DNA of 64,000 nt. Origin: a virus. The stretch spans positions 1 through 64,000 of IMG/VR virus record IMGVR_UViG_3300015241_000016; one strand, given 5' to 3'. Under the pieces are notes generated by a model. It was given only the letters and a program-made list of their open reading frames with translations, had not been told where the DNA came from and did not search any database. Shown in pieces: positions 1 to 64,000 of this stretch; the first letter of the stretch is position 1, and each line of letters starts with the position of its first letter. The position numbers and the translations under genes were made by a program.

Positions 1-73
1 GGGGGGGATAAGCGAAATAATTAGTTGCAATAATCTTTTGGATAAGTCAAAACTAAATATAGTTAGTGAATTG

Positions 74-105
74 TTAGGACTATTAGCTACAACGTTGTAC
101 TTTAG
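74..105 (+). promoter_or_regulatory. Putative early promoter with palindromic operator (P1)
   Basis: A perfect 12-bp palindrome TACAACGTTGTA lies at 88-99 and runs directly into TACTTTAG, a weak match to the Bacteroidota -7 box (TAnnTTTG). A TTAG at 74-77 occupies the -33 position. The same arrangement recurs at 640-670. The site sits just upstream of the first small plus-strand gene at 124. A dyad overlapping a -7 box suggests repressor control; that is inference. Confidence 0.45.
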
Positions 106-123
106 CATTTCAATCTATTACTT

Positions 124-400
124 ATGGCCTGGAAGAAATCGGATCCCAACGCAACAAAACATAATGGTGCCTGTTCTATGGCCTTTGGCCGGCTATCACC
201 CCTTTGGCTGCTGCCCGCGTTGCGATGAATTACATAATGGCGCTAAGGCACGTACAGAGGGCTGGGATCAGCATAAATTCAAACTACAGCAAGAAGCCTT
301 AGAACTGGAACGCATTAAGGCTCATTTCGCCCCGGGCGGCAGAGGATATGAATTGAATAAACAAGGATTAGGCCACACAGATACGGCATTTCAATGGTAA
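124..400 (+). pseudogene. Small conserved phage protein, disrupted by a +1 frameshift
   Basis: The ATG at 124 opens a frame reading MAWKKSDPNATKHNGACSMA then FGRLSP, which runs into a stop near position 226. The neighbouring frame continues with FGCCPRCDELHNGAKAR...GW and ends DTAFQW at 400. Removing one C from the CCCC run near 199-202 joins both into one protein of about 91 residues, with the Cys pattern (CSMAFGR, CPRC) I recall from a widespread uncharacterised Bacteroidota phage protein. A TTG-initiated frame from 38 would avoid the shift but lacks the family N-terminus. The cause could be a sequencing or assembly indel, a real mutation, or +1 frameshifting. Function unknown; CxxC suggests metal binding. 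Confidence 0.6.
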
Positions 401-409
401 ATTATAATT

Positions 410-601
410 ATGGCAAGGAAATATACATATACAACAGTTGATACATTACCGGCAGGAGCCGTGACCGTTCGGGAATACTGTAATCAACGCAATTGGCCTA
501 ACGTACAGAATTTCTACAATAAGATTAAGGACGGCAAACTGCCTGAGGTAGAGATCATTCTATATTGTAATACAAATTTTGTTGTAGCAAAGGCCGATTA
601 G
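410..601 (+). CDS. Small helix-turn-helix-like hypothetical protein
   Basis: 63 residues, starting 9 nt after the previous gene in an AT-rich context. The middle (VREYCNQRNWPNVQNFYNKI) resembles short MerR/excisionase-like helices that read out DNA, and the C-terminus is a beta-rich tail. No catalytic motif. It is the second gene of the plus-strand early array, so a regulatory or host-takeover role is possible, but I do not recognise it with certainty. Confidence 0.6.
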   Translation: MARKYTYTTVDTLPAGAVTVREYCNQRNWPNVQNFYNKIKDGKLPEVEIILYCNTNFVVAKAD

Positions 602-639
602 TGGTTTCTGGGTATTTTTTAAAATAATCACTGACATGC

Positions 640-670
640 TTGGAATAGCCCTTACAACGTTGTACATTTG
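640..670 (+). promoter_or_regulatory. Putative early promoter with palindromic operator (P2)
   Basis: TTG at 640-642 is followed after 20 nt by TACATTTG (663-670), an exact match to the Bacteroidota -7 consensus TAnnTTTG. The palindrome TACAACGTTGTA (653-664) overlaps the -7 box by two bases, as it nearly does at P1. It lies 46 nt upstream of the 48-aa gene at 716, so it probably drives the rest of the early array. Confidence 0.55.
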
Positions 671-715
671 AATAACAAGACAGCTAAATAGTAAATCTTT
701 TAAAAACTTATAATT

Positions 716-862
716 ATGAAAAAGTTCAAAGTATTCAAAGTAGGCCGCAAGTCTGGTCGCCGTTCTATTCTTCGCCGTAATTTGAGCGAAGCAGAAGCCC
801 GGCAAGTGGTCAAGTCTTACCCGAATAGCAATAGGTCCATGGTGTGCTATGCGGCCCAATAA
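716..862 (+). CDS. 48-aa basic hypothetical protein
   Basis: An ATG follows an AT-rich leader and opens 48 codons starting MKKFKVFKVGRKSGRR and ending VCYAAQ. The N-terminal half is strongly basic (Arg/Lys), which suits nucleic-acid binding; the C-terminal half looks like a short helix and strand. It lies directly behind promoter P2 and is followed by 36 nt of AT-rich spacer. Not recognised. Confidence 0.55.
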   Translation: MKKFKVFKVGRKSGRRSILRRNLSEAEARQVVKSYPNSNRSMVCYAAQ

Positions 863-898
863 CGTTTATATCGTTCATTAATTAATAAATTAAAATAT

Positions 899-1075
899 AT
901 GACTTACAATCAATTTCAAACACTCTGTAAAGAAGCATGGAGGACTGAAGGACAAGGCAATAGCTCAATCTGTAGGGTTCACGAATGTCTTTTAAAAGCT
1001 AAAAAACATCCTGCTCAATCCCCTAATGATGTAATAGGCATAGCATGGAAAGTATATAAGGCTCTTTATCTCTAA
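899..1075 (+). CDS. 58-aa hypothetical protein
   Basis: 58 codons (MTYNQFQTLCKEAW...KVYKALYL) preceded by a long A/T leader typical of this array. Predicted mostly helical with two Cys residues and a hydrophobic, aromatic C-terminus. Its size, spacing and orientation match its neighbours, which supports it being a real gene. Function unknown. Confidence 0.55.
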   Translation: MTYNQFQTLCKEAWRTEGQGNSSICRVHECLLKAKKHPAQSPNDVIGIAWKVYKALYL

Positions 1076-1095
1076 TTAAATTAAAAACCAATATT

Positions 1096-1425
1096 ATGAG
1101 TTACAAATGGAAGCCATCAGCAGCAAAAAAACGCGAATTTGCTGAAAGAATGTCGAATCCTGAAGAACAAGCTGCTTATGAGGCACGCAAACGGAGCAGG
1201 ATTGAAGCAAAACAGGCGACAAGTAAATTTAGTTATGGATCAGCCGGGGGCAATTACGTCCCCACCCAAGCCCAGCATAATTTCTGCCTATCCAATTGGC
1301 CTGCAAATACCACTCCTGAACAGGAAGATGCCCGAAATCAGGTGCTATACGGCTATAGCTGTCAAGAGAAGATACACCACGATTATATCCATATCGTTAA
1401 CGAATTAATTCGCTCTATTAATTAA
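1096..1425 (+). CDS. Conserved Bacteroidota phage hypothetical protein
   Basis: 109 residues, the longest protein of the early array. The N-terminus (MSYKWKPSAAKKREFAERM) is a charged amphipathic helix. The C-terminal half carries YGYSCQEKIHHDYIHIVNE, a motif I recall from uncharacterised proteins of Bacteroides-type phages. No enzymatic signature. The start at 1096 sits after an A-rich leader; an overlapping +2 frame is a shadow. Probably an early host-interaction protein, by position only. Confidence 0.7.
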   Translation: MSYKWKPSAAKKREFAERMSNPEEQAAYEARKRSRIEAKQATSKFSYGSAGGNYVPTQAQHNFCLSNWPANTTPEQEDARNQVLYGYSCQEKIHHDYIHIVNELIRSIN

Positions 1426-1445
1426 TACTAAATACCTAATAAGTT

Positions 1446-1658
1446 ATGAAAGGATTTGACACAAAACAACAAGCTAATACAGCGATGGAATTGGCCTTTG
1501 GTCGCATCCTTAGAATGGGAATAAGAGAGACGAAAGAAGGGGATATTCAAGAATACTTTCGGTGTAGAGACATTATATTTGATGCTGCCGAATATCTTGG
1601 AATGGATACAGCGTCGCCTTACGAACACAACTATCAAAGAGATCGAATTAATTACTAA
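1446..1658 (+). CDS. 70-aa hypothetical protein
   Basis: Starts 20 nt after the preceding gene. MKGFDTKQQANTAMELAFGR and the rest suggest an all-helical, soluble, mildly acidic protein. No family recognised. Its regular spacing and AT-rich leader match the array. Confidence 0.6.
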   Translation: MKGFDTKQQANTAMELAFGRILRMGIRETKEGDIQEYFRCRDIIFDAAEYLGMDTASPYEHNYQRDRINY

Positions 1659-1678
1659 CTAAATAAACCTTCAGTGTT

Positions 1679-1861
1679 ATGAAATATTATAAAGGAATGC
1701 CCCTGAAAGAGTTCATTTACAAAAACTATGGATTCTCATTAACCTCTCAGCAACAAGAAGAGGCGCAAGCCGATTGGGACCAATTACAAGATCCTGCATT
1801 CTATTGGGAAGATGCCCATTCTTGCTATTTGGGTGAAAACTTCATTATCTATCTTAATTAA
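1679..1861 (+). CDS. 60-aa hypothetical protein
   Basis: 60 residues with a helical N-terminus (GMPLKEFIYKNYG) and a Trp/Asp-rich middle (ADWDQL...FYWEDA). Small, acidic and cytoplasmic. Not recognised; judged real from its position, spacing and start context. Confidence 0.55.
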   Translation: MKYYKGMPLKEFIYKNYGFSLTSQQQEEAQADWDQLQDPAFYWEDAHSCYLGENFIIYLN

Positions 1862-1883
1862 CTCTTATATAAATACCTCTTTT

Positions 1884-2117
1884 ATGAAATTAATTTATCT
1901 TCAAAAAACAGAACGCCCAGCATATGAGAAGGATGATCAATATAGCCTCTCCGTAGAACTACCTAGTGGGAAAATCCAACAGGTCAATTGCGAATTCAAA
2001 GACATTGAACCCATTATCTTAGAGCTTCATGGTTTAGGAATACAGGGCCACCGCAGATATGATTCCATGAATGACAGCCATTTAACTGAATGGGAAATTC
2101 CTTCTTTAACAAAATAA
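1884..2117 (+). CDS. 77-aa hypothetical protein
   Basis: I chose the ATG at 1884 (MKLIYLQKTERPAYEKDDQY), which follows an AT-rich leader, rather than an in-frame ATG at 1812 that would overlap the previous gene. The protein looks like a small alpha/beta fold with alternating hydrophobic strands (YSLSVELPSGKIQQVNCEF). No recognisable family. Confidence 0.55.
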   Translation: MKLIYLQKTERPAYEKDDQYSLSVELPSGKIQQVNCEFKDIEPIILELHGLGIQGHRRYDSMNDSHLTEWEIPSLTK

Positions 2118-2128
2118 ACCCCTCAATC

Positions 2129-2236
2129 ATGAAAAAGCCCCTTTCCATAAACATTTTACTAGTCAGTTTATTTATTGGAGTATGTATATTGGCTTATTAT
2201 TTAGCTCCTCAGTTTCCTAGTATTGTACGTAATTAA
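2129..2236 (+). CDS. 35-aa single-span membrane peptide
   Basis: MKKP followed by one hydrophobic stretch (about residues 7-26) and a short polar tail ending SIVRN. A Lys-Lys N-terminus in front of a single transmembrane helix suggests a small inner-membrane peptide. It is 11 nt downstream of the previous gene. It could modify host envelope functions, but nothing in the sequence shows that. Confidence 0.5.
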   Translation: MKKPLSINILLVSLFIGVCILAYYLAPQFPSIVRN

Positions 2237-2253
2237 TTATAAAACAAAACATT

Positions 2254-2481
2254 ATGTCCGATTTCAAAGCAAATAAAATAGATTCTCTCTTGAGACGCAA
2301 GAGGCGACCTACTGAATACCGTATAACATTTTGGGACCACCATGATGATTATGTGGAATACACAACAATTGTAGGACATAAGATAGAAGCCAGAACTGTT
2401 GCTAATCAAGTAAAGAAATCTCTTTTTAAACTTGGGGTTATCCCTGGCAATTGCAAAACAACAATAGAAAAATCATTTTGA
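2254..2481 (+). CDS. 75-aa hypothetical protein
   Basis: 75 residues, basic N-terminus (LLRRKRRPTEYRI) followed by beta-strand-like segments (TFWDHHDDYVEYTTIVG) and a Lys-rich helix. Could bind nucleic acid; no motif assigns a function. Confidence 0.55.
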   Translation: MSDFKANKIDSLLRRKRRPTEYRITFWDHHDDYVEYTTIVGHKIEARTVANQVKKSLFKLGVIPGNCKTTIEKSF

Positions 2482-2550
2482 TCTATTTCTCTCTCGGCCT
2501 AACCCGATACCGTTTAAATGGATCGGGATTTGGCAGTAAAATTAATTAAC

Positions 2551-2754
2551 ATGAAATTTAAATTAGAAATACGGGGCGAAACCATTGGTGATATTATGGA
2601 TGAGATCAAAGATGTCGAACGCCGTCTAAAATCAGAAATAGTAATGCGTACTGGAGACAATACAGGATCACAGGACTATGTTAGCACTTTTGAAATTAGA
2701 GAAGGCAATTTATCGCACCCATTTGTATTTAAAATACCCAACCATAAAAAATAG
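2551..2754 (+). CDS. 67-aa hypothetical protein
   Basis: The frame is open from an ATG at 2518, but the ATG at 2551 (MKFKLEIRGETIGDIMDEI) follows the AATTAATTAAC-type leader shared by the array and begins a clean strand-helix pattern, so I prefer it. A small alpha/beta protein with an acidic amphipathic helix. Function unknown. Confidence 0.5.
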   Translation: MKFKLEIRGETIGDIMDEIKDVERRLKSEIVMRTGDNTGSQDYVSTFEIREGNLSHPFVFKIPNHKK

Positions 2755-2787
2755 AAAATATTTAATAATCTATTAAAATAAAAAACC

Positions 2788-2988
2788 ATGTTACCTTTTG
2801 ATCTTGAAAAACAAATGGAGAAAGGCACTCTGCTATATACCTTCAAAGATATGTTAGAATTAATGGCTTGGGCCTCCCTTCCAGAAGATACCCGGGAGGG
2901 ATATACAATTGAATATTTCAAAGAAACCTATCCAGATGTATTTGATAAGAAAATAATTGAAGCAAATAGAATACTTCAATGCGCTTAA
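2788..2988 (+). CDS. 66-aa hypothetical protein
   Basis: 66 residues, acidic and helical (MLPFDLEKQMEKGTLLY...TYPDVFDKKIIEANRIL). Regular spacing with its neighbours. A minus-strand open frame over it is a shadow. Not recognised. Confidence 0.55.
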   Translation: MLPFDLEKQMEKGTLLYTFKDMLELMAWASLPEDTREGYTIEYFKETYPDVFDKKIIEANRILQCA

Positions 2989-3013
2989 TCACTATTTACT
3001 AAAATAAACTATT

Positions 3014-3238
3014 ATGGAAAATTTAAAATCAGCCGCGTCGGGCTTTACAGCACATTTTGACGGAGAAAATACTGACGTACAATATGGATTCACCAAATTA
3101 GAAAAGGCTGCATTAATGATAGCTCAGGGAGGAGTGGCAACTTGGGATGGGAAAGACGTGGACCCCACTAATTCTAAAATTTTCGCCTCCAACTGTGTTC
3201 TTTTAGCAAAATTAGTCCTTGAAGAAGCCAATAAATAA
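3014..3238 (+). CDS. 74-aa hypothetical protein
   Basis: 74 residues, soluble. Contains YGFTKLEKAALMIAQGG, a probable amphipathic helix, and a Cys-containing C-terminal helix. No known family. Confidence 0.55.
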   Translation: MENLKSAASGFTAHFDGENTDVQYGFTKLEKAALMIAQGGVATWDGKDVDPTNSKIFASNCVLLAKLVLEEANK

Positions 3239-3243
3239 ACCTT

Positions 3244-3354
3244 ATGTACCAATACCGTAAACAATATCGTTTATATCTATTATGGCCTGGATCTCCTTCT
3301 CTTTCATTTAGAGAATGGATTTCAGTGAATTATGTTCATCTTATAAACTTATAG
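3244..3354 (+). CDS. 36-aa hypothetical peptide
   Basis: An ATG five nt after the previous stop opens 36 codons (MYQYRKQYRLYLLWPG...) that end 2 nt before the ATG at 3357. The Tyr/Arg-rich N-terminus is basic. The fit between two adjacent genes supports translation, but such a short frame could be chance. Confidence 0.35.
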   Translation: MYQYRKQYRLYLLWPGSPSLSFREWISVNYVHLINL

Positions 3355-3356
3355 AA

Positions 3357-3530
3357 ATGTCAGATTTAAAAATAAATTGGGACGCTCTTCCAGAAACAAC
3401 GCAATTAGAAATAAAAATAGAACACGATATTAAGGTATTAAATATCATATTTATTGCCGTAGCGATTTTTTTGTTCTTAGCTGGAACTGCTTGTATTATT
3501 TATTCATTCTACTTAGCTAATAAGATATGA
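3357..3530 (+). CDS. 57-aa single-span membrane protein
   Basis: I use the internal ATG at 3357 (MSDLKINWDALPETTQLEIK); the frame extends to 3315, but that would overlap the 36-aa peptide. The N-terminal half is acidic and helical. Residues about 32-53 (NIIFIAVAIFLFLAGTACII) form one transmembrane helix. The stop overlaps the next start (ATGA), so the two are likely translationally coupled. Confidence 0.55.
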   Translation: MSDLKINWDALPETTQLEIKIEHDIKVLNIIFIAVAIFLFLAGTACIIYSFYLANKI

Positions 3531-3715
3531 CAAAAGAAGAATTATATGACAAACATTATCAGATGCTAAATACAAAAGGGCATACTTGTATAAGTGTAGA
3601 ATACGCTATCAGTGTATTAGAAGAGGTGAGCCAAACTTTGTCAAATAAATTCATGACCAAATCAGCAAAAGATATTGAATTTAAAATTCAGCAACTTAAA
3701 AAAATTATATCATGA
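3527..3715 (+). CDS. 62-aa helical hypothetical protein
   Basis: Overlaps the membrane protein upstream and the 48-aa gene downstream by ATGA. Fully helical, soluble, Lys-rich C-terminus (EFKIQQLKKIIS). The chain of overlaps argues that these last three genes form one unit. Confidence 0.55.
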   Translation: MTKEELYDKHYQMLNTKGHTCISVEYAISVLEEVSQTLSNKFMTKSAKDIEFKIQQLKKIIS

Positions 3716-3858
3716 ATGAAAACAAAATAGAACCACTATATACAGATAATGAGCTTGTTAAATTTGGGGACTATTGCCGGTCATTCGATAGAGATCCAGT
3801 CACTACCGAAGAACTATTGAAGCTTTATATTAATACTAGGATTCCGTCAACAATTTAA
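3712..3858 (+). CDS. 48-aa hypothetical protein, last early gene
   Basis: 48 codons (MNENKIEPLYTDNELVKFG...IPSTI) starting within the preceding stop (ATGA) and ending 20 nt before a strong terminator. Small, acidic, probably helical. Not recognised. Confidence 0.5.
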   Translation: MNENKIEPLYTDNELVKFGDYCRSFDRDPVTTEELLKLYINTRIPSTI

Positions 3859-3877
3859 GGATAGCTGGCAATCCCTC

Positions 3878-3907
3878 AGCCCTTGGACGAAAGTTCAGGG
3901 GCTTTTT
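3878..3907 (+). terminator. Rho-independent terminator of the early array
   Basis: An 11-bp stem (AGCCCTTGGAC / GTTCAGGGGCT with two G-U pairs) is closed by a GAAA tetraloop and followed by a T run. It ends the plus-strand transcript, 20 nt after the last early gene. Confidence 0.85.
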
Positions 3908-3925
3908 CTTTGGAGTGACCCTATT

Positions 3926-3955
3926 AAAAAAGGAGGGCCATTCCTGGCACCTCCT
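3926..3955 (-). terminator. Rho-independent terminator facing the early array
   Basis: On the minus strand, AGGAGG-T-GCCA, loop GGAA, then TGGC-CCTCCT is followed by six or more T. It lies 30 nt beyond the end of the minus-strand gene at 3985-4206 and, with the plus-strand terminator at 3878, separates two convergent units. Confidence 0.85.
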
Positions 3956-3984
3956 CTAGCGTTTAGCTATTGAAAACTGGCTTC

Positions 3985-4206
3985 TTAATTCATGTTCAGG
4001 ACGGGAAATGGCGCTTTGGAAACGATTTTAGATTGCTCCTGAAGCGCTACTAATATTCTGGCTACTTGATGGGAAAGGTCTATGTTGCCCATAAATCTGA
4101 CGCATACAAAGGGATCTATTATTTCATTGAGCAAATCTAGTTGAGACTGCTTGGTACAACTTTCCACCCATTTTATGAACGTGTTCGCTGTGTCGTAAAG
4201 CTCCAT
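3985..4206 (-). CDS. 73-aa hypothetical protein
   Basis: 73 residues, helical and soluble (MELYDTANTFIKWVESCTKQ...). It lies between two minus-strand terminators (3926 and 4227), so it must be made from a short transcript of its own or from read-through. No family recognised. Confidence 0.55.
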   Translation of the reverse strand: MELYDTANTFIKWVESCTKQSQLDLLNEIIDPFVCVRFMGNIDLSHQVARILVALQEQSKIVSKAPFPVLNMN

Positions 4207-4226
4207 TTTAAATGATTTTAAGTGAT

Positions 4227-4257
4227 AAAAAAGACCGGCCTCTCTACAAAGCCGGCC
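4227..4257 (-). terminator. Rho-independent terminator upstream of the 73-aa gene
   Basis: Minus strand: GGCCGGC ... GCCGGTC, a 7-bp stem with one G-U pair and a loop of about 10 nt, followed by six T. It is just 21 nt upstream of the 73-aa gene, so it would attenuate transcription into that gene. Confidence 0.7.
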
Positions 4258-4364
4258 CTCCTAAACCTTATCTATGAAAATAATCAGCGAATGATCCAGA
4301 TAGCCTATAAAGGTCTCCGGATTCCAAACCTAACTGCCTTATGAGAAAAAGATAAATTCATTTT

Positions 4365-4397
4365 AAAAAGGAGCCTGATGGAGATCCATCGGGCTCC
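4365..4397 (-). terminator. Strong Rho-independent terminator in gene-free region
   Basis: Minus strand: a 12-bp stem (GGAGCCCGATGG / CCATCAGGCTCC, one G-U pair), ATCT loop, then five T. No protein gene ends immediately before it, so it may terminate a small RNA or read-through from 4454. Confidence 0.8.
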
Positions 4398-4453
4398 ACG
4401 ATAGAACCCCTTCTATCTTTAAATCGACCCTATGAAAAAAGAACTTTATTTTT

Positions 4454-4483
4454 AAAAAAGCCGGATTACTATTTCCATCCGGC
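4454..4483 (-). terminator. Rho-independent terminator in gene-free region
   Basis: Minus strand: GCCGGAT, 10-nt loop, ATCCGGC (perfect 7 bp), then six T. First of three terminators met by minus-strand transcription in the 4207-4820 gap. Confidence 0.8.
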
Positions 4484-4700
4484 GTAAGCCATCCTTAGTT
4501 AACATCCTTATGGGCAATCTAGGAAGCGTCCCGCTCAAACTCAGATGCTTCGCCGTGACAACTATGTAGCTATTGCGCCACGAAAGGCATCCCCTAGTTT
4601 TGGCCGGAGGAAGCTACGCCTTTATGCTCTTCAATGATTTAGCCCTGCTGGATGATCTCCCCCACATCCTACATATCCCTTATTCATGCTACACCCACTG
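4484..4700 (-). other. Gene-free stretch, possible structured small RNA
   Basis: The gap 4207-4820 holds no convincing protein gene. Its right part has higher GC than its surroundings and, read on the minus strand, contains nested complements (GTAGCT with AGCTAC; GAAGC with GCTTC), and it ends at the terminator at 4454. A structured noncoding RNA would explain composition and terminator together. No known RNA family or tRNA T-loop is recognised, and this remains inference. Confidence 0.3.
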
Positions 4701-4820
4701 CGATCAGTAGCACAAGAGGCAAAGAATAAAGTTAACAAAATAATGCAGAATAGCTTAGTGATTGTTTTCATCTTGTATTTTTTAGATGTTTTAAAAGAGG
4801 GTTACGGATGGCCTTTCATT

Positions 4821-5117
4821 TTAATCAATCCCAATATCTGCTGTGTGTTCAGAGGGGATTGTGCTGGCTGTGATCATGTAGGCCGCTTCCGAAAATTGCT
4901 TATCGCTTACATTGTCCTTTGAAATTTCAAGATAATCAAACAATCCCAAGACTCTTGCACTTCCGTTATTCCACATGTTTTTGAGGGCCTTGGCAATAAG
5001 TCTTTCATGTGATCCGTCAAAGCCATTCAGGATTGCCTCTATCGCTACATTTGGAATTGTAATATGCAAAAGTTCGTGCATTAATTCATTCCTTACTATA
5101 GGGGTTGATGTTTTCAT
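4821..5117 (-). CDS. 98-aa hypothetical protein
   Basis: 98 residues. Contains an amphipathic helix with MHELLHITIPN and the end EHTADIGID. Its start overlaps the stop of the lipoprotein gene (ATGA). The first eight codons (MKTSTPIV) are nearly identical in DNA to those of that upstream gene (MKNTTPIV), which suggests a small local duplication of a start region. HELLH resembles half of a metal-binding HExxH motif but is not one. Function unknown. Confidence 0.6.
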   Translation of the reverse strand: MKTSTPIVRNELMHELLHITIPNVAIEAILNGFDGSHERLIAKALKNMWNNGSARVLGLFDYLEISKDNVSDKQFSEAAYMITASTIPSEHTADIGID

Positions 5118-5377
5118 AACTTCATGATTATTGATTTTGAAGCATCTTCCATGCCTAGAAAGTAGTTTGCACTATCTTTATAAAGATGCGCTTTTTCGTT
5201 ATTGGTTGGCAAGTATTTATATCCCGAATCAATACATCGATTAAAATTACTGCTTGCTTCATTGAATTCACCACGCGCAATTTCAAAGGCATCCTTCTTT
5301 GGCTTTGGTTCTGGCTTTGGCTCTGTACAAGAAATAAACAAAACGAGAAAGATGACTATAGGGGTTGTATTTTTCAT
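5114..5377 (-). CDS. Small lipoprotein
   Basis: The N-terminus MKNTTPIVIFLVLFISC is a lipoprotein signal with a lipobox-like FISC, so Cys17 would be the lipidated residue. It is followed by a Pro/Glu/Lys spacer (TEPKPEPKPKKD) and a helical 60-residue domain. It would be anchored in the host envelope. It follows the SPFH gene and overlaps the next gene by ATGA. Phage lipoproteins near membrane-scaffold proteins often block superinfection, but that role is only inferred here. Confidence 0.7.
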   Translation of the reverse strand: MKNTTPIVIFLVLFISCTEPKPEPKPKKDAFEIARGEFNEASSNFNRCIDSGYKYLPTNNEKAHLYKDSANYFLGMEDASKSIIMKL

Positions 5378-5383
5378 GGCTAC

Positions 5384-6259
5384 TTACTTTATATTGAATA
5401 ATGCGGAACCTCCTGTCATGTAGGTTGGTAGCTTACCGTCCCATTTTTCAGCCTTCACTAATTCGATGTAGTTGGGAGAGGCGCTTAATACTTGCGTCTT
5501 TACCTTAATTACTTCGGCATCAGCAAGGGCATTGATTACCTTAGACGCGCTATCTCCCCGGGCTGTTGCTATTAATTTATTGGCTTCGGCAATAGATTGC
5601 TGCAATTGCATCTTAGAGGTTTCGGCATCTTGCTTAGCCTTGATCTTTGCATTAATGGAGGCCGCAAGATTTGAATCACTTGGAATAGGTTGTTTTGTGA
5701 TATTGAAATTATCTACAATGAATCCCTCTTTCCCTAGCCTTTCTGTTAATGTGGCAGCAACGGTATGCTCGTAATAAGGAAGGTTATTTAATACAGAATC
5801 TACGGTCATGGTGCCTGATAAATCCTGCATAGTTCCTCTTACTACATTCCTAAGATAAGTACTTGTGATCCTATCAAGATCGTCTGTTCTATACTTTAGG
5901 TAAATTTTGCTAGCCTTGTTTGGATCAACTCGATAATTAAAGCCAATATCCATTTTAAATCCCGCGCCACCCAAACAAGATACTGTAATTTGCTGGCCTG
6001 TAGAGGCCCCTTCGCCGCCCTCTTCGCTCCAAACTACATGCTGTTAGGTAGTTGGAAGCGTTACAATGTAAGAAAACCCGGGGAAAACGAAATTATATCC
6101 TGTGATAACAGGCAGACTATCAACGCCCCTATAATCCCCGGAATTACTTATTTTAAAGCCCACCTCCGTGGGGCTTACCCGGTGACACCCCAAAAATATG
6201 AAAATAATGAATAAAACGGCTATCACTCCGGCGATGGTAATTGTCGATACTGATTTCAT
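5384..6259 (-). pseudogene. SPFH/prohibitin-like membrane protein, interrupted by an in-frame TAA
   Basis: Two open frames in the same phase (6044-6259 and about 5384-5974) read as one 291-codon gene apart from a single TAA at 6044-6046. The first part has a transmembrane anchor (GVIAVLFIIFIFLGC) and the start of an SPFH domain (SPTEVGFKI...FPGFSYIVTLPTT). After the stop the frame continues QHVVWSEEGG...ITVSCLGGAGFKMDIGFNYRVDP, as expected for stomatin/prohibitin-like proteins, then a coiled coil (AKQDAETSKMQLQQSIAEA) and GGSALFNIK. SPFH proteins oligomerise into membrane microdomains and modulate FtsH-type proteases. The TAA may be a nonsense mutation, a read error or a readthrough site. A TTG restart near 5974 would give an anchorless fragment. 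Confidence 0.75.
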
Positions 6260-6453
6260 TTCTGTTTTATTTTTTTAATTAAGAAAAGAATTAAAGCCGC
6301 TATCATCAAAACAATAATAATAAGGCCGAATGTATTTTCGAAGGTTGATCTAGTACTCATTAAATGAAAAGATATATCTGTTATCCAAAATACTGAAATA
6401 AATGCGAAAAGAACTATAAAAACAACGGCTATATCTTCAAAGTATTTTTTCAT
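6256..6453 (-). CDS. 65-aa two-span membrane protein
   Basis: 65 residues with two hydrophobic segments (about 8-26 and 42-59) and a Lys-rich C-terminal tail (IKKIKQK). It overlaps the SPFH start by ATGA and starts one nt after the preceding gene ends, so it is probably co-translated with the SPFH protein and may work with it in the membrane. Not recognised. Confidence 0.65.
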   Translation of the reverse strand: MKKYFEDIAVVFIVLFAFISVFWITDISFHLMSTRSTFENTFGLIIIVLMIAALILFLIKKIKQK

Positions 6454-6454
6454 G

Positions 6455-6616
6455 TTACCGGCTTATGTAATCGTATAAATTATCGTATTGCTCAATAAAC
6501 TTTTCTATTTCCGTAGCCAATGATTTTTTATTCTTCTTTGCAAATCGCATGGCATTTTTGTACGGGGCCTCCTTCGCTTTATAAGTTCTTACTTTTCTTT
6601 TTTCTGCCGTTTTCAT
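6455..6616 (-). CDS. 53-aa basic protein, possible ribbon-helix-helix regulator
   Basis: 53 codons (MKTAEKRKVRTYKAKEAPYK...). The N-terminal third is very basic and is followed by a helix SLATEIEKFIEQYDNLYDYI, the size and charge pattern of short Arc/antitoxin-like DNA-binding proteins. It is the first gene of the membrane operon, right behind a strong promoter match, so autoregulation is plausible. The ATG at 6616 lies only a few bases from the predicted transcription start; a later Met at codon 23 is the alternative. Confidence 0.5.
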   Translation of the reverse strand: MKTAEKRKVRTYKAKEAPYKNAMRFAKKNKKSLATEIEKFIEQYDNLYDYISR

Positions 6617-6620
6617 GCTG

Positions 6621-6651
6621 TAAAGGTAATACGTATATCCATACTTCCAAA
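6621..6651 (-). promoter_or_regulatory. Putative promoter of the membrane/SPFH operon
   Basis: Minus strand: TTTG (6648-6651), 19-nt spacer, TACCTTTA (6621-6628). This fits the Bacteroidota consensus TTTG-N19-21-TAnnTTTG except for the last base. The start codon of the 53-aa gene is only 5 nt beyond the -7 box, which would give an almost leaderless message. Confidence 0.55.
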
Positions 6652-6669
6652 TTTATTTTTAGGAAAATG

Positions 6670-6692
6670 AAAAACCCGCCTTACAGGGCGGG
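6670..6692 (-). terminator. Rho-independent terminator of the late operon
   Basis: Minus strand: CCCGCC, 6-nt loop, GGCGGG, then five T. It is about 30 nt beyond the endolysin stop and just upstream of the promoter at 6621-6651, so it ends the long right-to-left late transcript. Confidence 0.85.
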
Positions 6693-6723
6693 AAACTAAA
6701 CAGTATATATGGAACAGAAAATA

Positions 6724-7257
6724 CTAAGATTCGTTCCTAGATAAAGCGCCTGAACTTGAAAGGATTACTTTACGGACATTAGCGGGTTGGATTGTATATA
6801 ATGGACGGCGCACTCCTACAATCCTCTCTTTTGCAATACGGGCTATGTCATGCATATCTGATTGATTCCCACCCAATCCGTGATAGGCTTCCGAATCTTC
6901 CCCTACATATTGTGTAACATGCCCTCCTCCTGATCGTTTAATTACCAATACATCACCTAACATAGCCAAATTAATAGGTATTTCAATTCCCCAGTGAAGC
7001 CATTCCAGTGCCGAAAGTAAGAGATTTGGATTGAATGGATGTCCGGCACGTTTTGCTACTATTCCCATGTCCAAACCGCACCAAGGGACAGAATCTGCCC
7101 CGTACCAGGATATTCCTAGTTCTTTAGCCCATCCCATTATGGCCGGATTGTCGCCGTTCCCTTGTACTTCTTGAACTCCATATAATTTAAGGGATTCCAA
7201 AAGCATTTTAGGCCCCGGTTCACTGAGAAGCCACTTGTATTGATCAGGCAAAGTCAT
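6724..7257 (-). CDS. Endolysin, NlpC/P60-like (TIGR02594-type) peptidase
   Basis: 177 residues, normal for the TIGR02594 group of phage cysteine peptidases related to NlpC/P60 and CHAP domains, which cut peptidoglycan peptides. Visible signatures: VPWCGLDMG with the candidate catalytic Cys60, GDVLVIKRSGGGHV with the candidate His113, and GGNQSDM near residue 131 that closes the fold. No signal peptide, so release depends on the holin. It is the last gene of the lysis block, starting by ATGA overlap with a 37-aa membrane peptide, and is followed by the late terminator. Confidence 0.85.
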   Translation of the reverse strand: MTLPDQYKWLLSEPGPKMLLESLKLYGVQEVQGNGDNPAIMGWAKELGISWYGADSVPWCGLDMGIVAKRAGHPFNPNLLLSALEWLHWGIEIPINLAMLGDVLVIKRSGGGHVTQYVGEDSEAYHGLGGNQSDMHDIARIAKERIVGVRRPLYTIQPANVRKVILSSSGALSRNES

Positions 7258-7367
7258 TGTTGAAATAGTTTATAATATCCATATATAAATAAACAGATAG
7301 TTAATGCCATAAATAAAATCACAGCCAAGCATCCAATAATTACTTTATCTTTCTTGGGCCGATTCAT
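7254..7367 (-). CDS. 37-aa membrane peptide of the lysis block
   Basis: 37 codons: MNRPKKDKV, one transmembrane helix (IIGCLAVILFMALTICLFIYG), YYKLFQQ. Both ends overlap neighbours by ATGA (48-aa peptide upstream, endolysin downstream), strong evidence for a translated gene. Positively charged N-terminus inside, single span: possibly a holin regulator or pinholin-like peptide. Confidence 0.65.
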   Translation of the reverse strand: MNRPKKDKVIIGCLAVILFMALTICLFIYGYYKLFQQ

Positions 7368-7510
7368 AGAATCTTCTTAATAGCATCTTCAGCAGCTTTT
7401 AGGCGTGCTTCGAATGCTTTGAATTTTTCAGAATGCAGTCCTTGTGTTGATAAAAGAGTGGCGACAGTGCCAACTACAATTCCTATGATTAACCATACAT
7501 ACCAAGCCAT
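7364..7510 (-). CDS. 48-aa membrane peptide of the lysis block
   Basis: 48 codons: MAWYVWLIIGIVVGTVATLLS is one transmembrane helix, followed by a short amphipathic coiled-coil tail (FEARLKAAEDAIKKIL). It overlaps the next gene by ATGA. Its location between the coiled-coil protein and the endolysin suggests a lysis or envelope role. Confidence 0.65.
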   Translation of the reverse strand: MAWYVWLIIGIVVGTVATLLSTQGLHSEKFKAFEARLKAAEDAIKKIL

Positions 7511-7521
7511 ATGTTTTTATT

Positions 7522-8193
7522 TTATTTATGAGCAATTAAAAGAAAAGCTAATACCCCTGCAATTCCTGTTCCCAGTTTCGCCCAAAGATCCGCTAATTTG
7601 GCCCTTTTTACCGCTTTGTTGGCAGCTTTAGCCTGAGCCGAAGCGTTATCGGTAGAAAGCGTGAGAAGTGTCTTGAATTGATCTATTTGTTTCCCCAATT
7701 CGATAATAACGACGTTCAGCCGGGCTATTTCTGCATCTTTGATGTTACCTATACTATCTTGCGCTATCTGTAAATTGAAGTTCTGTTGATTCAATTCGGT
7801 CCATTGATTCTTTAATTCAGTATATGCAGCTAAGAGTGCTACAGTATCTTTATTGTCGTAAAATTCTTTTAACTGCTTATATAAGATTACTACACTATCC
7901 TTAGTTATCTTGGTTTGCCCTTTTAAGATAGAAATTACATGAGATTGAGAGTCAATTTTATGCTTATACAAACTATCTCCAATCACCTTGGCCGTAATCA
8001 GGGAATCGTTTGATTTTGCTATGACAGTAGCGCGTCCTTTTATCGAATCATTTTTTTCCTTGTACGAATTAAGTGAATCTTGTATTATCTGAATACTTGA
8101 TCCCTTTCCGCATCCTTTGAAAATATAGAATACCAAGAAAATGGCACAAAGGATTACAATTCCACCAAATACCCATTTAGCTATTTTGCTCAT
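7522..8193 (-). CDS. Membrane-anchored coiled-coil protein, spanin-like
   Basis: 223 residues: N-terminal transmembrane helix (WVFGGIVILCAIFLVFYIF), a long Ser/Asp/Lys/Gln-rich coiled coil over most of the protein, and a second hydrophobic segment at the C-terminus (LGTGIAGVLAFLLIAHK). An inner-membrane protein with an extended periplasmic coil in a lysis block resembles i-spanins/Rz, but the C-terminal hydrophobic segment is atypical for Rz. It overlaps the holin-like gene by ATGA. Confidence 0.55.
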   Translation of the reverse strand: MSKIAKWVFGGIVILCAIFLVFYIFKGCGKGSSIQIIQDSLNSYKEKNDSIKGRATVIAKSNDSLITAKVIGDSLYKHKIDSQSHVISILKGQTKITKDSVVILYKQLKEFYDNKDTVALLAAYTELKNQWTELNQQNFNLQIAQDSIGNIKDAEIARLNVVIIELGKQIDQFKTLLTLSTDNASAQAKAANKAVKRAKLADLWAKLGTGIAGVLAFLLIAHK

Positions 8194-8435
8194 GATTTAG
8201 GGAGTTGATTTGTATCTTGTACGGTCAATTTGCTGATAATACCCAGCGTCAAACCGGCTGTAATTGCATATCCTCCCAATGTTGTGACAATTGCCGGAAT
8301 ATGAGCCGAAGCGATTGCAGGAGTGGCCGTTGCCGCTATCCCGGTTGCAGTTAGTGTTACTCCAAGATTCTGTAATTTTTTAAAAAACTTAGGGCTTTCA
8401 GCGGACCACCTTGCAGATATTTCAGACCATCTCAT
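8190..8435 (-). CDS. Putative holin
   Basis: 81 residues with a charged N-terminus (RWSAESPKFFKKLQNL) and two Ala/Thr/Gly-rich transmembrane helices (about 24-45 and 48-70). Size and topology fit a class II holin that would form membrane holes for the endolysin. Flanked by an ATGA overlap downstream and a one-nt gap upstream. Confidence 0.6.
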   Translation of the reverse strand: MRWSEISARWSAESPKFFKKLQNLGVTLTATGIAATATPAIASAHIPAIVTTLGGYAITAGLTLGIISKLTVQDTNQLPKS

Positions 8436-8436
8436 G

Positions 8437-8709
8437 TTATTGTTTTTTATTGTTTTCTAAAGCTGTTATTCGTTGTAGTAATCCACTAATAGAGATATCG
8501 TTTGCATTTAAATGGAGCGAATGATCTCTTTGTTGAGCTTGAATTGTATTGATATTATCGGAATTATATCCCGTTGACACTTCCATTCTGGCTACTCTGG
8601 AATCTAAGCTATTAAGTTCCTTTGCTCCCCACAATACTCCTGCCGTACAAAGACTAAGAAGTGTTGTGGTTAACATTTTATACCCAGATTCTTTTTGTGG
8701 AGTTGTCAT
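8437..8709 (-). CDS. Small membrane-anchored coiled-coil protein
   Basis: 90 residues: one transmembrane helix near the N-terminus (MLTTTLLSLCTAGVLWGAKEL) then a coiled coil with heptad-like leucines (LNSLDSRVARMEV...LLQRITALENNKKQ). Resembles small accessory lysis proteins or holin-like proteins. It opens the lysis block, 31 nt beyond the RCC1-like gene. Confidence 0.55.
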   Translation of the reverse strand: MTTPQKESGYKMLTTTLLSLCTAGVLWGAKELNSLDSRVARMEVSTGYNSDNINTIQAQQRDHSLHLNANDISISGLLQRITALENNKKQ

Positions 8710-8740
8710 TGCTTTTATATATAAAAATAGTGTTTTTTAT

Positions 8741-10414
8741 TTAATTCGCTATCAGCCGCTGTCCCGGGCTATATTGGATCACATTTGGAGGCAGCATAGT
8801 GAATGCAATTGTTACTGAATCACTTTTAAATCCATTGTCGGTTACTAATTCTTTAAATGAATATTGTCCCACAGGAAAGTTTTTTATTCTATTTGTTTTA
8901 CCAGATCTAATCCCTAAAGAAACTGATGTTCCTGACATTTGGGTTATTAAATATGACATCACAAATACGTCGTCTGTACTACCTGAAGCATCCCATACTA
9001 GATCATATCCATCCTGCCTTAAAGTTAATGCGGCTGTCGGCCCTGTGTTGGCAGGAATAGAATATGTATTGCAGGGAGTTCCGGAAGGATTTAGAATACA
9101 ATATGGGCTTGTACTTTGAATATAAGCTAAAGCAGGGTCTGGGAACTGTTGAGTAATCCAAGGAATAGACCAGGAATCTGGATATTGCGCTCCTATTCCT
9201 CCGTTCACTGGATTGGCCCCTATAATTCTATTTACTAACGGACCGAATTTATTTCTTCCCCAACTATAAAAATTTCCCAAGGAATCATTTCCATATGCAA
9301 ACCAACTATTAGAAGGGGCAGTATTAACGGACATCCAATCCCTTTTTCCGGGGACTGGCTCTACTGGCACTATCTGCATATGTTCATGAAACCCATTATC
9401 ATAGTTATATGGTGCCGGAGATCCAGAGCTGGGACCGGGACAACATTTATATGCTCCCCAATCCAACATGTCTCCATTGCCTATTGTCCCACAAGAATTG
9501 TCTCCCCATGACCACAAGGCTCCTGTCGTTAATATTGCATACGTGGTGGATGAATTTATCGATAATGATTTAGGGAATGCCGGCAGCCCCAATGCTGATG
9601 TAATATCCTGAAATGAGCGTGTCATTGCTGTTGGATAGATGGCTATATAATCGTTTAAGTTTTGCTGACCAGTTGCCAAAGTATGTCCATTATCCAGCAA
9701 TATTTCATTTATCAATCCATTCCCGGCAATGTCTGTTGCTGTTCGTCCTACTCCCAAAGAGATCAATGTTGGGGTGGTGGCTGCTGTGGTAGTTCCTTGC
9801 CCATTTATATAGCCGTCCCTATCGGCTCCCCATGTATATATATGGCCTAGTGAAGTCTTTGCAAGCATCCCATAACCACCTTGGATCTTTGTAACTAACT
9901 CTCCACCCACATTTATTTGCACCCATCTTGTATTAACCGCAGTGCCAGCCGTCCCATCTCCTATTACATAGGATTCAAGCTCTCCAGCCCCATAAAGTTT
10001 GCCTGTGCTTGTAACTGCAAAAACATTCCAGAAAGCTCCCTTATTTGCATTTCCACTAAGATAAACTTGTATAACAGGATCAAGCGTGCCACCTAAGTTA
10101 TCGGTCATGCATATGACAAAACTATTTTGATCTGTTTGTGTTCCATTTGGCACAACGCCATTTGGATTCTGCCCTTTGCAATATACGTTTCCTAAGTTGT
10201 CAATTAAACAAGCACTATGAGGCCCTCCAGCGACAAAAACAACATTGGTGGGGCTGGAAACAATCGTCGGTACAGCATTATCAATTGTATAAGCCCGATG
10301 TGTGGAAGTATTCAGCAATAAATTAACATATTCCCCCGGAGATCCTAACCATTGAGAGTATGTCTTATACGAAAGACAAATAAGAAAGAAGGATATGTAT
10401 AATATATACTTCAT
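8741..10414 (-). CDS. Exported RCC1-type beta-propeller protein with PKD-like C-terminus
   Basis: 557 residues. The N-terminus MKYILYISFFLICLSYKTYS is a Sec signal followed by Gln, matching the Bacteroidota Q-rule. At least five blades of the pattern GxxYxWGxNxxG follow (GHIYTWGADRDGYINGQG, GALWSWGDNSCGTIGNG, GNFYSWGRNKFG), as in RCC1 propellers. The C-terminus (LTLRQDGYDLVWDASGSTDD) resembles a PKD/Ig-like domain. RCC1 folds bind proteins or glycans. The position suggests a receptor-binding fibre component, but the export signal suggests secretion by the infected cell. Follows the HNH gene after 3 nt. Confidence 0.7.
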   Translation of the reverse strand: MKYILYISFFLICLSYKTYSQWLGSPGEYVNLLLNTSTHRAYTIDNAVPTIVSSPTNVVFVAGGPHSACLIDNLGNVYCKGQNPNGVVPNGTQTDQNSFVICMTDNLGGTLDPVIQVYLSGNANKGAFWNVFAVTSTGKLYGAGELESYVIGDGTAGTAVNTRWVQINVGGELVTKIQGGYGMLAKTSLGHIYTWGADRDGYINGQGTTTAATTPTLISLGVGRTATDIAGNGLINEILLDNGHTLATGQQNLNDYIAIYPTAMTRSFQDITSALGLPAFPKSLSINSSTTYAILTTGALWSWGDNSCGTIGNGDMLDWGAYKCCPGPSSGSPAPYNYDNGFHEHMQIVPVEPVPGKRDWMSVNTAPSNSWFAYGNDSLGNFYSWGRNKFGPLVNRIIGANPVNGGIGAQYPDSWSIPWITQQFPDPALAYIQSTSPYCILNPSGTPCNTYSIPANTGPTAALTLRQDGYDLVWDASGSTDDVFVMSYLITQMSGTSVSLGIRSGKTNRIKNFPVGQYSFKELVTDNGFKSDSVTIAFTMLPPNVIQYSPGQRLIAN

Positions 10415-10417
10415 TAA

Positions 10418-10969
10418 TTATGGGGACATAAATTTGTCAGCTATACCCTTGTATTTTTTCTTAGCTTTAACTAAATAAGTATCAGTATTTTTATGACATG
10501 CATTACAAAGAGTTCGTCCATTATTTACATTAAATCTTTCTTCAGGGAAATAAGCAAATGGTTTAATATGATCTGCCTCTAAATGGCCGGATACTTTTTC
10601 TTTTTCACCACAGATTAAGCAAGTATAGTTATCTCTTTCAAATACAGTCTTTCTCCAAATTTTATATTCTATAGATTTCCTAATTGTTTCATTTATTGAT
10701 GTTACTCCCCCTTTCCAATTAACATTCTTATCTCCTTTATGATGTATCCCTCTTTTTATTCTAGATTCTATAGAATATTTCTTTCCACTAGCAGCTTTAG
10801 ACATTTTTAAAATAGCTTCCGGAGTATGCCCGATATTATTGTGCCCTTTATTGTGTCCATGAATAAATATCCTTTTTCTTCCCCTGCTATCTGTTGAATT
10901 GAATTCATTATCGCATCCACAAGCACAAATAATAGTTATTCCTAAATTATGCGTTCTTTCCCTTCCCAT
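10418..10969 (-). CDS. HNH homing endonuclease
   Basis: 183 residues. The N-terminus has a Cys cluster (CACGCDNEF), followed by a basic NUMOD-like region (TPEAILKMSKAASGKK, IKRGIHHKGDKNVNW). A classical HNH core lies near residues 110-160: FERDNYTCLICG, LEADHIKPF with Asp133/His134, NGRTLCNACH. It would nick or cut DNA to spread itself. It sits exactly between two fibre-like genes, with 3 and 9 nt spacing, as free-standing homing endonucleases do. Confidence 0.88.
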   Translation of the reverse strand: MGRERTHNLGITIICACGCDNEFNSTDSRGRKRIFIHGHNKGHNNIGHTPEAILKMSKAASGKKYSIESRIKRGIHHKGDKNVNWKGGVTSINETIRKSIEYKIWRKTVFERDNYTCLICGEKEKVSGHLEADHIKPFAYFPEERFNVNNGRTLCNACHKNTDTYLVKAKKKYKGIADKFMSP

Positions 10970-10978
10970 TTTAAAAAA

Positions 10979-13900
10979 TTATGGAACCAAATTCCAATCA
11001 AATGAAACTGTACCTGTCAATCCGGCCAAATATGTCACATCAAAAGTTGTTGCTGTTTTATTAGTGACATAAAAAAGAGCAGCCGATAAAGCACTTGTTG
11101 GAGTAACATTTACTTTATAGGTACTATTTGATTCCGTTTTTCCAATTGTTACTGTAAACGTTGTAGTAGCTGTCCCAACCTGAGAAACACTTCCAGAAGC
11201 ATACCCTAAGTTAGATGCGCTTTCCAATATCCAATTAGTGCCATTATACACCAACGTATAGGTCACTCCATTGGGAATTGCTGTCACCGTATTCCCTAGA
11301 TTATCCTTCACCGTTGTTGCAAATGTCCAAGCGAATGCAGAAGTATTAGTATTGAAAATAGTCTGGGTATGGCCGGTATTTGTAAATGGTATAGTCAAGG
11401 TTCTATTGGCTGTTATTACAGGAAGGTAAACATTGAATGACCCTACGGAGACGGTGGTATTTGCATCTGTAGCTGTAAGTCCAGAATACTGAGGAGTCCC
11501 ATATAATGCCAATGTTCCTACAGGAGCCCCTATCGTTATATTGTCGTTTGATCTAATATCCACTTCCCCCAAATTACTCGCATTTGTTCCAAGTTCTAAT
11601 TTGAAAGATCCCCCTGCAATAGCCGTTGGCTGAATCAATGTTCCGCCCCAATAAATACTGTCAGTTGTTGGCGCTCTAAGACCATTGGCTACCTTTAAAT
11701 TGAATGTTCCGGATTTTCTATGCGTTTGCCCAGTTGTGGGGTCTACTGTTACGATACTATCATTCGCTCCTGAACTTGTCAACCCAGTCAGCAACGGTGT
11801 TGCTATAGACGGAGAAGTCCCAAATACCAATGGTCCAGTTCCCGTTTCATCAGATATGACTCCTAACAATTGTGCTGATGTAGTAGAAGCGAATTGCTGC
11901 AATCCTGTTAGTTTATCTGCTACTGTTATATTAGCGTCTGGGAAAGTGGCTGTTCTTGTAGTAGCTGTAGTAATAGAAGCAGCACTTAGGATAAGCAACT
12001 TGGTAGCATCTGAGTTGTTTTTAACTAATGCGGCATTATCCGCAAATGGAGGTGCGCTTCCAGCACCCGCATTAGCTCTATGCCAACTTCTTGTTGCAAC
12101 TGTATCTCTTATGGATGCAGAAGAATCTATTATCCAAAGTCCTGTATTGTATTGCATTTGTCCGGCTACAGGAGTAGTAGTCGGAGGTCCTGCTGTAAAT
12201 TGTATTGGCGCAAATCCTGCCGTGGCAGTTCCAGCCGAAAGTGTTAGCCACGCACTTCTGGTAGCATTTCCTATTGAAGTTTTGCCGTCGAATCCAACAG
12301 AAAATTTTGCGACATTAGCATTACATGCCTTAAAGAGAGGCATAGTGCTTACAGTTCCATTCACCGATAGTAATGCGCTGTAATAAGCTACATCAAAATC
12401 TGATCCAGGTGCGACGCTATATAACATTCCGGCTGCGGTTCCACTGGTTCCTTTATAATACCATACCGGATTCATATCAGTGAAATTCCCAGATAATGTC
12501 CCAAATGAAAGATGAGCCGCCGCATATCCAGTTTGTCGGTTATACAGATTAAAAAGTCCGCTAGAACTAGCTACTATTTCAGGACCACTAAATGCCAGAT
12601 TCATTGTAGAATAGCTCTGTCTTGCTTCTCCGCGCACTCTTCCGATTGGGACCAATAATATTTCTAAAGATGATCTTTGTTCTAAACTATCAAAATGGGC
12701 ATACTGAACTATAATATTTCCTTTTGTGGAATCATAGAATATTGACGGTTCAAAATAAGTACTGGCGCTATCTGATCCCAATAAACTGAATAGGGTTCTC
12801 CATTGATTTCCAAGACTAAGGGCATTATTTGGCTGATTAAAATCATAATCTTTAGTGCTAGTCAGTAAATCTAAATATTTTCTTTGTGATTGTTGAGTAG
12901 CCCCCCCCACAGCTTTATTTGCTACTCCTATCATCCAATGCTGTCCATCAATAACAGCTACAGCCGGTTGAGAATAAGGCGTAGGCATTCCCATATTATA
13001 AGAACCCGTCCATGTAGCTCCATTATCTATAGATTGTGCTCCCCACATTTCATATTGAACATTAGTAGAGAACCCATATCTAATAAATTCCCCCGCAGCC
13101 TGTGTATCGGGTGTACGTTGCACTATATACATTAAAGGTTCATTCACAACACTATCAGGTGATGTGAATATTTGTGCAGATAGAGTCCAAGTGACTCCAT
13201 TATCATCGGAATACATAAATCTTCCTCTAAAATAAGCCAATGACCGGTTAGTGATTTGCCCCAATGGAAAGAACAATCGACCAGTTAATTGAGATCTAAT
13301 AATCCTGTCACCGGAAGAATACCAATATGTACCCGATGCGCTTACTAGCGAATCTACGAATGTAAAATTATTTCCCCCATTCGTACTTTTCCATCGACAG
13401 ATAGTACTTTGTAATGGAGTGGTTAAATACTTATTGTTAGTGAAGCAATATATATTACCATTGCCATCATTGTACAGACTAGGAGTATTTGTATTTTGTG
13501 TAATATTCGGTATTCTTAATCTATTATTTACCCACGTTAGCCCATTATCTCCAGAGGTGGCTCCCCATATATTAGATGGCCCTACATCACTTACATTGGA
13601 AGTATTAGAATTAGAATATAAAATCAACAAGCTATCTTTGCTTAATCTAATTATTGAACTTTGGTCCATTCGCCAGTGATTATTTACTGTATCAATCGCT
13701 TGAACTACTATTTTCTTAATCACATAAGGTTCAATTTTATATTTTCTAACACCGCTAGTATCTGTTCCATATACTTGATAAGGTGGTGGAGTGGCAAGAT
13801 CATTAACCAATTGCAAAGGAGTTCCAGATGATCCATTTCCTGTTATTGAATTTTGAGAGGTAACCGTTCCAGATGGAGTAGGAATATTTAATACTCCCGC

Positions 13901-15139
13901 TACAATGGACGCCGCTCCCGATCCAGTAGTTGTCAAGGAAACATCCGCAGCATTCCCAGATCCATCGTATCCTAACAGGGTATTGGCTGTATTTGTAGCC
14001 ATTTTCCCAAGAGTAACGGCATTGTTAGCAATCTTCCCTGTAGTCACCGCAAGAGGTTGTATAGTTGCCACTGCTGCTCCCGGTCCTGCTGCTACTACAT
14101 CTGTTGTCAGAGAGGTTATATAGTTTCCAGTTGCCTGTTTCCCGGCCAAATCTGTCACCAGATTAGTAACTTGGCTTTCTGCTATTTGGATCGCAGTATT
14201 GGAAGCTGCTGTTATTAATCCTTTTGCATTTACAGTAAAAGAACCGACATTGGAAGCCGTTCCGAAAGAACCGATGTTGCCATTTACGGTTGCTAAAGTA
14301 AGCGGAAGATTGGTCCCAGAAACTGTACCTGTAGCATCTCCGGAAGCGGTAGCAAGATTCCCCGACGCTCCATTACCAGCTATAGTTAACTGTCCTGCTG
14401 CATTATAGGTAAGATTACAGTTTGTGCAAGATCCTGCTGTTATTACAGAAGCCAAAGTAACGGGTATCGAAGTGGTCCCACTACCCGTGGCCCCTCCTGA
14501 TAAAGTGATCGTTTGGTTTCCTGTTATATATCCCGGTCCATTTGTAAAAGAAGAAAGATTTGTAGGGAAAGTAGCCAAAGATAAATCTCCCCTAAAATAT
14601 TGAGAAGTTGATCCAGTTGTAATAGTAGGTTGTTTCCCAGCTAAATCGGTAACCAAATTTGTAACTTGCGCTTCCGGGATTTGAATGACTATAGAGCCAG
14701 CAGCAGTATTCAATCCCTTTCCATTTAAAGTTATCTGTGCTACATGTGAGGCATCTCCAAAAGAACCGGTATTTGTGTTAACGGTTGCCAAAGTTGCGAC
14801 TTGACTTCCAGTTCCGGGTCCGGCCAATACATCTCCTGTCAATTGATTAAGACCAGAACCTCCTGTTCCTCCTGAATTCTTCTTAATCCATTTATTTCCT
14901 ATTCTTGTCCACTCAACACTGTCAAATCCTGCGTGTAACCAAAGAATTGTAGTTCCTTGAAATTTTGGAATAAAGTTAGTATCTCTAAATGCTGGAATGT
15001 CCCCACTGTCTCTTTGAAGCCATCCAACACGATAATATCCTGTTGAATATGGGGCGGGTAATCCAGATGGAGCGGGTGGCTGCGCTTTCAAAGAAATACT
15101 TATCAATAAACAAAAAAATATTTTAAATAATAATTTCAT
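10979..15139 (-). CDS. Exported fibre-like protein with sialidase-type (BNR) propeller
   Basis: 1386 residues. Signal peptide MKLLFKIFFCLLISISLKA then Gln (Q-rule). Residues about 80-430 are low-complexity Gly/Thr/Ala/Ser modules with repeated ITLNGKGLNTAAGS- and VTNLVTDLAGKQ-type segments common in phage fibres. Residues about 470-860 form a propeller with four Asp-box motifs: SGDNGLTW (~529), STNGGNNF (~585), SDDNGVTW (~644), SIDNGATW (~703), the signature of sialidase/BNR glycosidase folds. The C-terminal 500 residues are again fibre repeats. It probably binds or cleaves a surface glycan; the catalytic residues of a true sialidase cannot be assigned by eye. Confidence 0.8.
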   Translation of the reverse strand: MKLLFKIFFCLLISISLKAQPPAPSGLPAPYSTGYYRVGWLQRDSGDIPAFRDTNFIPKFQGTTILWLHAGFDSVEWTRIGNKWIKKNSGGTGGSGLNQLTGDVLAGPGTGSQVATLATVNTNTGSFGDASHVAQITLNGKGLNTAAGSIVIQIPEAQVTNLVTDLAGKQPTITTGSTSQYFRGDLSLATFPTNLSSFTNGPGYITGNQTITLSGGATGSGTTSIPVTLASVITAGSCTNCNLTYNAAGQLTIAGNGASGNLATASGDATGTVSGTNLPLTLATVNGNIGSFGTASNVGSFTVNAKGLITAASNTAIQIAESQVTNLVTDLAGKQATGNYITSLTTDVVAAGPGAAVATIQPLAVTTGKIANNAVTLGKMATNTANTLLGYDGSGNAADVSLTTTGSGAASIVAGVLNIPTPSGTVTSQNSITGNGSSGTPLQLVNDLATPPPYQVYGTDTSGVRKYKIEPYVIKKIVVQAIDTVNNHWRMDQSSIIRLSKDSLLILYSNSNTSNVSDVGPSNIWGATSGDNGLTWVNNRLRIPNITQNTNTPSLYNDGNGNIYCFTNNKYLTTPLQSTICRWKSTNGGNNFTFVDSLVSASGTYWYSSGDRIIRSQLTGRLFFPLGQITNRSLAYFRGRFMYSDDNGVTWTLSAQIFTSPDSVVNEPLMYIVQRTPDTQAAGEFIRYGFSTNVQYEMWGAQSIDNGATWTGSYNMGMPTPYSQPAVAVIDGQHWMIGVANKAVGGATQQSQRKYLDLLTSTKDYDFNQPNNALSLGNQWRTLFSLLGSDSASTYFEPSIFYDSTKGNIIVQYAHFDSLEQRSSLEILLVPIGRVRGEARQSYSTMNLAFSGPEIVASSSGLFNLYNRQTGYAAAHLSFGTLSGNFTDMNPVWYYKGTSGTAAGMLYSVAPGSDFDVAYYSALLSVNGTVSTMPLFKACNANVAKFSVGFDGKTSIGNATRSAWLTLSAGTATAGFAPIQFTAGPPTTTPVAGQMQYNTGLWIIDSSASIRDTVATRSWHRANAGAGSAPPFADNAALVKNNSDATKLLILSAASITTATTRTATFPDANITVADKLTGLQQFASTTSAQLLGVISDETGTGPLVFGTSPSIATPLLTGLTSSGANDSIVTVDPTTGQTHRKSGTFNLKVANGLRAPTTDSIYWGGTLIQPTAIAGGSFKLELGTNASNLGEVDIRSNDNITIGAPVGTLALYGTPQYSGLTATDANTTVSVGSFNVYLPVITANRTLTIPFTNTGHTQTIFNTNTSAFAWTFATTVKDNLGNTVTAIPNGVTYTLVYNGTNWILESASNLGYASGSVSQVGTATTTFTVTIGKTESNSTYKVNVTPTSALSAALFYVTNKTATTFDVTYLAGLTGTVSFDWNLVP

Positions 15140-15142
15140 ATT

Positions 15143-17455
15143 TTAAAAATTTACCCATGCCGAACCATTATAGTAAGACATTTGATGTAATGTTAAGTCA
15201 TATACTTCCAATCCTTCGACAGGTGTTGAAATAGCTAATTTCTGAGTAGTGGTCATGGAGGGGGGCTTGAATCCTTGAGTTGTACTACTCATAAATAACT
15301 GAGCCGAAGGAGTAGCTGCTGTAGCGCCCATCCATATAGGTCCATTAAAATAATTAGCGGCTGTCCCGGAAATATTCAAATTAAATGAACCAGTTTTGGC
15401 CGATATTCTACCATCAAAACCCAATACAACCCCAAGACCTCCACTTCCTAAAGTCATATCATCACATATGTAGTGTGTGAATGTGTTTATATTAGTAAAC
15501 GTTCCTCCTTGGCTATAAAATCCAAAACCGTGTCCCATAGTTCCGACTGGATTGAATACATTAGTCCGGGAATAATATCCATTTAATATGTTCGTTCCTG
15601 CATCAATCTTTATCCCGGGCTGTATCCCTATCATATTCCTAGAGCCTTGCGTTGAAGCATGCTCCATAGTAATGTTTAACGCTATGAGATCGCCAGCTAT
15701 CGTGGAAGTATCAGGCAATTCTATGTTAAGACGCCCGTTTACGTCCAATTTAGATGTAGGTGTCGTGGTTCCTATACCTACAGAATCATTTGTTATGGTT
15801 GTGTAATTACCCGTTCTATTCCACGGACTCTGAACAATTGACCATCCGGTACGGGATGTTGGAGTATTTCCTGCTGTTTTTATATAAAAATTACCACCTG
15901 TCAAATCCATATAAGAATCTCCTACTTTTCCAGCAATATTTCCATTTGGCGTTCCCGATCCAGTATGAAAATTTTCTATAGTATTGTCAGTTGCGGAATC
16001 TTGGGAAGCTATAAAAAAACCACTTGTAGAATCAGGAAGTAAATTACAGCCTCTAATAAATCTATTTCTCTTTGATCCTCCATGAAAATTCAACAATTGG
16101 CTGCTAGGCGCTCCTTTTATAGTACAACCACTGAAAGTATTATCAATAGAGCTTCCAAAGTTCATTGCCAACGTCTTAGAAGAAGAGTAAAAATCCCCTG
16201 AAAAAGATCCATTAATAATATTGTCAACCTGCGTATAGGCGCTGTCTACCGGAATGCTATTATTAGAGGACTTATAATCTTTTTGAAATCCTAATTGAGG
16301 GCCAATGTCTACGCTATCTGTTACGGAAAAATGATCTACACTATTCCCGTATACATATCCTCCATTCCCTGTCCCACCAAAATTTTGGACAGTATATGGA
16401 AGGCATTTCTTTTTGCTGCCCGACATTTTCACATTAGAAATAATGCAATATTCTCCCTGAGCATTTTCTACGCCAATATCTTTTGCTCCTTTTATAACTA
16501 AATTCTGAACAATAACATATGAACAACTACCCAAACTGACAGCCATCCCATAAAGAGCTTTGCCGCCCAATTCATTAAAATTACAGTTCAATATTCGACC
16601 ATTTTTGACATATGGATTATGTCCATCCGATGCTTGAACTCCCAATACTTCAATAGCCATTCTCCCTACACTATCAAAAATGCAATCTTGAATATCCCAA
16701 TCCGTTAATACGCCTCCCTGCCCACCTCTCTGTCCTATAAGCACTATTCCATCCGCACAACTATATGGCGCTTTTATCAATAAATTATTAAAATGCAATC
16801 CCCTTGCAATTACTGCTGTAGTTGGAGCAAGTGTACTAAATTCGGAGATAACAGAAATTCCATTTGTATCCGGCCCATTGGATCTATCTAATACAAAATT
16901 ATTCTGCAATTTCATCGTAGATATTGTCACATTGGAGATGCTGTCTGTATGCAGATCAAATATCTTTGCGACTAAAGGATCACCAATAATAGCAGTCTTT
17001 ACTCTATCTAATCCTGTTATAGACACATTACTGGCCGTTAATGTAATCGTACTGCTGATCCTATAAGTTCCATATGGTAATTGCCAGCATGTGCCAGATA
17101 TATTAAATATCTGATTAAACAAAGGCGCATTATCCAGCACTCCCGTAGGATCTGCTCCGGCTGATAACACATTCAATGCCCCAGTCATATCTCTTACCCA
17201 TGCTCCTACCGAAGTCGATGGATTTTTGACTATAAATCCTGGAATTGGAGTAGCTGTAGAAGTGGCATCCCAACGAAATCTACCTCCACCCCCATCCCCC
17301 GGATTACGAAAACCTTGTGTTGTTATAGCCAATCCTGGCGCACCAACCCTTGTAGAAAGACTTGAAATATTCCGAAATGACAAAGAAGTCATATTATCTT
17401 GTGCCGATAATTTAATCGAAATAAGAATGAATAATATATATACTGTTTTTTTCAT
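15143..17455 (-). CDS. Exported beta-helix tail-spike-like protein
   Basis: 770 residues from the ATG at 17455, chosen over an ATG six codons upstream because it forms a TAATG overlap with the previous stop and starts a clean signal peptide (MKKTVYILFILISIKLSA, then Gln: Q-rule). Residues about 85-400 form a pectate-lyase-like right-handed beta-helix (DPTGVLDNAPLFNQIF, YGTYRISSTITL, VKNGRILNCNFNELGG). The C-terminus (GFKPPSMTTTQKLAI...LEVYDLTLHQMSYYNGSAW) is a tail-fibre ending frequent in Bacteroidota phages. Probably a polysaccharide-binding or depolymerising spike; the export signal is unexpected for a virion protein assembled in the cytoplasm. Confidence 0.8.
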   Translation of the reverse strand: MKKTVYILFILISIKLSAQDNMTSLSFRNISSLSTRVGAPGLAITTQGFRNPGDGGGGRFRWDATSTATPIPGFIVKNPSTSVGAWVRDMTGALNVLSAGADPTGVLDNAPLFNQIFNISGTCWQLPYGTYRISSTITLTASNVSITGLDRVKTAIIGDPLVAKIFDLHTDSISNVTISTMKLQNNFVLDRSNGPDTNGISVISEFSTLAPTTAVIARGLHFNNLLIKAPYSCADGIVLIGQRGGQGGVLTDWDIQDCIFDSVGRMAIEVLGVQASDGHNPYVKNGRILNCNFNELGGKALYGMAVSLGSCSYVIVQNLVIKGAKDIGVENAQGEYCIISNVKMSGSKKKCLPYTVQNFGGTGNGGYVYGNSVDHFSVTDSVDIGPQLGFQKDYKSSNNSIPVDSAYTQVDNIINGSFSGDFYSSSKTLAMNFGSSIDNTFSGCTIKGAPSSQLLNFHGGSKRNRFIRGCNLLPDSTSGFFIASQDSATDNTIENFHTGSGTPNGNIAGKVGDSYMDLTGGNFYIKTAGNTPTSRTGWSIVQSPWNRTGNYTTITNDSVGIGTTTPTSKLDVNGRLNIELPDTSTIAGDLIALNITMEHASTQGSRNMIGIQPGIKIDAGTNILNGYYSRTNVFNPVGTMGHGFGFYSQGGTFTNINTFTHYICDDMTLGSGGLGVVLGFDGRISAKTGSFNLNISGTAANYFNGPIWMGATAATPSAQLFMSSTTQGFKPPSMTTTQKLAISTPVEGLEVYDLTLHQMSYYNGSAWVNF

Positions 17456-18129
17456 TATGCTCTTGCCGACCAATAAATAATGACATTCCCGGCTCCTAAA
17501 GGAGGTGCTGCTCCATAATTAACATAAATATTTGTTGCATCTGCGGTCCTGCTAGCTATTCCAACTGCATCCGAACTTCCAGCATCGGCGCTTATAAAAC
17601 TTGGGGTAGTTCCTAAACCATGAGGGATAATAAATTGCAATTGTGTACCTGTACCGCTCTGAATAGAATTTCCTGAATTATATCCAGAAGGTACTATTGG
17701 AACGCTTCCTGATCCTATGTAGGCATAATAAACACCATAAGTCTGATTATTTGAAACTCCTTGATTAAAGGCAATCACTATATCATTGGTATTATAGGCA
17801 ATTGTATAGCTTATTTGAGTATTATCAGACTGAGGTAAGACGGCTCCATCTAAAACGACAAAAGCACTGAATTGTACTATATTGGTTTGGTTAATGGTCA
17901 GGACAGTTTCTCCGGCTGCCAAAGGTGATCCAGACTGCCCTATCTTAAATTGAAGTAACCCAAATTTTAGAGATCCCAATATGCAAGCCTTAACATCAGC
18001 CCATACTCTCCGTCCATATTGTCCTAATCCTAATCCGCCCACGGCATTACCTACTAAAAAGTATTCGCTATCTGTTGGGCATCCTGTAAGTAATGGTAGG
18101 CCCGACGCCTCCTGATCGCAATCTGCCAT
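17455..18129 (-). CDS. Fibre/appendage structural protein
   Basis: 224 residues without a signal peptide. The N-terminus (MADCDQEASGLPLLTGCPTD) with WADVKACILGSLKF resembles attachment segments of fibres in Bacteroidota phages. The rest is beta-rich (FKIGQSGSPLAAGETVLTI, YGVYYAYIGSGSVP) ending in a phage-fibre-like sandwich (QLQFIIPHGLGTTPSFISADAG...VIIYWSARA). Its stop overlaps the next start (TAATG). Likely an adaptor or short fibre. Confidence 0.6.
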   Translation of the reverse strand: MADCDQEASGLPLLTGCPTDSEYFLVGNAVGGLGLGQYGRRVWADVKACILGSLKFGLLQFKIGQSGSPLAAGETVLTINQTNIVQFSAFVVLDGAVLPQSDNTQISYTIAYNTNDIVIAFNQGVSNNQTYGVYYAYIGSGSVPIVPSGYNSGNSIQSGTGTQLQFIIPHGLGTTPSFISADAGSSDAVGIASRTADATNIYVNYGAAPPLGAGNVIIYWSARA

Positions 18130-18135
18130 GATACT

Positions 18136-18279
18136 TTAATTAAGATTTATATTACATCCATTAAAAGTCAATCCACATCCATTCATCAAAATAATACACT
18201 TCCTTACTGGATTTATTTCTCCCAAAACAAGATTACACCCATTCAATTGAAGGTTACACCCATTTACCAGAATAATACA
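18136..18279 (-). repeat. Imperfect tandem duplication encoding Cys/Asn heptads
   Basis: Two diverged copies of about 60 nt, offset by 81 nt, encode the paired three-heptad blocks of the 134-aa protein. Conserved DNA cores include TTACA(T/C)CCATT and CCA(T/G)(C/A)AAATAATACA-like segments on the plus strand. Substitutions keep Cys, Asn and Gly in place, indicating selection on the protein pattern. Confidence 0.6.
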
Positions 18280-18540
18280 AAGCGTTGGGCAGCACTGACA
18301 GGAAACACCCCTATATTGATTGAAGTCACTTAAAGATTTGAATTGGGTACTTCCAAACGAATGGTTATTATATTCTATTACGAAAACACGTTTGGCTATA
18401 ATACCCAAATCCTCGTCAAAACTTCTTACTATTGACACACCAATGGGAGTTACTTTGTCGCAAGGAAAATTGAAAACCCCTTGAACCGACTGTATTTCCC
18501 CATCTATTGTATCTGCAATAAATTGTATTGACTTTGACAC
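18136..18540 (-). CDS. Protein with C-terminal Cys-Asn-Gly heptad repeats
   Basis: 134 residues. Residues 1-75 form a small alpha/beta domain (SIQFIADTIDGEIQSVQG...VFVIEYNNHSFGSTQFKSL). After a Cys cluster (SCQCCPTLC) the C-terminus consists of two blocks of three heptads, CIILVNG-CNLQLNG-CNLVLG (88-107) and CIILMNG-CGLTFNG-CNINLN (115-134), with Cys every seven residues. It lies 86 nt downstream of the ATP-grasp gene and 6 nt upstream of a fibre gene. It could be a tiny beta-solenoid appendage, or a substrate for the adjacent peptide-modifying operon. No family recognised. Confidence 0.65.
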   Translation of the reverse strand: MSKSIQFIADTIDGEIQSVQGVFNFPCDKVTPIGVSIVRSFDEDLGIIAKRVFVIEYNNHSFGSTQFKSLSDFNQYRGVSCQCCPTLCIILVNGCNLQLNGCNLVLGEINPVRKCIILMNGCGLTFNGCNINLN

Positions 18541-18626
18541 CCAAAAATTTAAGGAAAATTACGCAATATACGGGGCGTATGGGGAAGGCTAATAGGTTTG
18601 TATGACAATTTTTGGTCCACAAAACC

Positions 18627-19880
18627 TTAAATGAAGGCAATACCAGCCTTGTTTAATTTTTCAAGGGATTTCTTCGCTTTATCAAGAGAGTCTGTTTTTA
18701 TGTGAGTATCGAAGCCCTGAATTGAATTGGCAACTTCTTTCGCATTTTTAACTGCCTCTTCCATTGAATTACCTAATCCAACAACACTTCCTATATCATT
18801 CTCTTTCATTTCTCCCGGAGTATAGTACCAAGTTCCATCATCATCTATGCTGAGATTGGATATTTTTACAAAATCCTTATACTCATCAGGAACAATTATG
18901 GGTGATGGTCTTGTTTCTGAAATATCAGATTTTATTATCAATTGGCATCCCCATTTATATTTAAATTCTATATTTGGTATTCTCCCATGTGCAACATCCC
19001 ACACTATTTCTGAATAATTAGTATATGCCTCTAAGGCAAGAGATGTATTAGGCTGTGGACATCTGTTTGTGTTATCAATTAAAAAGCCTCTTTTATCCTT
19101 AGAAATAATTATTTCGTTGGAATAATGACCACGGTATCCCATATCATTAAATATAGAAGAAAATCCGTCATTAACTGATCTAATTTGTTCTGGCAATAAT
19201 TTATAATAAGTAAAAGTGCCAACATAACAGCAATTTTTTACTTCAATGCCACATAGGGAAATGTCAGGATACTGTCCATCAATACAAAACCCATCGTATC
19301 CTATTTCTGCAACGGTTTCTATTGGATGCTCTATAATGTATATTTCTCTATTCTCATATAATCCCATATCATGACGTAATCTTATTAATTCTCTTTTTGA
19401 TAATCGATAATCCTTATGCTCCCATGTCTCCATATCGCCTCTTAGTGAAGATTTTATATATCTACTGCCTTTGGAATTCATTAATATTTGTTCCAATTCA
19501 TCTAACCCATTTGCAATGGAATATAACCCTACTGGCAACCCTAAATTTTTTAATGTCTCTTTTATAAAAGATCGATCATGTTCTAGTCTATCAGCAAACA
19601 CACTACCAAAAACTGGTTTACCTATACTTCTAATATAATTTTGTAAATTAGGCTCTTGGGACGATGTGAAGTAAACCATATCTACTTCATTGATGACAGA
19701 AGCCCATTCTTTAACTTTCACAATCCCCAGCACATTTCGACCAATATCAAATGGAGTATGTTCAGGGAATCCATCTATTGTATAAGGGCAGTAATAATAT
19801 ACTGTTCCGAAGTCTCTACTTAGTCTTTGAGCTACTTCTATATAGCTCATATAATCATATACCAATACACTTTTATCCAT
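18627..19880 (-). CDS. ATP-grasp ligase (PurD/carboxylase-like), putative amidoligase
   Basis: 417 residues from the ATG at 19880, which forms a TAATG overlap with the peptidase stop; an ATG five codons upstream is less likely. An N-terminal Rossmann-like pre-ATP-grasp domain (VLVYDYMSYIEVAQRL...VFGSVFADRLEHDRSF) is followed by ATP-grasp elements: RYIKSS (nucleotide Lys), IEHPIETVAEIGYDGF (~184-198), and GYRGHYSNEIIISKDKRGF with LIDNTNRCPQPNTS (~248-280), giving the acidic/Asn metal ligands and Arg. This family joins a carboxylate to an amine through an acyl phosphate. Coupled with a GNAT and a C39-like peptidase, it probably builds or modifies a peptide. The substrate is unknown. Confidence 0.8.
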   Translation of the reverse strand: MDKSVLVYDYMSYIEVAQRLSRDFGTVYYYCPYTIDGFPEHTPFDIGRNVLGIVKVKEWASVINEVDMVYFTSSQEPNLQNYIRSIGKPVFGSVFADRLEHDRSFIKETLKNLGLPVGLYSIANGLDELEQILMNSKGSRYIKSSLRGDMETWEHKDYRLSKRELIRLRHDMGLYENREIYIIEHPIETVAEIGYDGFCIDGQYPDISLCGIEVKNCCYVGTFTYYKLLPEQIRSVNDGFSSIFNDMGYRGHYSNEIIISKDKRGFLIDNTNRCPQPNTSLALEAYTNYSEIVWDVAHGRIPNIEFKYKWGCQLIIKSDISETRPSPIIVPDEYKDFVKISNLSIDDDGTWYYTPGEMKENDIGSVVGLGNSMEEAVKNAKEVANSIQGFDTHIKTDSLDKAKKSLEKLNKAGIAFI

Positions 19881-20332
19881 TAGATCATTCCGCATACATC
19901 ATTTATTTTTGAAGGTTGAATAAACCACCCTTTACCGTATCGTTCACTATACCAATTCTTTTCAAGCAACTCACAATCCAATGTTTCTATTTCTCCGGTC
20001 GCTGGATTATATATAGTAAAGAATCCGTTCCCCTGACCTAATACAACTGAATAATGCCCCTCTTTCCCTTCTTCGTCCTCGTATTGATAATTTATAATTG
20101 CTGGCAAAAACTCCTGTAAAGAAGATATATGTGAATCGTACCAAGATACCCATTTAAAATTAAAATGAGATAGACCTTTCCTTATCCCATCATGGCTAGT
20201 GCCATCCTGTTCAGTCGTTCCCATTATTATTTCTAATTCTTCAGGAGTAACATGAACAGAATATAACCCCAAAAGGAAACGTAAGGCATATACCCCACAA
20301 TTATATTCTTTATTTTGTTTTTGTGGAATCAT
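19880..20332 (-). CDS. C39-like cysteine peptidase
   Basis: 150 residues with the papain-like C39 layout: Cys12 in YNCGVYALRFLL, His93 in EGHYSVVLG and Asn109 in IYNPATGEIETLD. The length fits a stand-alone C39-like domain without an ABC transporter. Such enzymes cleave or transfer peptides, classically after double-Gly leaders. It overlaps the GNAT stop by ATGA and the ATP-grasp start by TAATG, so all three should be made together. Alternatives are a peptidoglycan peptidase or a deconjugating enzyme that reverses ATP-grasp products. Confidence 0.78.
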   Translation of the reverse strand: MIPQKQNKEYNCGVYALRFLLGLYSVHVTPEELEIIMGTTEQDGTSHDGIRKGLSHFNFKWVSWYDSHISSLQEFLPAIINYQYEDEEGKEGHYSVVLGQGNGFFTIYNPATGEIETLDCELLEKNWYSERYGKGWFIQPSKINDVCGMI

Positions 20333-20826
20333 AGACTTTGCAGGTAAAGATTATATTGCTCACCTTCTCCGTACCAATTTTCGAACTTTTCAATGACTTT
20401 GGCTCCAAAAAATTCCTGCAATTTAAGGCTTACCCCATCTCTTGCATGACCTAATGCAAATTCATACCCTTTTTCTTTCCATAAACCTAAGCAGTAAGCC
20501 TTCAATATTTTTCCGTAGCCTTTATTTTGGTAATCCGGCAAAATGGTAGTGCTAAACGCATAAATACAATTTTTTCCATACCAATCGGTCAGACCATCTT
20601 CTAGTTGCTCTTCGTCTGCCGCCCAATCCTTCATGGTATCCAATGGCAGATAATAAGCCTCTCCGATCAATGCCCCGGATTCTCCATCCACCATGTAAAT
20701 AAACTTAGCACCATCGTCTTTTAACTCCTGCTTACTTTCTAAATCCCATTGAAGATTTTCTGGATAAACACTTTCGAAGATTACGCTGTCTTCAAGAGAA
20801 ACATTACTAGTAAATTTTATTTTCAT
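20329..20826 (-). CDS. GNAT-family N-acetyltransferase
   Basis: 165 residues. The GNAT acetyl-CoA site is visible: strand FSTTILPDY followed by QNKGYGKILK (100-109) fits Q/RxxGxG/A, and LKLQEFFGAKVIEKFE is the usual C-terminal part. It would transfer an acyl group from acyl-CoA to an amine, perhaps of a peptide or amino sugar. First gene of the coupled trio, 9 nt after the lysozyme-like gene. Confidence 0.82.
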   Translation of the reverse strand: MKIKFTSNVSLEDSVIFESVYPENLQWDLESKQELKDDGAKFIYMVDGESGALIGEAYYLPLDTMKDWAADEEQLEDGLTDWYGKNCIYAFSTTILPDYQNKGYGKILKAYCLGLWKEKGYEFALGHARDGVSLKLQEFFGAKVIEKFENWYGEGEQYNLYLQSL

Positions 20827-20835
20827 ATATTTATT

Positions 20836-22215
20836 TTAAAAGTGACCTTCATCCTTAAGAGCCGAAGCCATATAGATTCTGGGGGCCACGTGTGCCCAAA
20901 TATCATCTTTAGAATCTATTTTTTCTCCTTTGTGTGGGTGTTCTTTTAAAAACTTATCATCCTTCAAAAGACCTTCTTCATTATATTTTTTCAATAACTT
21001 TTTAACCCCGCCTTCCCCACCATTAAAAAAAACTAATGAAAAAAAATCTTCTGCTTTTTTTGACAACTTAATGCCTTTCTCGGAAGCTTCCTTGTTAACA
21101 TAATCCTTTCCGAATTTCATTAAGGCTGCCTTTGCTTTCATGCCATCTTCTACTGTTTTAAAATCATTTTCACTAAATTCCCCTGCATTCTTTTTTCCTC
21201 TAAACTTTGACGCAAATTCTTTTGGCAAATAGCCTCCGGAGACTAATTCTGGAAATCTATTGGCAAAGTCAGGGACTCCCATACTTTCATTCCCATTTAT
21301 AGGAAAGTCTTTATCTCCATAAAATGCCTGATAACCGAATTCTCCCGGTTTTTTGTGCCGTGTATCCAATCCTGATTTATCTTTGAAAAGCGCACTTGCC
21401 CCTTCCTGCATGGCACTTGAATATAATAAAGCAGGATCAATACCATATTCTTTAGCGGCTTTTACTGAAATGTTTTTCATAGTATCCGATCCGCCCCGGG
21501 GAACTTCATTTACTTTTAAAACCGTATCCCCTCTCCCTTCTAAATCTCCGTATTTTTTTGACCAGTTTTTCAAATAATTAACTCTTGATGCGGTATCGTT
21601 ATAATTAGGCAACGGTATCCTATCGCCTTCCCCATCCTTCAACTTTTCTGGCCCCTCCTTTTTAGGATCTTCTTTAACTACTTCTTTTGTCTTTCCTGTA
21701 GAATCAGAGACGGGGAGGGTTGAAAAATCTTTCATGTACGATTCGACATCAGTTCCATAGTTTTTATCTCCTTTTTTAAACTCAGGATAGTATTGCCTGG
21801 ACATTCCAGAATTTAAAGGTGTCCCCGGTTCTGATGTCTCTCTTTTTACATAATCAGAACTTAACTGTTTTCTTAATATCCTCGTCTGTTCAGGCGACAT
21901 GCCAGCGAATGACTCCCCTGATCTTAATTGTTGATGCTCATATTGGACATTTTGGATCATGTCAGCATTGACAGTAGTATTTGGGTTCTCCTTGCGATAC
22001 TTTTCAAGATACGAAGCTCCTGCATTTTGATCGGTTTTATCCAAATCCTTTGACCCCGCCACGCCATCTTTCTGCATAGCATCCAGAAAATTATTCCAGT
22101 CCTTTCGTTGCACTGCCGTAGTAGGCTTATACCCTTTAGGTTTAGTATCCTTCTTTTTGGGGCCTTCTCCTCCTCCATCTCCTTCAGGACTATATAATTT
22201 AATGATTCTCATCAT
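20836..22215 (-). CDS. Virion-associated lysozyme/transglycosylase-like protein
   Basis: 459 residues. Residues 1-190 are low-complexity and charged (SPEGDGGGEGPKKKDTKPK). The C-terminal half (AKEYGIDPALLYSSAMQEGASALFKD onwards) resembles SLT/lysozyme-like domains in which the Glu after a helix is catalytic, and includes FFSLVFFNGGEGGVKKLLKKYN. It is encoded with internal proteins rather than the lysis block, so a virion enzyme that opens the wall at entry is more likely than an endolysin. Assignment is by pattern only. Confidence 0.55.
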   Translation of the reverse strand: MMRIIKLYSPEGDGGGEGPKKKDTKPKGYKPTTAVQRKDWNNFLDAMQKDGVAGSKDLDKTDQNAGASYLEKYRKENPNTTVNADMIQNVQYEHQQLRSGESFAGMSPEQTRILRKQLSSDYVKRETSEPGTPLNSGMSRQYYPEFKKGDKNYGTDVESYMKDFSTLPVSDSTGKTKEVVKEDPKKEGPEKLKDGEGDRIPLPNYNDTASRVNYLKNWSKKYGDLEGRGDTVLKVNEVPRGGSDTMKNISVKAAKEYGIDPALLYSSAMQEGASALFKDKSGLDTRHKKPGEFGYQAFYGDKDFPINGNESMGVPDFANRFPELVSGGYLPKEFASKFRGKKNAGEFSENDFKTVEDGMKAKAALMKFGKDYVNKEASEKGIKLSKKAEDFFSLVFFNGGEGGVKKLLKKYNEEGLLKDDKFLKEHPHKGEKIDSKDDIWAHVAPRIYMASALKDEGHF

Positions 22216-22276
22216 TTTAATAAAATATTCCTAAAATTACCATTTTTCAACTATTTTACCTATAAAAGTATCCATT

Positions 22277-23251
22277 ATGGTCGAAACACCTATTTTCTCT
22301 ACACTAGAAGAAATCAGCAACTATTTTGATACAGAAGAAAAGGCAAATAAATACCTATCTTTTATAAGGTGGGGGGAATGGGCCAAATGCCCCCATTGTT
22401 CTAATCCAAAGGCATATTTCATAGAAAAAGGGAACCGTTATAAATGCGCTAATCCAGCTTGTTATAAAAAGTTCAGTGTTACAACAAATACACTAATGCA
22501 TGCAAGTAATATTACAATTAAAAATTGGCTGCTTTTGGCTTTTGTTTTTAGTAAAAAAACAGGAAGAGGATATAGCTGGGATTTGCAAAATACAATCAAA
22601 TGCACACCCACTTCCGCATGTTATGCAAAAGAAAGATTGGATTTTGCGTGGAAATATGTTGTAAGAGAAAACAAAAATAAACATGAATTATTCGATCAAT
22701 TATTAATATGTCTTTGTAATTATGGCACTCATTTAGAAGAATTCAAAAAGGTTAAATATGCTAACTACTTCTGGCATATACAAAATATTGATAACATATC
22801 TGATCCGAAACAATATGATAGATTAGTAAGATATGCTGAATTTAGAATGATACGGTGTGAGTGGATATATTTAAATTTTTGTTCCGGGGAAGAAGTAATA
22901 TCTGAAATTCTTTTATGGATGTCTGATAACTTTATAAAAGAATATAATGCAGATTCGATAGTCAAAATAATTAATCAGACTATTCAAAGAATGTGGATGC
23001 AATGGGTCAATGCTCATCCAAATGTTGCTGAAAGATATCATAATTATAAGCTAAATTTCAAGAGAAATGGAAGGCTTAATTTAAAGCCTTACTATATAGC
23101 CGGATTGATAAAATCAACAAAAAAATATAAAGAGATAAATATAAAAGAAATTCGTTCTGACAAACAATTAATGAAAGATTATAGGGAAAGGTTAAAATCA
23201 AGAAGAGATAAGCTCCATCAAATTTATGATTGGCATAGTCATTTCGATTGA
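22277..23251 (+). CDS. IS1595-type zinc-ribbon protein, possible mobile or regulatory gene
   Basis: 324 residues, the only plus-strand gene among minus-strand genes from 6 to 51 kb. N-terminal zinc ribbon CPHC (38-41) and CANPAC (57-62), followed by FSVTTNTLMHASNITIKNW, is the N-terminal domain of IS1595-family transposases. The remaining 240 residues lack a visible DDE core and are rich in aromatic and basic residues (QRMWMQWVNAHPNVAERYH). It may be a domesticated transposase relative, a DNA-binding regulator or a new mobile gene. No terminal inverted repeats are obvious. Confidence 0.65.
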   Translation: MVETPIFSTLEEISNYFDTEEKANKYLSFIRWGEWAKCPHCSNPKAYFIEKGNRYKCANPACYKKFSVTTNTLMHASNITIKNWLLLAFVFSKKTGRGYSWDLQNTIKCTPTSACYAKERLDFAWKYVVRENKNKHELFDQLLICLCNYGTHLEEFKKVKYANYFWHIQNIDNISDPKQYDRLVRYAEFRMIRCEWIYLNFCSGEEVISEILLWMSDNFIKEYNADSIVKIINQTIQRMWMQWVNAHPNVAERYHNYKLNFKRNGRLNLKPYYIAGLIKSTKKYKEINIKEIRSDKQLMKDYRERLKSRRDKLHQIYDWHSHFD

Positions 23252-23611
23252 AATTATAAATTGGGGAATGTTCTTTTTGCCTTTCATCGAGATTTGAATT
23301 AGAATTTCCAACTTCATTTTCTAATGGCGAGCGCAAGAACATTCCCGTAGAACCATACATGATTTTATTCATATATTGTCATTTATATGTCCTGTAGCTA
23401 TCACAAATACTGTGATTTCATCAGAACAACTTTCTATTTGAAAGAACTTTTTTAATGGGATAAAACAAGAGAACTTTTAATCATCCTCTTGTTTTATGAG
23501 GGACATCCATAACATATAGATCCCTAAAATACTTAGGGGTACGTATGAGGATTCTTGCCATAGACTATTATTTTACTAAATTAAGTATAAAAGATAGGGC
23601 ATCCTAATTAA
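23252..23611. other. Intergenic region with no convincing gene
   Basis: 360 bases between the convergent zinc-ribbon gene and the 2,619-aa gene. It contains one long inverted repeat (23461-23496) and a short minus-strand open frame (MNKIMYGSTGMFLRSPLE...) whose remainder overlaps the zinc-ribbon gene. That frame may be the fragment of a gene cut by the insertion, but it is too short to support. Confidence 0.4.
23461..23496. repeat. Perfect 11-bp inverted repeat
   Basis: TAAAACAAGAG and CTCTTGTTTTA are separated by 14 nt. In either direction this forms a hairpin with an A/T-rich base, so it may act as a bidirectional terminator separating the convergent zinc-ribbon gene and the late operon, though no long T run follows. 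Confidence 0.55.
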
Positions 23612-26600
23612 TTATTGAGGATCTTCCTTATTTTGCTTGTAAATATCGGCTATTTCTTCATCCAGTTCTTTTAATTTAGCCGACCGCTGCTCTTCCTTAT
23701 CCTTTTTGGACAAACTAATATTTGTCATTATTTCAGTTATTTCTTCTCGATATGCTTTCTGGGTTTTAACAGCGGCTTTATAGTACGCCTCTGAAAGTTC
23801 TTCTTTTTTGTCCCCGTATATTGTATGACCACCAATAGAAATATACTTTAAATGATCTGATAAATTGAATGCCTTACGTTTCATTGGATTGCCATCAACA
23901 TCTACATCCTCCCATTGACTAGCAGGCTTTAATCTATCCAATATTTTACCTCCCAAAAACGTAACTAATTCTGCCTGAGGGATAGAACCAACAACATGCT
24001 CTATTTGAGCTACTGCCGAATTGGTAGCCGACTCAACCGTCTCTTTCCCATCGATGATATTATTCCCATACACCTGAGATAGCCCTAAGCCCATCCCTAA
24101 AGGAGAAAAGGCTGCAGTATGTTCAATTACCTTTGCGGCCCATTCCGGCATCTTCCAATCACCAATCCTTATTTCAGAAGTTTTAATTTCGTCAATTCCT
24201 AAATCTTCATCTCTTTTCTTTTTCTTTAGGTCTTCGGCAGATTGTCCTTTATGCGCCCATCCTCCAAATGCAGCATGACCTAACAATCCTAAAGCATATA
24301 ATCCCATTCCAAAGCCTCCCTTTCTAAATGATCTTAAAATAGTAGCTGCTTTATCTGGATCAATTTTATTTAATTGCTCTTGTAACTCAGTTTTAAATTG
24401 TGCAGCATTTTCGGGAGTATATCCATCCTGCAACACTATTCCTTTAGCTTTGTAATATTCCCTTGCAGCCATTACACTGCTAGTGATGGCCCCTAAAGTA
24501 TATTCCATAATACCTTCTCTAATCATATTTACAGGAACTCGGGTAATGGCTACATCTGCTCGCATTAAATAAGCCAATCCCTCTCCAAGATGCCTGATTT
24601 TTGTATCATCCCTTCCTATTCTTTCCACCGCATTTGTCGCCTGATTCCAGGCATTCGTTATCCAATTCCCTTCTTGGTATTTACCACGTTCATAATCCAG
24701 ATAACTTGCATGACCTATTTCTATTATTTTTTCCGGCTTTGAAATATCTATCCCATTAGCCACTGCCCCTTCCAGACGGGCCATGAATCCACTAGCAAAT
24801 TGTGCTCTAGCAGAGAAGTTTTTTAAAGCACCATGCGATCTACCTACGAAATTTAATAGATATTGATAATTGTCTAGGCTTCTAAGTGATTTCCCATTAA
24901 GAATATTTTTCCCTCCCTCCCGGTCCCATGCCTCACGGTCAAAATCTCCAAACTGCCTTTCTATCTGTGAGGATCTGTGCAAAAGAACCGATATGCCTTC
25001 TTTGATGGAAGACCCAGCAATAAACTGGTAAACAGATTGCCCTATTGCATCTATCAAATCATTGTCTTTTTTTTCTTTCAGTTTTGACAATGTTTTTTCT
25101 TCCTCCTTAGAAACATCTTCTTTATTTCCTATTTTTTTATCGATTTCTCCTTTTAATTGATGATAATCTTTAGAAGACTGTTCATATTTATTGCTGGCAT
25201 CAGCATATCTTTTCTCCAATTGCTCTTGACTATACTGCCTAAGATACGCTTCATATGATTTTTTAATTGACTTAAGGCTTTGACTTTCTCCCCCTAATTT
25301 AGCCTGTTCGGTAATAGCCTTGGTAGTTTCAAATGGCAACGCAGCGAATCCTTTTCCAAGGGTAAGTTTAGTCAAAGCTTCCAATTGAGGTTTTATTACG
25401 GCAGACGCTCCAACTTTTAATAAAGTAAAAGGGCTTCCGATCATCTTGGCTACCATAGCTCCCCTCGCAAAATCAGCAATCCTTTTGAATTTAGACTTAT
25501 TTTCCTTTTCATAATCCCTCTTCTTATTTCGATAAAGTTGTTGTATAGCGCCCTTATCCCTTTCCAGTTTGATCAATTCGGCATCTGTCTTGGTAAGACC
25601 TACTACTGGTTCGTCCTCATATTCTCCTTTGGATATTTTCTGAAAATAAGACTCCATATCTCTTTTTGCCTTATCCTTTGCTCGTTGCAGTTTGATATCT
25701 TGGACAGATTCGTCTTTATCAGAAACAAATTTATCAATGACTTTTTGAAGAGCCTTGTTCAAGTCTCCTATTTTAGCCATATCTCCTGCGGTAGTCCGGG
25801 TAAATTCGCTTTTAACTGCTTTCAGAATGGACAGACCTCCATCTAATGTTTTTTCTTGACTAATAGCTGAATTTGGGTCTAACTTAATTTTAGAGGCGTC
25901 CAATTGACCTTTTAGCTTAATCAATGCTTTTTTAGTCGCTGAGGACAAGCTATCATCCTGTAGTTTATTGTCAATTGTCTTTCCTAAATCGTCAATCCGA
26001 TCATTGTGTGATTTTGCCCGTTGATCATAGGTTGCTTTGGTGTATTTATCTTCGGATGAAGTTTTAACATTCAGTAAATCCATTATAATCTTCTTCTCTT
26101 TTTCCTTAGCTTCAATATCCTTGTCGAATGGGGTTTTTGATTTATTACTTCCACGATGATATAACTCCTTCTTTTCTCTCAGGTCATTAATATCTTTTTC
26201 AAGTTTAGTAAGCTTAGTAAAGTTTTTTTCTGATTCCTTTAATGCGGTTTCTAATTCCTTTTTGGTAGGCTGCTTAAATTCATCTTCTTTAAGATAGGCT
26301 TTCCGTAAAGTGGATTCATCAACATTTGGAAGTACTTTTTTCAGTCCGGCTGTTGCCTCATCGATAATATCTTTGTTTTCGGTCAATCCTAAATGACTTT
26401 TTACATAATCCCGAATAAGATTCTTTGCTACCATATCATTAGTAATATCCGTAGCATTGTTTGACACTGCCAAATCCTTAATCTTGGCTAAAGATGTTTC
26501 CCGGATAGATTTTTCGTTGATTAACTTTTCGTCCAAACCGGCTTCTGTCAATCCTTTTCTTATATGAGTACGTAGTTCCTTTTCATCAATTCCATCCCCT

Positions 26601-29600
26601 TTAAACTTTTCGATAGCAGCCGAAATAATATCAGGAATACGTATATCTCCGGCTGCTATTTTATCAGCAATCCACCGGATAGCGTCGGCCACATTTTTTT
26701 GAATGTTAGCCCCCATCCTTTGCGTACCTTCTGGTAAATTAGCCTGACCAAACTTCTCAAATTTATCGGCAAATGTTTTAAGGCTTGCAGCTACTTTACC
26801 AGCCTTTTCCTTATTAAATTTTTCTGGTTTTGGGGCCTTCCCGGAATCTGCTTTAGCCTTTGCCAATTCTTTGTCGAACTTCTCCTGCATCTTTTGGATC
26901 TTCAATTCATTCTCAAGTTCCATTATAGCCCTTTCCTTTTCCCATTGTTCGGCTGTAAATTCTAAATCTTTTTCAGTAAGCTTCTCGCCTCCTTTTGATT
27001 TCATGAGATCCATCCTACGAATTTGTAAGCCATGTTCCGGATCATTGGATATTTCCGATTGGAGTATATTAAATGCCCGACCAGCTTCCCCCCCTGGATT
27101 TGTCACCCGGACAACATTGTATAAATCAGCATTTAGGTTGGCAAATTCAGTTTGAGCCGCCAGCCTTTGCATTAGATCAGCCGAATCCCATCCCTGTACA
27201 CTACCCATTCTCCGTAATGTCTCATTTTTGAATACATTAAAGACTGCATTATCTTCAGAGGTAGGGTTAAACAGTACTTTATTGTCCAATCTTGTCACGA
27301 ATTCATTTACTCTGGATTTCAAGGCATCATATAGTCCCTTATCCGGATACATAGTCTGAACATTCGATAACCCTTTTTCATATGTTTCGGACCATTTTAT
27401 TTTACCTTGCTTTTCGAACAATTCTTTTGCACCCTCTATCTCTCTGTTCTTTTCTTTTCGAACAGACGTAAATTCCTCCTTTGGACTTTCCTTTACTACT
27501 TTTGGTTTAGGAGATTCCGGAGGAGGGATTTCCCCAGCATCTTTACTTTCAGATTTCTCCTCTTCAGGCTTATTTACTGGCTCTTCTTTTTTGACTGATT
27601 CTCCCGAAACTTCTTCAGTATTGACAATTGGTTTTTCTTCGGGAGTTTCTGCAAGTCCTCCATTTTCAATTTCTTTTCGGGTTGGTTCGTCTGAGTTGAT
27701 GAACTCTTCGAGGGCTGGCTGCTCATTATTTTTGGATATTTCTTTTAAATGAATTTGATAGGCCAAATCTTCGGCAACGGGTCCGGTAAAAGTTCTGCGT
27801 TCTCCTTCTGGGGTTTTCATACGGACATTTACCACATTCCCATCCTTGTCATAAAGAATAGCATCGGTAGGATCTTGTCCCCTTGCTTCAAAAGGATTTA
27901 TGTAGGGTTTACCTCTTACCGTCAGGTTTCCCTCTGGATCGGTATCAACGACGGACTTTTCAGTTCCGATACCCAATTCTTTAGCGGACTTGTCGCCTAG
28001 TTTATCAGCATTGCCTATCTCATATTCCTTATTAGTTCCTTCCTCCTTGAATATTATAGATTGCCCATCCTGAGATAGTATTCCTTTCTTTCCTTTATAG
28101 GTGACAGGCTTGCCAATCATTTCGCTTATAGTAATATTATCTTCCGGACTGGCTTTTAATTCAGTCCGTTTATCGTCGATCATTTTATCCTGTTCGGCCT
28201 CACTCAACTTAGAAAACTTTTCTTTTTCTTCGGGAGTAAAAAAGTCTGATTGTGAAAAATAATCATCCCTAATATTAGGCTTATATTCTCCTTCAGGAGG
28301 TTTGCCCGGTGTCGACTCTTTTTTGGCTTCAGTTGGTTCAGCCTTTTCTTCCAGTGGATACATAACCTTTGCTAGGTCTACAATATCATCCCCATATGCT
28401 ATTCTTGCTTCAATTTCAGCATCCGGACGTAGTGAAATAGATCCGTCGGCATTCCTACCTAAAGCCTGATCAGAAACATCCTTAAAGAATGTCTCCGGAT
28501 TCTTTTTAGCCACCTCATAATAAACTCCTAACTTTTCTTTATTTTCTTCGATAAGATTAAGAGAATGTTCTTCAATGCCTTTCCCCTCAACTACAGATTC
28601 ATTCTTTGCCTCTACATGTTCTTTATACTTCTGTGAAAAGTCCTTATCATCACTGGAATGGACTCCTTCAACAGTCTGATCAATAATCCATTTGCCTATG
28701 GTTCCTTCCTGATCTAAAACCTTGAATGATTTATCAGACATAAATATAGGCTGCCCCTGATCATTGGTCAGGTAATGGTATTTTGCTTCTCCATTGGAAA
28801 CTGCCTTTGCCTGTTCCCTATACTCTTTTGCCTTATCAGAATAAAGGGATGAAAGGCTTTTATTGTCTTTATTCTGTTCGGCCAAGAAATCGTGTTGATC
28901 TGCAAGGGCCAAATTATGGGCTTGGTATAAATCATTTATTTTAGCGGGATCAAGATTAGCGGATTTTATATTCCTATCTAAATTGACGCTGTATAAAAGC
29001 TGATTCTTAGTATCAGACAATTGCCTTTGCCCGGCTTCATCCAATGTGATAGGGTCCGTATTAAATATATGTAATTTCAATGCGTCCCGTAAGAAGTTCC
29101 CACTACCGGACATTTCTTGCTGTAAGGCATAGTTCTGAGGGATAAGGTTTCTAAATTCTCCTTCGGATGTGTGGATCATTTTAGCCCAATTATCCACAGA
29201 TTTCATATAATCCCCGGGTGCATGTAAAAGAGACAATCCCCCACCTACGACCATTCCGTTTATCAAATTGTCTTTGAAGTCTTTAGACTGCATATAGTCC
29301 CAAAAGTCAGTCTTTTCTCCTTTCGCTTCCTTCATATTGGCATAGCTTTCATATCCCTGCCATGTAAAGAAAGGCTGGGCAATAGCGGCTCCTGCCAATC
29401 CTTTACCTGCTGTTGCCAATAAAGAAGGTTTAGCTATATTCTTAGCCTTTAAAAGAGTACCGGACGTAGCGGCCATCATTAGGACATTAGGGAGAATGCT
29501 ACGCTCCATATCTCTTGCCATAAAATGAGAGGCATCCTCTTCTGTCAACATATTTCCCTGTGCATCTCTTGTGTTTAGGAGTTGATTATACGTTTCAAGA

Positions 29601-31471
29601 CCTCCCTGAGCGGTAAAGAGACCAGCATTAGCCAACCATGATACATAATGAGGTATCCCCTCTCCTTCTGTAACAGAACTTACGGCAACAGCACCAGCAA
29701 TTACTGGCACCATTGAACCTATTTTAGACATCCAAAAATTGGGATCTTTTAGGGATTCCAAACCTTTCCAATTCCAGGTAGCAGCTATATCCGATTGACT
29801 GATGCTTGGTGCGGCTATTTCTTTTGCCTCAAAATTCCTTACGTTTTCTCCTCCCCACTGTGTTTTATTGAAAATGAACTTTGAAAATCCGGCTGCAAGC
29901 CCATTAGTGGATTCTACCAATGATCCTAAAAAAGCTCCATACTTCTTGGCTTCCTGATTGGATTGCTTCATTGAGGCTGCTACCTGTTCACCACCAATCC
30001 TTTTAGCAATATCATCCATCCCCTCTTGATATCCCTCCATCATATTGGTATACTGGTCTTCCGAAAGACCGGCCACACCAACCCTTCCATCTTTGTATAC
30101 GGTAAGATTAGGGTTATGTGTTCTCAGACCTTGTATAAGATAATCTTGATATTGCGTTTGGGTACGTTCATTTATTTTCTTTATTTCATTGTCGTAATTA
30201 TCCTTTATTTTTTTCAATGCCGGATGCTGTAACACTTCCGCATCTATTTGTTTTCTCGCTACGGCATCTGTCATAGTGCCATCATGGACACGCTGAGCAT
30301 ATTTATGAGCAATTGACACATAATCCTGATTTTGATTAAAAATTCCATTATCAGCATTATAATATCTCTGCCCCGTCTTCATAAACTCCTTGTCCCTTTC
30401 TGTATTCACTCTCGCTTTTACGGCATCTACATTCTCTTTGGAGAAATATTCATTAGCCTTTTTTTGAGCCGTGAATGCTTCTTTAATCTGAGGATTTTTA
30501 GAAATATAATCCTGAGTGAATTTATCTTGTTCTTTTAGGACAGGAACCTTATTCAATTCGTCAACGACTGATTTAGTAAGGTCAAAATAGGTACGCTCTT
30601 TTTTATCTAGATCTCCGGACACTTGTGCATTAACAACATCATCTCCTTTTTTATTCATAATGCTGTCAACATTTTTAGCTATATATTCGACAGATTTAGG
30701 AGTGAGTTTATGGGTTTCAGAATCCCATTTTAAAGGCATGTCTATTGAAATAATATCTGAACTGCCATTAGGGTATTTAGTTTCATTGTCATAAATTTCG
30801 GTCCAAGTGGCTCCCGAAAATCGTTCTTTTAAATTATCTAACAATTCAGGGACTATCCTTTCTTTCTGGGCATCATATGATTTCTGTATTTTTGAACGGA
30901 CAATAGATTCTTGTCCTTTTAAATCCTGCATTTGCTTATCATAATCCTGAATATCTCCGACCATAGATTGACGGGTAGATAATTCATCCATTTTCTTTTG
31001 TAAATCATGCTGATCTTTTACTGCCTTTATAATATTTACGACAATTGGAGCAGTAGATGCCTTTTTAAGATTGGCCCCTTTGTTATTGATAAGATCGGAT
31101 ATCTGAGCAGATGTTAATCCATTCCAGTCTTTTTTATCCGAAGAACCGCTACTAGTAGCTTCGATATCTTCTTGAGTAAGTGTATTGTTTTTATAGTTCT
31201 TCTGAATCTGTTTTCCTTGTTGTAAACTTGAATCCGAAGTATTTACAGGTTGCTCCGTTTTCTGAGCAGGTATAGAATCCGAAGGAGAAACTGAGGAAAT
31301 GGAAGCGTCTTTTTTTTTTACTTCCTGCATTGGTTTTGCGGCATCAAATGCAGGTTTCTTCCCATTTACCTTAACAGGTTCAAATGGTTTATTAGGATCA
31401 AATGAAGGCTTCTTTTTAGGAGGCTGTACCTGATCAGTCTGAATGTCTTCTATGTTTTTTTCTGTTGCCAT
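23612..31471 (-). CDS. Giant internal virion / ejection protein
   Basis: 2,619 residues, the largest gene. The N-terminus is low-complexity and Lys/Pro-rich, then long helical/coiled-coil stretches. Residues about 570-780 contain several hydrophobic helices (SMVPVIAGAVAVSS, VLMMAATSGTLL, MVVGGGLSLLHAP). Around 1,115-1,150 is a KOW/SH3-like segment (GKPVTYKGKKGILSQDG). A Pro/Glu/Lys linker follows, more coiled coil, and hydrophobic helices near 2,310-2,400. Membrane-active helices in a giant soluble protein fit ejection proteins that build a channel across the host envelope, like T7 gp16 or the 'cargo' proteins of crAss-like virions. No catalytic motif is convincing. It starts by TAATG-type overlap with the 491-aa gene. 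Confidence 0.65.
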   Translation of the reverse strand: MATEKNIEDIQTDQVQPPKKKPSFDPNKPFEPVKVNGKKPAFDAAKPMQEVKKKDASISSVSPSDSIPAQKTEQPVNTSDSSLQQGKQIQKNYKNNTLTQEDIEATSSGSSDKKDWNGLTSAQISDLINNKGANLKKASTAPIVVNIIKAVKDQHDLQKKMDELSTRQSMVGDIQDYDKQMQDLKGQESIVRSKIQKSYDAQKERIVPELLDNLKERFSGATWTEIYDNETKYPNGSSDIISIDMPLKWDSETHKLTPKSVEYIAKNVDSIMNKKGDDVVNAQVSGDLDKKERTYFDLTKSVVDELNKVPVLKEQDKFTQDYISKNPQIKEAFTAQKKANEYFSKENVDAVKARVNTERDKEFMKTGQRYYNADNGIFNQNQDYVSIAHKYAQRVHDGTMTDAVARKQIDAEVLQHPALKKIKDNYDNEIKKINERTQTQYQDYLIQGLRTHNPNLTVYKDGRVGVAGLSEDQYTNMMEGYQEGMDDIAKRIGGEQVAASMKQSNQEAKKYGAFLGSLVESTNGLAAGFSKFIFNKTQWGGENVRNFEAKEIAAPSISQSDIAATWNWKGLESLKDPNFWMSKIGSMVPVIAGAVAVSSVTEGEGIPHYVSWLANAGLFTAQGGLETYNQLLNTRDAQGNMLTEEDASHFMARDMERSILPNVLMMAATSGTLLKAKNIAKPSLLATAGKGLAGAAIAQPFFTWQGYESYANMKEAKGEKTDFWDYMQSKDFKDNLINGMVVGGGLSLLHAPGDYMKSVDNWAKMIHTSEGEFRNLIPQNYALQQEMSGSGNFLRDALKLHIFNTDPITLDEAGQRQLSDTKNQLLYSVNLDRNIKSANLDPAKINDLYQAHNLALADQHDFLAEQNKDNKSLSSLYSDKAKEYREQAKAVSNGEAKYHYLTNDQGQPIFMSDKSFKVLDQEGTIGKWIIDQTVEGVHSSDDKDFSQKYKEHVEAKNESVVEGKGIEEHSLNLIEENKEKLGVYYEVAKKNPETFFKDVSDQALGRNADGSISLRPDAEIEARIAYGDDIVDLAKVMYPLEEKAEPTEAKKESTPGKPPEGEYKPNIRDDYFSQSDFFTPEEKEKFSKLSEAEQDKMIDDKRTELKASPEDNITISEMIGKPVTYKGKKGILSQDGQSIIFKEEGTNKEYEIGNADKLGDKSAKELGIGTEKSVVDTDPEGNLTVRGKPYINPFEARGQDPTDAILYDKDGNVVNVRMKTPEGERRTFTGPVAEDLAYQIHLKEISKNNEQPALEEFINSDEPTRKEIENGGLAETPEEKPIVNTEEVSGESVKKEEPVNKPEEEKSESKDAGEIPPPESPKPKVVKESPKEEFTSVRKEKNREIEGAKELFEKQGKIKWSETYEKGLSNVQTMYPDKGLYDALKSRVNEFVTRLDNKVLFNPTSEDNAVFNVFKNETLRRMGSVQGWDSADLMQRLAAQTEFANLNADLYNVVRVTNPGGEAGRAFNILQSEISNDPEHGLQIRRMDLMKSKGGEKLTEKDLEFTAEQWEKERAIMELENELKIQKMQEKFDKELAKAKADSGKAPKPEKFNKEKAGKVAASLKTFADKFEKFGQANLPEGTQRMGANIQKNVADAIRWIADKIAAGDIRIPDIISAAIEKFKGDGIDEKELRTHIRKGLTEAGLDEKLINEKSIRETSLAKIKDLAVSNNATDITNDMVAKNLIRDYVKSHLGLTENKDIIDEATAGLKKVLPNVDESTLRKAYLKEDEFKQPTKKELETALKESEKNFTKLTKLEKDINDLREKKELYHRGSNKSKTPFDKDIEAKEKEKKIIMDLLNVKTSSEDKYTKATYDQRAKSHNDRIDDLGKTIDNKLQDDSLSSATKKALIKLKGQLDASKIKLDPNSAISQEKTLDGGLSILKAVKSEFTRTTAGDMAKIGDLNKALQKVIDKFVSDKDESVQDIKLQRAKDKAKRDMESYFQKISKGEYEDEPVVGLTKTDAELIKLERDKGAIQQLYRNKKRDYEKENKSKFKRIADFARGAMVAKMIGSPFTLLKVGASAVIKPQLEALTKLTLGKGFAALPFETTKAITEQAKLGGESQSLKSIKKSYEAYLRQYSQEQLEKRYADASNKYEQSSKDYHQLKGEIDKKIGNKEDVSKEEEKTLSKLKEKKDNDLIDAIGQSVYQFIAGSSIKEGISVLLHRSSQIERQFGDFDREAWDREGGKNILNGKSLRSLDNYQYLLNFVGRSHGALKNFSARAQFASGFMARLEGAVANGIDISKPEKIIEIGHASYLDYERGKYQEGNWITNAWNQATNAVERIGRDDTKIRHLGEGLAYLMRADVAITRVPVNMIREGIMEYTLGAITSSVMAAREYYKAKGIVLQDGYTPENAAQFKTELQEQLNKIDPDKAATILRSFRKGGFGMGLYALGLLGHAAFGGWAHKGQSAEDLKKKKRDEDLGIDEIKTSEIRIGDWKMPEWAAKVIEHTAAFSPLGMGLGLSQVYGNNIIDGKETVESATNSAVAQIEHVVGSIPQAELVTFLGGKILDRLKPASQWEDVDVDGNPMKRKAFNLSDHLKYISIGGHTIYGDKKEELSEAYYKAAVKTQKAYREEITEIMTNISLSKKDKEEQRSAKLKELDEEIADIYKQNKEDPQ

Positions 31472-32946
31472 TATTCGTATTTACCCGTGGAAGGATTCCA
31501 TGTATAAGTGTATCCACCTTGCTGAACTGTTTCTGATTGCCCTTCAGGTAATGGAAATTCTTCTTCTGATTCATCTCCACTTTCTTCGTCAGGAGCATTT
31601 ATTTCTTTTTCTGTAGCTGACACTCCCAATGTTTCCTTTCCAAACCTTGCTGTAAACTCTGTCTTTGAAAAGGTCTTTGTTTTTTTATCATCAATCCCAG
31701 AATTTGGATCTCCTTTCTTTTTATAAAAAACAGCTTTCATTTTCTCTCCGTCTTCACTCACCAAAATATCATCTGGGTTGACTTGTTTTTTGAGAGCGCC
31801 TTCTATATGACCATACGCTTTTAAAGTAGGTTCGGAAACTCCTATTTTATAATAGGTGCCTTCGGAGGTAGGAACTGGCGTTCCTGTTTTGGCATCATCT
31901 ACCATTTTTCCTACCATTACCTTTAATGCTCCTATCTTACCATATTTGCTCTCGCCACGTAATTTAGATTTTAATTTTTCAACCTCTTTGGCCCCCCCTA
32001 TTTTCATGCTCTCAATGGCCTTATCAAAACCAAATTTCAGGTTCATTTCCTGTATTTTAGCTTTGTTTTTAAACCCTTGAATAGCGAAAGGATCTCCTAC
32101 CTGTTTGGTGCTTTCAATTTGATCCGGCTTTTTCCACGGCATTACTGTTTCATCATAGAATCCCTTTACTGGGTCTTGCGGATATTTTTTTTGATATATT
32201 TGTTGTAATTGAGGGGGAAGAGACTTGAATCTATCAGCAACCTGTGAACTTATTATTACCCCTCTTTGATCAGGGCTATTATACATTTGATCGGCCAATG
32301 TCCTGTATTGCTTTTCATCATATCTTATTCCGGATACAGTATTCAAATATTTTCCATCAGGAGACAACCCAGTTTGCGCGAATTTCTGAGGAATTATAGC
32401 ATTAATTTGATTCCCTATCTCCTGAGGGTTATACAGAGAAGGAAGTTTTAAAGAATATGCCTTTCTTGTTCCTAATGGCTGTTTTAGATATCCATCCAAA
32501 AGAGATTTATTGTCCGATATATTCAAAGTAGGATCTCTATCAACATACATTCTATGGGCATCATTGAATATCTTGTCTTGAACGCTCTGGGTAGACAATC
32601 CCCTAAGTTCTCCTATGCCTTTTTCAACATCAGCCATTTTACCACCAAAAAATCCTTGAGGATCATCTGCTATTTTTTTGAATATTTCGGCAGATTTTTT
32701 CTCTAATAAAGGTCGGTCCTCTTGTGCTACCGGCATCCCCTTCATTTCTCCCAACTCTTTGAAAGTATCTTTCAGTCTTTCAGAGAAAACAGCATATTTC
32801 CTCCAATCATTTTCCGCTTTCTGTTGAGCGAATTGATTGGCGTATTTAGCAATAGCACTACTATCTGTCACTACGGCAGGCGTTCCGGTTCCCCTTTCCG
32901 GATCAACGGAAATATTCGTAATTTCTGATAAAGTAGGTTCTGCCAT
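31471..32946 (-). CDS. Internal virion (cargo) protein
   Basis: 491 residues, soluble, Lys/Glu-rich, with an acidic C-terminus (NAPDEESGDESEEEFPLPEG). Long helical regions (ANQFAQQKAENDWRKYAVF, MNLKFGFDKAIESMKIGG). Positioned between a T7 gp14-like protein and the giant ejection protein, and sharing its last base with the next start, it probably belongs to the injected protein set. Not recognised individually. Confidence 0.55.
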   Translation of the reverse strand: MAEPTLSEITNISVDPERGTGTPAVVTDSSAIAKYANQFAQQKAENDWRKYAVFSERLKDTFKELGEMKGMPVAQEDRPLLEKKSAEIFKKIADDPQGFFGGKMADVEKGIGELRGLSTQSVQDKIFNDAHRMYVDRDPTLNISDNKSLLDGYLKQPLGTRKAYSLKLPSLYNPQEIGNQINAIIPQKFAQTGLSPDGKYLNTVSGIRYDEKQYRTLADQMYNSPDQRGVIISSQVADRFKSLPPQLQQIYQKKYPQDPVKGFYDETVMPWKKPDQIESTKQVGDPFAIQGFKNKAKIQEMNLKFGFDKAIESMKIGGAKEVEKLKSKLRGESKYGKIGALKVMVGKMVDDAKTGTPVPTSEGTYYKIGVSEPTLKAYGHIEGALKKQVNPDDILVSEDGEKMKAVFYKKKGDPNSGIDDKKTKTFSKTEFTARFGKETLGVSATEKEINAPDEESGDESEEEFPLPEGQSETVQQGGYTYTWNPSTGKYE

Positions 32947-32949
32947 CGA

Positions 32950-33714
32950 TTATACGCTTAACGGATAAAGTGAAGTATTTGACATATCATCTGCATTCTG
33001 TATTCCTCCTGATCCTGCATTTGGATTCAAGGTTGGAGATGGAGCAGCACCCGTTCCACCGATAGCAGCCGTTTGAGGCTTAGTCCATCTGTCCGCTGTA
33101 TATGGATCTTCAATACCCACCTTTTGTTTAGCAAATAAATTTTTCAATAAACTTGAATTTTGATTCGCTGTAGCAAATGATGTTAAGGAGCCATACCCCG
33201 TATTTATCGCGTCTTGAACATTCAGCGCATCAGCGGCCCGGCGTTCAGTCAATTCCTTCAGTTTATTCTCATAAGGCTGATATTCATTGACAGCCCATTG
33301 TGTCGTCTTCTGGCCTGCCAAATCTTTATTGGCGTTCATATAATACTGGATATTCTTTTGGTGCATTTCAGCATCCTGAGCGCCTATAGCACCTAAACTA
33401 CTTTGATACCCTTGTAATAGACGCGACACATCATTAACACCACCGCCTCCGGCCTCTACGGATGAAAGGCTTGTTCCAAGACCTCGTTGAGCTTCTGTAG
33501 TCAGAAAATTCTTCGTATCTCCCGATAAACCCTGACCAGCTTGCCCAGCAGCTATATTTTGATTTTTATAATATTCAGATTGAACCTGTTCGAAAGGCTT
33601 TTTAAGAGATTCGGCCTCTGCTCTATCCTTTTTAGCCTGTTGGCTGGCTTTTACTCCTTTATAAATCGAGGTGCCGATGCCAACTACAGCGGTTCCCGCA
33701 GCGACGTAACTCAT
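32950..33714 (-). CDS. T7 gp14-like internal virion protein
   Basis: 254 residues. The N-terminus (YVAAGTAVVGIGTSIYKGV) is a hydrophobic Gly/Ala helix followed by a charged coil (KASQQAKKDRAEAE) and Gln/Ala/Gly-rich helices, the pattern of the small ejection protein of podophages that inserts in the outer membrane. It is encoded just before the larger internal proteins, as in T7-like order. Confidence 0.6.
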   Translation of the reverse strand: MSYVAAGTAVVGIGTSIYKGVKASQQAKKDRAEAESLKKPFEQVQSEYYKNQNIAAGQAGQGLSGDTKNFLTTEAQRGLGTSLSSVEAGGGGVNDVSRLLQGYQSSLGAIGAQDAEMHQKNIQYYMNANKDLAGQKTTQWAVNEYQPYENKLKELTERRAADALNVQDAINTGYGSLTSFATANQNSSLLKNLFAKQKVGIEDPYTADRWTKPQTAAIGGTGAAPSPTLNPNAGSGGIQNADDMSNTSLYPLSV

Positions 33715-33731
33715 TGGTTTTTAATTAAATT

Positions 33732-34181
33732 TTAATTCATTTCTTCTTCAAAAAAGAGTGGTGGAAACAATATCCGATCTTCAATCTTTTTGACTGCCTT
33801 ATCAAGAGCCTCTTGACTGCTATCCTCTGGTTGTTCCTCTGGTAAAATAGCATGTGTGGTTGTCCAAATACATTCCTCTTTTATAACTAGGATTCGCCGC
33901 GTCCCTGGCTTCGTAACCCCTAAAAAAGGAGCCTCTAAGATATTCCACTCATTATCCGTTTTAACTGATACAACACCTTTGAAAATATTGAAGGGGTGCT
34001 CTGTCTTATGGACTCTACTTACAATAACTGAATCAACCGGCATAATGATCCCCCTGACATAAATACCCGGAGTAAATAGATGAATCCATTTGCAATCTGC
34101 TTCATCCATCTCTCTAAGAGTTAATTCCAACGCATCTACTGAGCTTGAAATATTAGGCAATATGTCTTTAATTTCTTCCAT
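33732..34181 (-). CDS. Cupin-like phage structural protein
   Basis: 149 residues. IHLFTPGIYVRGIIMPVDSVIVSRVHKTEHPFNIFKGVVSV and APFLGVTKPGTRRILVIKEECIWTTTH (shown in part) follow the double-stranded beta-helix pattern of a small phage cupin family, including the His residues that often bind metal. The acidic C-terminus is helical. Its location between tail-barrel and internal proteins suggests a minor virion component. It shares a base overlap with the endonuclease gene upstream. Confidence 0.55.
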   Translation of the reverse strand: MEEIKDILPNISSSVDALELTLREMDEADCKWIHLFTPGIYVRGIIMPVDSVIVSRVHKTEHPFNIFKGVVSVKTDNEWNILEAPFLGVTKPGTRRILVIKEECIWTTTHAILPEEQPEDSSQEALDKAVKKIEDRILFPPLFFEEEMN

Positions 34182-34987
34182 TAATTAATATTCATTATAA
34201 AAAATGAATTTTCATTATATGAATCTTTAATATTTCCCATATAATACCTATAAGCATCTGAAAAAGAATGTTTTTTCAAATATTTACGCAAACCGCTCGT
34301 CTTTATATTGAATTTAAAAGACCACTCAATCAGGTTCATATATAAACCATTATATTCTATTTTAATATTTAGTCTATTTTTAGTTGTAAAGGATTTTTCA
34401 AAACTCCATCCCCGATGACGCCTTAGCTTTACTAAATTGCTCGGTATTTTCAGTTCTTCGCACCATGAACTTAATGTTTGTGTTTTGTTTTTATAGGTAA
34501 CCAATATATTATTACTCTTATTATTATTCTGTTCTTTTGGAGTAGCCCATCGACAATTATTTGGTTCGTAGTTGCCATTGTTATCCGGATATCTATCTAA
34601 AGAATGATTTGATGTCGGCCTTAATCCCATATCCTCGAAGAAATTTTCGAAAGATTCAATCCACCGATCGCAAACTGTAATTCCCCTACCACCCCATTCA
34701 TCATATCTGTCAAAATCCTTATTGTAACACCGGCCTTTCATTCTTACCCACGTATTATGCTCTGCGGTATGAGACATTCCATGCTTAGTTCTACCACACC
34801 CACACGTTTTTGTCTTGCCGGCTTTTGCTTGCCACATTCTCGTATTAAAAATCTTACCACATTCACATTTAAAATCTGCAAATCTACTTAAATGACCCAT
34901 ATTCCCATCTCCCTTTAATTGATCATTCCCCAGATAGATTAAAAATCCAACGCGATCCCCTATTTTATATGATATTTTTTTACCCAT
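34181..34987 (-). CDS. YGGRGI-type putative homing endonuclease (copy 1)
   Basis: 268 residues from the ATG at 34987 (MGKKISYKIGDRVGFLIYLG), chosen because it starts after the preceding stop. An N-terminal zinc-binding module (CECGKIFNTR...KTCGCGRTKHG) precedes the core NTWVRMKGRCYN, WGGRGITVCDRW, MGLRPTSNHSLDRYPDNNG and NCRWATPKEQNNNKSN, then a C-terminal helix-turn-helix-like region. The core recurs in the genes at 46299 and 59651. The conserved His/Asp/Asn/Arg-Trp set resembles His-Me finger nucleases, so a free-standing homing endonuclease is the best guess. Confidence 0.7.
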   Translation of the reverse strand: MGKKISYKIGDRVGFLIYLGNDQLKGDGNMGHLSRFADFKCECGKIFNTRMWQAKAGKTKTCGCGRTKHGMSHTAEHNTWVRMKGRCYNKDFDRYDEWGGRGITVCDRWIESFENFFEDMGLRPTSNHSLDRYPDNNGNYEPNNCRWATPKEQNNNKSNNILVTYKNKTQTLSSWCEELKIPSNLVKLRRHRGWSFEKSFTTKNRLNIKIEYNGLYMNLIEWSFKFNIKTSGLRKYLKKHSFSDAYRYYMGNIKDSYNENSFFIMNIN

Positions 34988-34992
34988 AAAGA

Positions 34993-35343
34993 TCAAAAAA
35001 GATAATCCTTTTGCCACAAATTGCTGATTATGAAGGTACTAATTTGTGATGATATTTCAATCAATTTTTCTTTAAAAGCTGGCCTAAGGACAAACTGACC
35101 TATAGCTACGTTTTTTGTTTCCGGATTAACAATTAGCGTAAAATATCCGCTCAAATTACCATCTGAATTATTAACAGTGTATGGCAGCACATTGGCCGTC
35201 ACTAAAGATACCTGAGAGTCGGTATATTGCTTAATAACCACACCTATTTGATTCTTTATTTGAGGAATAGATGCCCTCGAATCGATAAGAACACCGGGGA
35301 TCATTCGGTTGAACTCCTGACAATATCTGAATTTATAACTCAT
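34993..35343 (-). CDS. 116-aa tail/connector-associated protein
   Basis: 116 residues, mixed alpha/beta with a hydrophobic, aromatic C-terminus (FIISNLWQKDYLF). Its start overlaps the stop of the tail-barrel gene by ATGA, so they are co-translated and probably part of the same particle. Not recognised. Confidence 0.5.
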   Translation of the reverse strand: MSYKFRYCQEFNRMIPGVLIDSRASIPQIKNQIGVVIKQYTDSQVSLVTANVLPYTVNNSDGNLSGYFTLIVNPETKNVAIGQFVLRPAFKEKLIEISSQISTFIISNLWQKDYLF

Positions 35344-38300
35344 TTCTTAATGGGCTGACTAAAGGTAAACAAATAAAATAAGTCAACTAATTGAAAATAC
35401 TGATCCCCGCCCGTTCCAACAAATCGACAAATAAAGAATGTTCCGAATACTCTTTTTCCATCTAAAAGCGTCGATTGGAACAATAATTCAGGTTTTGGAT
35501 TTGGGTAGCTCACCATGTTGCGCAATACCTGACTATAATATAAGTTTTCTTTTCTCTTAAAGTAGTTGCTCCCTAAATATGAAAAGCTAAAAGGTTCATC
35601 ACTATAGATAAGATCAATTAGAAATGATAAATTACAATCGAAAGATATAGATTGTAGTATTTTTACCGCCTCTATTTGCTTGTTAAAATTAACCATTAAT
35701 ACCGGCTCTGTTAATTGCCCGTAGAATGTCAAGAAGGATACATTCCCTTTATTGTGTGTATATGGTTTACCGGCTGCGTAAGTGATCATTTCTAATCCAG
35801 TAGCATTCCCCATTATCGTTCCAAAAGATTCAGGTGTAAAATTTGCGCATGGTATCCATCTTTTTGAATCGATTGAGTATCTTACAGTTTCCTGGTATCC
35901 TAATTGCCAATTCCTTCGTTGATTAACATAAGATGAAAGGTCATTGGTATTCTGACGACGCGGCCTAAAAGTAAGATAAATATTTTTTCTTGGAATATCA
36001 ATCCCGCATATCACATCAAATCGGCTTGATTTATCATGTGTTAAATTCCAATTAGTTATAAACTGCGTCTTTTTAGTCAGGAATGCTTTGATACCAAATT
36101 TACGACCTTCTTGATCTGTAATATCCGATATGTCATTAGCAGACGAATAATTACATATTACATATGCCTCATTTTTTCGATCATACCAGAATACAAATTT
36201 ATCGTATATTATTAGGGTCCCAGTATCTTCGGCAGCCATCCCGTAAATGTCACCTACTTTTTGAGAGGGAGTGCTTAACCCATTATCCAAATTAACTACC
36301 ATTACTCCCTGAGCATTTGGATAGGTAAAATGGTAATCGAATGTGGTAGTGAACCAATCATTTTCACAAACAAATAAAATTATGTTCCCGGTAGAAATTA
36401 AAGCCAATATGCCTCCAAAATTGTTTTTACTAAAATCTTTTCTGTTGGCACTCGAAAAAGTACCCAATCCGTTTACTGTACCTCCTGTAATAAAAGCATT
36501 GGATCGGATAACATCGTCTTTGTATATTAGCTGCTTGGCATCATCATTTTTTGTCAGTTGTCTACCACCACTAGTTATGTTTGCCCCAAAGGTATCGCTG
36601 ATATTAGGCGATTCGAATGGATGGGAAAAGAATTTGTCCCCGACCAATGGTATGGTGATATTTCGGGAGAATAAATAAGTATCCCAGAAATTAATATCTA
36701 TCGAAGTTGGGTAATTATAAAAAGGTTGCCCATTACTATACCCTCCAAAATCAGCAATTTCTCCGTTCACAATCGGCTTCCATTCTAATTCATTGAAAGG
36801 AATTTCAGTTTCTGCACTCTGTTGGGAAGGAGTATATATTTCAATCCAAAATCCTGTATTCCCTATTATATTATCTAATCTGGCATCATACCGGACATAA
36901 AAGGTTATATTTATAGAATTTTGAACTGTTGCAATCGTCGTTATTGAAGGCGTATCAGCAGTATTGACCGTAGTTGTATTTGTGACATTATTATTAATGG
37001 TCGGATTGGTGTTAGTGTTGGGAATGATCCCGGCTGCCATAGCTGCCTGATTATAATTAGTCCCCAATATCTGCAAGTCTAAAGGATCTCCAAAACCGGC
37101 AATATCGAATAATTGTCCATTCCCATCATCCAATATTCTTAATCTATCTTCCGGTGTAAACTGATAAGATGCTAGTAAAGAAAAATTCCTACTGACATTG
37201 TTATTATACAGGGACTGAATGGATATACTACAAAAAACGGCACTTGCCACATCACTAACAACTCCTCCATTATTATCAATGTATTGAATACTGTCTCCTA
37301 CCCATTGAATATATTTTTGAATATTTAATTGAGGCGATACGTATGGAGCAAACCACTTCATATCTGGATCAAAATTCAGAGGTCCATTAACCAATAATCT
37401 AAAAAACGTTGCCAATGTATCATTTCTCACCAAAAATGAAGGAACAGTGGTATCTTTTATAACATTAACAAATGTTAATCTTCCTGCCAAATCAGCCGCT
37501 ACTATTCCAATAGAATAAGCTCCATACTCTTTAACGCTGTACTGCGTTCCTCCCTGTGCATTTACTCCCAATATTAAAGGGATAGGATATACTCTTTTGT
37601 TGCAATTAGTACAAGCTACCAAGGATTCATTATAATGAAATAATGGCACTTGACCACAATTAGAAATTGTAATTAAAAAGTTACCTCCTGCGTTCACATA
37701 GACATTACTGGAACGTATAACATTTAATCCGTTGTGAATAACCAATTCAAAAGTTCCATCTGATTTTGTAAGGACAGTAGTGCCATCCACTATATTTATG
37801 GCAACATTTGAATAATTAATAGTTCCATCAAGGCTAGTTATTTTTCCGGTATATAAAACTCTATTACAGTCTCCTATAACCCCTCCATTATGATCCGATA
37901 AATAAGCCGGGGGATTGGGCCTCCATCCGGAACCTGATTGGCTTGTCGGAACTACAAAAGAAGAGGGAGCGCAATTTATATTACCAGTAAACTTAATATC
38001 CTCTACATTCGAATTAGCAGCCTTGGTATAGGCAAAATAAAAACCGTTGTGGTCGGTATATGTTCCCGAATCATCAGCCGCCCTTCCTGATAGTGTATAC
38101 GGGAAAAATTCAACCCCTAAAGGACTACTGGGCGATTCTTCTAAATATCCCTCAATAAAACGAAATCTTTTATTCCCATTATTAGTTCGATAAGGGCAAT
38201 AAACATAAAATAAATCTTGACCGTTCCCCCATACGTCAATGTCATTATTCGTACAATCCAACTCCATTTCCTTCGAATAAGTCACTATTGCCGTTGGCCT

Positions 38301-40097
38301 AACTACTCTTATATTAATAAAAGGAGTTGCGCTTCTGGAATTGGCAATTCCCTCAATATATGTGCTTGTATTCCTGTAATCGCCACTACTTGCCACGTTG
38401 TGCCTTCCTAAAGTAGCAACATATCTCCCAGCCGGTACTATCAAATCAAATACGCATACAAAATATCCCAAAGATGTATACACATTTTGCACAAAGGTCA
38501 ATACATCGGAGTTGCTAAAATCCAATGGATCTACTATCTTAACTAAACTATTATCGTTATTCACCTGATACCATGTCCCGTCTGCATAATATGGCGTTCC
38601 TTTTAGATAGCATCTAAATCCTCTTTTATCTGCAAAATCAAGATCAAATTGCTTACTCTCGCTAACGGCAAATGTTGCTACTTCACCGGGTCCATTAGAG
38701 GTAGATCCGAATCTTATTGTAGTGTCTTGCCCTACATAATATCCAACTTGAGAGATATAGGCAAAGTCATCCTGGCATCTTGCCACATAAGCATATAATC
38801 TTATTTTTCTAAGGGGAACAGGACAAACGGCATTAGTCTTTTCAACTACTACTGCATCTAAGTTTCCTGTTATCCTACAAGAAAAATTATCATATCCATA
38901 ACGGTTGTTTCCTAGCAAAGCCGCATTACCCATATCGGTAAACCCATGACTCGTTTGAGGAAGATCATTCTGTAATGCAACCGTATCAATTACGGGAATA
39001 TCCGCTAACTTAGAATTGTCAAAAGTATACTTAATCGTATTAAATACCGGATCATACTCCATCCCCTCCCAAGCCCCACTTCGTAACCAATAATCCGTCC
39101 CGATAACTTCCAGATCATTTATCCCGCAATTGGTATACTTATTAATTCGATCATATTTAAACCATGCACCCCATGAAACAGTACTAGCTATCCCATAAGT
39201 ATTTTTAGCTGTTTTACGAACATATAAATCTATGCTCTCTACCATGCACGATCCGGCATATAAAGTCAATAGAGCATTTTTAGATAGAACGTCCGGACTA
39301 TTCAGAAAGTCTTCTGACTTGATAATTAAAGGCAATGAATATGGAGATAAAGAAGTAGTCCTTCCGTCTGTCATATTAAAAACAATGGCAAATTGAAATC
39401 CCTGATCAACAAGCCTATTTACCTTTATCTTATCGGCATCTATATTTTTAATAGTAATGACTTGGGGATTATACATAGGTGGTCGTACGGCCCATTCTAC
39501 TAATTCCCTTCTATCAAAATGAGGGGGTAATAATGCCCAATAAGGATACAAAGAAGCATCAAATCCATTCGTTTTAAGGGCTGCTATAACATTTATCCAT
39601 TTCTGCCAAGAATTACCATCCGTCAATAATAGATACTTGGCTATTATATTCCCATCCTTGTCATTGACTATCCATAGTCTCACCCGGTGAGATGCAATAA
39701 AATGTTCATGATCATCTGTAAATTGTAATGAAGGGTCTTCAATTACTTTAGTCCATAATCCAGTATTTCCGTCAAGGATATAAATACCGAATTGCCCTTC
39801 ACTATTATAATTGAATGAATAGTTTTCTTGAGTAAGTATGCTTTCAAATGATCCTATGTTTTTATTATACCCTCCTGGCAACAATACATCAGGAACAGCG
39901 ACATTACTTCTGGAAGGTGTGAGAGACAAACAGTTCTGACCCTCTTGCATGGTATTATTACTGCCATTACCAAGTTCAGGATTACCATTAATGGATGATT
40001 CGACCCCCTTCATGAATATTGACTCCTCAGGGAGCATATTTTCTAAAGAGACATCTGTATTTAAAAATCTAGGTAACTGTTTATCTTGTTGCTGCAT
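35340..40097 (-). CDS. Large tail-barrel ('muzzle'-like) protein
   Basis: 1,585 residues, beta-rich throughout with many propeller-like strands (FGIYILDGNTGLWTKVI, DEHFIASHRVRLW). Residues about 750-805 form a carboxypeptidase-regulatory-like beta-sandwich (GKITSLDGTINYSNVAINI...LTKSDGTFELVI) followed by a Cys pair (CTNCNKRVYPIPL). The C-terminus resembles tail-tube/stabilisation proteins of short-tailed phages. Size and position after the ring proteins match the long barrel protein at the tip of crAss-like tails. No enzymatic motif seen. Confidence 0.65.
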   Translation of the reverse strand: MQQQDKQLPRFLNTDVSLENMLPEESIFMKGVESSINGNPELGNGSNNTMQEGQNCLSLTPSRSNVAVPDVLLPGGYNKNIGSFESILTQENYSFNYNSEGQFGIYILDGNTGLWTKVIEDPSLQFTDDHEHFIASHRVRLWIVNDKDGNIIAKYLLLTDGNSWQKWINVIAALKTNGFDASLYPYWALLPPHFDRRELVEWAVRPPMYNPQVITIKNIDADKIKVNRLVDQGFQFAIVFNMTDGRTTSLSPYSLPLIIKSEDFLNSPDVLSKNALLTLYAGSCMVESIDLYVRKTAKNTYGIASTVSWGAWFKYDRINKYTNCGINDLEVIGTDYWLRSGAWEGMEYDPVFNTIKYTFDNSKLADIPVIDTVALQNDLPQTSHGFTDMGNAALLGNNRYGYDNFSCRITGNLDAVVVEKTNAVCPVPLRKIRLYAYVARCQDDFAYISQVGYYVGQDTTIRFGSTSNGPGEVATFAVSESKQFDLDFADKRGFRCYLKGTPYYADGTWYQVNNDNSLVKIVDPLDFSNSDVLTFVQNVYTSLGYFVCVFDLIVPAGRYVATLGRHNVASSGDYRNTSTYIEGIANSRSATPFINIRVVRPTAIVTYSKEMELDCTNNDIDVWGNGQDLFYVYCPYRTNNGNKRFRFIEGYLEESPSSPLGVEFFPYTLSGRAADDSGTYTDHNGFYFAYTKAANSNVEDIKFTGNINCAPSSFVVPTSQSGSGWRPNPPAYLSDHNGGVIGDCNRVLYTGKITSLDGTINYSNVAINIVDGTTVLTKSDGTFELVIHNGLNVIRSSNVYVNAGGNFLITISNCGQVPLFHYNESLVACTNCNKRVYPIPLILGVNAQGGTQYSVKEYGAYSIGIVAADLAGRLTFVNVIKDTTVPSFLVRNDTLATFFRLLVNGPLNFDPDMKWFAPYVSPQLNIQKYIQWVGDSIQYIDNNGGVVSDVASAVFCSISIQSLYNNNVSRNFSLLASYQFTPEDRLRILDDGNGQLFDIAGFGDPLDLQILGTNYNQAAMAAGIIPNTNTNPTINNNVTNTTTVNTADTPSITTIATVQNSINITFYVRYDARLDNIIGNTGFWIEIYTPSQQSAETEIPFNELEWKPIVNGEIADFGGYSNGQPFYNYPTSIDINFWDTYLFSRNITIPLVGDKFFSHPFESPNISDTFGANITSGGRQLTKNDDAKQLIYKDDVIRSNAFITGGTVNGLGTFSSANRKDFSKNNFGGILALISTGNIILFVCENDWFTTTFDYHFTYPNAQGVMVVNLDNGLSTPSQKVGDIYGMAAEDTGTLIIYDKFVFWYDRKNEAYVICNYSSANDISDITDQEGRKFGIKAFLTKKTQFITNWNLTHDKSSRFDVICGIDIPRKNIYLTFRPRRQNTNDLSSYVNQRRNWQLGYQETVRYSIDSKRWIPCANFTPESFGTIMGNATGLEMITYAAGKPYTHNKGNVSFLTFYGQLTEPVLMVNFNKQIEAVKILQSISFDCNLSFLIDLIYSDEPFSFSYLGSNYFKRKENLYYSQVLRNMVSYPNPKPELLFQSTLLDGKRVFGTFFICRFVGTGGDQYFQLVDLFYLFTFSQPIKK

Positions 40098-40100
40098 TTA

Positions 40101-41231
40101 TTATTCAATTATCCAGTTCCGATCTCTTCTATGATCTATATACGACGGTATGTATACAGGGGGCGATAACATCATTCTCATTTCATCAATGGTATACTTG
40201 TTAAGTTCCAACAAAAGCCCCCATTTATACCTTGAATACTTTTGACAATTGATAGCAGCACTTTGCTGTTTCTTATCATTAAACTCAGCAGCGAAACACT
40301 GTAACCCTGCCATGAATGTTTGCTTTGCCACAATAGGTATTTGCATGTCCTTTAAATCTACATCATAATACCACCGGACCAATACTTTATCAAATCCGAA
40401 ATTATGAGGAAATATTAACCTTTTACCTCCTTCCTCTATATTGTAGATATTTTTAAATTCTTTCCGGCAATGATGATAAGAACCACATTGAACGCCAAAC
40501 CATTCTAATTGAGAGCTTACAAAATATCTCCATGTGTCCACTTTTGGATCTTTACAAAATGAATTAGCATCACCACCAAAAGGAATACCATCCGTATTTT
40601 TTATCCCACAAGCATTGCATATGTTACGTTCGTTATCTTCCGTATCGCATACGCAACAATTTTCATCCACTTCAACTTTACAAAGTTTAATTGATTCTGT
40701 GTATAAAATAGTCCCAGTCCAAACATTATCTGTGTATATTCTTTTAGGATATTGAGTTTCCGAATAAAAAAACCCATTTGAATCCACGGCCTTCCTATCT
40801 ACACAAGAAAATGAAATAGGATCTCCATTGGGCAAAAAATCAGATTTAGTGGATACAATAGCCTCATACCCTTTAATGAGATTACAGAGAGAGTATCCAC
40901 ATTTCTTTTCGCAGGCACAGTCTTTCATGGCATCTACCGAAACTATATCTTTATGTAGTCTATCATTACGAAATAGAGGCCATATCACACCATGATGATC
41001 AATAACGCTCACTGATGCAACATCAATGGTATTTGATGGAAGATTAATTGTATTCGTCCTCTTATTGATCTGGAATAATTCTCTCTTAGTTTGCTTAACT
41101 GTGGTCAAATTAAGGTCAAGGAATATATCCGTTGTACAATCGAGGTATAATCCTTTATTACGTTGTAAAATATCCCCACTTCTCAAGCAGAGACTTTTTA
41201 TTATATCAACGGCTGGTTCAAATCTTGGCAT
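40101..41231 (-). CDS. Cys-rich ring / tail-tube connector protein
   Basis: 376 residues with unusual Cys clusters (KDCACEKKCGYSLC; CCVCDTEDNERNICNACG) and a beta-rich core (RLIFPHNFGFDKVLVRWYYD). The C-terminus is helical (AINCQKYSRYKWGLLLELNKY). Similar Cys-rich ring proteins occur between capsid and tail barrel in crAss-like phages. The Cys sets could bind zinc or form a redox-sensitive clamp. It abuts the next ring-like gene with no gap. Confidence 0.6.
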   Translation of the reverse strand: MPRFEPAVDIIKSLCLRSGDILQRNKGLYLDCTTDIFLDLNLTTVKQTKRELFQINKRTNTINLPSNTIDVASVSVIDHHGVIWPLFRNDRLHKDIVSVDAMKDCACEKKCGYSLCNLIKGYEAIVSTKSDFLPNGDPISFSCVDRKAVDSNGFFYSETQYPKRIYTDNVWTGTILYTESIKLCKVEVDENCCVCDTEDNERNICNACGIKNTDGIPFGGDANSFCKDPKVDTWRYFVSSQLEWFGVQCGSYHHCRKEFKNIYNIEEGGKRLIFPHNFGFDKVLVRWYYDVDLKDMQIPIVAKQTFMAGLQCFAAEFNDKKQQSAAINCQKYSRYKWGLLLELNKYTIDEMRMMLSPPVYIPSYIDHRRDRNWIIE

Positions 41232-41900
41232 TTATACTAATTGTTGTTCTTGCTGTGTCAATCTATTCTTCAACTGAATAGCCTGAGGTGTCTGGAATGA
41301 ATTATCTGTTTCTTTTCCGATAAATCCGGGTATCCTTAATGTCATTCCTAATACCTGCTGTGATATATTAAACCCAATATCCAATGGAATATTTATATCT
41401 GGTCTATCAAAAGTTGATTCTATTTCCAAACCCGTTACACATGGCGGCAAATGATATGTATTAACCCCCATCCCCTTAACCACAAAAAATTCGAAATCTG
41501 AAAACTTTGAATTACCTATATAAAAGTTCTCTTCTCCTGGTTCAACCTGTGTCAATGTATCCCCTATACTCTCATGGCATCCTACGGGATAAATGTTGGT
41601 AAAGTGTTCATTTTTAGGGAGCATATACAAATCTTCTCCGGTCAAATCGGCCCTTCTCATACCCCTACTATCTGCCGGAGAGAGAGTAAATTTCTTTATA
41701 GATAGCTCACTTGAATAAAAATAATACTCTCTTCCATCATTCATTTTCCTTGCCTCATAAGCAAGCAGGCGGGTCATATTTGAATATGCCATCTTAGCCA
41801 TCTGTAATATATCCTGTTTTTTAAACGTAAGCCCGGCACTAGACACTCGGCCTTCATTATAAAAACGGAAAATCACTTCACTGAGCTGGGTTAATGTCAT
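41232..41900 (-). CDS. Ring / head-tail connector protein
   Basis: 222 residues. The N-terminal helical part (LTQLSEVIFRFYNEGRVSSAG) with FKKQDILQMAKMAYSNMTRLL precedes a beta-rich domain (DLYMLPKNEHFTNIYPVG...HLPPCVTGLEIESTF). This helix-then-sheet layout is seen in podophage tail-tube/ring subunits. It overlaps the membrane protein upstream by ATGA and abuts the 376-aa ring gene. Confidence 0.55.
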   Translation of the reverse strand: MTLTQLSEVIFRFYNEGRVSSAGLTFKKQDILQMAKMAYSNMTRLLAYEARKMNDGREYYFYSSELSIKKFTLSPADSRGMRRADLTGEDLYMLPKNEHFTNIYPVGCHESIGDTLTQVEPGEENFYIGNSKFSDFEFFVVKGMGVNTYHLPPCVTGLEIESTFDRPDINIPLDIGFNISQQVLGMTLRIPGFIGKETDNSFQTPQAIQLKNRLTQQEQQLV

Positions 41901-42274
41901 ACTTTTTTATAAAGATAATAGTTCATATAAACCAGAGAAAAAATGTCTGCAAAGAATACTGGCACTTCAACCCATTTAAACTCAAAAAAATAAATAATCA
42001 ACGGCCAATAAGTTATTGCCCCATAAATACTACTCATACACTTGATGCATGTCCATAATGGTTTGGACCAATACCTATATTTGTATTTTTCAAAAAACTT
42101 TGGCGAAACCATATATAAAATATTTCCCTGAAAATTTATCTTGTTATTTATGTCATCTTTAATTGCACTACCCTTTAAACTTTCATGAATACCATTTATC
42201 ATAATAGCCTGTAAGAAGCACATCAATCCAAAACCTATTAAAAATAAAATATCAATTACTAATTGTTGCATCAT
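41897..42274 (-). CDS. Membrane protein with CxxCMSS motif (DUF1360-like)
   Basis: 125 residues with three or four hydrophobic helices: the N-terminus (LVIDILFLIGFGLMCFLQAI), a central KPLWTCIKCMSSIYGAITYWP and a C-terminal pair. CxxCMSSxxG resembles small phage/bacterial membrane proteins of the DUF1360 type. An integral membrane protein inside the connector block is odd for a virion part; it may act on the host membrane. Overlaps both neighbours. Confidence 0.6.
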   Translation of the reverse strand: MMQQLVIDILFLIGFGLMCFLQAIMINGIHESLKGSAIKDDINNKINFQGNILYMVSPKFFEKYKYRYWSKPLWTCIKCMSSIYGAITYWPLIIYFFEFKWVEVPVFFADIFSLVYMNYYLYKKV

Positions 42275-42509
42275 ACAATTTTTCTATAAATATATTCAAT
42301 TCCAGTGGTGTATAAAAGAGCATTTTACAAACTCCATTCAAGATACAGTAACCTTCGTCTTTATATTCAATCATATCTTTTATCTCAAATTCCTGTATAG
42401 GTTCGAATAACGGCCTATCTAAGTAATAAACAGATTTATATTTTTCTTCAGTAATGCAGGACCCGGCCATTAGTCCTCCCCAATCTTGTATTAATCTATA
42501 CAATATCAT
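42252..42509 (-). CDS. 85-aa hypothetical protein
   Basis: 85 residues, soluble, with two Cys residues (EGYCILNGVCKMLFY) and acidic helices (FEPIQEFEIKDMIEY). Overlaps the ring protein upstream (ATGA) and the membrane protein downstream (23 nt), so it may act with the latter. Not recognised. Confidence 0.5.
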   Translation of the reverse strand: MILYRLIQDWGGLMAGSCITEEKYKSVYYLDRPLFEPIQEFEIKDMIEYKDEGYCILNGVCKMLFYTPLELNIFIEKLYDATISN

Positions 42510-43249
42510 AATATGCCTGCCTCATTAAGAACACGGCTAAAATTAGAAATATTTTGATCACTAGAATAGGCTCCATACAATGCCAAAACACCTCGATAAA
42601 GATATGGGAAAGCATTACTTCCCCATATACTTTCTATACTTCCTTCTTTTTTAAACAAATAAGTATCATCCGGATTTGTAAAATACGAATACAAAAAAGT
42701 AGGCTCATTCCTCACATACATGATAAAACACTTGGAAATGTCATAAGGGCAGACACGAAGCTGTTTTTTTCCAGTAAAAAATGCTACTGGTTGCTCATAC
42801 GTTGGCTTATTGTATGTTGAAGTGGTAAGGTCTGCAAATTCGGATTGGTCTATTATAAGGACACTCTGAAGCCTACACCCTCCCTTTAACATTCCTGTAG
42901 TAAAGTTCTGAGGAGTTAATGGTTCTATATCCTTGCACTGTCCATCACTTTCAGGATTAGCGAAGATCATTGGGCCTCCCAAAAGTCCTCTATAGTCTTC
43001 CGGCAATTGGACGAATCCATTTGTTGCCGGAATCATTATAGTACTTATGAATGGATCTAATACATCGATTGTTTCCTGATTTTTTGGATATTGTTTTGAT
43101 AGTGAAGTAATTAAAAAGCTAGTAACCGTATTGAACATGACAGAGAAGACCGAAGGAGGCAAATCTTGGTTTGCCTCCTTGTTTATAGTCGCAAGAATTG
43201 CTTGCAGTACATTATCGAGTGTTGACTTATTAGGTTCTGTTGTAGCCAC
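42506..43249 (-). CDS. Head-tail connector (gp4/ring-like) protein
   Basis: 247 residues. An N-terminal helical segment (LQAILATINKEANQDLPPSVF) is followed by beta-rich parts typical of adaptor rings (GFVQLPEDYRGLLGG, KKQLRVCPYDISKCFIMYV, GSNAFPYLYRGVLALYGAY). This matches the first ring below the portal in crAss-like phages. It follows the appendage gene after 11 nt. Confidence 0.6.
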   Translation of the reverse strand: MATTEPNKSTLDNVLQAILATINKEANQDLPPSVFSVMFNTVTSFLITSLSKQYPKNQETIDVLDPFISTIMIPATNGFVQLPEDYRGLLGGPMIFANPESDGQCKDIEPLTPQNFTTGMLKGGCRLQSVLIIDQSEFADLTTSTYNKPTYEQPVAFFTGKKQLRVCPYDISKCFIMYVRNEPTFLYSYFTNPDDTYLFKKEGSIESIWGSNAFPYLYRGVLALYGAYSSDQNISNFSRVLNEAGIL

Positions 43250-43260
43250 ATTTTTTTATT

Positions 43261-46200
43261 TTAGCATCCCGTCAAACTCCATATTATTGTTATCGAATCA
43301 GAACTTAAATAAGAATCTGATGGGAATGAATATGTTCCAGATCCAAAAGTATTTACAGAATGAGTGAACACATTATTCTTGTAAAGACATAAAGTAGCCG
43401 CAGATCCATTGCTTACTTGCACATTAATTGCTCCTGTAAATGCAGATGAATGAGTACCGAAATAATCATTTCCGGGTGTTAAAGATCCCGGAAGAGCAAA
43501 TCCAGGTATGCCGGTTATGGCTAAAATATTACCAGTCCCAGAACTTGTATTATTGAATGCAACTACTAGATTAGACCCTCCACAATTACTTCCTGTCGAT
43601 GAAATTACTACCCCTGTCGATGAATTAAGATTATAAATAACTCCATCTGATATATTTTCTATAAACGTATACCCAGTAACAGGAGTGGACAATGAACTAT
43701 CTATATACATAGTCTGACCAATGGCAAATCCTCCATTAGTATACAATGTTATTCCCGGAGCAGAGCATATCGTACCAGAACTAGTATCCAATCTGAAAGC
43801 TCCTGCCGTTCCAGCAGAACAGTTGTTGCCGGTATTACCACCTACCACAGCAGTTCCGGAATTGATATTATATATCTGGCCGCCAGATGCTATAAATAAA
43901 TGCCCTGACGCAAGAATGGTTAATCCGAGATCGGTATACATAGTAACGCCTGTTCCGAATGGTGCGCTAGAATACAAGGTCACAGGGGAATCCCCGCATA
44001 TAGCATATATCACACTATCCACTAAGAAAGGTCCACTATATACAGTTGAGGATGGGACTAATACCTGCCCAACAAATCCAACACCTCCGCAGTTATTTGT
44101 TATAAATATGTCATATGTTGAGCCGGGCATAAGACCGGTAATCACATAGGGAGGGCTGGCTGCCACATTTCCGCTTGGAGAAATTAATAAACTGCTTGTG
44201 GATATGATATAAGACGGATTACTATGTAATTTATACCTTACTGTAACTGTCTGTGAAGCAGCAGGGGTAGTAGTAAATCCTACTCCATATATACCTATAT
44301 TAGTTCCGGAGACTATACCTGAATTGATTGATGTAATATCTGGACATGTGCCGGGAATCGTACAATCAATGGCACAATAAGCAGATTTTACGTCACTATA
44401 CGTATTGATAGCAGCGATGATCCCAAGAGCAGCCTGACGACCCGTAAGTTGGGTACAATTACCCCCGACAGATGCCATATACCAATCTGTGGTATTATTA
44501 AATGCGGCAGTCGGATTGCTGGCAAAAATAGCTTGTATTTTTGAACACGTAATCCCAGTTAATGTATTTATTCTATTTACGATATTACAAATAGCCGTAG
44601 CAATTCCGGAATTATAAACCCCCTGAGACACTGGATTTAGTCCTGTTCCTGTGTATGTTGTAGTAAAAACATTGCCGTTATAATCAAATTGGCATAATGT
44701 TAAATTAGCTCCTAAGGCAACCTGCAATGCTGTAATACCGCAAAATTTATCTATAATAGCCTGTAATACCTGAACAAGTGTTGCATTGGTGGACGAAAAC
44801 TGGACCGTCAAATCTGGACCAGTAAAAGATATAGTAGAAACTGTGTTTGGATTCGAATTAGTTTGAACCAAAAGGACAAGACTGTTAATGGACACCGAAA
44901 AAGTCCCTAAGGTGAGGCTATTTAACCAACTGGCAATACCAGATACATTGGTAGCCAATAAGCCTCCCGGAGCCGTGTATGTAGCTCCATTAATGACTAT
45001 GTTAGATATCAAGGTAGAGCTATTCACCAATTGAGTAATCGTATAGTCCGATTGCGTAAGGTCAATGATACACTTCCCATCAAGTCCTTGAATACTTCCC
45101 CCTCCTGATCCTGTAATAAGAGAATTTAAAAAGGTAACCAGTGTAGGATTACCGGCAATGGTATTCAATATGGTAGTTGAAAGTTGCGTGTAATTAAAAG
45201 ATAATTTATATTTAGTAACACCTGATACGCTATTGTCAAGAGTGATGGAAAAAGATGTGTCACTTGGATCGCCCTTTACGACTTGATATATATTAGAAGA
45301 AACTGTGAATGTTTTTGTACTTCCAGACTGAGAAGGAGTAACCGTTGTTCCATTAATCCCCGTCACTACGATACTATATACAGACGGATTTGTCGGGTTC
45401 ATCTCATTTTGATGAATGGATTTTACACCACAATCACAGTTCAATATTTTTTTGATCAATTCGGCTTCTGTAGAGGCATCTTGACCATTTATTTCCTTGT
45501 TAATCCCCATGAACAAGGGAATGGAAATATCCTGTAATAATTGCTTGGCATTAGCTCCTTTAGCATTATCACAATTACGTAAATATTCACTTTGTACGGA
45601 TTCTATGCAGCACATCAAATCTCCCATCCTGTCTGTACAGGTAACATCGAATGGTGATGCCGTCAAATATGTTACGTCCACGTATATATCGTCTCCTAAA
45701 TTATACTCTCCGACTGTAGTACAATTTATTCTATATGATCCAGTATAAATTACATTGTTGGAGAATGGAGTGCTAGTAAATGTAATGGGATCGACTGTCC
45801 CAACAGGATATGAAAGAGTTCCCGTTTTAGTTACGACATAAGGTGTTTGATTATTATAGACCAATAACGTCAACTCCTTTATGGTTAACGTATTATTTGA
45901 ACAATCAGATATTAATTGAAACAATCCGGGAACAAATCCTCCATCCGTTACACCAATAGGCTGGCAAACTTTTTTATAAATAGGAGTAGTTTGGTAAATA
46001 GATCCATTTGCATCTTTAATGGCCCCAATAATCTGATATTTCTGAAATAAAAATGCGAAATTAACGTTACTTAAATCAAGAGAATACGTTGTAGTAGTGC
46101 TTGGATTTGGTATCTGAGGGGCCGTAAAATCAATGGCAGATAATATCACTCCGTCTTGATCAATTAGAGAGAAACTAACGCCTAGTGTAGATCCCCCACC

Positions 46201-46317
46201 GCCACCCTGATAGGTAGAAGCCGAAATATCAAACAGCATATATCTCTGATAAATATTCAGAGTTGCTTTAAAAGAAAAAGTACCTATATTCCCACTATTT
46301 ACAACGATTGATGGCAT
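43261..46317 (-). CDS. Large head or tail appendage protein with Fn3-like and tandem beta repeats
   Basis: 1,018 residues, beta-rich. An N-terminal domain (NIYQRYMLFDISASTYQGGGGG) is followed by a Cys-containing region (CTDRMGDLMCCIESVQSEYL) and Thr/Asn/Ile-rich beta modules. A fibronectin-III-like domain lies near residue 660-760 (YVITGLMPGSTYDIFITNNCGG). Two repeats follow, CGDSPVTLYS...MYTDLGLT and CSAPGITLYTNGG...MYIDSSLS, each ending in IYN(I/L)NS, of a type common in Bacteroidota surface and phage proteins. The C-terminus is a beta-sandwich. Position between capsid and connector genes suggests a head fibre or collar appendage. Confidence 0.6.
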   Translation of the reverse strand: MPSIVVNSGNIGTFSFKATLNIYQRYMLFDISASTYQGGGGGSTLGVSFSLIDQDGVILSAIDFTAPQIPNPSTTTTYSLDLSNVNFAFLFQKYQIIGAIKDANGSIYQTTPIYKKVCQPIGVTDGGFVPGLFQLISDCSNNTLTIKELTLLVYNNQTPYVVTKTGTLSYPVGTVDPITFTSTPFSNNVIYTGSYRINCTTVGEYNLGDDIYVDVTYLTASPFDVTCTDRMGDLMCCIESVQSEYLRNCDNAKGANAKQLLQDISIPLFMGINKEINGQDASTEAELIKKILNCDCGVKSIHQNEMNPTNPSVYSIVVTGINGTTVTPSQSGSTKTFTVSSNIYQVVKGDPSDTSFSITLDNSVSGVTKYKLSFNYTQLSTTILNTIAGNPTLVTFLNSLITGSGGGSIQGLDGKCIIDLTQSDYTITQLVNSSTLISNIVINGATYTAPGGLLATNVSGIASWLNSLTLGTFSVSINSLVLLVQTNSNPNTVSTISFTGPDLTVQFSSTNATLVQVLQAIIDKFCGITALQVALGANLTLCQFDYNGNVFTTTYTGTGLNPVSQGVYNSGIATAICNIVNRINTLTGITCSKIQAIFASNPTAAFNNTTDWYMASVGGNCTQLTGRQAALGIIAAINTYSDVKSAYCAIDCTIPGTCPDITSINSGIVSGTNIGIYGVGFTTTPAASQTVTVRYKLHSNPSYIISTSSLLISPSGNVAASPPYVITGLMPGSTYDIFITNNCGGVGFVGQVLVPSSTVYSGPFLVDSVIYAICGDSPVTLYSSAPFGTGVTMYTDLGLTILASGHLFIASGGQIYNINSGTAVVGGNTGNNCSAGTAGAFRLDTSSGTICSAPGITLYTNGGFAIGQTMYIDSSLSTPVTGYTFIENISDGVIYNLNSSTGVVISSTGSNCGGSNLVVAFNNTSSGTGNILAITGIPGFALPGSLTPGNDYFGTHSSAFTGAINVQVSNGSAATLCLYKNNVFTHSVNTFGSGTYSFPSDSYLSSDSITIIWSLTGC

Positions 46318-46946
46318 TTCATTTTATTATTAAAATGATGATATACTTGTTCAAAACTTTCTCCTTTATTTATCCTATACGAGATTGCACCATGATTAAC
46401 TCCAAACTTATCAGCCCAATCCTTTACAACCATCTTAACTCCTAAATATTCAAACCATACGTTACTCCGTCTATTTCTTGTTTGCTGACCTGCTGTACCC
46501 CATCTACAATTACTCCGCTCATAATTACCATCTTCGTTATTCGGGAACCTATCTAAACTATGCCCTAAACTTGGCCTTGGTCCCATATCAGAAAAGAAGT
46601 TTTCAAAACTATTCTTCCATCTATCACAAACTTTTATTCCCCGACCTCCATAATTATTATATTCAATATCATTCTCATTAGTGCATCTTTTATTCATTAA
46701 AGACCAAATATTATACTCTGAGGTAGATGTCATACCGTGAGTCCTATTTAATTTTTTTATAAATTCGTTTCTCAGGCATCCACATGATTTTGTTGCTCCT
46801 TTTTTAAGATCTCTCCCAATTACCTCCTTATTGATCCCACACTCACATTTGCATAACCAATAAACCTTACCATTCTTGGACGCTCCTTCTCCTATAACCA
46901 ATAATCTTCCATATTTCTTCCCCACTAAATCTATTTTCCTACTCAT
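46299..46946 (-). CDS. YGGRGI-type putative homing endonuclease (copy 2)
   Basis: 215 residues. Zinc-binding N-terminus (WLCKCECGINKEVIGRDL, KSCGCLRNEF), core (YNIWSLMNKRC, YNNYGGRGIKVCDRW, MGPRPSLGHSLDRFPNNEDG, NCRWGTAGQQTRNR) and a C-terminal helix-turn-helix-like segment (KMVVKDWADKFGVNHGAISYR). Related to the copies at 34181 and 59651. Its last 19 nt overlap the start of the appendage gene and a terminator lies just upstream, so it appears inserted between the decoration and appendage genes. Confidence 0.72.
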   Translation of the reverse strand: MSRKIDLVGKKYGRLLVIGEGASKNGKVYWLCKCECGINKEVIGRDLKKGATKSCGCLRNEFIKKLNRTHGMTSTSEYNIWSLMNKRCTNENDIEYNNYGGRGIKVCDRWKNSFENFFSDMGPRPSLGHSLDRFPNNEDGNYERSNCRWGTAGQQTRNRRSNVWFEYLGVKMVVKDWADKFGVNHGAISYRINKGESFEQVYHHFNNKMKCHQSL

Positions 46947-46982
46947 AGATATTCATTTACACTAAATATACGGATAATTATC

Positions 46983-47007
46983 AAAAAAGCCCCCGTGATT
47001 GGAGGCT
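46983..47007 (-). terminator. Rho-independent terminator after the capsid genes
   Basis: Minus strand: AGCCTCC, 6-nt loop, GGGGGCT (7 bp with one G-U pair), then six T. It lies 45 nt beyond the 195-aa gene and before the endonuclease. It would set capsid transcripts above those of downstream tail genes; the plus strand also forms the stem, with a shorter T run. Confidence 0.8.
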
Positions 47008-47051
47008 TTTGACCTGTTTTACCACAGGATATAATATTATTAATCAATTAG

Positions 47052-47639
47052 TTAGTTGGCACAAACACCAGCGGCCACCGTATCTGATCCCATTGCAACT
47101 ATAGTCGTATAGTATGATTGGAATTGATAGTGGCTGACACCTGTGATATGACTCTTCACCAACAAGCTGCCTCCCAAAACTTGATTTTGATAATCCAAGG
47201 AGGCCTGATTAATATCATTAACTCCGCCACTATCCAACCGCTGGATACAGAACGTATTAAGTGTTAAGGGAGTGAATGCAGGCGCAAATCCACCATATTG
47301 GTTTGCTATGATAGCTGGGACTGCTCCACAACAGGCATCACAAGCAGATTGAAATGCTGCCAAGGTAGTTACATCTACCATTACGTCCTTATTGTCCTGT
47401 TCAATCCAGAAACCTGATAGCGTATTGGCATCCAATAACTCAACGGAGCTAGGCGCAAAAGTTACAACGTAATCAATAGTGGTTCCATCTCCTGGGAAAA
47501 GCCTTCTCAGAAGCCAAACTGGACGGGGGGAAAATGCCTGTAGGCGCTCGCAATTGATGGAAATTTGAGTGCCAGTATCACCATTGTAAGTACTTGTAGT
47601 ACCATCATAAATTACATACGCATTTACTAAATTAGGCAT
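47052..47639 (-). CDS. Capsid decoration / auxiliary head protein
   Basis: 195 residues, beta-rich, with a Cys pair (SACDACCGAVPA) and Tyr/Gln-rich strands (QFQSYYTTIVAMG). No membrane or enzymatic signature. Its place two genes after the capsid protein and directly before a terminator suits an abundant head decoration protein. Not recognised by sequence. Confidence 0.5.
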   Translation of the reverse strand: MPNLVNAYVIYDGTTSTYNGDTGTQISINCERLQAFSPRPVWLLRRLFPGDGTTIDYVVTFAPSSVELLDANTLSGFWIEQDNKDVMVDVTTLAAFQSACDACCGAVPAIIANQYGGFAPAFTPLTLNTFCIQRLDSGGVNDINQASLDYQNQVLGGSLLVKSHITGVSHYQFQSYYTTIVAMGSDTVAAGVCAN

Positions 47640-47645
47640 CTGTGA

Positions 47646-48635
47646 TTATTTAAGTGTATCAGTAATTTTTTGCAAACTATTTACTGCTTCGTAAACTTCT
47701 GGCTCTAAGCAGTTTTCAAAAATCCAATCCAGCATTTTTTCTCCTTTTTCAGGCACATCAGAAAGGAGTAACTCTTTTTTATTAGTGCCAGCGGCGATAT
47801 GGCCGTCTTTAGTCAAATCAAACAGTTTATAAGATCGGGCTTTTTCGATAACAGCCGAAACATTGGTCTTATACTTATTGATCTTATTGGCAAAATCCTG
47901 TGGGGCCTGATCAGCTTGATTCTGAAGCCATGTATACAATTCTCCGGCATCGTCCTTATTGACATTTTCAGATTTGATCACATCTTTGACAATCTCAAAT
48001 AGATTACGAACGGATTCTGGCTTATTGGCAGAGGCTTTTACGATTAACAGGCAGTCCGATTTGGTATCAATCAATTTACTTGCCTGATCCGTATTATCAT
48101 CTTCTGTCACTTCTGTATACATCCATCCATCTGCTTCTGGATTACAGGATATGCTCTTGTCATTATGGTGATGTATTTTAAGCATCTCGATAAGGCCCTT
48201 ATGTTCGTCTTCATCATAGGTATTATACCCATGTGAGAAGGTGATTAAAGAAATTGGATCTCCTCCCTCCAAGAAGCCATCTACGACCTTTACGCCTAGT
48301 TTGGTGTCTTGATAATCCTTATCGATAGTCTGATAACCGGGGATGTACCTAGCACGAATCATCGTACCTTTCTTATCCCCCCATTTCAGCCACTTTATTT
48401 CCCCCTGATATTCATCATCGTCAACACGCAGTATTCTGTCAGGAATGGCCCCCTTTTTGTTTAAACGAACACCCCATGCCTGAGTGCCGTTAGGGATACC
48501 CAAGACTCCTACTTGAATGGATACGGGACTAGTAGTTCCTTTAATAATGTCGTTCCGGCCTTTTTCAAGGAACCCGGCAACGGCATTACTGCCCTCTCTT
48601 TTCCTTCCTGCGTGTATGCGATATTTTTGACCCAT
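47646..48635 (-). CDS. Capsid-associated structural protein
   Basis: 329 residues. The basic N-terminus (GQKYRIHAGRKREGSNA) and GVLGIPNGTQAWGVRLNKKG begin a beta-rich domain; the C-terminal 130 residues are acidic and helical (KDVIKSENVNKDDAGELYTWL). Encoded 12 nt after the capsid gene, as is the conserved structural protein next to the capsid gene in crAss-like phages. Precise role unknown. Confidence 0.55.
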   Translation of the reverse strand: MGQKYRIHAGRKREGSNAVAGFLEKGRNDIIKGTTSPVSIQVGVLGIPNGTQAWGVRLNKKGAIPDRILRVDDDEYQGEIKWLKWGDKKGTMIRARYIPGYQTIDKDYQDTKLGVKVVDGFLEGGDPISLITFSHGYNTYDEDEHKGLIEMLKIHHHNDKSISCNPEADGWMYTEVTEDDNTDQASKLIDTKSDCLLIVKASANKPESVRNLFEIVKDVIKSENVNKDDAGELYTWLQNQADQAPQDFANKINKYKTNVSAVIEKARSYKLFDLTKDGHIAAGTNKKELLLSDVPEKGEKMLDWIFENCLEPEVYEAVNSLQKITDTLK

Positions 48636-48647
48636 AAATGATTAATA

Positions 48648-50114
48648 TTAAGCTACCTGAGCGTTTGATGCACCTCTCCAAATCATTCCCAAACGAGTAG
48701 GAGCATGAATTTCCATGCCGAAGGTATCTTTGATACCAATCCGGAGATTCCTTTCCAGGCGTTCCCTGGCATCGTCAATCCATATTCTCATATCCTTGCC
48801 GGGTTCTGCTCCTTCGATGTTGACGAATTCAACGATTGGAACACGATTCCCCATTGTATCAGAGAAGGCTTTCAGCGGCAACAGCATAGCGAAATTAGAG
48901 AGGATATGACCGTAGCGATAAGAATCGAACATATCGACCTTCATAGCCCGGAAATTATATTCGTTATATGTGAAATCCTTGAAATCGAAGTAGGTAAAGT
49001 TACGGCTACCTTCACCACCTTCACCGAACAGACGGTATTGGTAACTTTGTTTCTGATTGCGAACTATTGCCGCAATTGCTTCGCTCCAATCGATGGCGAA
49101 GTTAAAATCATGCGCCAACAGGTAGTCATTCGACCCATTGATCTTACGAAGATTCTTGATCATGGTGAATAACAGACTCTTGAACGATCCAGACATGAAG
49201 TTATCGTAAGAGAAGTTAAACATACCATATTTTTCAATGGTCGGAATCATTCCGTTGAAACCTTCGCTCTTTTGGTAATCTCTCTGGTCGAACAGGGCTT
49301 TTAAGTTCCTGTTCATAATCAGCTTTCCTTCTGCCTTTTGGCTCAGTTGAGGAGCATACCAATAGTCGATAGAATTACCAAATGGATCAAGACCCTTCTT
49401 GATAAAGAAGTTTTTATTGTAGACAAAGTTGTCAATTTCAGATTCATCTACAGCTAAGCCGTCTTCATACTTTTGCACCCAAGACTGGTAAAGAATAGGA
49501 GGATTTCCTACTTCACCATGTGTCTGGATTGGACCAGTCGCATTAATGTCGTAAGACTTCATGGGAGACTGAACCAGAATGTAAGTGGCTTTAGTCGTAA
49601 GGTCAAGCACTTCTCCATTAATAGGCGAAAGCGTAACACTAATATTTCCGGCAGCAGTTTCGGTAACACCTGTGATGTTTACCTTCTGACGGTTGTGTTT
49701 GAAAAATCCTTGAAAACCGGCAATAGGCTTGGAGAAGAGCCCGTTCTGACTCATGGAGAATCGATTAATAGCAACGGTTACAGACTGGCCGCCAACTGGG
49801 ACGCCAGCAGAAGACTTTAAAACGGAAAATGCCGCTGTCTCAAAAATGTCATATTCAGCCCAATAGAAGGTATTAGCCTTGACCATTTTCTTGTCAGTTC
49901 CCAAAAGGGCTTGAATCTGGGACCATAGACCCCACAGACCGCTATCCTGATAAGGGAGTACAATGGAGGCTTCCCCACTGATATTACCCCTAATTTCCGG
50001 ATTAAATACCATCTGAGCTAAAGGGTCATACATCTGCAAAGCAGTTTGCCCTTTAATTGTCGCATCAATGGCATAAGAGCCGCCTTCTGAGAAAAACTTA
50101 TTATAATCTGGCAT
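48648..50114 (-). CDS. Major capsid protein
   Basis: 488 residues, the size of HK97-fold capsid proteins in crAss-like phages. An alpha/beta pattern, an extended N-arm (MPDYNKFFSEGGSYAIDATIKG) and a C-terminal region (RIWIDDARERLERNLRIGIKD) fit the HK97 fold. It lies directly downstream of the scaffold-like gene and between portal and decoration genes, which is the main support. No protease gene is evident nearby. Confidence 0.78.
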   Translation of the reverse strand: MPDYNKFFSEGGSYAIDATIKGQTALQMYDPLAQMVFNPEIRGNISGEASIVLPYQDSGLWGLWSQIQALLGTDKKMVKANTFYWAEYDIFETAAFSVLKSSAGVPVGGQSVTVAINRFSMSQNGLFSKPIAGFQGFFKHNRQKVNITGVTETAAGNISVTLSPINGEVLDLTTKATYILVQSPMKSYDINATGPIQTHGEVGNPPILYQSWVQKYEDGLAVDESEIDNFVYNKNFFIKKGLDPFGNSIDYWYAPQLSQKAEGKLIMNRNLKALFDQRDYQKSEGFNGMIPTIEKYGMFNFSYDNFMSGSFKSLLFTMIKNLRKINGSNDYLLAHDFNFAIDWSEAIAAIVRNQKQSYQYRLFGEGGEGSRNFTYFDFKDFTYNEYNFRAMKVDMFDSYRYGHILSNFAMLLPLKAFSDTMGNRVPIVEFVNIEGAEPGKDMRIWIDDARERLERNLRIGIKDTFGMEIHAPTRLGMIWRGASNAQVA

Positions 50115-50147
50115 ATTCCTAAATTATTAGAATTAAACTTTTCTGAT

Positions 50148-51161
50148 TTACTTTCTTAATTGACGCCTAAGTGCCAAGTCATTTTCCTGGACCTCCTGTG
50201 CTGCATTTATTTTTCCTTCGGCTCCCGGCACATTCATATTTCTTACTATCGCAAAAGGCTGTTCAGCCCCTACAGTGGACCCTTTTGTTACTCCAAGTCC
50301 TTTACCGGCCTCAAATCCTTTTTCAATGGCCTTTTCGAAATAATTTATCTTGATATAACCATTTATCTTTTTGGCTATTTTGTCGTTTAGTTCCTTTTCC
50401 TTGCTTTCACTATGAGCGTATTCATTATATGTCTTAGGATTTCGGAACATCTTACCCACTTCATCTTTCAGTTCTTTACGCTGATCAGCAGTCAATTCGG
50501 CTTCAATATGAATTTCTGTTTCCCCATCTTTTACTTTATGGAAACTTAATTTCTCCGGAGTATTTGCGTCAATAACTCCATCAATGAACTTATTAAAACC
50601 GGGGATTTTTGAATTTAGGGTCTGGTAGTCTTTGAAGTCTTTCTGAGCAACTTCAAATTTTGATTCGAGTGGAGATCGTATTTCCTTTGCCTCTTTAGCG
50701 ATCTGCTTTTCAGCCCATTTTTTTTGAGCGACATTTTCGCTTTGTAGTGGGTATTGAGTATCGAAGGCGGCTGCTACTTCTTCATCGTCCGCATCCGAGT
50801 TATCTTCCCGATATGATTTAGTGAATTCATCGCGGACTATTTCTACATCTTTCCGTCCCCTTAGTGATTCCAGTGTAGAGTATTCTTCAACCGCAAGTAG
50901 GGTATTATCTGCTGAAAATTTAAGAAAGTCGGCTTTTTCTCGATTGGCCTGATTAATCTTTTCCTGAGGATCAATGTTTTCTTCTTTCTGTTTAGTCAGG
51001 AATGTCTTTAATTCATCAGGTGAATTGAAGCCATACCCTTTTAATTCATCCAAAGTTATCAATGGGACTTCAGGAGCTGCGGGAGTATTGACTATAATCG
51101 CATCAGTACCACCAGCGCCGGCCTCCGAACCATCATTGTAAATAAATCTTGGGATATACAT
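50148..51161 (-). CDS. Capsid scaffold protein
   Basis: 337 residues, highly charged and helical, with coiled coils (KEENIDPQEKINQANREKADF, AEKQIAKEAKEIRSPLESKFEV) and a basic C-terminus (ALRRQLRK), typical of scaffolds whose tail contacts the capsid shell. Immediately upstream of the major capsid gene. Acidic stretch DNSDADDEEVAAAFD near residue 120. Confidence 0.65.
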   Translation of the reverse strand: MYIPRFIYNDGSEAGAGGTDAIIVNTPAAPEVPLITLDELKGYGFNSPDELKTFLTKQKEENIDPQEKINQANREKADFLKFSADNTLLAVEEYSTLESLRGRKDVEIVRDEFTKSYREDNSDADDEEVAAAFDTQYPLQSENVAQKKWAEKQIAKEAKEIRSPLESKFEVAQKDFKDYQTLNSKIPGFNKFIDGVIDANTPEKLSFHKVKDGETEIHIEAELTADQRKELKDEVGKMFRNPKTYNEYAHSESKEKELNDKIAKKINGYIKINYFEKAIEKGFEAGKGLGVTKGSTVGAEQPFAIVRNMNVPGAEGKINAAQEVQENDLALRRQLRK

Positions 51162-51201
51162 AAAGAATTGAAAAAGTATGCTGTAAAGTAAAGTTGATTT
51201 A

Positions 51202-51230
51202 TTTGGAATTTGATAAAAAGAGTATATTTG
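51202..51230 (+). promoter_or_regulatory. Putative promoter of the plus-strand gene pair
   Basis: TTTG (51202-51205) and TATATTTG (51223-51230, an exact TAnnTTTG -7 box) are separated by 17 nt, slightly short of the usual 19-21. The site is 23 nt upstream of the 71-aa gene and faces away from the late operon, so the pair can be transcribed independently. Confidence 0.55.
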
Positions 51231-51253
51231 TAGACCAAATAACTTTTATTTGA

Positions 51254-51469
51254 ATGGATAAAAATACCGAAAGATACCCCGTCATAAGAGTTCGGATAAC
51301 TCCACATGAAGCAAAAATATTCAAAGAATTAAAGGATCTATACGGATTATCGGCTCGGAGAGTTCTTGAACTAAGCGGCTCTTGCGATTGTAAAGAACCA
51401 GTTGTTGATACTTATAAAAAAAAACAGGTAGTTATTCCACGTAACATACTTTCAAAAAAGAGATCATGA
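51254..51469 (+). CDS. 71-aa ribbon-helix-helix-like putative regulator
   Basis: 71 residues, basic. RYPVIRVRITPHEAKIFKELKDLYG fits a strand followed by a helix, as in Arc/MetJ-type DNA-binding proteins, then LSARRVLELSG and a Lys-rich tail with CDC. Own promoter upstream; overlaps the next gene by ATGA. It may regulate the surrounding late genes or its own operon. Plus-strand, opposite to all neighbours. Confidence 0.5.
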   Translation: MDKNTERYPVIRVRITPHEAKIFKELKDLYGLSARRVLELSGSCDCKEPVVDTYKKKQVVIPRNILSKKRS

Positions 51470-52194
51470 ATAGAGCCGTAGAAATCGCTCGTAAAATCAG
51501 TAAAGATTTAGGAAAAAACTGGCTATCGGAATTAAAGGAAATAAATCTTTATAATACATTCGCTGTTATATATCGGGAAAATCTTACCATATCAAATGCT
51601 AATGCCATCGTAGCGTTCATTATCTATGCCTTTGACCCAGATAGCCCGTGGATGGATTTACGAAAGGACCGATATGAAAATAAATCAAAAATATTATCCT
51701 CTTTGGGGTTCATTGAAAAATCGGATTTATTCAAATCTCTAGTTAATGGATCAAATGAAAAGGTAAACGATTCCATTCTATACTATTTAGAAGACCTTAC
51801 TAATTGGCGATGGCCCACAATATTTAGTCTCATGGATTATCATAGTCGGATGATCCGTTTCGCTAATCAAAAAACAGAAGAGGAGAAAAAGTTCGATGTA
51901 GAAAAAAAAGATGGAGAAAAAGAAACACTTACCGAAGACTATGCTATCGATAAAATTGCCAAGGTAAATCAACAGAAAGGAGAATTATTACAAAAAGCCA
52001 TCGAATCCAGAAAAAAGGCTGATGAACTTTTAGACGAAATAAGAAAAGAATTCGTCAACACGGACCACGCGACTCAAATAGATATGGGCTTTGCGTTCAC
52101 GGATACAGCTAAGAAACCAGTAGATATTCTTTCATGGAGGAATTTTATTCGTCAGAGAAATTTAAAAAAATCTATTGTTGTTGCTGAGGGCTGA
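51466..52194 (+). CDS. 242-aa hypothetical protein in opposite-strand pair
   Basis: 242 residues, helical. Aromatic-rich first half (WRWPTIFSLMDYHSRMIRFANQ) and a long charged coiled coil (KVNQQKGELLQKAIESRKKADELLDEI). Its stop lies 23 nt inside the 3' end of the convergent portal gene, so both coding ends overlap. No known family. The retention of a counter-oriented pair inside the most conserved late block suggests a specific function or recent insertion. Confidence 0.6.
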   Translation: MNRAVEIARKISKDLGKNWLSELKEINLYNTFAVIYRENLTISNANAIVAFIIYAFDPDSPWMDLRKDRYENKSKILSSLGFIEKSDLFKSLVNGSNEKVNDSILYYLEDLTNWRWPTIFSLMDYHSRMIRFANQKTEEEKKFDVEKKDGEKETLTEDYAIDKIAKVNQQKGELLQKAIESRKKADELLDEIRKEFVNTDHATQIDMGFAFTDTAKKPVDILSWRNFIRQRNLKKSIVVAEG

Positions 52195-54667
52195 CGGCAT
52201 CAAATGTTTGATTACCCCTTTCAAGTTGGGCCTTGTTATTATCTGCAACTAATTTGTTGTTCTTTATCTGCTCTTTGCTCTCGCTCATCGTGTGAGCTTT
52301 CGCCGTATTCAATGCATCATCAACTGCTATATCTGCTTTTGCCTGAGTGCCAATATTAACATCTTTGGCCTGCCCTTTCCCTTGTACAAGCATCATAGCA
52401 GTTTTTAATTTTGCCTGCTCTAATTCCATCTGGCGTTCATGCATTAATTCTTCCTTATGGGCATTCTCTCGTTCTTTCTGCTTGGCAGCAACCATTAGAA
52501 GGGTATACGCATACTTATAATTTATGGATACTACCCCCATTACCAAACCAACGGCATCATAGGAAACCTTTTCTTCTTGCGCCATCCGATTAGCCAATTC
52601 GATAACATACTGCTGGTTAGCATGTACATCTTCCAGGGATACGGTCAATCCAATTTCTTCTAAATTAGTATCTTCCAAACCTTCTAGCATCCAAACCTGG
52701 GCATTACCAACCACTGACGCAAATTCATCAAACCTTTTTTTATATTCATACCTTTTTTTCTCTTTAATCATGCACATAATATGCTGCACGCATCTTTCTC
52801 CGAACATCACAAGGAATTCTCTTACCCCTTTTTCTATGAACCATGTGCTATCCTGAGAAGCGACAAGCGCTGCCTGTACACCGGCAACGGGAGTTCTTGG
52901 CTTTGGTTGACTAAGATCATTCTGACCAAGACATATCACCATCTGAGAATATAAGTCAACAATTATTTTAAGATACCTTTCGGCTCTCTCAAGCTGACCA
53001 TTTTTTATTGGAATGACAAAGTGTGAAGGATCAAATGGGAGTGGGTTGCCCTGCTTATCCGTCATTTTAAGAAAGGTCATATTCCCTTGCTTAATTTGTC
53101 TCATCACCTGCAATGTAGCTGCTACCCCTGTTCCTTTACCGTCTTTATTAGCTTCTTCCACTCCATTCAGCACTCCTCCTAAAAACTCTTCTGCCAAGGC
53201 AACCGCATCTACATCATTTATAAGACAATTTTGAAATTTATGCCATGCCGTATGTATTTTAGGCATGAATGCCTGCTCAAGATCGGTAAAAGAAGGTCCT
53301 TCATCTTTCCATATAACCAGAGTGCTTTTAGCATACCTCATATCGATGCCGTAACGATACATATCCACATCCTTTTTTAAATTGAATATATATCTTGATT
53401 GCCATGCCCAATCAATAGCGGCATTATTATTTAATTTTCCATCGGGAGGAGGTACATAATAGAAAGAATACCAGACATTATATATTTTTTGTTCTGCCTG
53501 AATATCATTTTTACTTTTTTCTTTTTGATCCGGCAGCCAACTTAATTTAGCAGGTTGCATTATTTTTACTTTGCCTTGAGTATCCTTAACTGCGAAGTTT
53601 TCAGCATCTTGAGTAAGACAGGACATATAACCAATCCTTATCTTGGCATTACTTCCTTTTACGGAATCCGCTTTTGTCCAAGCTATCCCATGCTGAGAAC
53701 CTGAATTTTTGTTAAGCTCAAAAACTTCTTTTAATTCTTCATTATTGAGAGTAGTTCCGAACTGTCTGACAAATTCGGAAAATGTGATGTCTTTTTCATA
53801 ATACCATCCAACAATATCTTCCCCATTGAAGGTACTGAATGGACTAGTCCGTAATACATCTGGTTCGAGATATTCTACAATTCCACGACCAGTTGTTTCA
53901 TCTGTATACCACCTGCCACAGGATTTATTAAAATTTACTATATCCCTACTGAAATGCTCTGAAACAATTGCCCATTTATTTAAGTTTATGAGATAGTGTT
54001 TGATACCCATCTCGAAAGCACGTTCTAAATCACCCTTGTATACATAAGTCTCATAAAGAGCAAGATCCTGCTTATCTCGTATTTCACTTTTTATATAGTC
54101 AAGGAGATTGTCAATACTATCCACCACGTTAGCGCCATCTTTCCCCTTACCTAATGATTTTACATAATTATATGGGGATTGACTTTCTTTTATCGGGGGG
54201 AGGCCAATTTGTTCATTGACCTCATTTATCAATTTTCTAAACTCCCGCTGCCAAATCATTTTATCCTTATCCTTCTGCTTTTGGGATTTGGCATATTTAT
54301 CTATTTCATTGACCTGTATTTGATTTTCAATACCAATTTTATTCAAACGGGCATATAAATTATTTCGGAGATGTACATTAAATGGGTGTGCTTTCCAATC
54401 TGAGGCGAAGTATTCGGCTGTTCCTCCTTTTCCTTGGGGGGTCCGGGGATCTATAATGTTTTTATAAACATCCGTATCTAATTCCAATTTCTCAAGCCTT
54501 CTATAGTCTTTTTTTCGTTCCCTATCTAGGAATTGAACATAGTTTTGTTTGGCATAGAACAAATTTTGCGCTGCCCAGAGGCGGTTTTTGAATGCAGGGT
54601 CAAAAAAGTTGAGGTCCGTATAAAACCAAGTACGGTCCGTAATTAATGGAGGCTTTTTTTCTGCCAT
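52172..54667 (-). CDS. Portal protein
   Basis: 831 residues, the expected size for crAss-like portals. Helical N-terminus (NRLWAAQNLFYAKQNYVQF), a wing with beta-strands (GRGIVEYLEPDVLRTSPF, FNGEDIVGWYYEKDITF), the stem/crown part around QAFMPKIHTAWHKFQNCLIND and GQNDLSQPKPRTPVAG, and a Gln/Lys-rich helical C-terminus (HKEELMHERQMELEQAKLK) forming the barrel. Lies two genes downstream of the terminase in the order terminase, GroES-like, small protein, portal. Forms the dodecameric DNA gate. Confidence 0.75.
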   Translation of the reverse strand: MAEKKPPLITDRTWFYTDLNFFDPAFKNRLWAAQNLFYAKQNYVQFLDRERKKDYRRLEKLELDTDVYKNIIDPRTPQGKGGTAEYFASDWKAHPFNVHLRNNLYARLNKIGIENQIQVNEIDKYAKSQKQKDKDKMIWQREFRKLINEVNEQIGLPPIKESQSPYNYVKSLGKGKDGANVVDSIDNLLDYIKSEIRDKQDLALYETYVYKGDLERAFEMGIKHYLINLNKWAIVSEHFSRDIVNFNKSCGRWYTDETTGRGIVEYLEPDVLRTSPFSTFNGEDIVGWYYEKDITFSEFVRQFGTTLNNEELKEVFELNKNSGSQHGIAWTKADSVKGSNAKIRIGYMSCLTQDAENFAVKDTQGKVKIMQPAKLSWLPDQKEKSKNDIQAEQKIYNVWYSFYYVPPPDGKLNNNAAIDWAWQSRYIFNLKKDVDMYRYGIDMRYAKSTLVIWKDEGPSFTDLEQAFMPKIHTAWHKFQNCLINDVDAVALAEEFLGGVLNGVEEANKDGKGTGVAATLQVMRQIKQGNMTFLKMTDKQGNPLPFDPSHFVIPIKNGQLERAERYLKIIVDLYSQMVICLGQNDLSQPKPRTPVAGVQAALVASQDSTWFIEKGVREFLVMFGERCVQHIMCMIKEKKRYEYKKRFDEFASVVGNAQVWMLEGLEDTNLEEIGLTVSLEDVHANQQYVIELANRMAQEEKVSYDAVGLVMGVVSINYKYAYTLLMVAAKQKERENAHKEELMHERQMELEQAKLKTAMMLVQGKGQAKDVNIGTQAKADIAVDDALNTAKAHTMSESKEQIKNNKLVADNNKAQLERGNQTFDAVSPQQQQ

Positions 54668-54737
54668 TGTTCACTTGTTTATACGACAAACAGGCAATGG
54701 ATATTTCCACCGCCTTTAAAATATTTCAGACGCTTTT

Positions 54738-54905
54738 TTAGACGGTAGCGAAGACTAAGGCATTCCCTACCACTGTAGCATATACTACTGCCGTAGTCAT
54801 AAATAACAGAATGTCGCCACTCTGCAATGTAGAACCGATAGCCCCAGCAGCAGAGGTGATATTAGTGGTTCCTACTTGATAATTATTACGAATAATGCGT
54901 AGCAT
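54738..54905 (-). CDS. 55-aa hydrophobic beta-rich protein
   Basis: 55 codons (MLRIIRNNYQVGTTNIT...) between the portal and the GroES-like gene. Ala/Gly/Val/Thr-rich with a final stretch DILLFMTTAVVYATVVGNALVF. It could be a small membrane peptide or a beta-hairpin head-decoration peptide. Placement in an otherwise empty 275-nt gap supports it as a gene. Confidence 0.5.
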   Translation of the reverse strand: MLRIIRNNYQVGTTNITSAAGAIGSTLQSGDILLFMTTAVVYATVVGNALVFATV

Positions 54906-54942
54906 TTGCTTGTTTTTTAGGACTTAAAGATAGGGTTTTTTA

Positions 54943-55659
54943 TTATTCTACAACTTTTTGATCAGAATTTACATAGAGGAGGACGTCATCGGAGCATATG
55001 CAGTCTATTTTTAATCCTCCTGCTTGAATGCTAAATATGTCATAATCATGGACATGTATTTCATTTCCCGGGAAGATTCCAAACTTATCTTGGCTTTCTT
55101 TTGAGGATGTCAAAACTTTACGGGTATAGTTACTTTCCGTCTCATTATACAGGATTCCAGCGTCGCTTACCCTGGCAATGACATTAGGCCTTTGCTCCAA
55201 AAATACATACGGTTCCCGGGAATACACTTTCCCATCTCGAACCACTCCTAAGAGCATGGAAAGGGTATCATAATCTCCTTTACAGTAGGCCAACTGATCA
55301 CGGGGACTATTCTGGTTGGCATAAGCAATTAAGTCTTCAGTATGGTAGACCGTGACAGCTTCCAACCAGTAAACGGACCCATCATCATCTTTATAAACTA
55401 TCCGTTCATCCATATTGCATAGCTTATAATCTATAATAGCCGTGTCGCCTACTTCAATACCTTGTACATTGTCTGCAATAGCTTCTACAATGCCTTCTTG
55501 AACGAATAGAGTAGCTTTTCTATCGTCAAGGTCTTGCGCTCCTACATTCGTAAAAAGACGAACCTTAGACCCATCATCGCGGATAATATCCTTAGTGAAT
55601 ATACTGTCTCTTGTGTCATTAGTAATCCGTATAAACACTTTATCTTTTAAAAGTTTCAT
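54943..55659 (-). CDS. GroES-like co-chaperonin fold protein
   Basis: 238 residues. The first half follows the GroES pattern: MKLLKDKVFIRITNDTRDSI, then a loop, FVQEGIVEAIADNVQGIEVGDTAIIDY and GSVYWLEAVTVY. The second half ends with a similar element (FGIFPGNEIHVHDYDIFSI, CICSDDVLLYVN), suggesting two GroES-like domains. Phage GroES relatives such as T4 gp31 redirect host GroEL to fold capsid protein, which would suit the neighbouring capsid genes. It could instead be a structural protein with the same beta-barrel. One nt after the terminase stop. Confidence 0.5.
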   Translation of the reverse strand: MKLLKDKVFIRITNDTRDSIFTKDIIRDDGSKVRLFTNVGAQDLDDRKATLFVQEGIVEAIADNVQGIEVGDTAIIDYKLCNMDERIVYKDDDGSVYWLEAVTVYHTEDLIAYANQNSPRDQLAYCKGDYDTLSMLLGVVRDGKVYSREPYVFLEQRPNVIARVSDAGILYNETESNYTRKVLTSSKESQDKFGIFPGNEIHVHDYDIFSIQAGGLKIDCICSDDVLLYVNSDQKVVE

Positions 55660-55660
55660 A

Positions 55661-57643
55661 TTACTGTCTTTTTACTATTATTTCATTAATTAGTTCCCCC
55701 ATTGTCTGATTTGATTGATCAGTCAAATTAGTGAACTGTATTTGTTTAAGTCCTAATTCCAGATAAATTTCAGTCATTGTTGGATCAAACTGAGTAGTAT
55801 TGTTAATATCGAAATTAACGTGACTTCTAAGCGCATCTTCAAAAGGATGGATAGCAACATGATCCTTTTGATCCTCTTCTTTTGGTGGTGCATATCTTGA
55901 CTGCATAAGAGATAATCCATCTTGCTTGGCTTTAGCATTACTCTGAGATACGCCATACAATCCATCTTCTCCTTTCATTAAAAATCCCAACATTCCGGCA
56001 TCTCTAAAATCTTCATATACATGGGGGACACTCCTTTCATGCATACAAGGATACCCCATGAACTTACAGGCTTTTATTATTTCTTTATTTACTTCTCTTG
56101 GATCATCCGGCCTCCATAATAAAAAAGCAACTTTTTCGTCTATAGCTCCTGTATTATAATAGTCTAGTTTTTTATGCCCCATGAGACAAGCCTGAGAAAT
56201 ATTACTACTGCTAGTAAGTAATTTTGGATAATTAATAGGATCATATCCGAAACACCCTTCCACATTGACAACAGGAAAAAACAATCCACCTCTTTTTATA
56301 AACCTGTTACTTAAATTTACTCCTTTTTCGAGTGAAAAATAAGGATCTACGGACCATAACCAAGGTCCGGTATCACTCGCCTCTCTATATATCTTTCCTT
56401 CTTTTTCTATAAGGATACTACGTACATATGGCCTATTTCTTGGCAACAATCCCTCTATTCCGTCTATCCTATTTTGCATTCTTATCTTTGGAAATATTGT
56501 AGAGGTTGAGGAAGATAGCAACGCATGTTCCTTGACTAAAGGAAGTTTGTATAAACTGAAGATATGTTCCTTTGTTCCTTTCTGATATTTATTATGTTCA
56601 TTTTGAATCCATGCTTCGGCCCTCTCTTTATCCACGATGCCGAATTTATCTGTATACTCTTTAGGAACGTACTGAGAATGGATAGCAGAAATAAAATACT
56701 CCCAGTTTCCGGATACCGTCTTTCCAAACTCATCTTTTCGTAAAGGATTTGAATTGGCTATAAGTTTATGCCAATCCATTGTAGCTTTAGCGGCATCCTT
56801 GGAATCACCCGAAGAACTCAGGCAATCAATCATCCCTTGTTTTCTGAAGTTCTGAACAACCTTTTTATTGACCTCAAACATTTCATAAGGACTAGTATCT
56901 TCTACCTTCGAAAATTCATCAAGAATTGATTCTATTGCCTCTAATCCGTCCGTGGCTTTAGCGGTCGTAGGGAATATATTAATTTTACCTCCCATCCATT
57001 CTTCTCCTTCCTCCTGAATCATATTGGACGTTAATTCAAGGGCTTTCCTTGGCTTCTTTCCGTTGGGAGCATAATAGTCTTCCCGCATCCATTTGGGTCT
57101 TCTGGAATAGCTGTCAATGATCGGAACCATATAGCTTGCTTGGGCCTTATCTCTAGTATCACTCTGAATCGTTACATAATTGGAAAAGTCACTGAGCATT
57201 TTATACTGAGAGAGGGAACACATGATAGTTGTCATTTTAGCCCGGCGTGGCTTTATCCATGTTCTTCCGGTACATGCGGCCTCTTTTTCTGTCAAATCGA
57301 TAAAATAGAAAACATTTCGCTCGTCGTCGAAATACATCAGTTTGGCAGAATTATAGGTACAGTATGTTAAATGATCATAATTCAGGCCCGTCATGTATTT
57401 TAACTCACCATTTATGAGTATAAAAACCCCCTCTATCCATCGTTGCCGTTCCCTTTCAATATATTCAATTCGATCTTTGGCAGACATCCTTTTTACATCC
57501 ATAATGGGAGGAGTACGCCAAAATTGATCGTTTTTTTTATGCTGATAATTTAGAATGAGCTTTTCATCTGAAGGCTCCTTGATAGGTACAACATATTGAT
57601 ATAGGCCATTTTGAAGAGTAAGTATTGTTTCGCTGACAGCCAT
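55661..57643 (-). CDS. Terminase large subunit
   Basis: 660 residues, normal for TerL. The ATPase half has a deviant Walker A (TGRTWIKPRRAKMT, ~125-138), a Walker B with acid pair (AIESILDEFSKVED, ~235-249), and motif-III-like DCLSSSGDSKD. The nuclease half has the RNase H-like series NVEGCFGYDP, LMGHKKLDYYNTGA, RPDDPREVNKEII and FDINNTTQFDP. It pumps DNA into the prohead and cuts the concatemer. Preceded by a winged-helix protein that may be the small subunit. Confidence 0.88.
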   Translation of the reverse strand: MAVSETILTLQNGLYQYVVPIKEPSDEKLILNYQHKKNDQFWRTPPIMDVKRMSAKDRIEYIERERQRWIEGVFILINGELKYMTGLNYDHLTYCTYNSAKLMYFDDERNVFYFIDLTEKEAACTGRTWIKPRRAKMTTIMCSLSQYKMLSDFSNYVTIQSDTRDKAQASYMVPIIDSYSRRPKWMREDYYAPNGKKPRKALELTSNMIQEEGEEWMGGKINIFPTTAKATDGLEAIESILDEFSKVEDTSPYEMFEVNKKVVQNFRKQGMIDCLSSSGDSKDAAKATMDWHKLIANSNPLRKDEFGKTVSGNWEYFISAIHSQYVPKEYTDKFGIVDKERAEAWIQNEHNKYQKGTKEHIFSLYKLPLVKEHALLSSSTSTIFPKIRMQNRIDGIEGLLPRNRPYVRSILIEKEGKIYREASDTGPWLWSVDPYFSLEKGVNLSNRFIKRGGLFFPVVNVEGCFGYDPINYPKLLTSSSNISQACLMGHKKLDYYNTGAIDEKVAFLLWRPDDPREVNKEIIKACKFMGYPCMHERSVPHVYEDFRDAGMLGFLMKGEDGLYGVSQSNAKAKQDGLSLMQSRYAPPKEEDQKDHVAIHPFEDALRSHVNFDINNTTQFDPTMTEIYLELGLKQIQFTNLTDQSNQTMGELINEIIVKRQ

Positions 57644-57707
57644 TTATCGCTCTATTTTACGTGTTTTTAGTACCCAGCAGTATACATGAAATGGGACTGA
57701 TTATTTA

Positions 57708-58505
57708 TCAGCAATTTACAGCGTATTTATTTATGATCCCGATTAAAACATCCTTACCAAGAGAGGTTATTTTGAGGATTGCTTTCTTGGATACCCCATA
57801 TTTCTGCACATAACCACGTTGTTGAAGTGTACCAAATGCTGTTTTTATCTTGGTTGGGCTGGATTGATAGGCTCTCTTAAAGGTTTGCTGGTAAATAGAG
57901 CTACTGGGAACCTCTTTCCCGGAGAAAAGAGTCATTAAAACGTATATTTCTGGGATATTCAATCCAGTCTGGGAAACGATCGTCTTTTTGTTTGATTCCC
58001 AATAAGTTAAGAACTTAATTATGTATTCTCGCTCCTCAGTAGCCTTGGCAACTTTATTTTTTGGAGAATTCTTAGCTTTTATGAGATAATTATAAGAAGG
58101 TGCCGCACTCAGGTCATTTAAGTACTGTAGGGAATCCCCTAATTCTTTGTTTCCGATAACTAACGTTCCACTGAGAATAATAGTCTTTGCCTGATCCTGG
58201 CTATAATCTCGTTCTTTTGCCGCCTTACGAAGCTCCATGAACTGCCCTGGTGTCATTCCCCGGTCTTCATCTTCAATTACTATCCAGAATCGTTTATTTA
58301 AAGCCCTCCAAAGGATGTATAGTTTTGCCAGAAATCCCAGTTTGCTAGTCGAGTTTGAATTGAAAGCGCCACCCTTCCGGAATAGTTTAAAAATAACATC
58401 CTTCGGTAAGGCGTCTTTTGCTTCCGGAGTTAAATGCGGGAATTGATCTACAAAATAGAGGTCAAGACTCTCACATGACAAATCAAATCGGGTTAAATAG
58501 GGCAT
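57708..58505 (-). CDS. Winged-helix protein, candidate small terminase or regulator
   Basis: 265 residues. The C-terminal 90 residues read as a MarR-like winged helix (EIYVLMTLFSGKEVPSSSIY, KIKTAFGTLQQRGYVQKYG, ILKITSLGKDVLIGIINKY). The N-terminal half is alpha/beta with LSGTLVIGNKELGD. A DNA-binding protein immediately upstream of TerL is the usual place for the small terminase subunit; a late transcription factor is the alternative. TerS proteins are too divergent to identify by eye. Confidence 0.5.
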   Translation of the reverse strand: MPYLTRFDLSCESLDLYFVDQFPHLTPEAKDALPKDVIFKLFRKGGAFNSNSTSKLGFLAKLYILWRALNKRFWIVIEDEDRGMTPGQFMELRKAAKERDYSQDQAKTIILSGTLVIGNKELGDSLQYLNDLSAAPSYNYLIKAKNSPKNKVAKATEEREYIIKFLTYWESNKKTIVSQTGLNIPEIYVLMTLFSGKEVPSSSIYQQTFKRAYQSSPTKIKTAFGTLQQRGYVQKYGVSKKAILKITSLGKDVLIGIINKYAVNC

Positions 58506-58682
58506 TTATTCGTTCGGCTTAGATTTTAGAGTATAACATGGATTTCCCGGACACCCTCCCCTTTCTGAATAAAATAGAATTTTACCACAATCACAGATTC
58601 TTTTATCTAAATGAACATCCTTTGACTGTGGAATTTGACCATCAACACGGTGAGCTTCTTTACATTTAATTTCCTGTTCCAT
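58506..58682 (-). CDS. 58-aa Cys-rich zinc-binding-like protein
   Basis: 58 codons: MEQEIKCKEAHRVDGQIPQ...KRICDCGKILFYSERGG and CPGNPCYTLKS. Five Cys and two His fit one zinc site, like a zinc ribbon. It overlaps the end of the glycosyltransferase gene by 17 nt and its stop abuts the winged-helix start. Could be a small regulator. Confidence 0.55.
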   Translation of the reverse strand: MEQEIKCKEAHRVDGQIPQSKDVHLDKRICDCGKILFYSERGGCPGNPCYTLKSKPNE

Positions 58683-59658
58683 TTTTTATACTGTTTATCA
58701 TTGATAACATTGTTTCAAATCTGTGTTTCCAAGTATGATTATCTAAGAAATTAGATTCTTGGAGTAAAGATATTTTATTAATCATTCCATGAAAGACTGG
58801 TTCATTTAGATAATTGTTGCATATATTTTTCAATTCCCAAAGTGTCTCCCAATATGGCATCGGTTTAAATGAAAAATCTTCTTTAAGTCCAGTGTAATAT
58901 TGAGGAATCGTAAGTGTTCCACAAGCCATTGCCCTCCATTGCCTATCGCTACAATATCCGTTTCTTTTGTAATTATTGTGGGTAATGGCAATCTTACATC
59001 CGTTATAAATATTCACTTCTTCAATTGGATTGACCATTTTACTACCGGGTTCCCATGCTATCCCATAAACACCGAATCTATCTCCAAATTCAGCCTTCAT
59101 AAAGTTAACCATTCCTACCCGTTCCTGTGCTTGTTCAAATTCAAGGTTAGTATTGGCATAATTATTCCCTATGAAAACTATCTCCGGATATTTTATATCA
59201 TCAGGAAGAACAATAGGTCGGTACTGATCGGTATCACATGAACTATGAAGATGTCCAACAGTATTTATTCCTCGCCTCTTTGCCTCTTCTACATCTTCAT
59301 GGCAGGCAAATAGTGTAAGTCCAAAATGGGTAGCAACATCATAATACCATTCTGTTTGTTCTGGACCTCTAACATCAAAAGTAAAATTAACAGTAAACCC
59401 ACATTTTGATAACTCAATAGCCGTTTCTTCGTCACATATAGAATCATTTTGAAATTGACAGAATATCAAGTCAGGCATTATCTGTTTTGCGGCAGCAATC
59501 ATTCGGCCTTGACATCCCAAAATCCCCTCATTAAATCGAACCGCCTGCCAATCAAAAAAATGATACTCGATAAATCCAGACCCCCTAAATCCTTTTTCCA
59601 TTCCTTTAGGTGAATGTGACGGAGCTTGTATGCCTATATGGAGGACGGATTTATACAT
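58666..59658 (-). CDS. Glycosyltransferase, GT-B type (Glyco_trans_1_2-like)
   Basis: 330 residues. N-terminal domain (YKSVLHIGIQAPSHSPKGMEKG) and C-terminal nucleotide-sugar domain with NIYNGCKIAITHNNYKRNGY, CSDRQWRAMACGTLTIPQYY and GLKEDFSFKPMPYWETLWEL, the arrangement of GT1/4-like enzymes that recognise the donor through the E/C-G loop. CACHEDVEEAKRRG is typical of the CgeB/YkvP-like subgroup. It probably transfers a sugar to a virion protein, phage DNA or host glycan. Confidence 0.72.
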   Translation of the reverse strand: MYKSVLHIGIQAPSHSPKGMEKGFRGSGFIEYHFFDWQAVRFNEGILGCQGRMIAAAKQIMPDLIFCQFQNDSICDEETAIELSKCGFTVNFTFDVRGPEQTEWYYDVATHFGLTLFACHEDVEEAKRRGINTVGHLHSSCDTDQYRPIVLPDDIKYPEIVFIGNNYANTNLEFEQAQERVGMVNFMKAEFGDRFGVYGIAWEPGSKMVNPIEEVNIYNGCKIAITHNNYKRNGYCSDRQWRAMACGTLTIPQYYTGLKEDFSFKPMPYWETLWELKNICNNYLNEPVFHGMINKISLLQESNFLDNHTWKHRFETMLSMINSIKNGTGN

Positions 59659-60340
59659 TTTTCATATTTTTAGTTGCCAATCGTTTTATAATATCATTCG
59701 AAGATTTTCCTCTTTTTAGACTGCCAGTAAATGTTCTATAATTTATTCCGAAATAATCTGCCGCATCCTTGGCAATCATTTTATGGCCGTCAAATTCGAT
59801 CCAGATATTAGTTCTTTTGCCCCTAGACTGCTCTCTTGTCGTCCCCCACCTACAGTTTTCTACAGTATAATTTCCATTTATGTCAGGCCATCTATCCAAA
59901 CTGTGTTTACTAGAGGGCCTACGTCCCATGTCTTTCAAAAAACTATCGAAACTATTTACCCATCTTTCACACACTTTTATTCCTCTAGCTCCGTAGTTTT
60001 TATATTGCTGGTCATTTACATCTAAGCACCTAGACTTCATATGTGACCAAGCATTATATTCTGGGTTAATGCTATTTTTTGGACATAACCCATGTGTTGT
60101 ATTGGTCGATATTAGTATCTCTTTTTTAAAACAGCCACACGACTTGATTATCCCATTTCTTAATGCCCCTAACAAAGCATTAACCTTTGCTCCGCAATCA
60201 CAAATGCAAACAATCATCCTACTTTTAATACCTCCTGATGAATAATGCGGCTCTCCTTCCTTTAAACAGATTAGTCTTCCGTATCTTTCTCCTATTACGT
60301 CTACTCTATTTCTCATCAATAATCGCTTTTGGTTTATCAT
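59651..60340 (-). CDS. YGGRGI-type putative homing endonuclease (copy 3)
   Basis: 229 residues (start may be Met9, MRNRVDVIGERYGRLICL). Zinc-binding part (VCICDCGAKVNALLGALRNG, KSCGCFKKEI), core (YNAWSHMKSRCLD, YKNYGARGIKVCERW, MGRRPSSKHSLDRWPDINGN, NCRWGTTREQSRGKR) and C-terminal KDAADYFGINYRTFTGSLKRG. Note YGARGI in place of YGGRGI. It splits the glycosylation module between a glycosyltransferase and a methyltransferase and overlaps the former by 8 nt. Confidence 0.72.
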   Translation of the reverse strand: MINQKRLLMRNRVDVIGERYGRLICLKEGEPHYSSGGIKSRMIVCICDCGAKVNALLGALRNGIIKSCGCFKKEILISTNTTHGLCPKNSINPEYNAWSHMKSRCLDVNDQQYKNYGARGIKVCERWVNSFDSFLKDMGRRPSSKHSLDRWPDINGNYTVENCRWGTTREQSRGKRTNIWIEFDGHKMIAKDAADYFGINYRTFTGSLKRGKSSNDIIKRLATKNMKNV

Positions 60341-60349
60341 ATGCCATAA

Positions 60350-60997
60350 TCAATATTTATATATATCTAATTTACTAAATTCTTCGAAGGAAGGAAATTT
60401 GTCACTTTCTTTTCTGAGGACCGAAAATATATTATATCCATCCACAAAGTTTCCAGAGGCAGCGTTTTCTCCAAGCTCTAATATTGAGTATCCAGCATGT
60501 TTAACTAGCCCGGTATAAAATTCCTGTGTCAGATATGTATATCCATGCTGAGGCCAATTTTTTGTTTTCGGATTGACATTTACCATAATTCCTCCTACCT
60601 TCAAAAGATTATGCTTATTTAGCCAAAAATTATAAAATCCTTCAATGATCTTTTTTTCTCCTTTTGGGTAGACGGAATTAATATGGCCTTCATGAAAAGA
60701 AACCGTTTCGTATTCATCTGCTTGAACTACATGTTCACCAAAACCTATATCTGTGACAAGATCAAACTTAGCTCCTATTGAAATAGGATAAGCAAGATCC
60801 AGCCTGAGAGCATTATTGTCACCTGCCAAATCTATACAAACATAATCTGATACCCCTTTCATACCATACCAACTCGAAATAAAAGGAGGAATAATCGATC
60901 TCGTTGTATAATCATTTTGCGAACCAGTGTCCAAAACGGACATTCCCGGCTCAATATATTTTTCTATTAATTTTATTTCATCCTGAGTGTATCCCAT
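60350..60997 (-). CDS. Class I SAM-dependent methyltransferase-like protein
   Basis: 215 residues. Motif I-like SVLDTGSQNDYTTRSI at ~20-35, a second strand YVCIDLAGDNNALRLDL holding the acidic ribose-binding residue, KFDLVTDIGFGEHV (motif IV position) and a C-terminal LLKVGGIMVNVNPKTKNW. Lacks the canonical GxGxG, so activity is uncertain. It may methylate a glycan within this module. Confidence 0.6.
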   Translation of the reverse strand: MGYTQDEIKLIEKYIEPGMSVLDTGSQNDYTTRSIIPPFISSWYGMKGVSDYVCIDLAGDNNALRLDLAYPISIGAKFDLVTDIGFGEHVVQADEYETVSFHEGHINSVYPKGEKKIIEGFYNFWLNKHNLLKVGGIMVNVNPKTKNWPQHGYTYLTQEFYTGLVKHAGYSILELGENAASGNFVDGYNIFSVLRKESDKFPSFEEFSKLDIYKY

Positions 60998-61000
60998 AAT

Positions 61001-61735
61001 TTATATTATTCCTCTATTTACTAAAATCGGCTCCCCGTATTCCTTTGTTACATCATGTGGTTCATAGCACAGAGTGCCGTAAGGTAATAATGGAATATTT
61101 CTTTTCCCAAGAATAAGCGACAAGCAAGGCTGATCCCCCCTATGACCCAAGAATCCAGGCCGAACGCTACCGTTTTTCATATTAAAAGAAACGCCGTCCA
61201 AACACATTTTCATCCATTCTTCGAAAATATCTATTGTGGATGGATGGTCAAAATCAAAGAAAACAGCACAGCACATCACTTGATTCATATTTTCTAAGTG
61301 CATTTCAGAAACTCCTGATCGTTCCAAGGCAAAATCGCTTACCCAGTTCTTTAGAGGAAATCCAAGGTTATCAAAAGCACAGACTCCATGTTCCTTGGCA
61401 TAATCCCAAAGAGGTGCCATATCGCCAACCTTAGTAACAGTACTATCACACCATGCTATACGCCTAAAACCAAGCTCATATGCCTCCCATATAAGGAAAA
61501 GTTTAAAACCATAATTTACCTCTTCCATATTGTAGCTCTTCCCGTATTTTTCTGTTATTGGTAAAGATCCCAACAATATTTTAACGCCAAGATATTCGTC
61601 AACATACGAATCGGTGCTTCTCAATAAGAAATCCCCATCATATCCGGTTTCTTTAAACGTTCGGATGAGACGCAAAATAGCCTTGTTATACATTTCCCGA
61701 CCTGATGAACTAAAGCTAACTATACATTCTTTCAT
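61001..61735 (-). CDS. GT-A-like glycosyltransferase
   Basis: 244 residues. ECIVSFSSSGREMYNKAILRL, YGFKLFLIWEAYELGFRRIAWCDSTVTKVGD and GHRGDQPCLSLILGKRNI (in part) follow the layout of nucleotide-sugar GT-A enzymes; CDS takes the place of the usual DxD metal site and HRGDQ the second acidic site. Overlaps the FkbM gene start by ATGA. No transmembrane anchor, so it acts in the cytoplasm. Confidence 0.6.
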   Translation of the reverse strand: MKECIVSFSSSGREMYNKAILRLIRTFKETGYDGDFLLRSTDSYVDEYLGVKILLGSLPITEKYGKSYNMEEVNYGFKLFLIWEAYELGFRRIAWCDSTVTKVGDMAPLWDYAKEHGVCAFDNLGFPLKNWVSDFALERSGVSEMHLENMNQVMCCAVFFDFDHPSTIDIFEEWMKMCLDGVSFNMKNGSVRPGFLGHRGDQPCLSLILGKRNIPLLPYGTLCYEPHDVTKEYGEPILVNRGII

Positions 61736-62394
61736 TTTGTGTAGATTCTGTTCTCAGCGTTTGTATGAATCAGTTTAAGTCCATGACTAGAAAGGAGGCC
61801 ATCATACAATTCTGCATTCTTCCCATTCCATTCTATGATTGCCATTTTTGTTCCTAGTTTCTTGAAATCTATTTGGGGTACTACCTCAGGCTCCATCCCT
61901 TCTATATCTATCGTAATAAATTCAAACTTATCATAATAAGATTTGGTAAGAAGAGATGTAAAATATAAGACAGGGACTTTCATTTTTTCGAATGGCATAT
62001 TCAATGAAATCCATCGATCCATTTCATCTTTTCTTATAGATGACACTAGTGCAACGTCACCAGTTCCCAATAATGTTCCAGATTCATTGAAATCAATTTC
62101 TCCATCGTAAGACCCTATTGCTACATTTAATAACTGCAATCTTGGATTTGAAGAATGCAGACTTTGAAGACGTTGAAAAGCCTTAGGGCTGGCTTCTACA
62201 AATGTTCCCACCCATCCTCTTTCCACTAATGCCAGAGAATTAGATAGCGTTTTTCCGTCATTGGCTCCGATATCAAGGAGTGTTCCTTTACTTTCACCGA
62301 AATACTCTAAAATGATTGACTCTTCTTTATTTTGTGAATAAGACATAATGAAAATTTTAACGCCTTCATCGGGGTCGGTTGAGTAAAGCATCAA
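61732..62394 (-). CDS. FkbM-family methyltransferase
   Basis: 220 residues; Met17 (MSYSQNKEESIILEYFG) may be the true start. LLDIGANDGKTLSNSLAL is motif I, GTFVEASPKAFQRLQ the acidic motif II, LQLLNVAIGSYDGEIDFNE and FEFITIDIEGMEPEVVPQID the FkbM signature with the IDIEG core. FkbM enzymes O-methylate sugars or polyketides, often capping glycans. It fits with the flanking glycosyltransferases. Confidence 0.82.
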   Translation of the reverse strand: MMLYSTDPDEGVKIFIMSYSQNKEESIILEYFGESKGTLLDIGANDGKTLSNSLALVERGWVGTFVEASPKAFQRLQSLHSSNPRLQLLNVAIGSYDGEIDFNESGTLLGTGDVALVSSIRKDEMDRWISLNMPFEKMKVPVLYFTSLLTKSYYDKFEFITIDIEGMEPEVVPQIDFKKLGTKMAIIEWNGKNAELYDGLLSSHGLKLIHTNAENRIYTK

Positions 62395-62525
62395 AACCAG
62401 TGGAGGTAGAAACTTTCCGATTCCCTTTGAAGGCGTTTATTTTTAACTAAAAGTGTTGCTGAAATTCATGTTTTAATTTGCTTTACTCAAACCGAAAGTA
62501 AATACTATTATAGAATCGACCAAAT

Positions 62526-63107
62526 TTATTTTACCGGAACAAATTGGTAAACGTACATCGGCGCTCTTTCGATACGATATTCCGTTTTTATTTCACCGGA
62601 CTGATGAATAGCCAAGGCAAATGCATAATCTTCAAATTGATAAACATCAGGGAATTTGAATTTTTTAGCTATACTGGCCCTAATTCCAGTTATGTGATTC
62701 GGGAAGCGAAAATACACCTCCTCTCCTTTTTCATCCCTCCCTGTTCTATATTCATAGTCTTTACTTATATGCCATTTTTTTTCCATTGAACCATTGGTCA
62801 ACATTATTCCACTCATTCCAAAACAATCCGCATCACTTTGAGCGGCAGCCAAAAGCTCTTCTATGTAGTAATCTGGAACAGCATCATCATCGTCAATACT
62901 AATGACATATTTTCCTGTTGCCTCTTGAAGTAATTCATTTCTCTTAGTCCCGGTAGGTTTTTCTCCCCCATCCTGTTTTACATTAATTTCTACTAAATCT
63001 TCAACATCTAATTTTTTTATCTGTACTTCAAGATTACGTAATAAAGAAGCCAACATTCCGGTTCTCTTATGAAGACTACAAATGAGGATACTTATGATAG
63101 GTTCCAT
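62526..63107 (-). CDS. Family 2 (GT-A) glycosyltransferase
   Basis: 193 residues. IISILICSLHKRTGMLASLL begins the Rossmann-like half; TGTKRNELLQEATGKYVISIDDDDAVPDYYI carries the DxD metal-binding site typical of GT2, and YQFEDYAFALAIHQ has the second acidic region with ED. Short, lacking the C-terminal lobe of longer GT2s. Likely cytoplasmic. Separated by 131 nt from the downstream FkbM gene. Confidence 0.78.
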   Translation of the reverse strand: MEPIISILICSLHKRTGMLASLLRNLEVQIKKLDVEDLVEINVKQDGGEKPTGTKRNELLQEATGKYVISIDDDDAVPDYYIEELLAAAQSDADCFGMSGIMLTNGSMEKKWHISKDYEYRTGRDEKGEEVYFRFPNHITGIRASIAKKFKFPDVYQFEDYAFALAIHQSGEIKTEYRIERAPMYVYQFVPVK

Positions 63108-63115
63108 TTTTTATT

Positions 63116-63805
63116 TTAAAGAGTATATAATCCAAAGTTTTCTGCTTTTCTTTTTTGAAAGGTCATTCCATCTTGCGCGTACATATTTCTTTCTTCGTTC
63201 TTGGCGTATAACGCATCCATCTGAGACATTCCCCATACTGGATGGAAATGATCATATATTTTCATAGGGATAAAAGCATATTTGTTTCTGATTATAGACA
63301 TCCACGTAAATTCATTATCAGCGCTCACTGATTTATATATGGGATTGTATAACCATCCGTCACGTTCGAAATATTTTCTCCCTAAAATACTAAGGGTTAT
63401 TAATTCGTGCTTGGCGTGACTATCCGGGAAATGCAACACTCCGTCCATATCAGGGAAATATTCCTTCATTCTCTCGACGATAATAGTATCGAATCCTTTA
63501 ACAAGGAACTTCATATCATCGCTCATTACTATGCACACATCCCATTCTCCAGAAAACTCCATATCTCTTGATATAGCATTTATCTTCCCGGTAGATGTTC
63601 CATATATAGCCCTTACCTTAGGATAAAGGATAAGTCTTTCTTTTATCTCTGGCGCGGTCATTGATTCATCGGTAAAATCAAAGGTTGCCAGTATTTCAAA
63701 ATTATTGTGGGTGGATAGACTATGAATATTATCCAACGATTCAAAAAACTTATTTGGCCTTGATCGGCTGGCAAATTTGTAAAGGATTTTTATATTATCG
63801 TTCAT
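63116..63805 (-). CDS. GT-A-like glycosyltransferase
   Basis: 229 residues. KILYKFASRSRPNKFFESLDNI, EILATFDFTDESMTAPEIKER and DVCIVMSDDMKFLVKGFD (the SDD in the DxD position) are GT-A-like; SVSADNEFTWMSIIRNK and HFHPVWGMSQMDALY are in the acceptor half. Related in style to GT2 enzymes. Starts within the preceding 62-aa gene and ends 9 nt before the next GT. Confidence 0.65.
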   Translation of the reverse strand: MNDNIKILYKFASRSRPNKFFESLDNIHSLSTHNNFEILATFDFTDESMTAPEIKERLILYPKVRAIYGTSTGKINAISRDMEFSGEWDVCIVMSDDMKFLVKGFDTIIVERMKEYFPDMDGVLHFPDSHAKHELITLSILGRKYFERDGWLYNPIYKSVSADNEFTWMSIIRNKYAFIPMKIYDHFHPVWGMSQMDALYAKNEERNMYAQDGMTFQKRKAENFGLYTL

Positions 63806-63983
63806 TTTTGTATTTATTGGCTGTTTGTTCTGAGGAGAATTGAATAAATCCTTTAGCTGGCGAATGATCCTGCCATGATAAAACTGTAATGGAATATAAT
63901 TTCATTTTTTCATCCATGAAATACCAATAAGTATCTCCCATTTTAATACCTACTCCATTGTTAGTTGTAAATAGAATACTCAT
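63795..63983 (-). CDS. 62-aa hypothetical protein
   Basis: 62 residues, beta-rich N-terminus (MSILFTTNNGVGIKMGDTYWYFM) and a basic helical C-terminus. Overlaps the glycosyltransferase by 11 nt. It is the last complete gene before the window edge. Not recognised. Confidence 0.45.
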   Translation of the reverse strand: MSILFTTNNGVGIKMGDTYWYFMDEKMKLYSITVLSWQDHSPAKGFIQFSSEQTANKYKNER

Positions 63984-64000
63984 TAACTACGTTTTGATAT

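Follow-up and report, generated by a model that had tools for sequence, protein, structure and literature searches.

Export signals on three fibre-like proteins

For the fibres of tailed phages, folding and assembly are taken to be cytoplasmic. Three large fibre-like proteins encoded in the window, a 64-kb stretch within a 78,565-bp virus record, begin with what look like Sec signal peptides. This raises the question of whether these proteins leave the cytoplasm, and where they would then act.

All three genes lie on the minus strand. Protein A (557 aa, 8741..10414) carries an RCC1-type propeller (Pfam RCC1_2, 2e-11; WD40_RLD, 5e-18) and a PKD-like region for which the match was weak. Protein B (1386 aa, 10979..15139) contains fibre repeats and a sialidase-type BNR propeller (BNR_2, 1.4e-8). 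Protein C (770 aa, 15143..17455) ends in a fibre C-terminal module and resembles known phages in its last 65 residues only; it gave no Pfam match, and its body was judged by eye to be a beta-helix-like tailspike. With the predicted cleavage site given as a slash, the N-termini read MKYILYISFFLICLSYKTYS/QWLGS for A (20-aa signal, 10355..10414, TYS/Q), MKLLFKIFFCLLISISLKA/QPPAP for B (19 aa, 15083..15139, LKA/Q) and MKKTVYILFILISIKLSA/QDNMT for C (18 aa, 17402..17455, LSA/Q), all on the minus strand. The preliminary description of a Sec signal followed by Gln in each protein was thus accurate, as was its placing of the start of C, which is fixed by an ATG within TAATG that overlaps the stop of the upstream 224-aa gene. 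It had also called the three genes consecutive. They are neighbours in one cassette, but A and B are not strictly consecutive because an ORF of 183 aa (10418..10969, minus strand), labelled HNH-endonuclease-like from its sequence, lies between them. The first 100 codons of A and B hold no alternative ATG. Mis-annotated starts were considered as a source of the signals and rejected, since the starts of A, B and C are all constrained.

The cassette proteins follow the Bacteroidota Q-rule for Sec and signal peptidase I substrates, with a positive n-region, a hydrophobic core, a small residue at -1 and Gln at +1. We scored signal plus Gln +1 with a home-made, rule-based detector in four syntenic genomes. 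It was present in 10 of the 11 proteins of the cassettes and in 4 of the 451 remaining ORFs (Fisher p~1e-16). Among proteins of at least 300 aa the figures were 10/10 and 1/71. Shuffled N-termini were positive in 0.35% of cases and spurious overlapping ORFs in 1 of 431. Signal-bearing proteins outside the cassette lie at 73131-74864 (lipoprotein-like by eye), 76310-76702 and 79764-80000 of relative G003 and at 11872-12576 of relative G002.

Conservation of the signals in related phages

Searches of IMG/VR with the capsid and hub proteins yielded three syntenic records, G001 (102,001 bp), G002 (78,142 bp) and G003 (80,291 bp), whose capsids are 54-78% and hubs 42-54% identical to those of the window's phage. 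Each has fibre-like genes at the same site, flanked by two conserved small late genes on one side and by the lysis region on the other, and the bodies of these proteins mostly differ. In the window, the small late proteins are one of 224 aa (17455..18129, minus strand), which adjoins the cassette upstream in all four phages and is a possible adaptor, and a Cys-rich one of 134 aa (18136..18540, minus strand; 39-47% identity in G001-G003); both are conserved and carry no signal. Downstream of the cassette lies a gene for an inner-membrane-spanin-like protein of 223 aa with an N-terminal TM segment (7522..8193, minus strand). Across the phages the cassette modules include BNR, GDSL-esterase, arabinofuranosidase-like and beta-helix types, with conserved N-termini and variable bodies; B, for example, has an N-terminal domain in common with G002 (33% identity over the first 90 aa). 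The cassette has the modular fibre-type bodies and the late structural operon position of tailed-phage fibres and tailspikes. Directly upstream of the cassette region, a 422-aa protein (18627-19895) is 49-53% conserved in all four phages and belongs to no Pfam family.

Three more contigs (L055, L056 and L057) came from searching with the RCC1 pair, so that six other uncultured phages have signal-bearing cassettes. In these contigs the RCC1 proteins and the adjoining 1700-aa fibres begin with signals, two of which were judged by eye because the start given by the ORF caller was too far upstream or the n-region was long. One 634-aa protein of L055 has a signal without Gln. A distant hub was found in L055 and none was detected in L056 and L057.

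The preliminary description would have been undone by relatives starting downstream of the signals. Instead, signals are kept at the syntenic site in the four phages and in the three further contigs. Signal-bearing relatives of A occur in G003 (34% identity), L055 (76%) and L056 (30%). Between A and its L055 relative, the signal is identical at 6 of 17 positions (35%) and the mature part at 419 of 537 (78%), and the mature start Q-W-x-G-S-P is retained (QWLGSPGEYV and QWIGSPGEYV). Likewise, the first fibres of G001 and G003 have the mature Gln in the same alignment column (Q-x-F-x-x-P-R-S-x-S-S), while their signals differ. A diverged signal in front of a kept mature start is expected from selection for export and not for a particular sequence.

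These data bear on two other explanations. As the signal prediction is rule-based, the hydrophobic N-termini might have arisen by chance, come from misplaced starts or be uncleaved virion anchors, but the detector statistics, the constrained starts, the almost invariable Gln at +1 and the presence of signals in all relatives make this very improbable. The other explanation is that secreted host adhesin genes were captured, signal included, and fused to fibre modules, so that the signals were simply inherited. Secreted proteins of bacteria often contain RCC1, PKD and BNR domains, and a weak RCC1 match was found on a Hymenobacter plasmid. However, a pattern-limited search of GTDB genomes did not find the mature N-terminal domain, and plasmid searches gave no close bacterial homologue. 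Moreover, signals were kept in at least seven phages despite swapped bodies, which argues that they are maintained and not only inherited. We regard host capture as unlikely; of the interpretations put forward earlier, export gained support from the conserved signals and from the sequon described below, while capture found none in these limited searches. Pattern-limited searches of GTDB genomes for the hub and for the fibre N-terminal domain turned up no host or prophage, and searches of a phage collection with capsid and fibre proteins returned no close cultured relative.

Distribution of the O-glycosylation sequon

Periplasmic O-glycosylation in Bacteroidota takes place on non-cytoplasmic proteins at D[ST] when the next residue is L, I, V, T, A, S or M; S is preferred to T and E is rarely tolerated (PMC12871550). 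According to the same review, the sequon is enriched in nearly all families, though not in all species (PMC12871550). We counted D[ST][AILVMT] and derived the expectation from shuffles. This test was exploratory, as the motif was tried once the export signals had been noticed; the replication in three further phages came later and used new data.

The mature cassette proteins of the four phages contain 74 sequons where shuffles give 30.4, an enrichment of 2.43x (z 9.2); B has 11 sequons and C has 7. The reversed motif (0.97x) and the E variant (0.46x) served as controls. After D[ST] in the cassette, L, V, I and A are favoured, G is rare, F and D do not occur, and S is used over T, matching the published pattern (PMC12871550). 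None of the listed 7-mer contexts of the cassette sequons recurs. In the same four phages, enrichment was 4.09x in other Q-rule proteins and 4.32x in proteins with an N-terminal TM segment (home-made cut-off) or a non-Q signal, including the spanin-like ones, whereas 262 proteins without an N-terminal hydrophobic segment gave 0.93x. The replication showed the same trend, with 80 sequons versus 28.4 in the fibres of L055, L056 and L057 (2.82x, z 10.1), 5.69x in their TM proteins and 0.43x in the others. One exception is a 329-aa structural-operon protein of G003, which is sequon-rich without a signal. Within the phages, the correlation between sequon and compartment is strong. Spanin-like proteins with 5-8 sequons each were seen at 7522-8193 of the window (7 sequons), 18665-19438 of G001, 9956-10627 of L055 and 9003-9656 of L056.

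Outside this group, the sequon was enriched 3.27x in proteins that four cultured phages of Bacteroidota export. The ratio was 0.86x in unexported fibres of cultured relatives and about 1.1x in exported proteins encoded by lambda and by 50 kb of E. coli. As bacterial controls, secreted proteins were sampled from five Bacteroidota genera through their plasmid records. No general enrichment was seen in those of Hymenobacter (1.04x), Spirosoma (1.10x) and Parabacteroides (0.44x), and Runella gave 2.0x from three proteins. The link between this marker and glycosylation therefore rests on the phage proteins and the literature. In Persicobacter (CP012852, 400001-750000; L041, L044-L049), Q-rule proteins were depleted in the sequon (0.39x, z -5.4), which suggests avoidance.

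Beta turns favour D-S/T-hydrophobic. This, together with the bacterial controls, would fit an enrichment that reflects fold or composition and not glycosylation. Yet the enrichment is missing in unexported fibres and present in TM and spanin proteins, the reversed and E variants are not enriched, the next-residue preference is that of published glycosites, and exported proteins of lambda and E. coli show none. Fold or composition is thus an improbable source of the enrichment in these data, and we infer that the phage pattern probably means glycosylation. Like the general O-glycoproteins of Bacteroidota, the cassette proteins have the D[ST][L/I/V/T/A/M] sequon, a preference for S over T, a disfavoured E and a predicted non-cytoplasmic location; unlike them, they are phage-encoded and their glycosylation is predicted from sequence (PMC12871550). 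Among open-licence papers, nothing was found that combines phage, O-glycosylation and Bacteroidota. In phages of Bacteroidota, the sequon seems to mark a protein's compartment from sequence alone, and it could be used on large metagenomic phage sets.

Comparison with cultured phages and other Q-rule proteins

With the same detector, no signal was found on the fibres of crAss001, phi38:1, elemovirus and Panino, nor on the metagenomic phage fibre with which B has a module in common. The Crassvirales-like fibres and spikes are likewise large, modular, beta-rich late proteins, but they lack both signal peptides and sequon enrichment. The terminase of the window's phage has distant matches to elemovirus, Panino and phi38:1 (22-30%). 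Profile comparisons with the crAss001 capsid, portal and stabilization proteins were negative, the muzzle match was sub-threshold, and capsid, portal and hub are not recognisably crAss001-like. When solved structures were searched by sequence, A matched RCC1/HERC2 relatives only, and the searches with B, C, hub, portal and capsid gave nothing of use. The predicted structure of A, from a two-sequence alignment, had a mean pLDDT of 27.6 and no usable fold.

Phages of P. gingivalis (Nixviridae) are reported to carry genes for five Q-rule proteins whose function is unknown (PMC10367356). Like the cassette proteins, these come from phage genes and are substrates of signal peptidase I with a +1 Gln, for which host general secretion was proposed; they are presented there as function-unknown genes and not as fibre-like (PMC10367356). 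The DGR proteins of Bacteroides phages are reported to be without signals (PMC6199706).

A proposed route through the periplasm

Export of the cassette is well supported by the conserved signals, with the sequon as an independent compartment marker. We propose, with a probability of roughly 0.7, that the cassette encodes exported, periplasm-matured and glycosylated fibre- or tailspike-like proteins that act extracellularly on surface glycans. By sequence this is based on the signals and their conservation, the sequon enrichment, the late-operon position and the absence of a T9SS domain; cleavage, glycosylation, a periplasmic pool and docking are inferred.

The modular proteins would be made late in infection and exported by Sec. 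Host signal peptidase I would then cleave the signal and expose the Gln, for which pyroglutamate is expected. Folding would follow in the periplasm, where the general system of the host would also O-glycosylate D[ST]hydrophobic sites; signal and sequon both point to arrival in this compartment and to probable glycosylation within it. A T9SS sorting domain (TIGR04183/PF18962) was found in none of the cassette proteins scanned, a set that leaves out G002 18842-21193, while a control protein was positive. Release at lysis, with a stay in the periplasm until then, is therefore likely, and the pool would persist until the adjacent phage lysis genes break the envelope. Once released, the propeller, beta-helix or esterase modules would act on surface glycans, probably by binding or cleavage.

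Whether the released proteins would attach to new virions, at lysis or later, and serve as receptor-binding fibres or would act as free proteins is a guess at about even odds, the two being about equally likely. Taken by itself, the reading that they are exported and never enter virions falls somewhat short of an even chance. Such free adhesins or glycan-active enzymes might mask receptors, clear capsule or debris for progeny escape, or exclude superinfecting phage. The export evidence and the glycan-active modules (BNR, GDSL, arabinofuranosidase-like) fit this, as do the signal-less fibres of cultured relatives, which are presumably on virions, and a 1018-aa protein without a signal (43261-46317) that could be the receptor-binding protein instead of the cassette. 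It is harder to reconcile with the classic fibre repeats, the module in common with an unexported phage tail fibre, the several very large proteins per phage, their late-operon position, and the conserved N-terminal domain in front of variable bodies.

The periplasmic route proposed here implies a second way of fibre maturation, since an export signal across the fibre cassette coincides with a host O-glycosylation motif. In contrast to the ordinary tail fibres of phages, the cassette proteins of this group of uncultured Bacteroidota viruses apparently mature beyond the cytoplasm, and as adhesins they would wear the host's own sugars. In its strongest form, which we put forward tentatively as it has perhaps a one-in-three chance, the lineage would build its receptor-binding fibres outside the cytoplasm, exported, dressed in host glycans and folded in the periplasm, and these would join virions only at lysis.

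Two other regions of the window were noted. Upstream of the terminase, 58666-63805 holds a glycosyltransferase-like gene, a GT2 gene and an FkbM methyltransferase gene; the cluster is partly conserved in relatives and might modify host or fibre glycans. Three related ORFs among the late genes (34181-35017, 46299-46946 and 59651-60340) all match one ORF of G001 and are possibly homing endonucleases.
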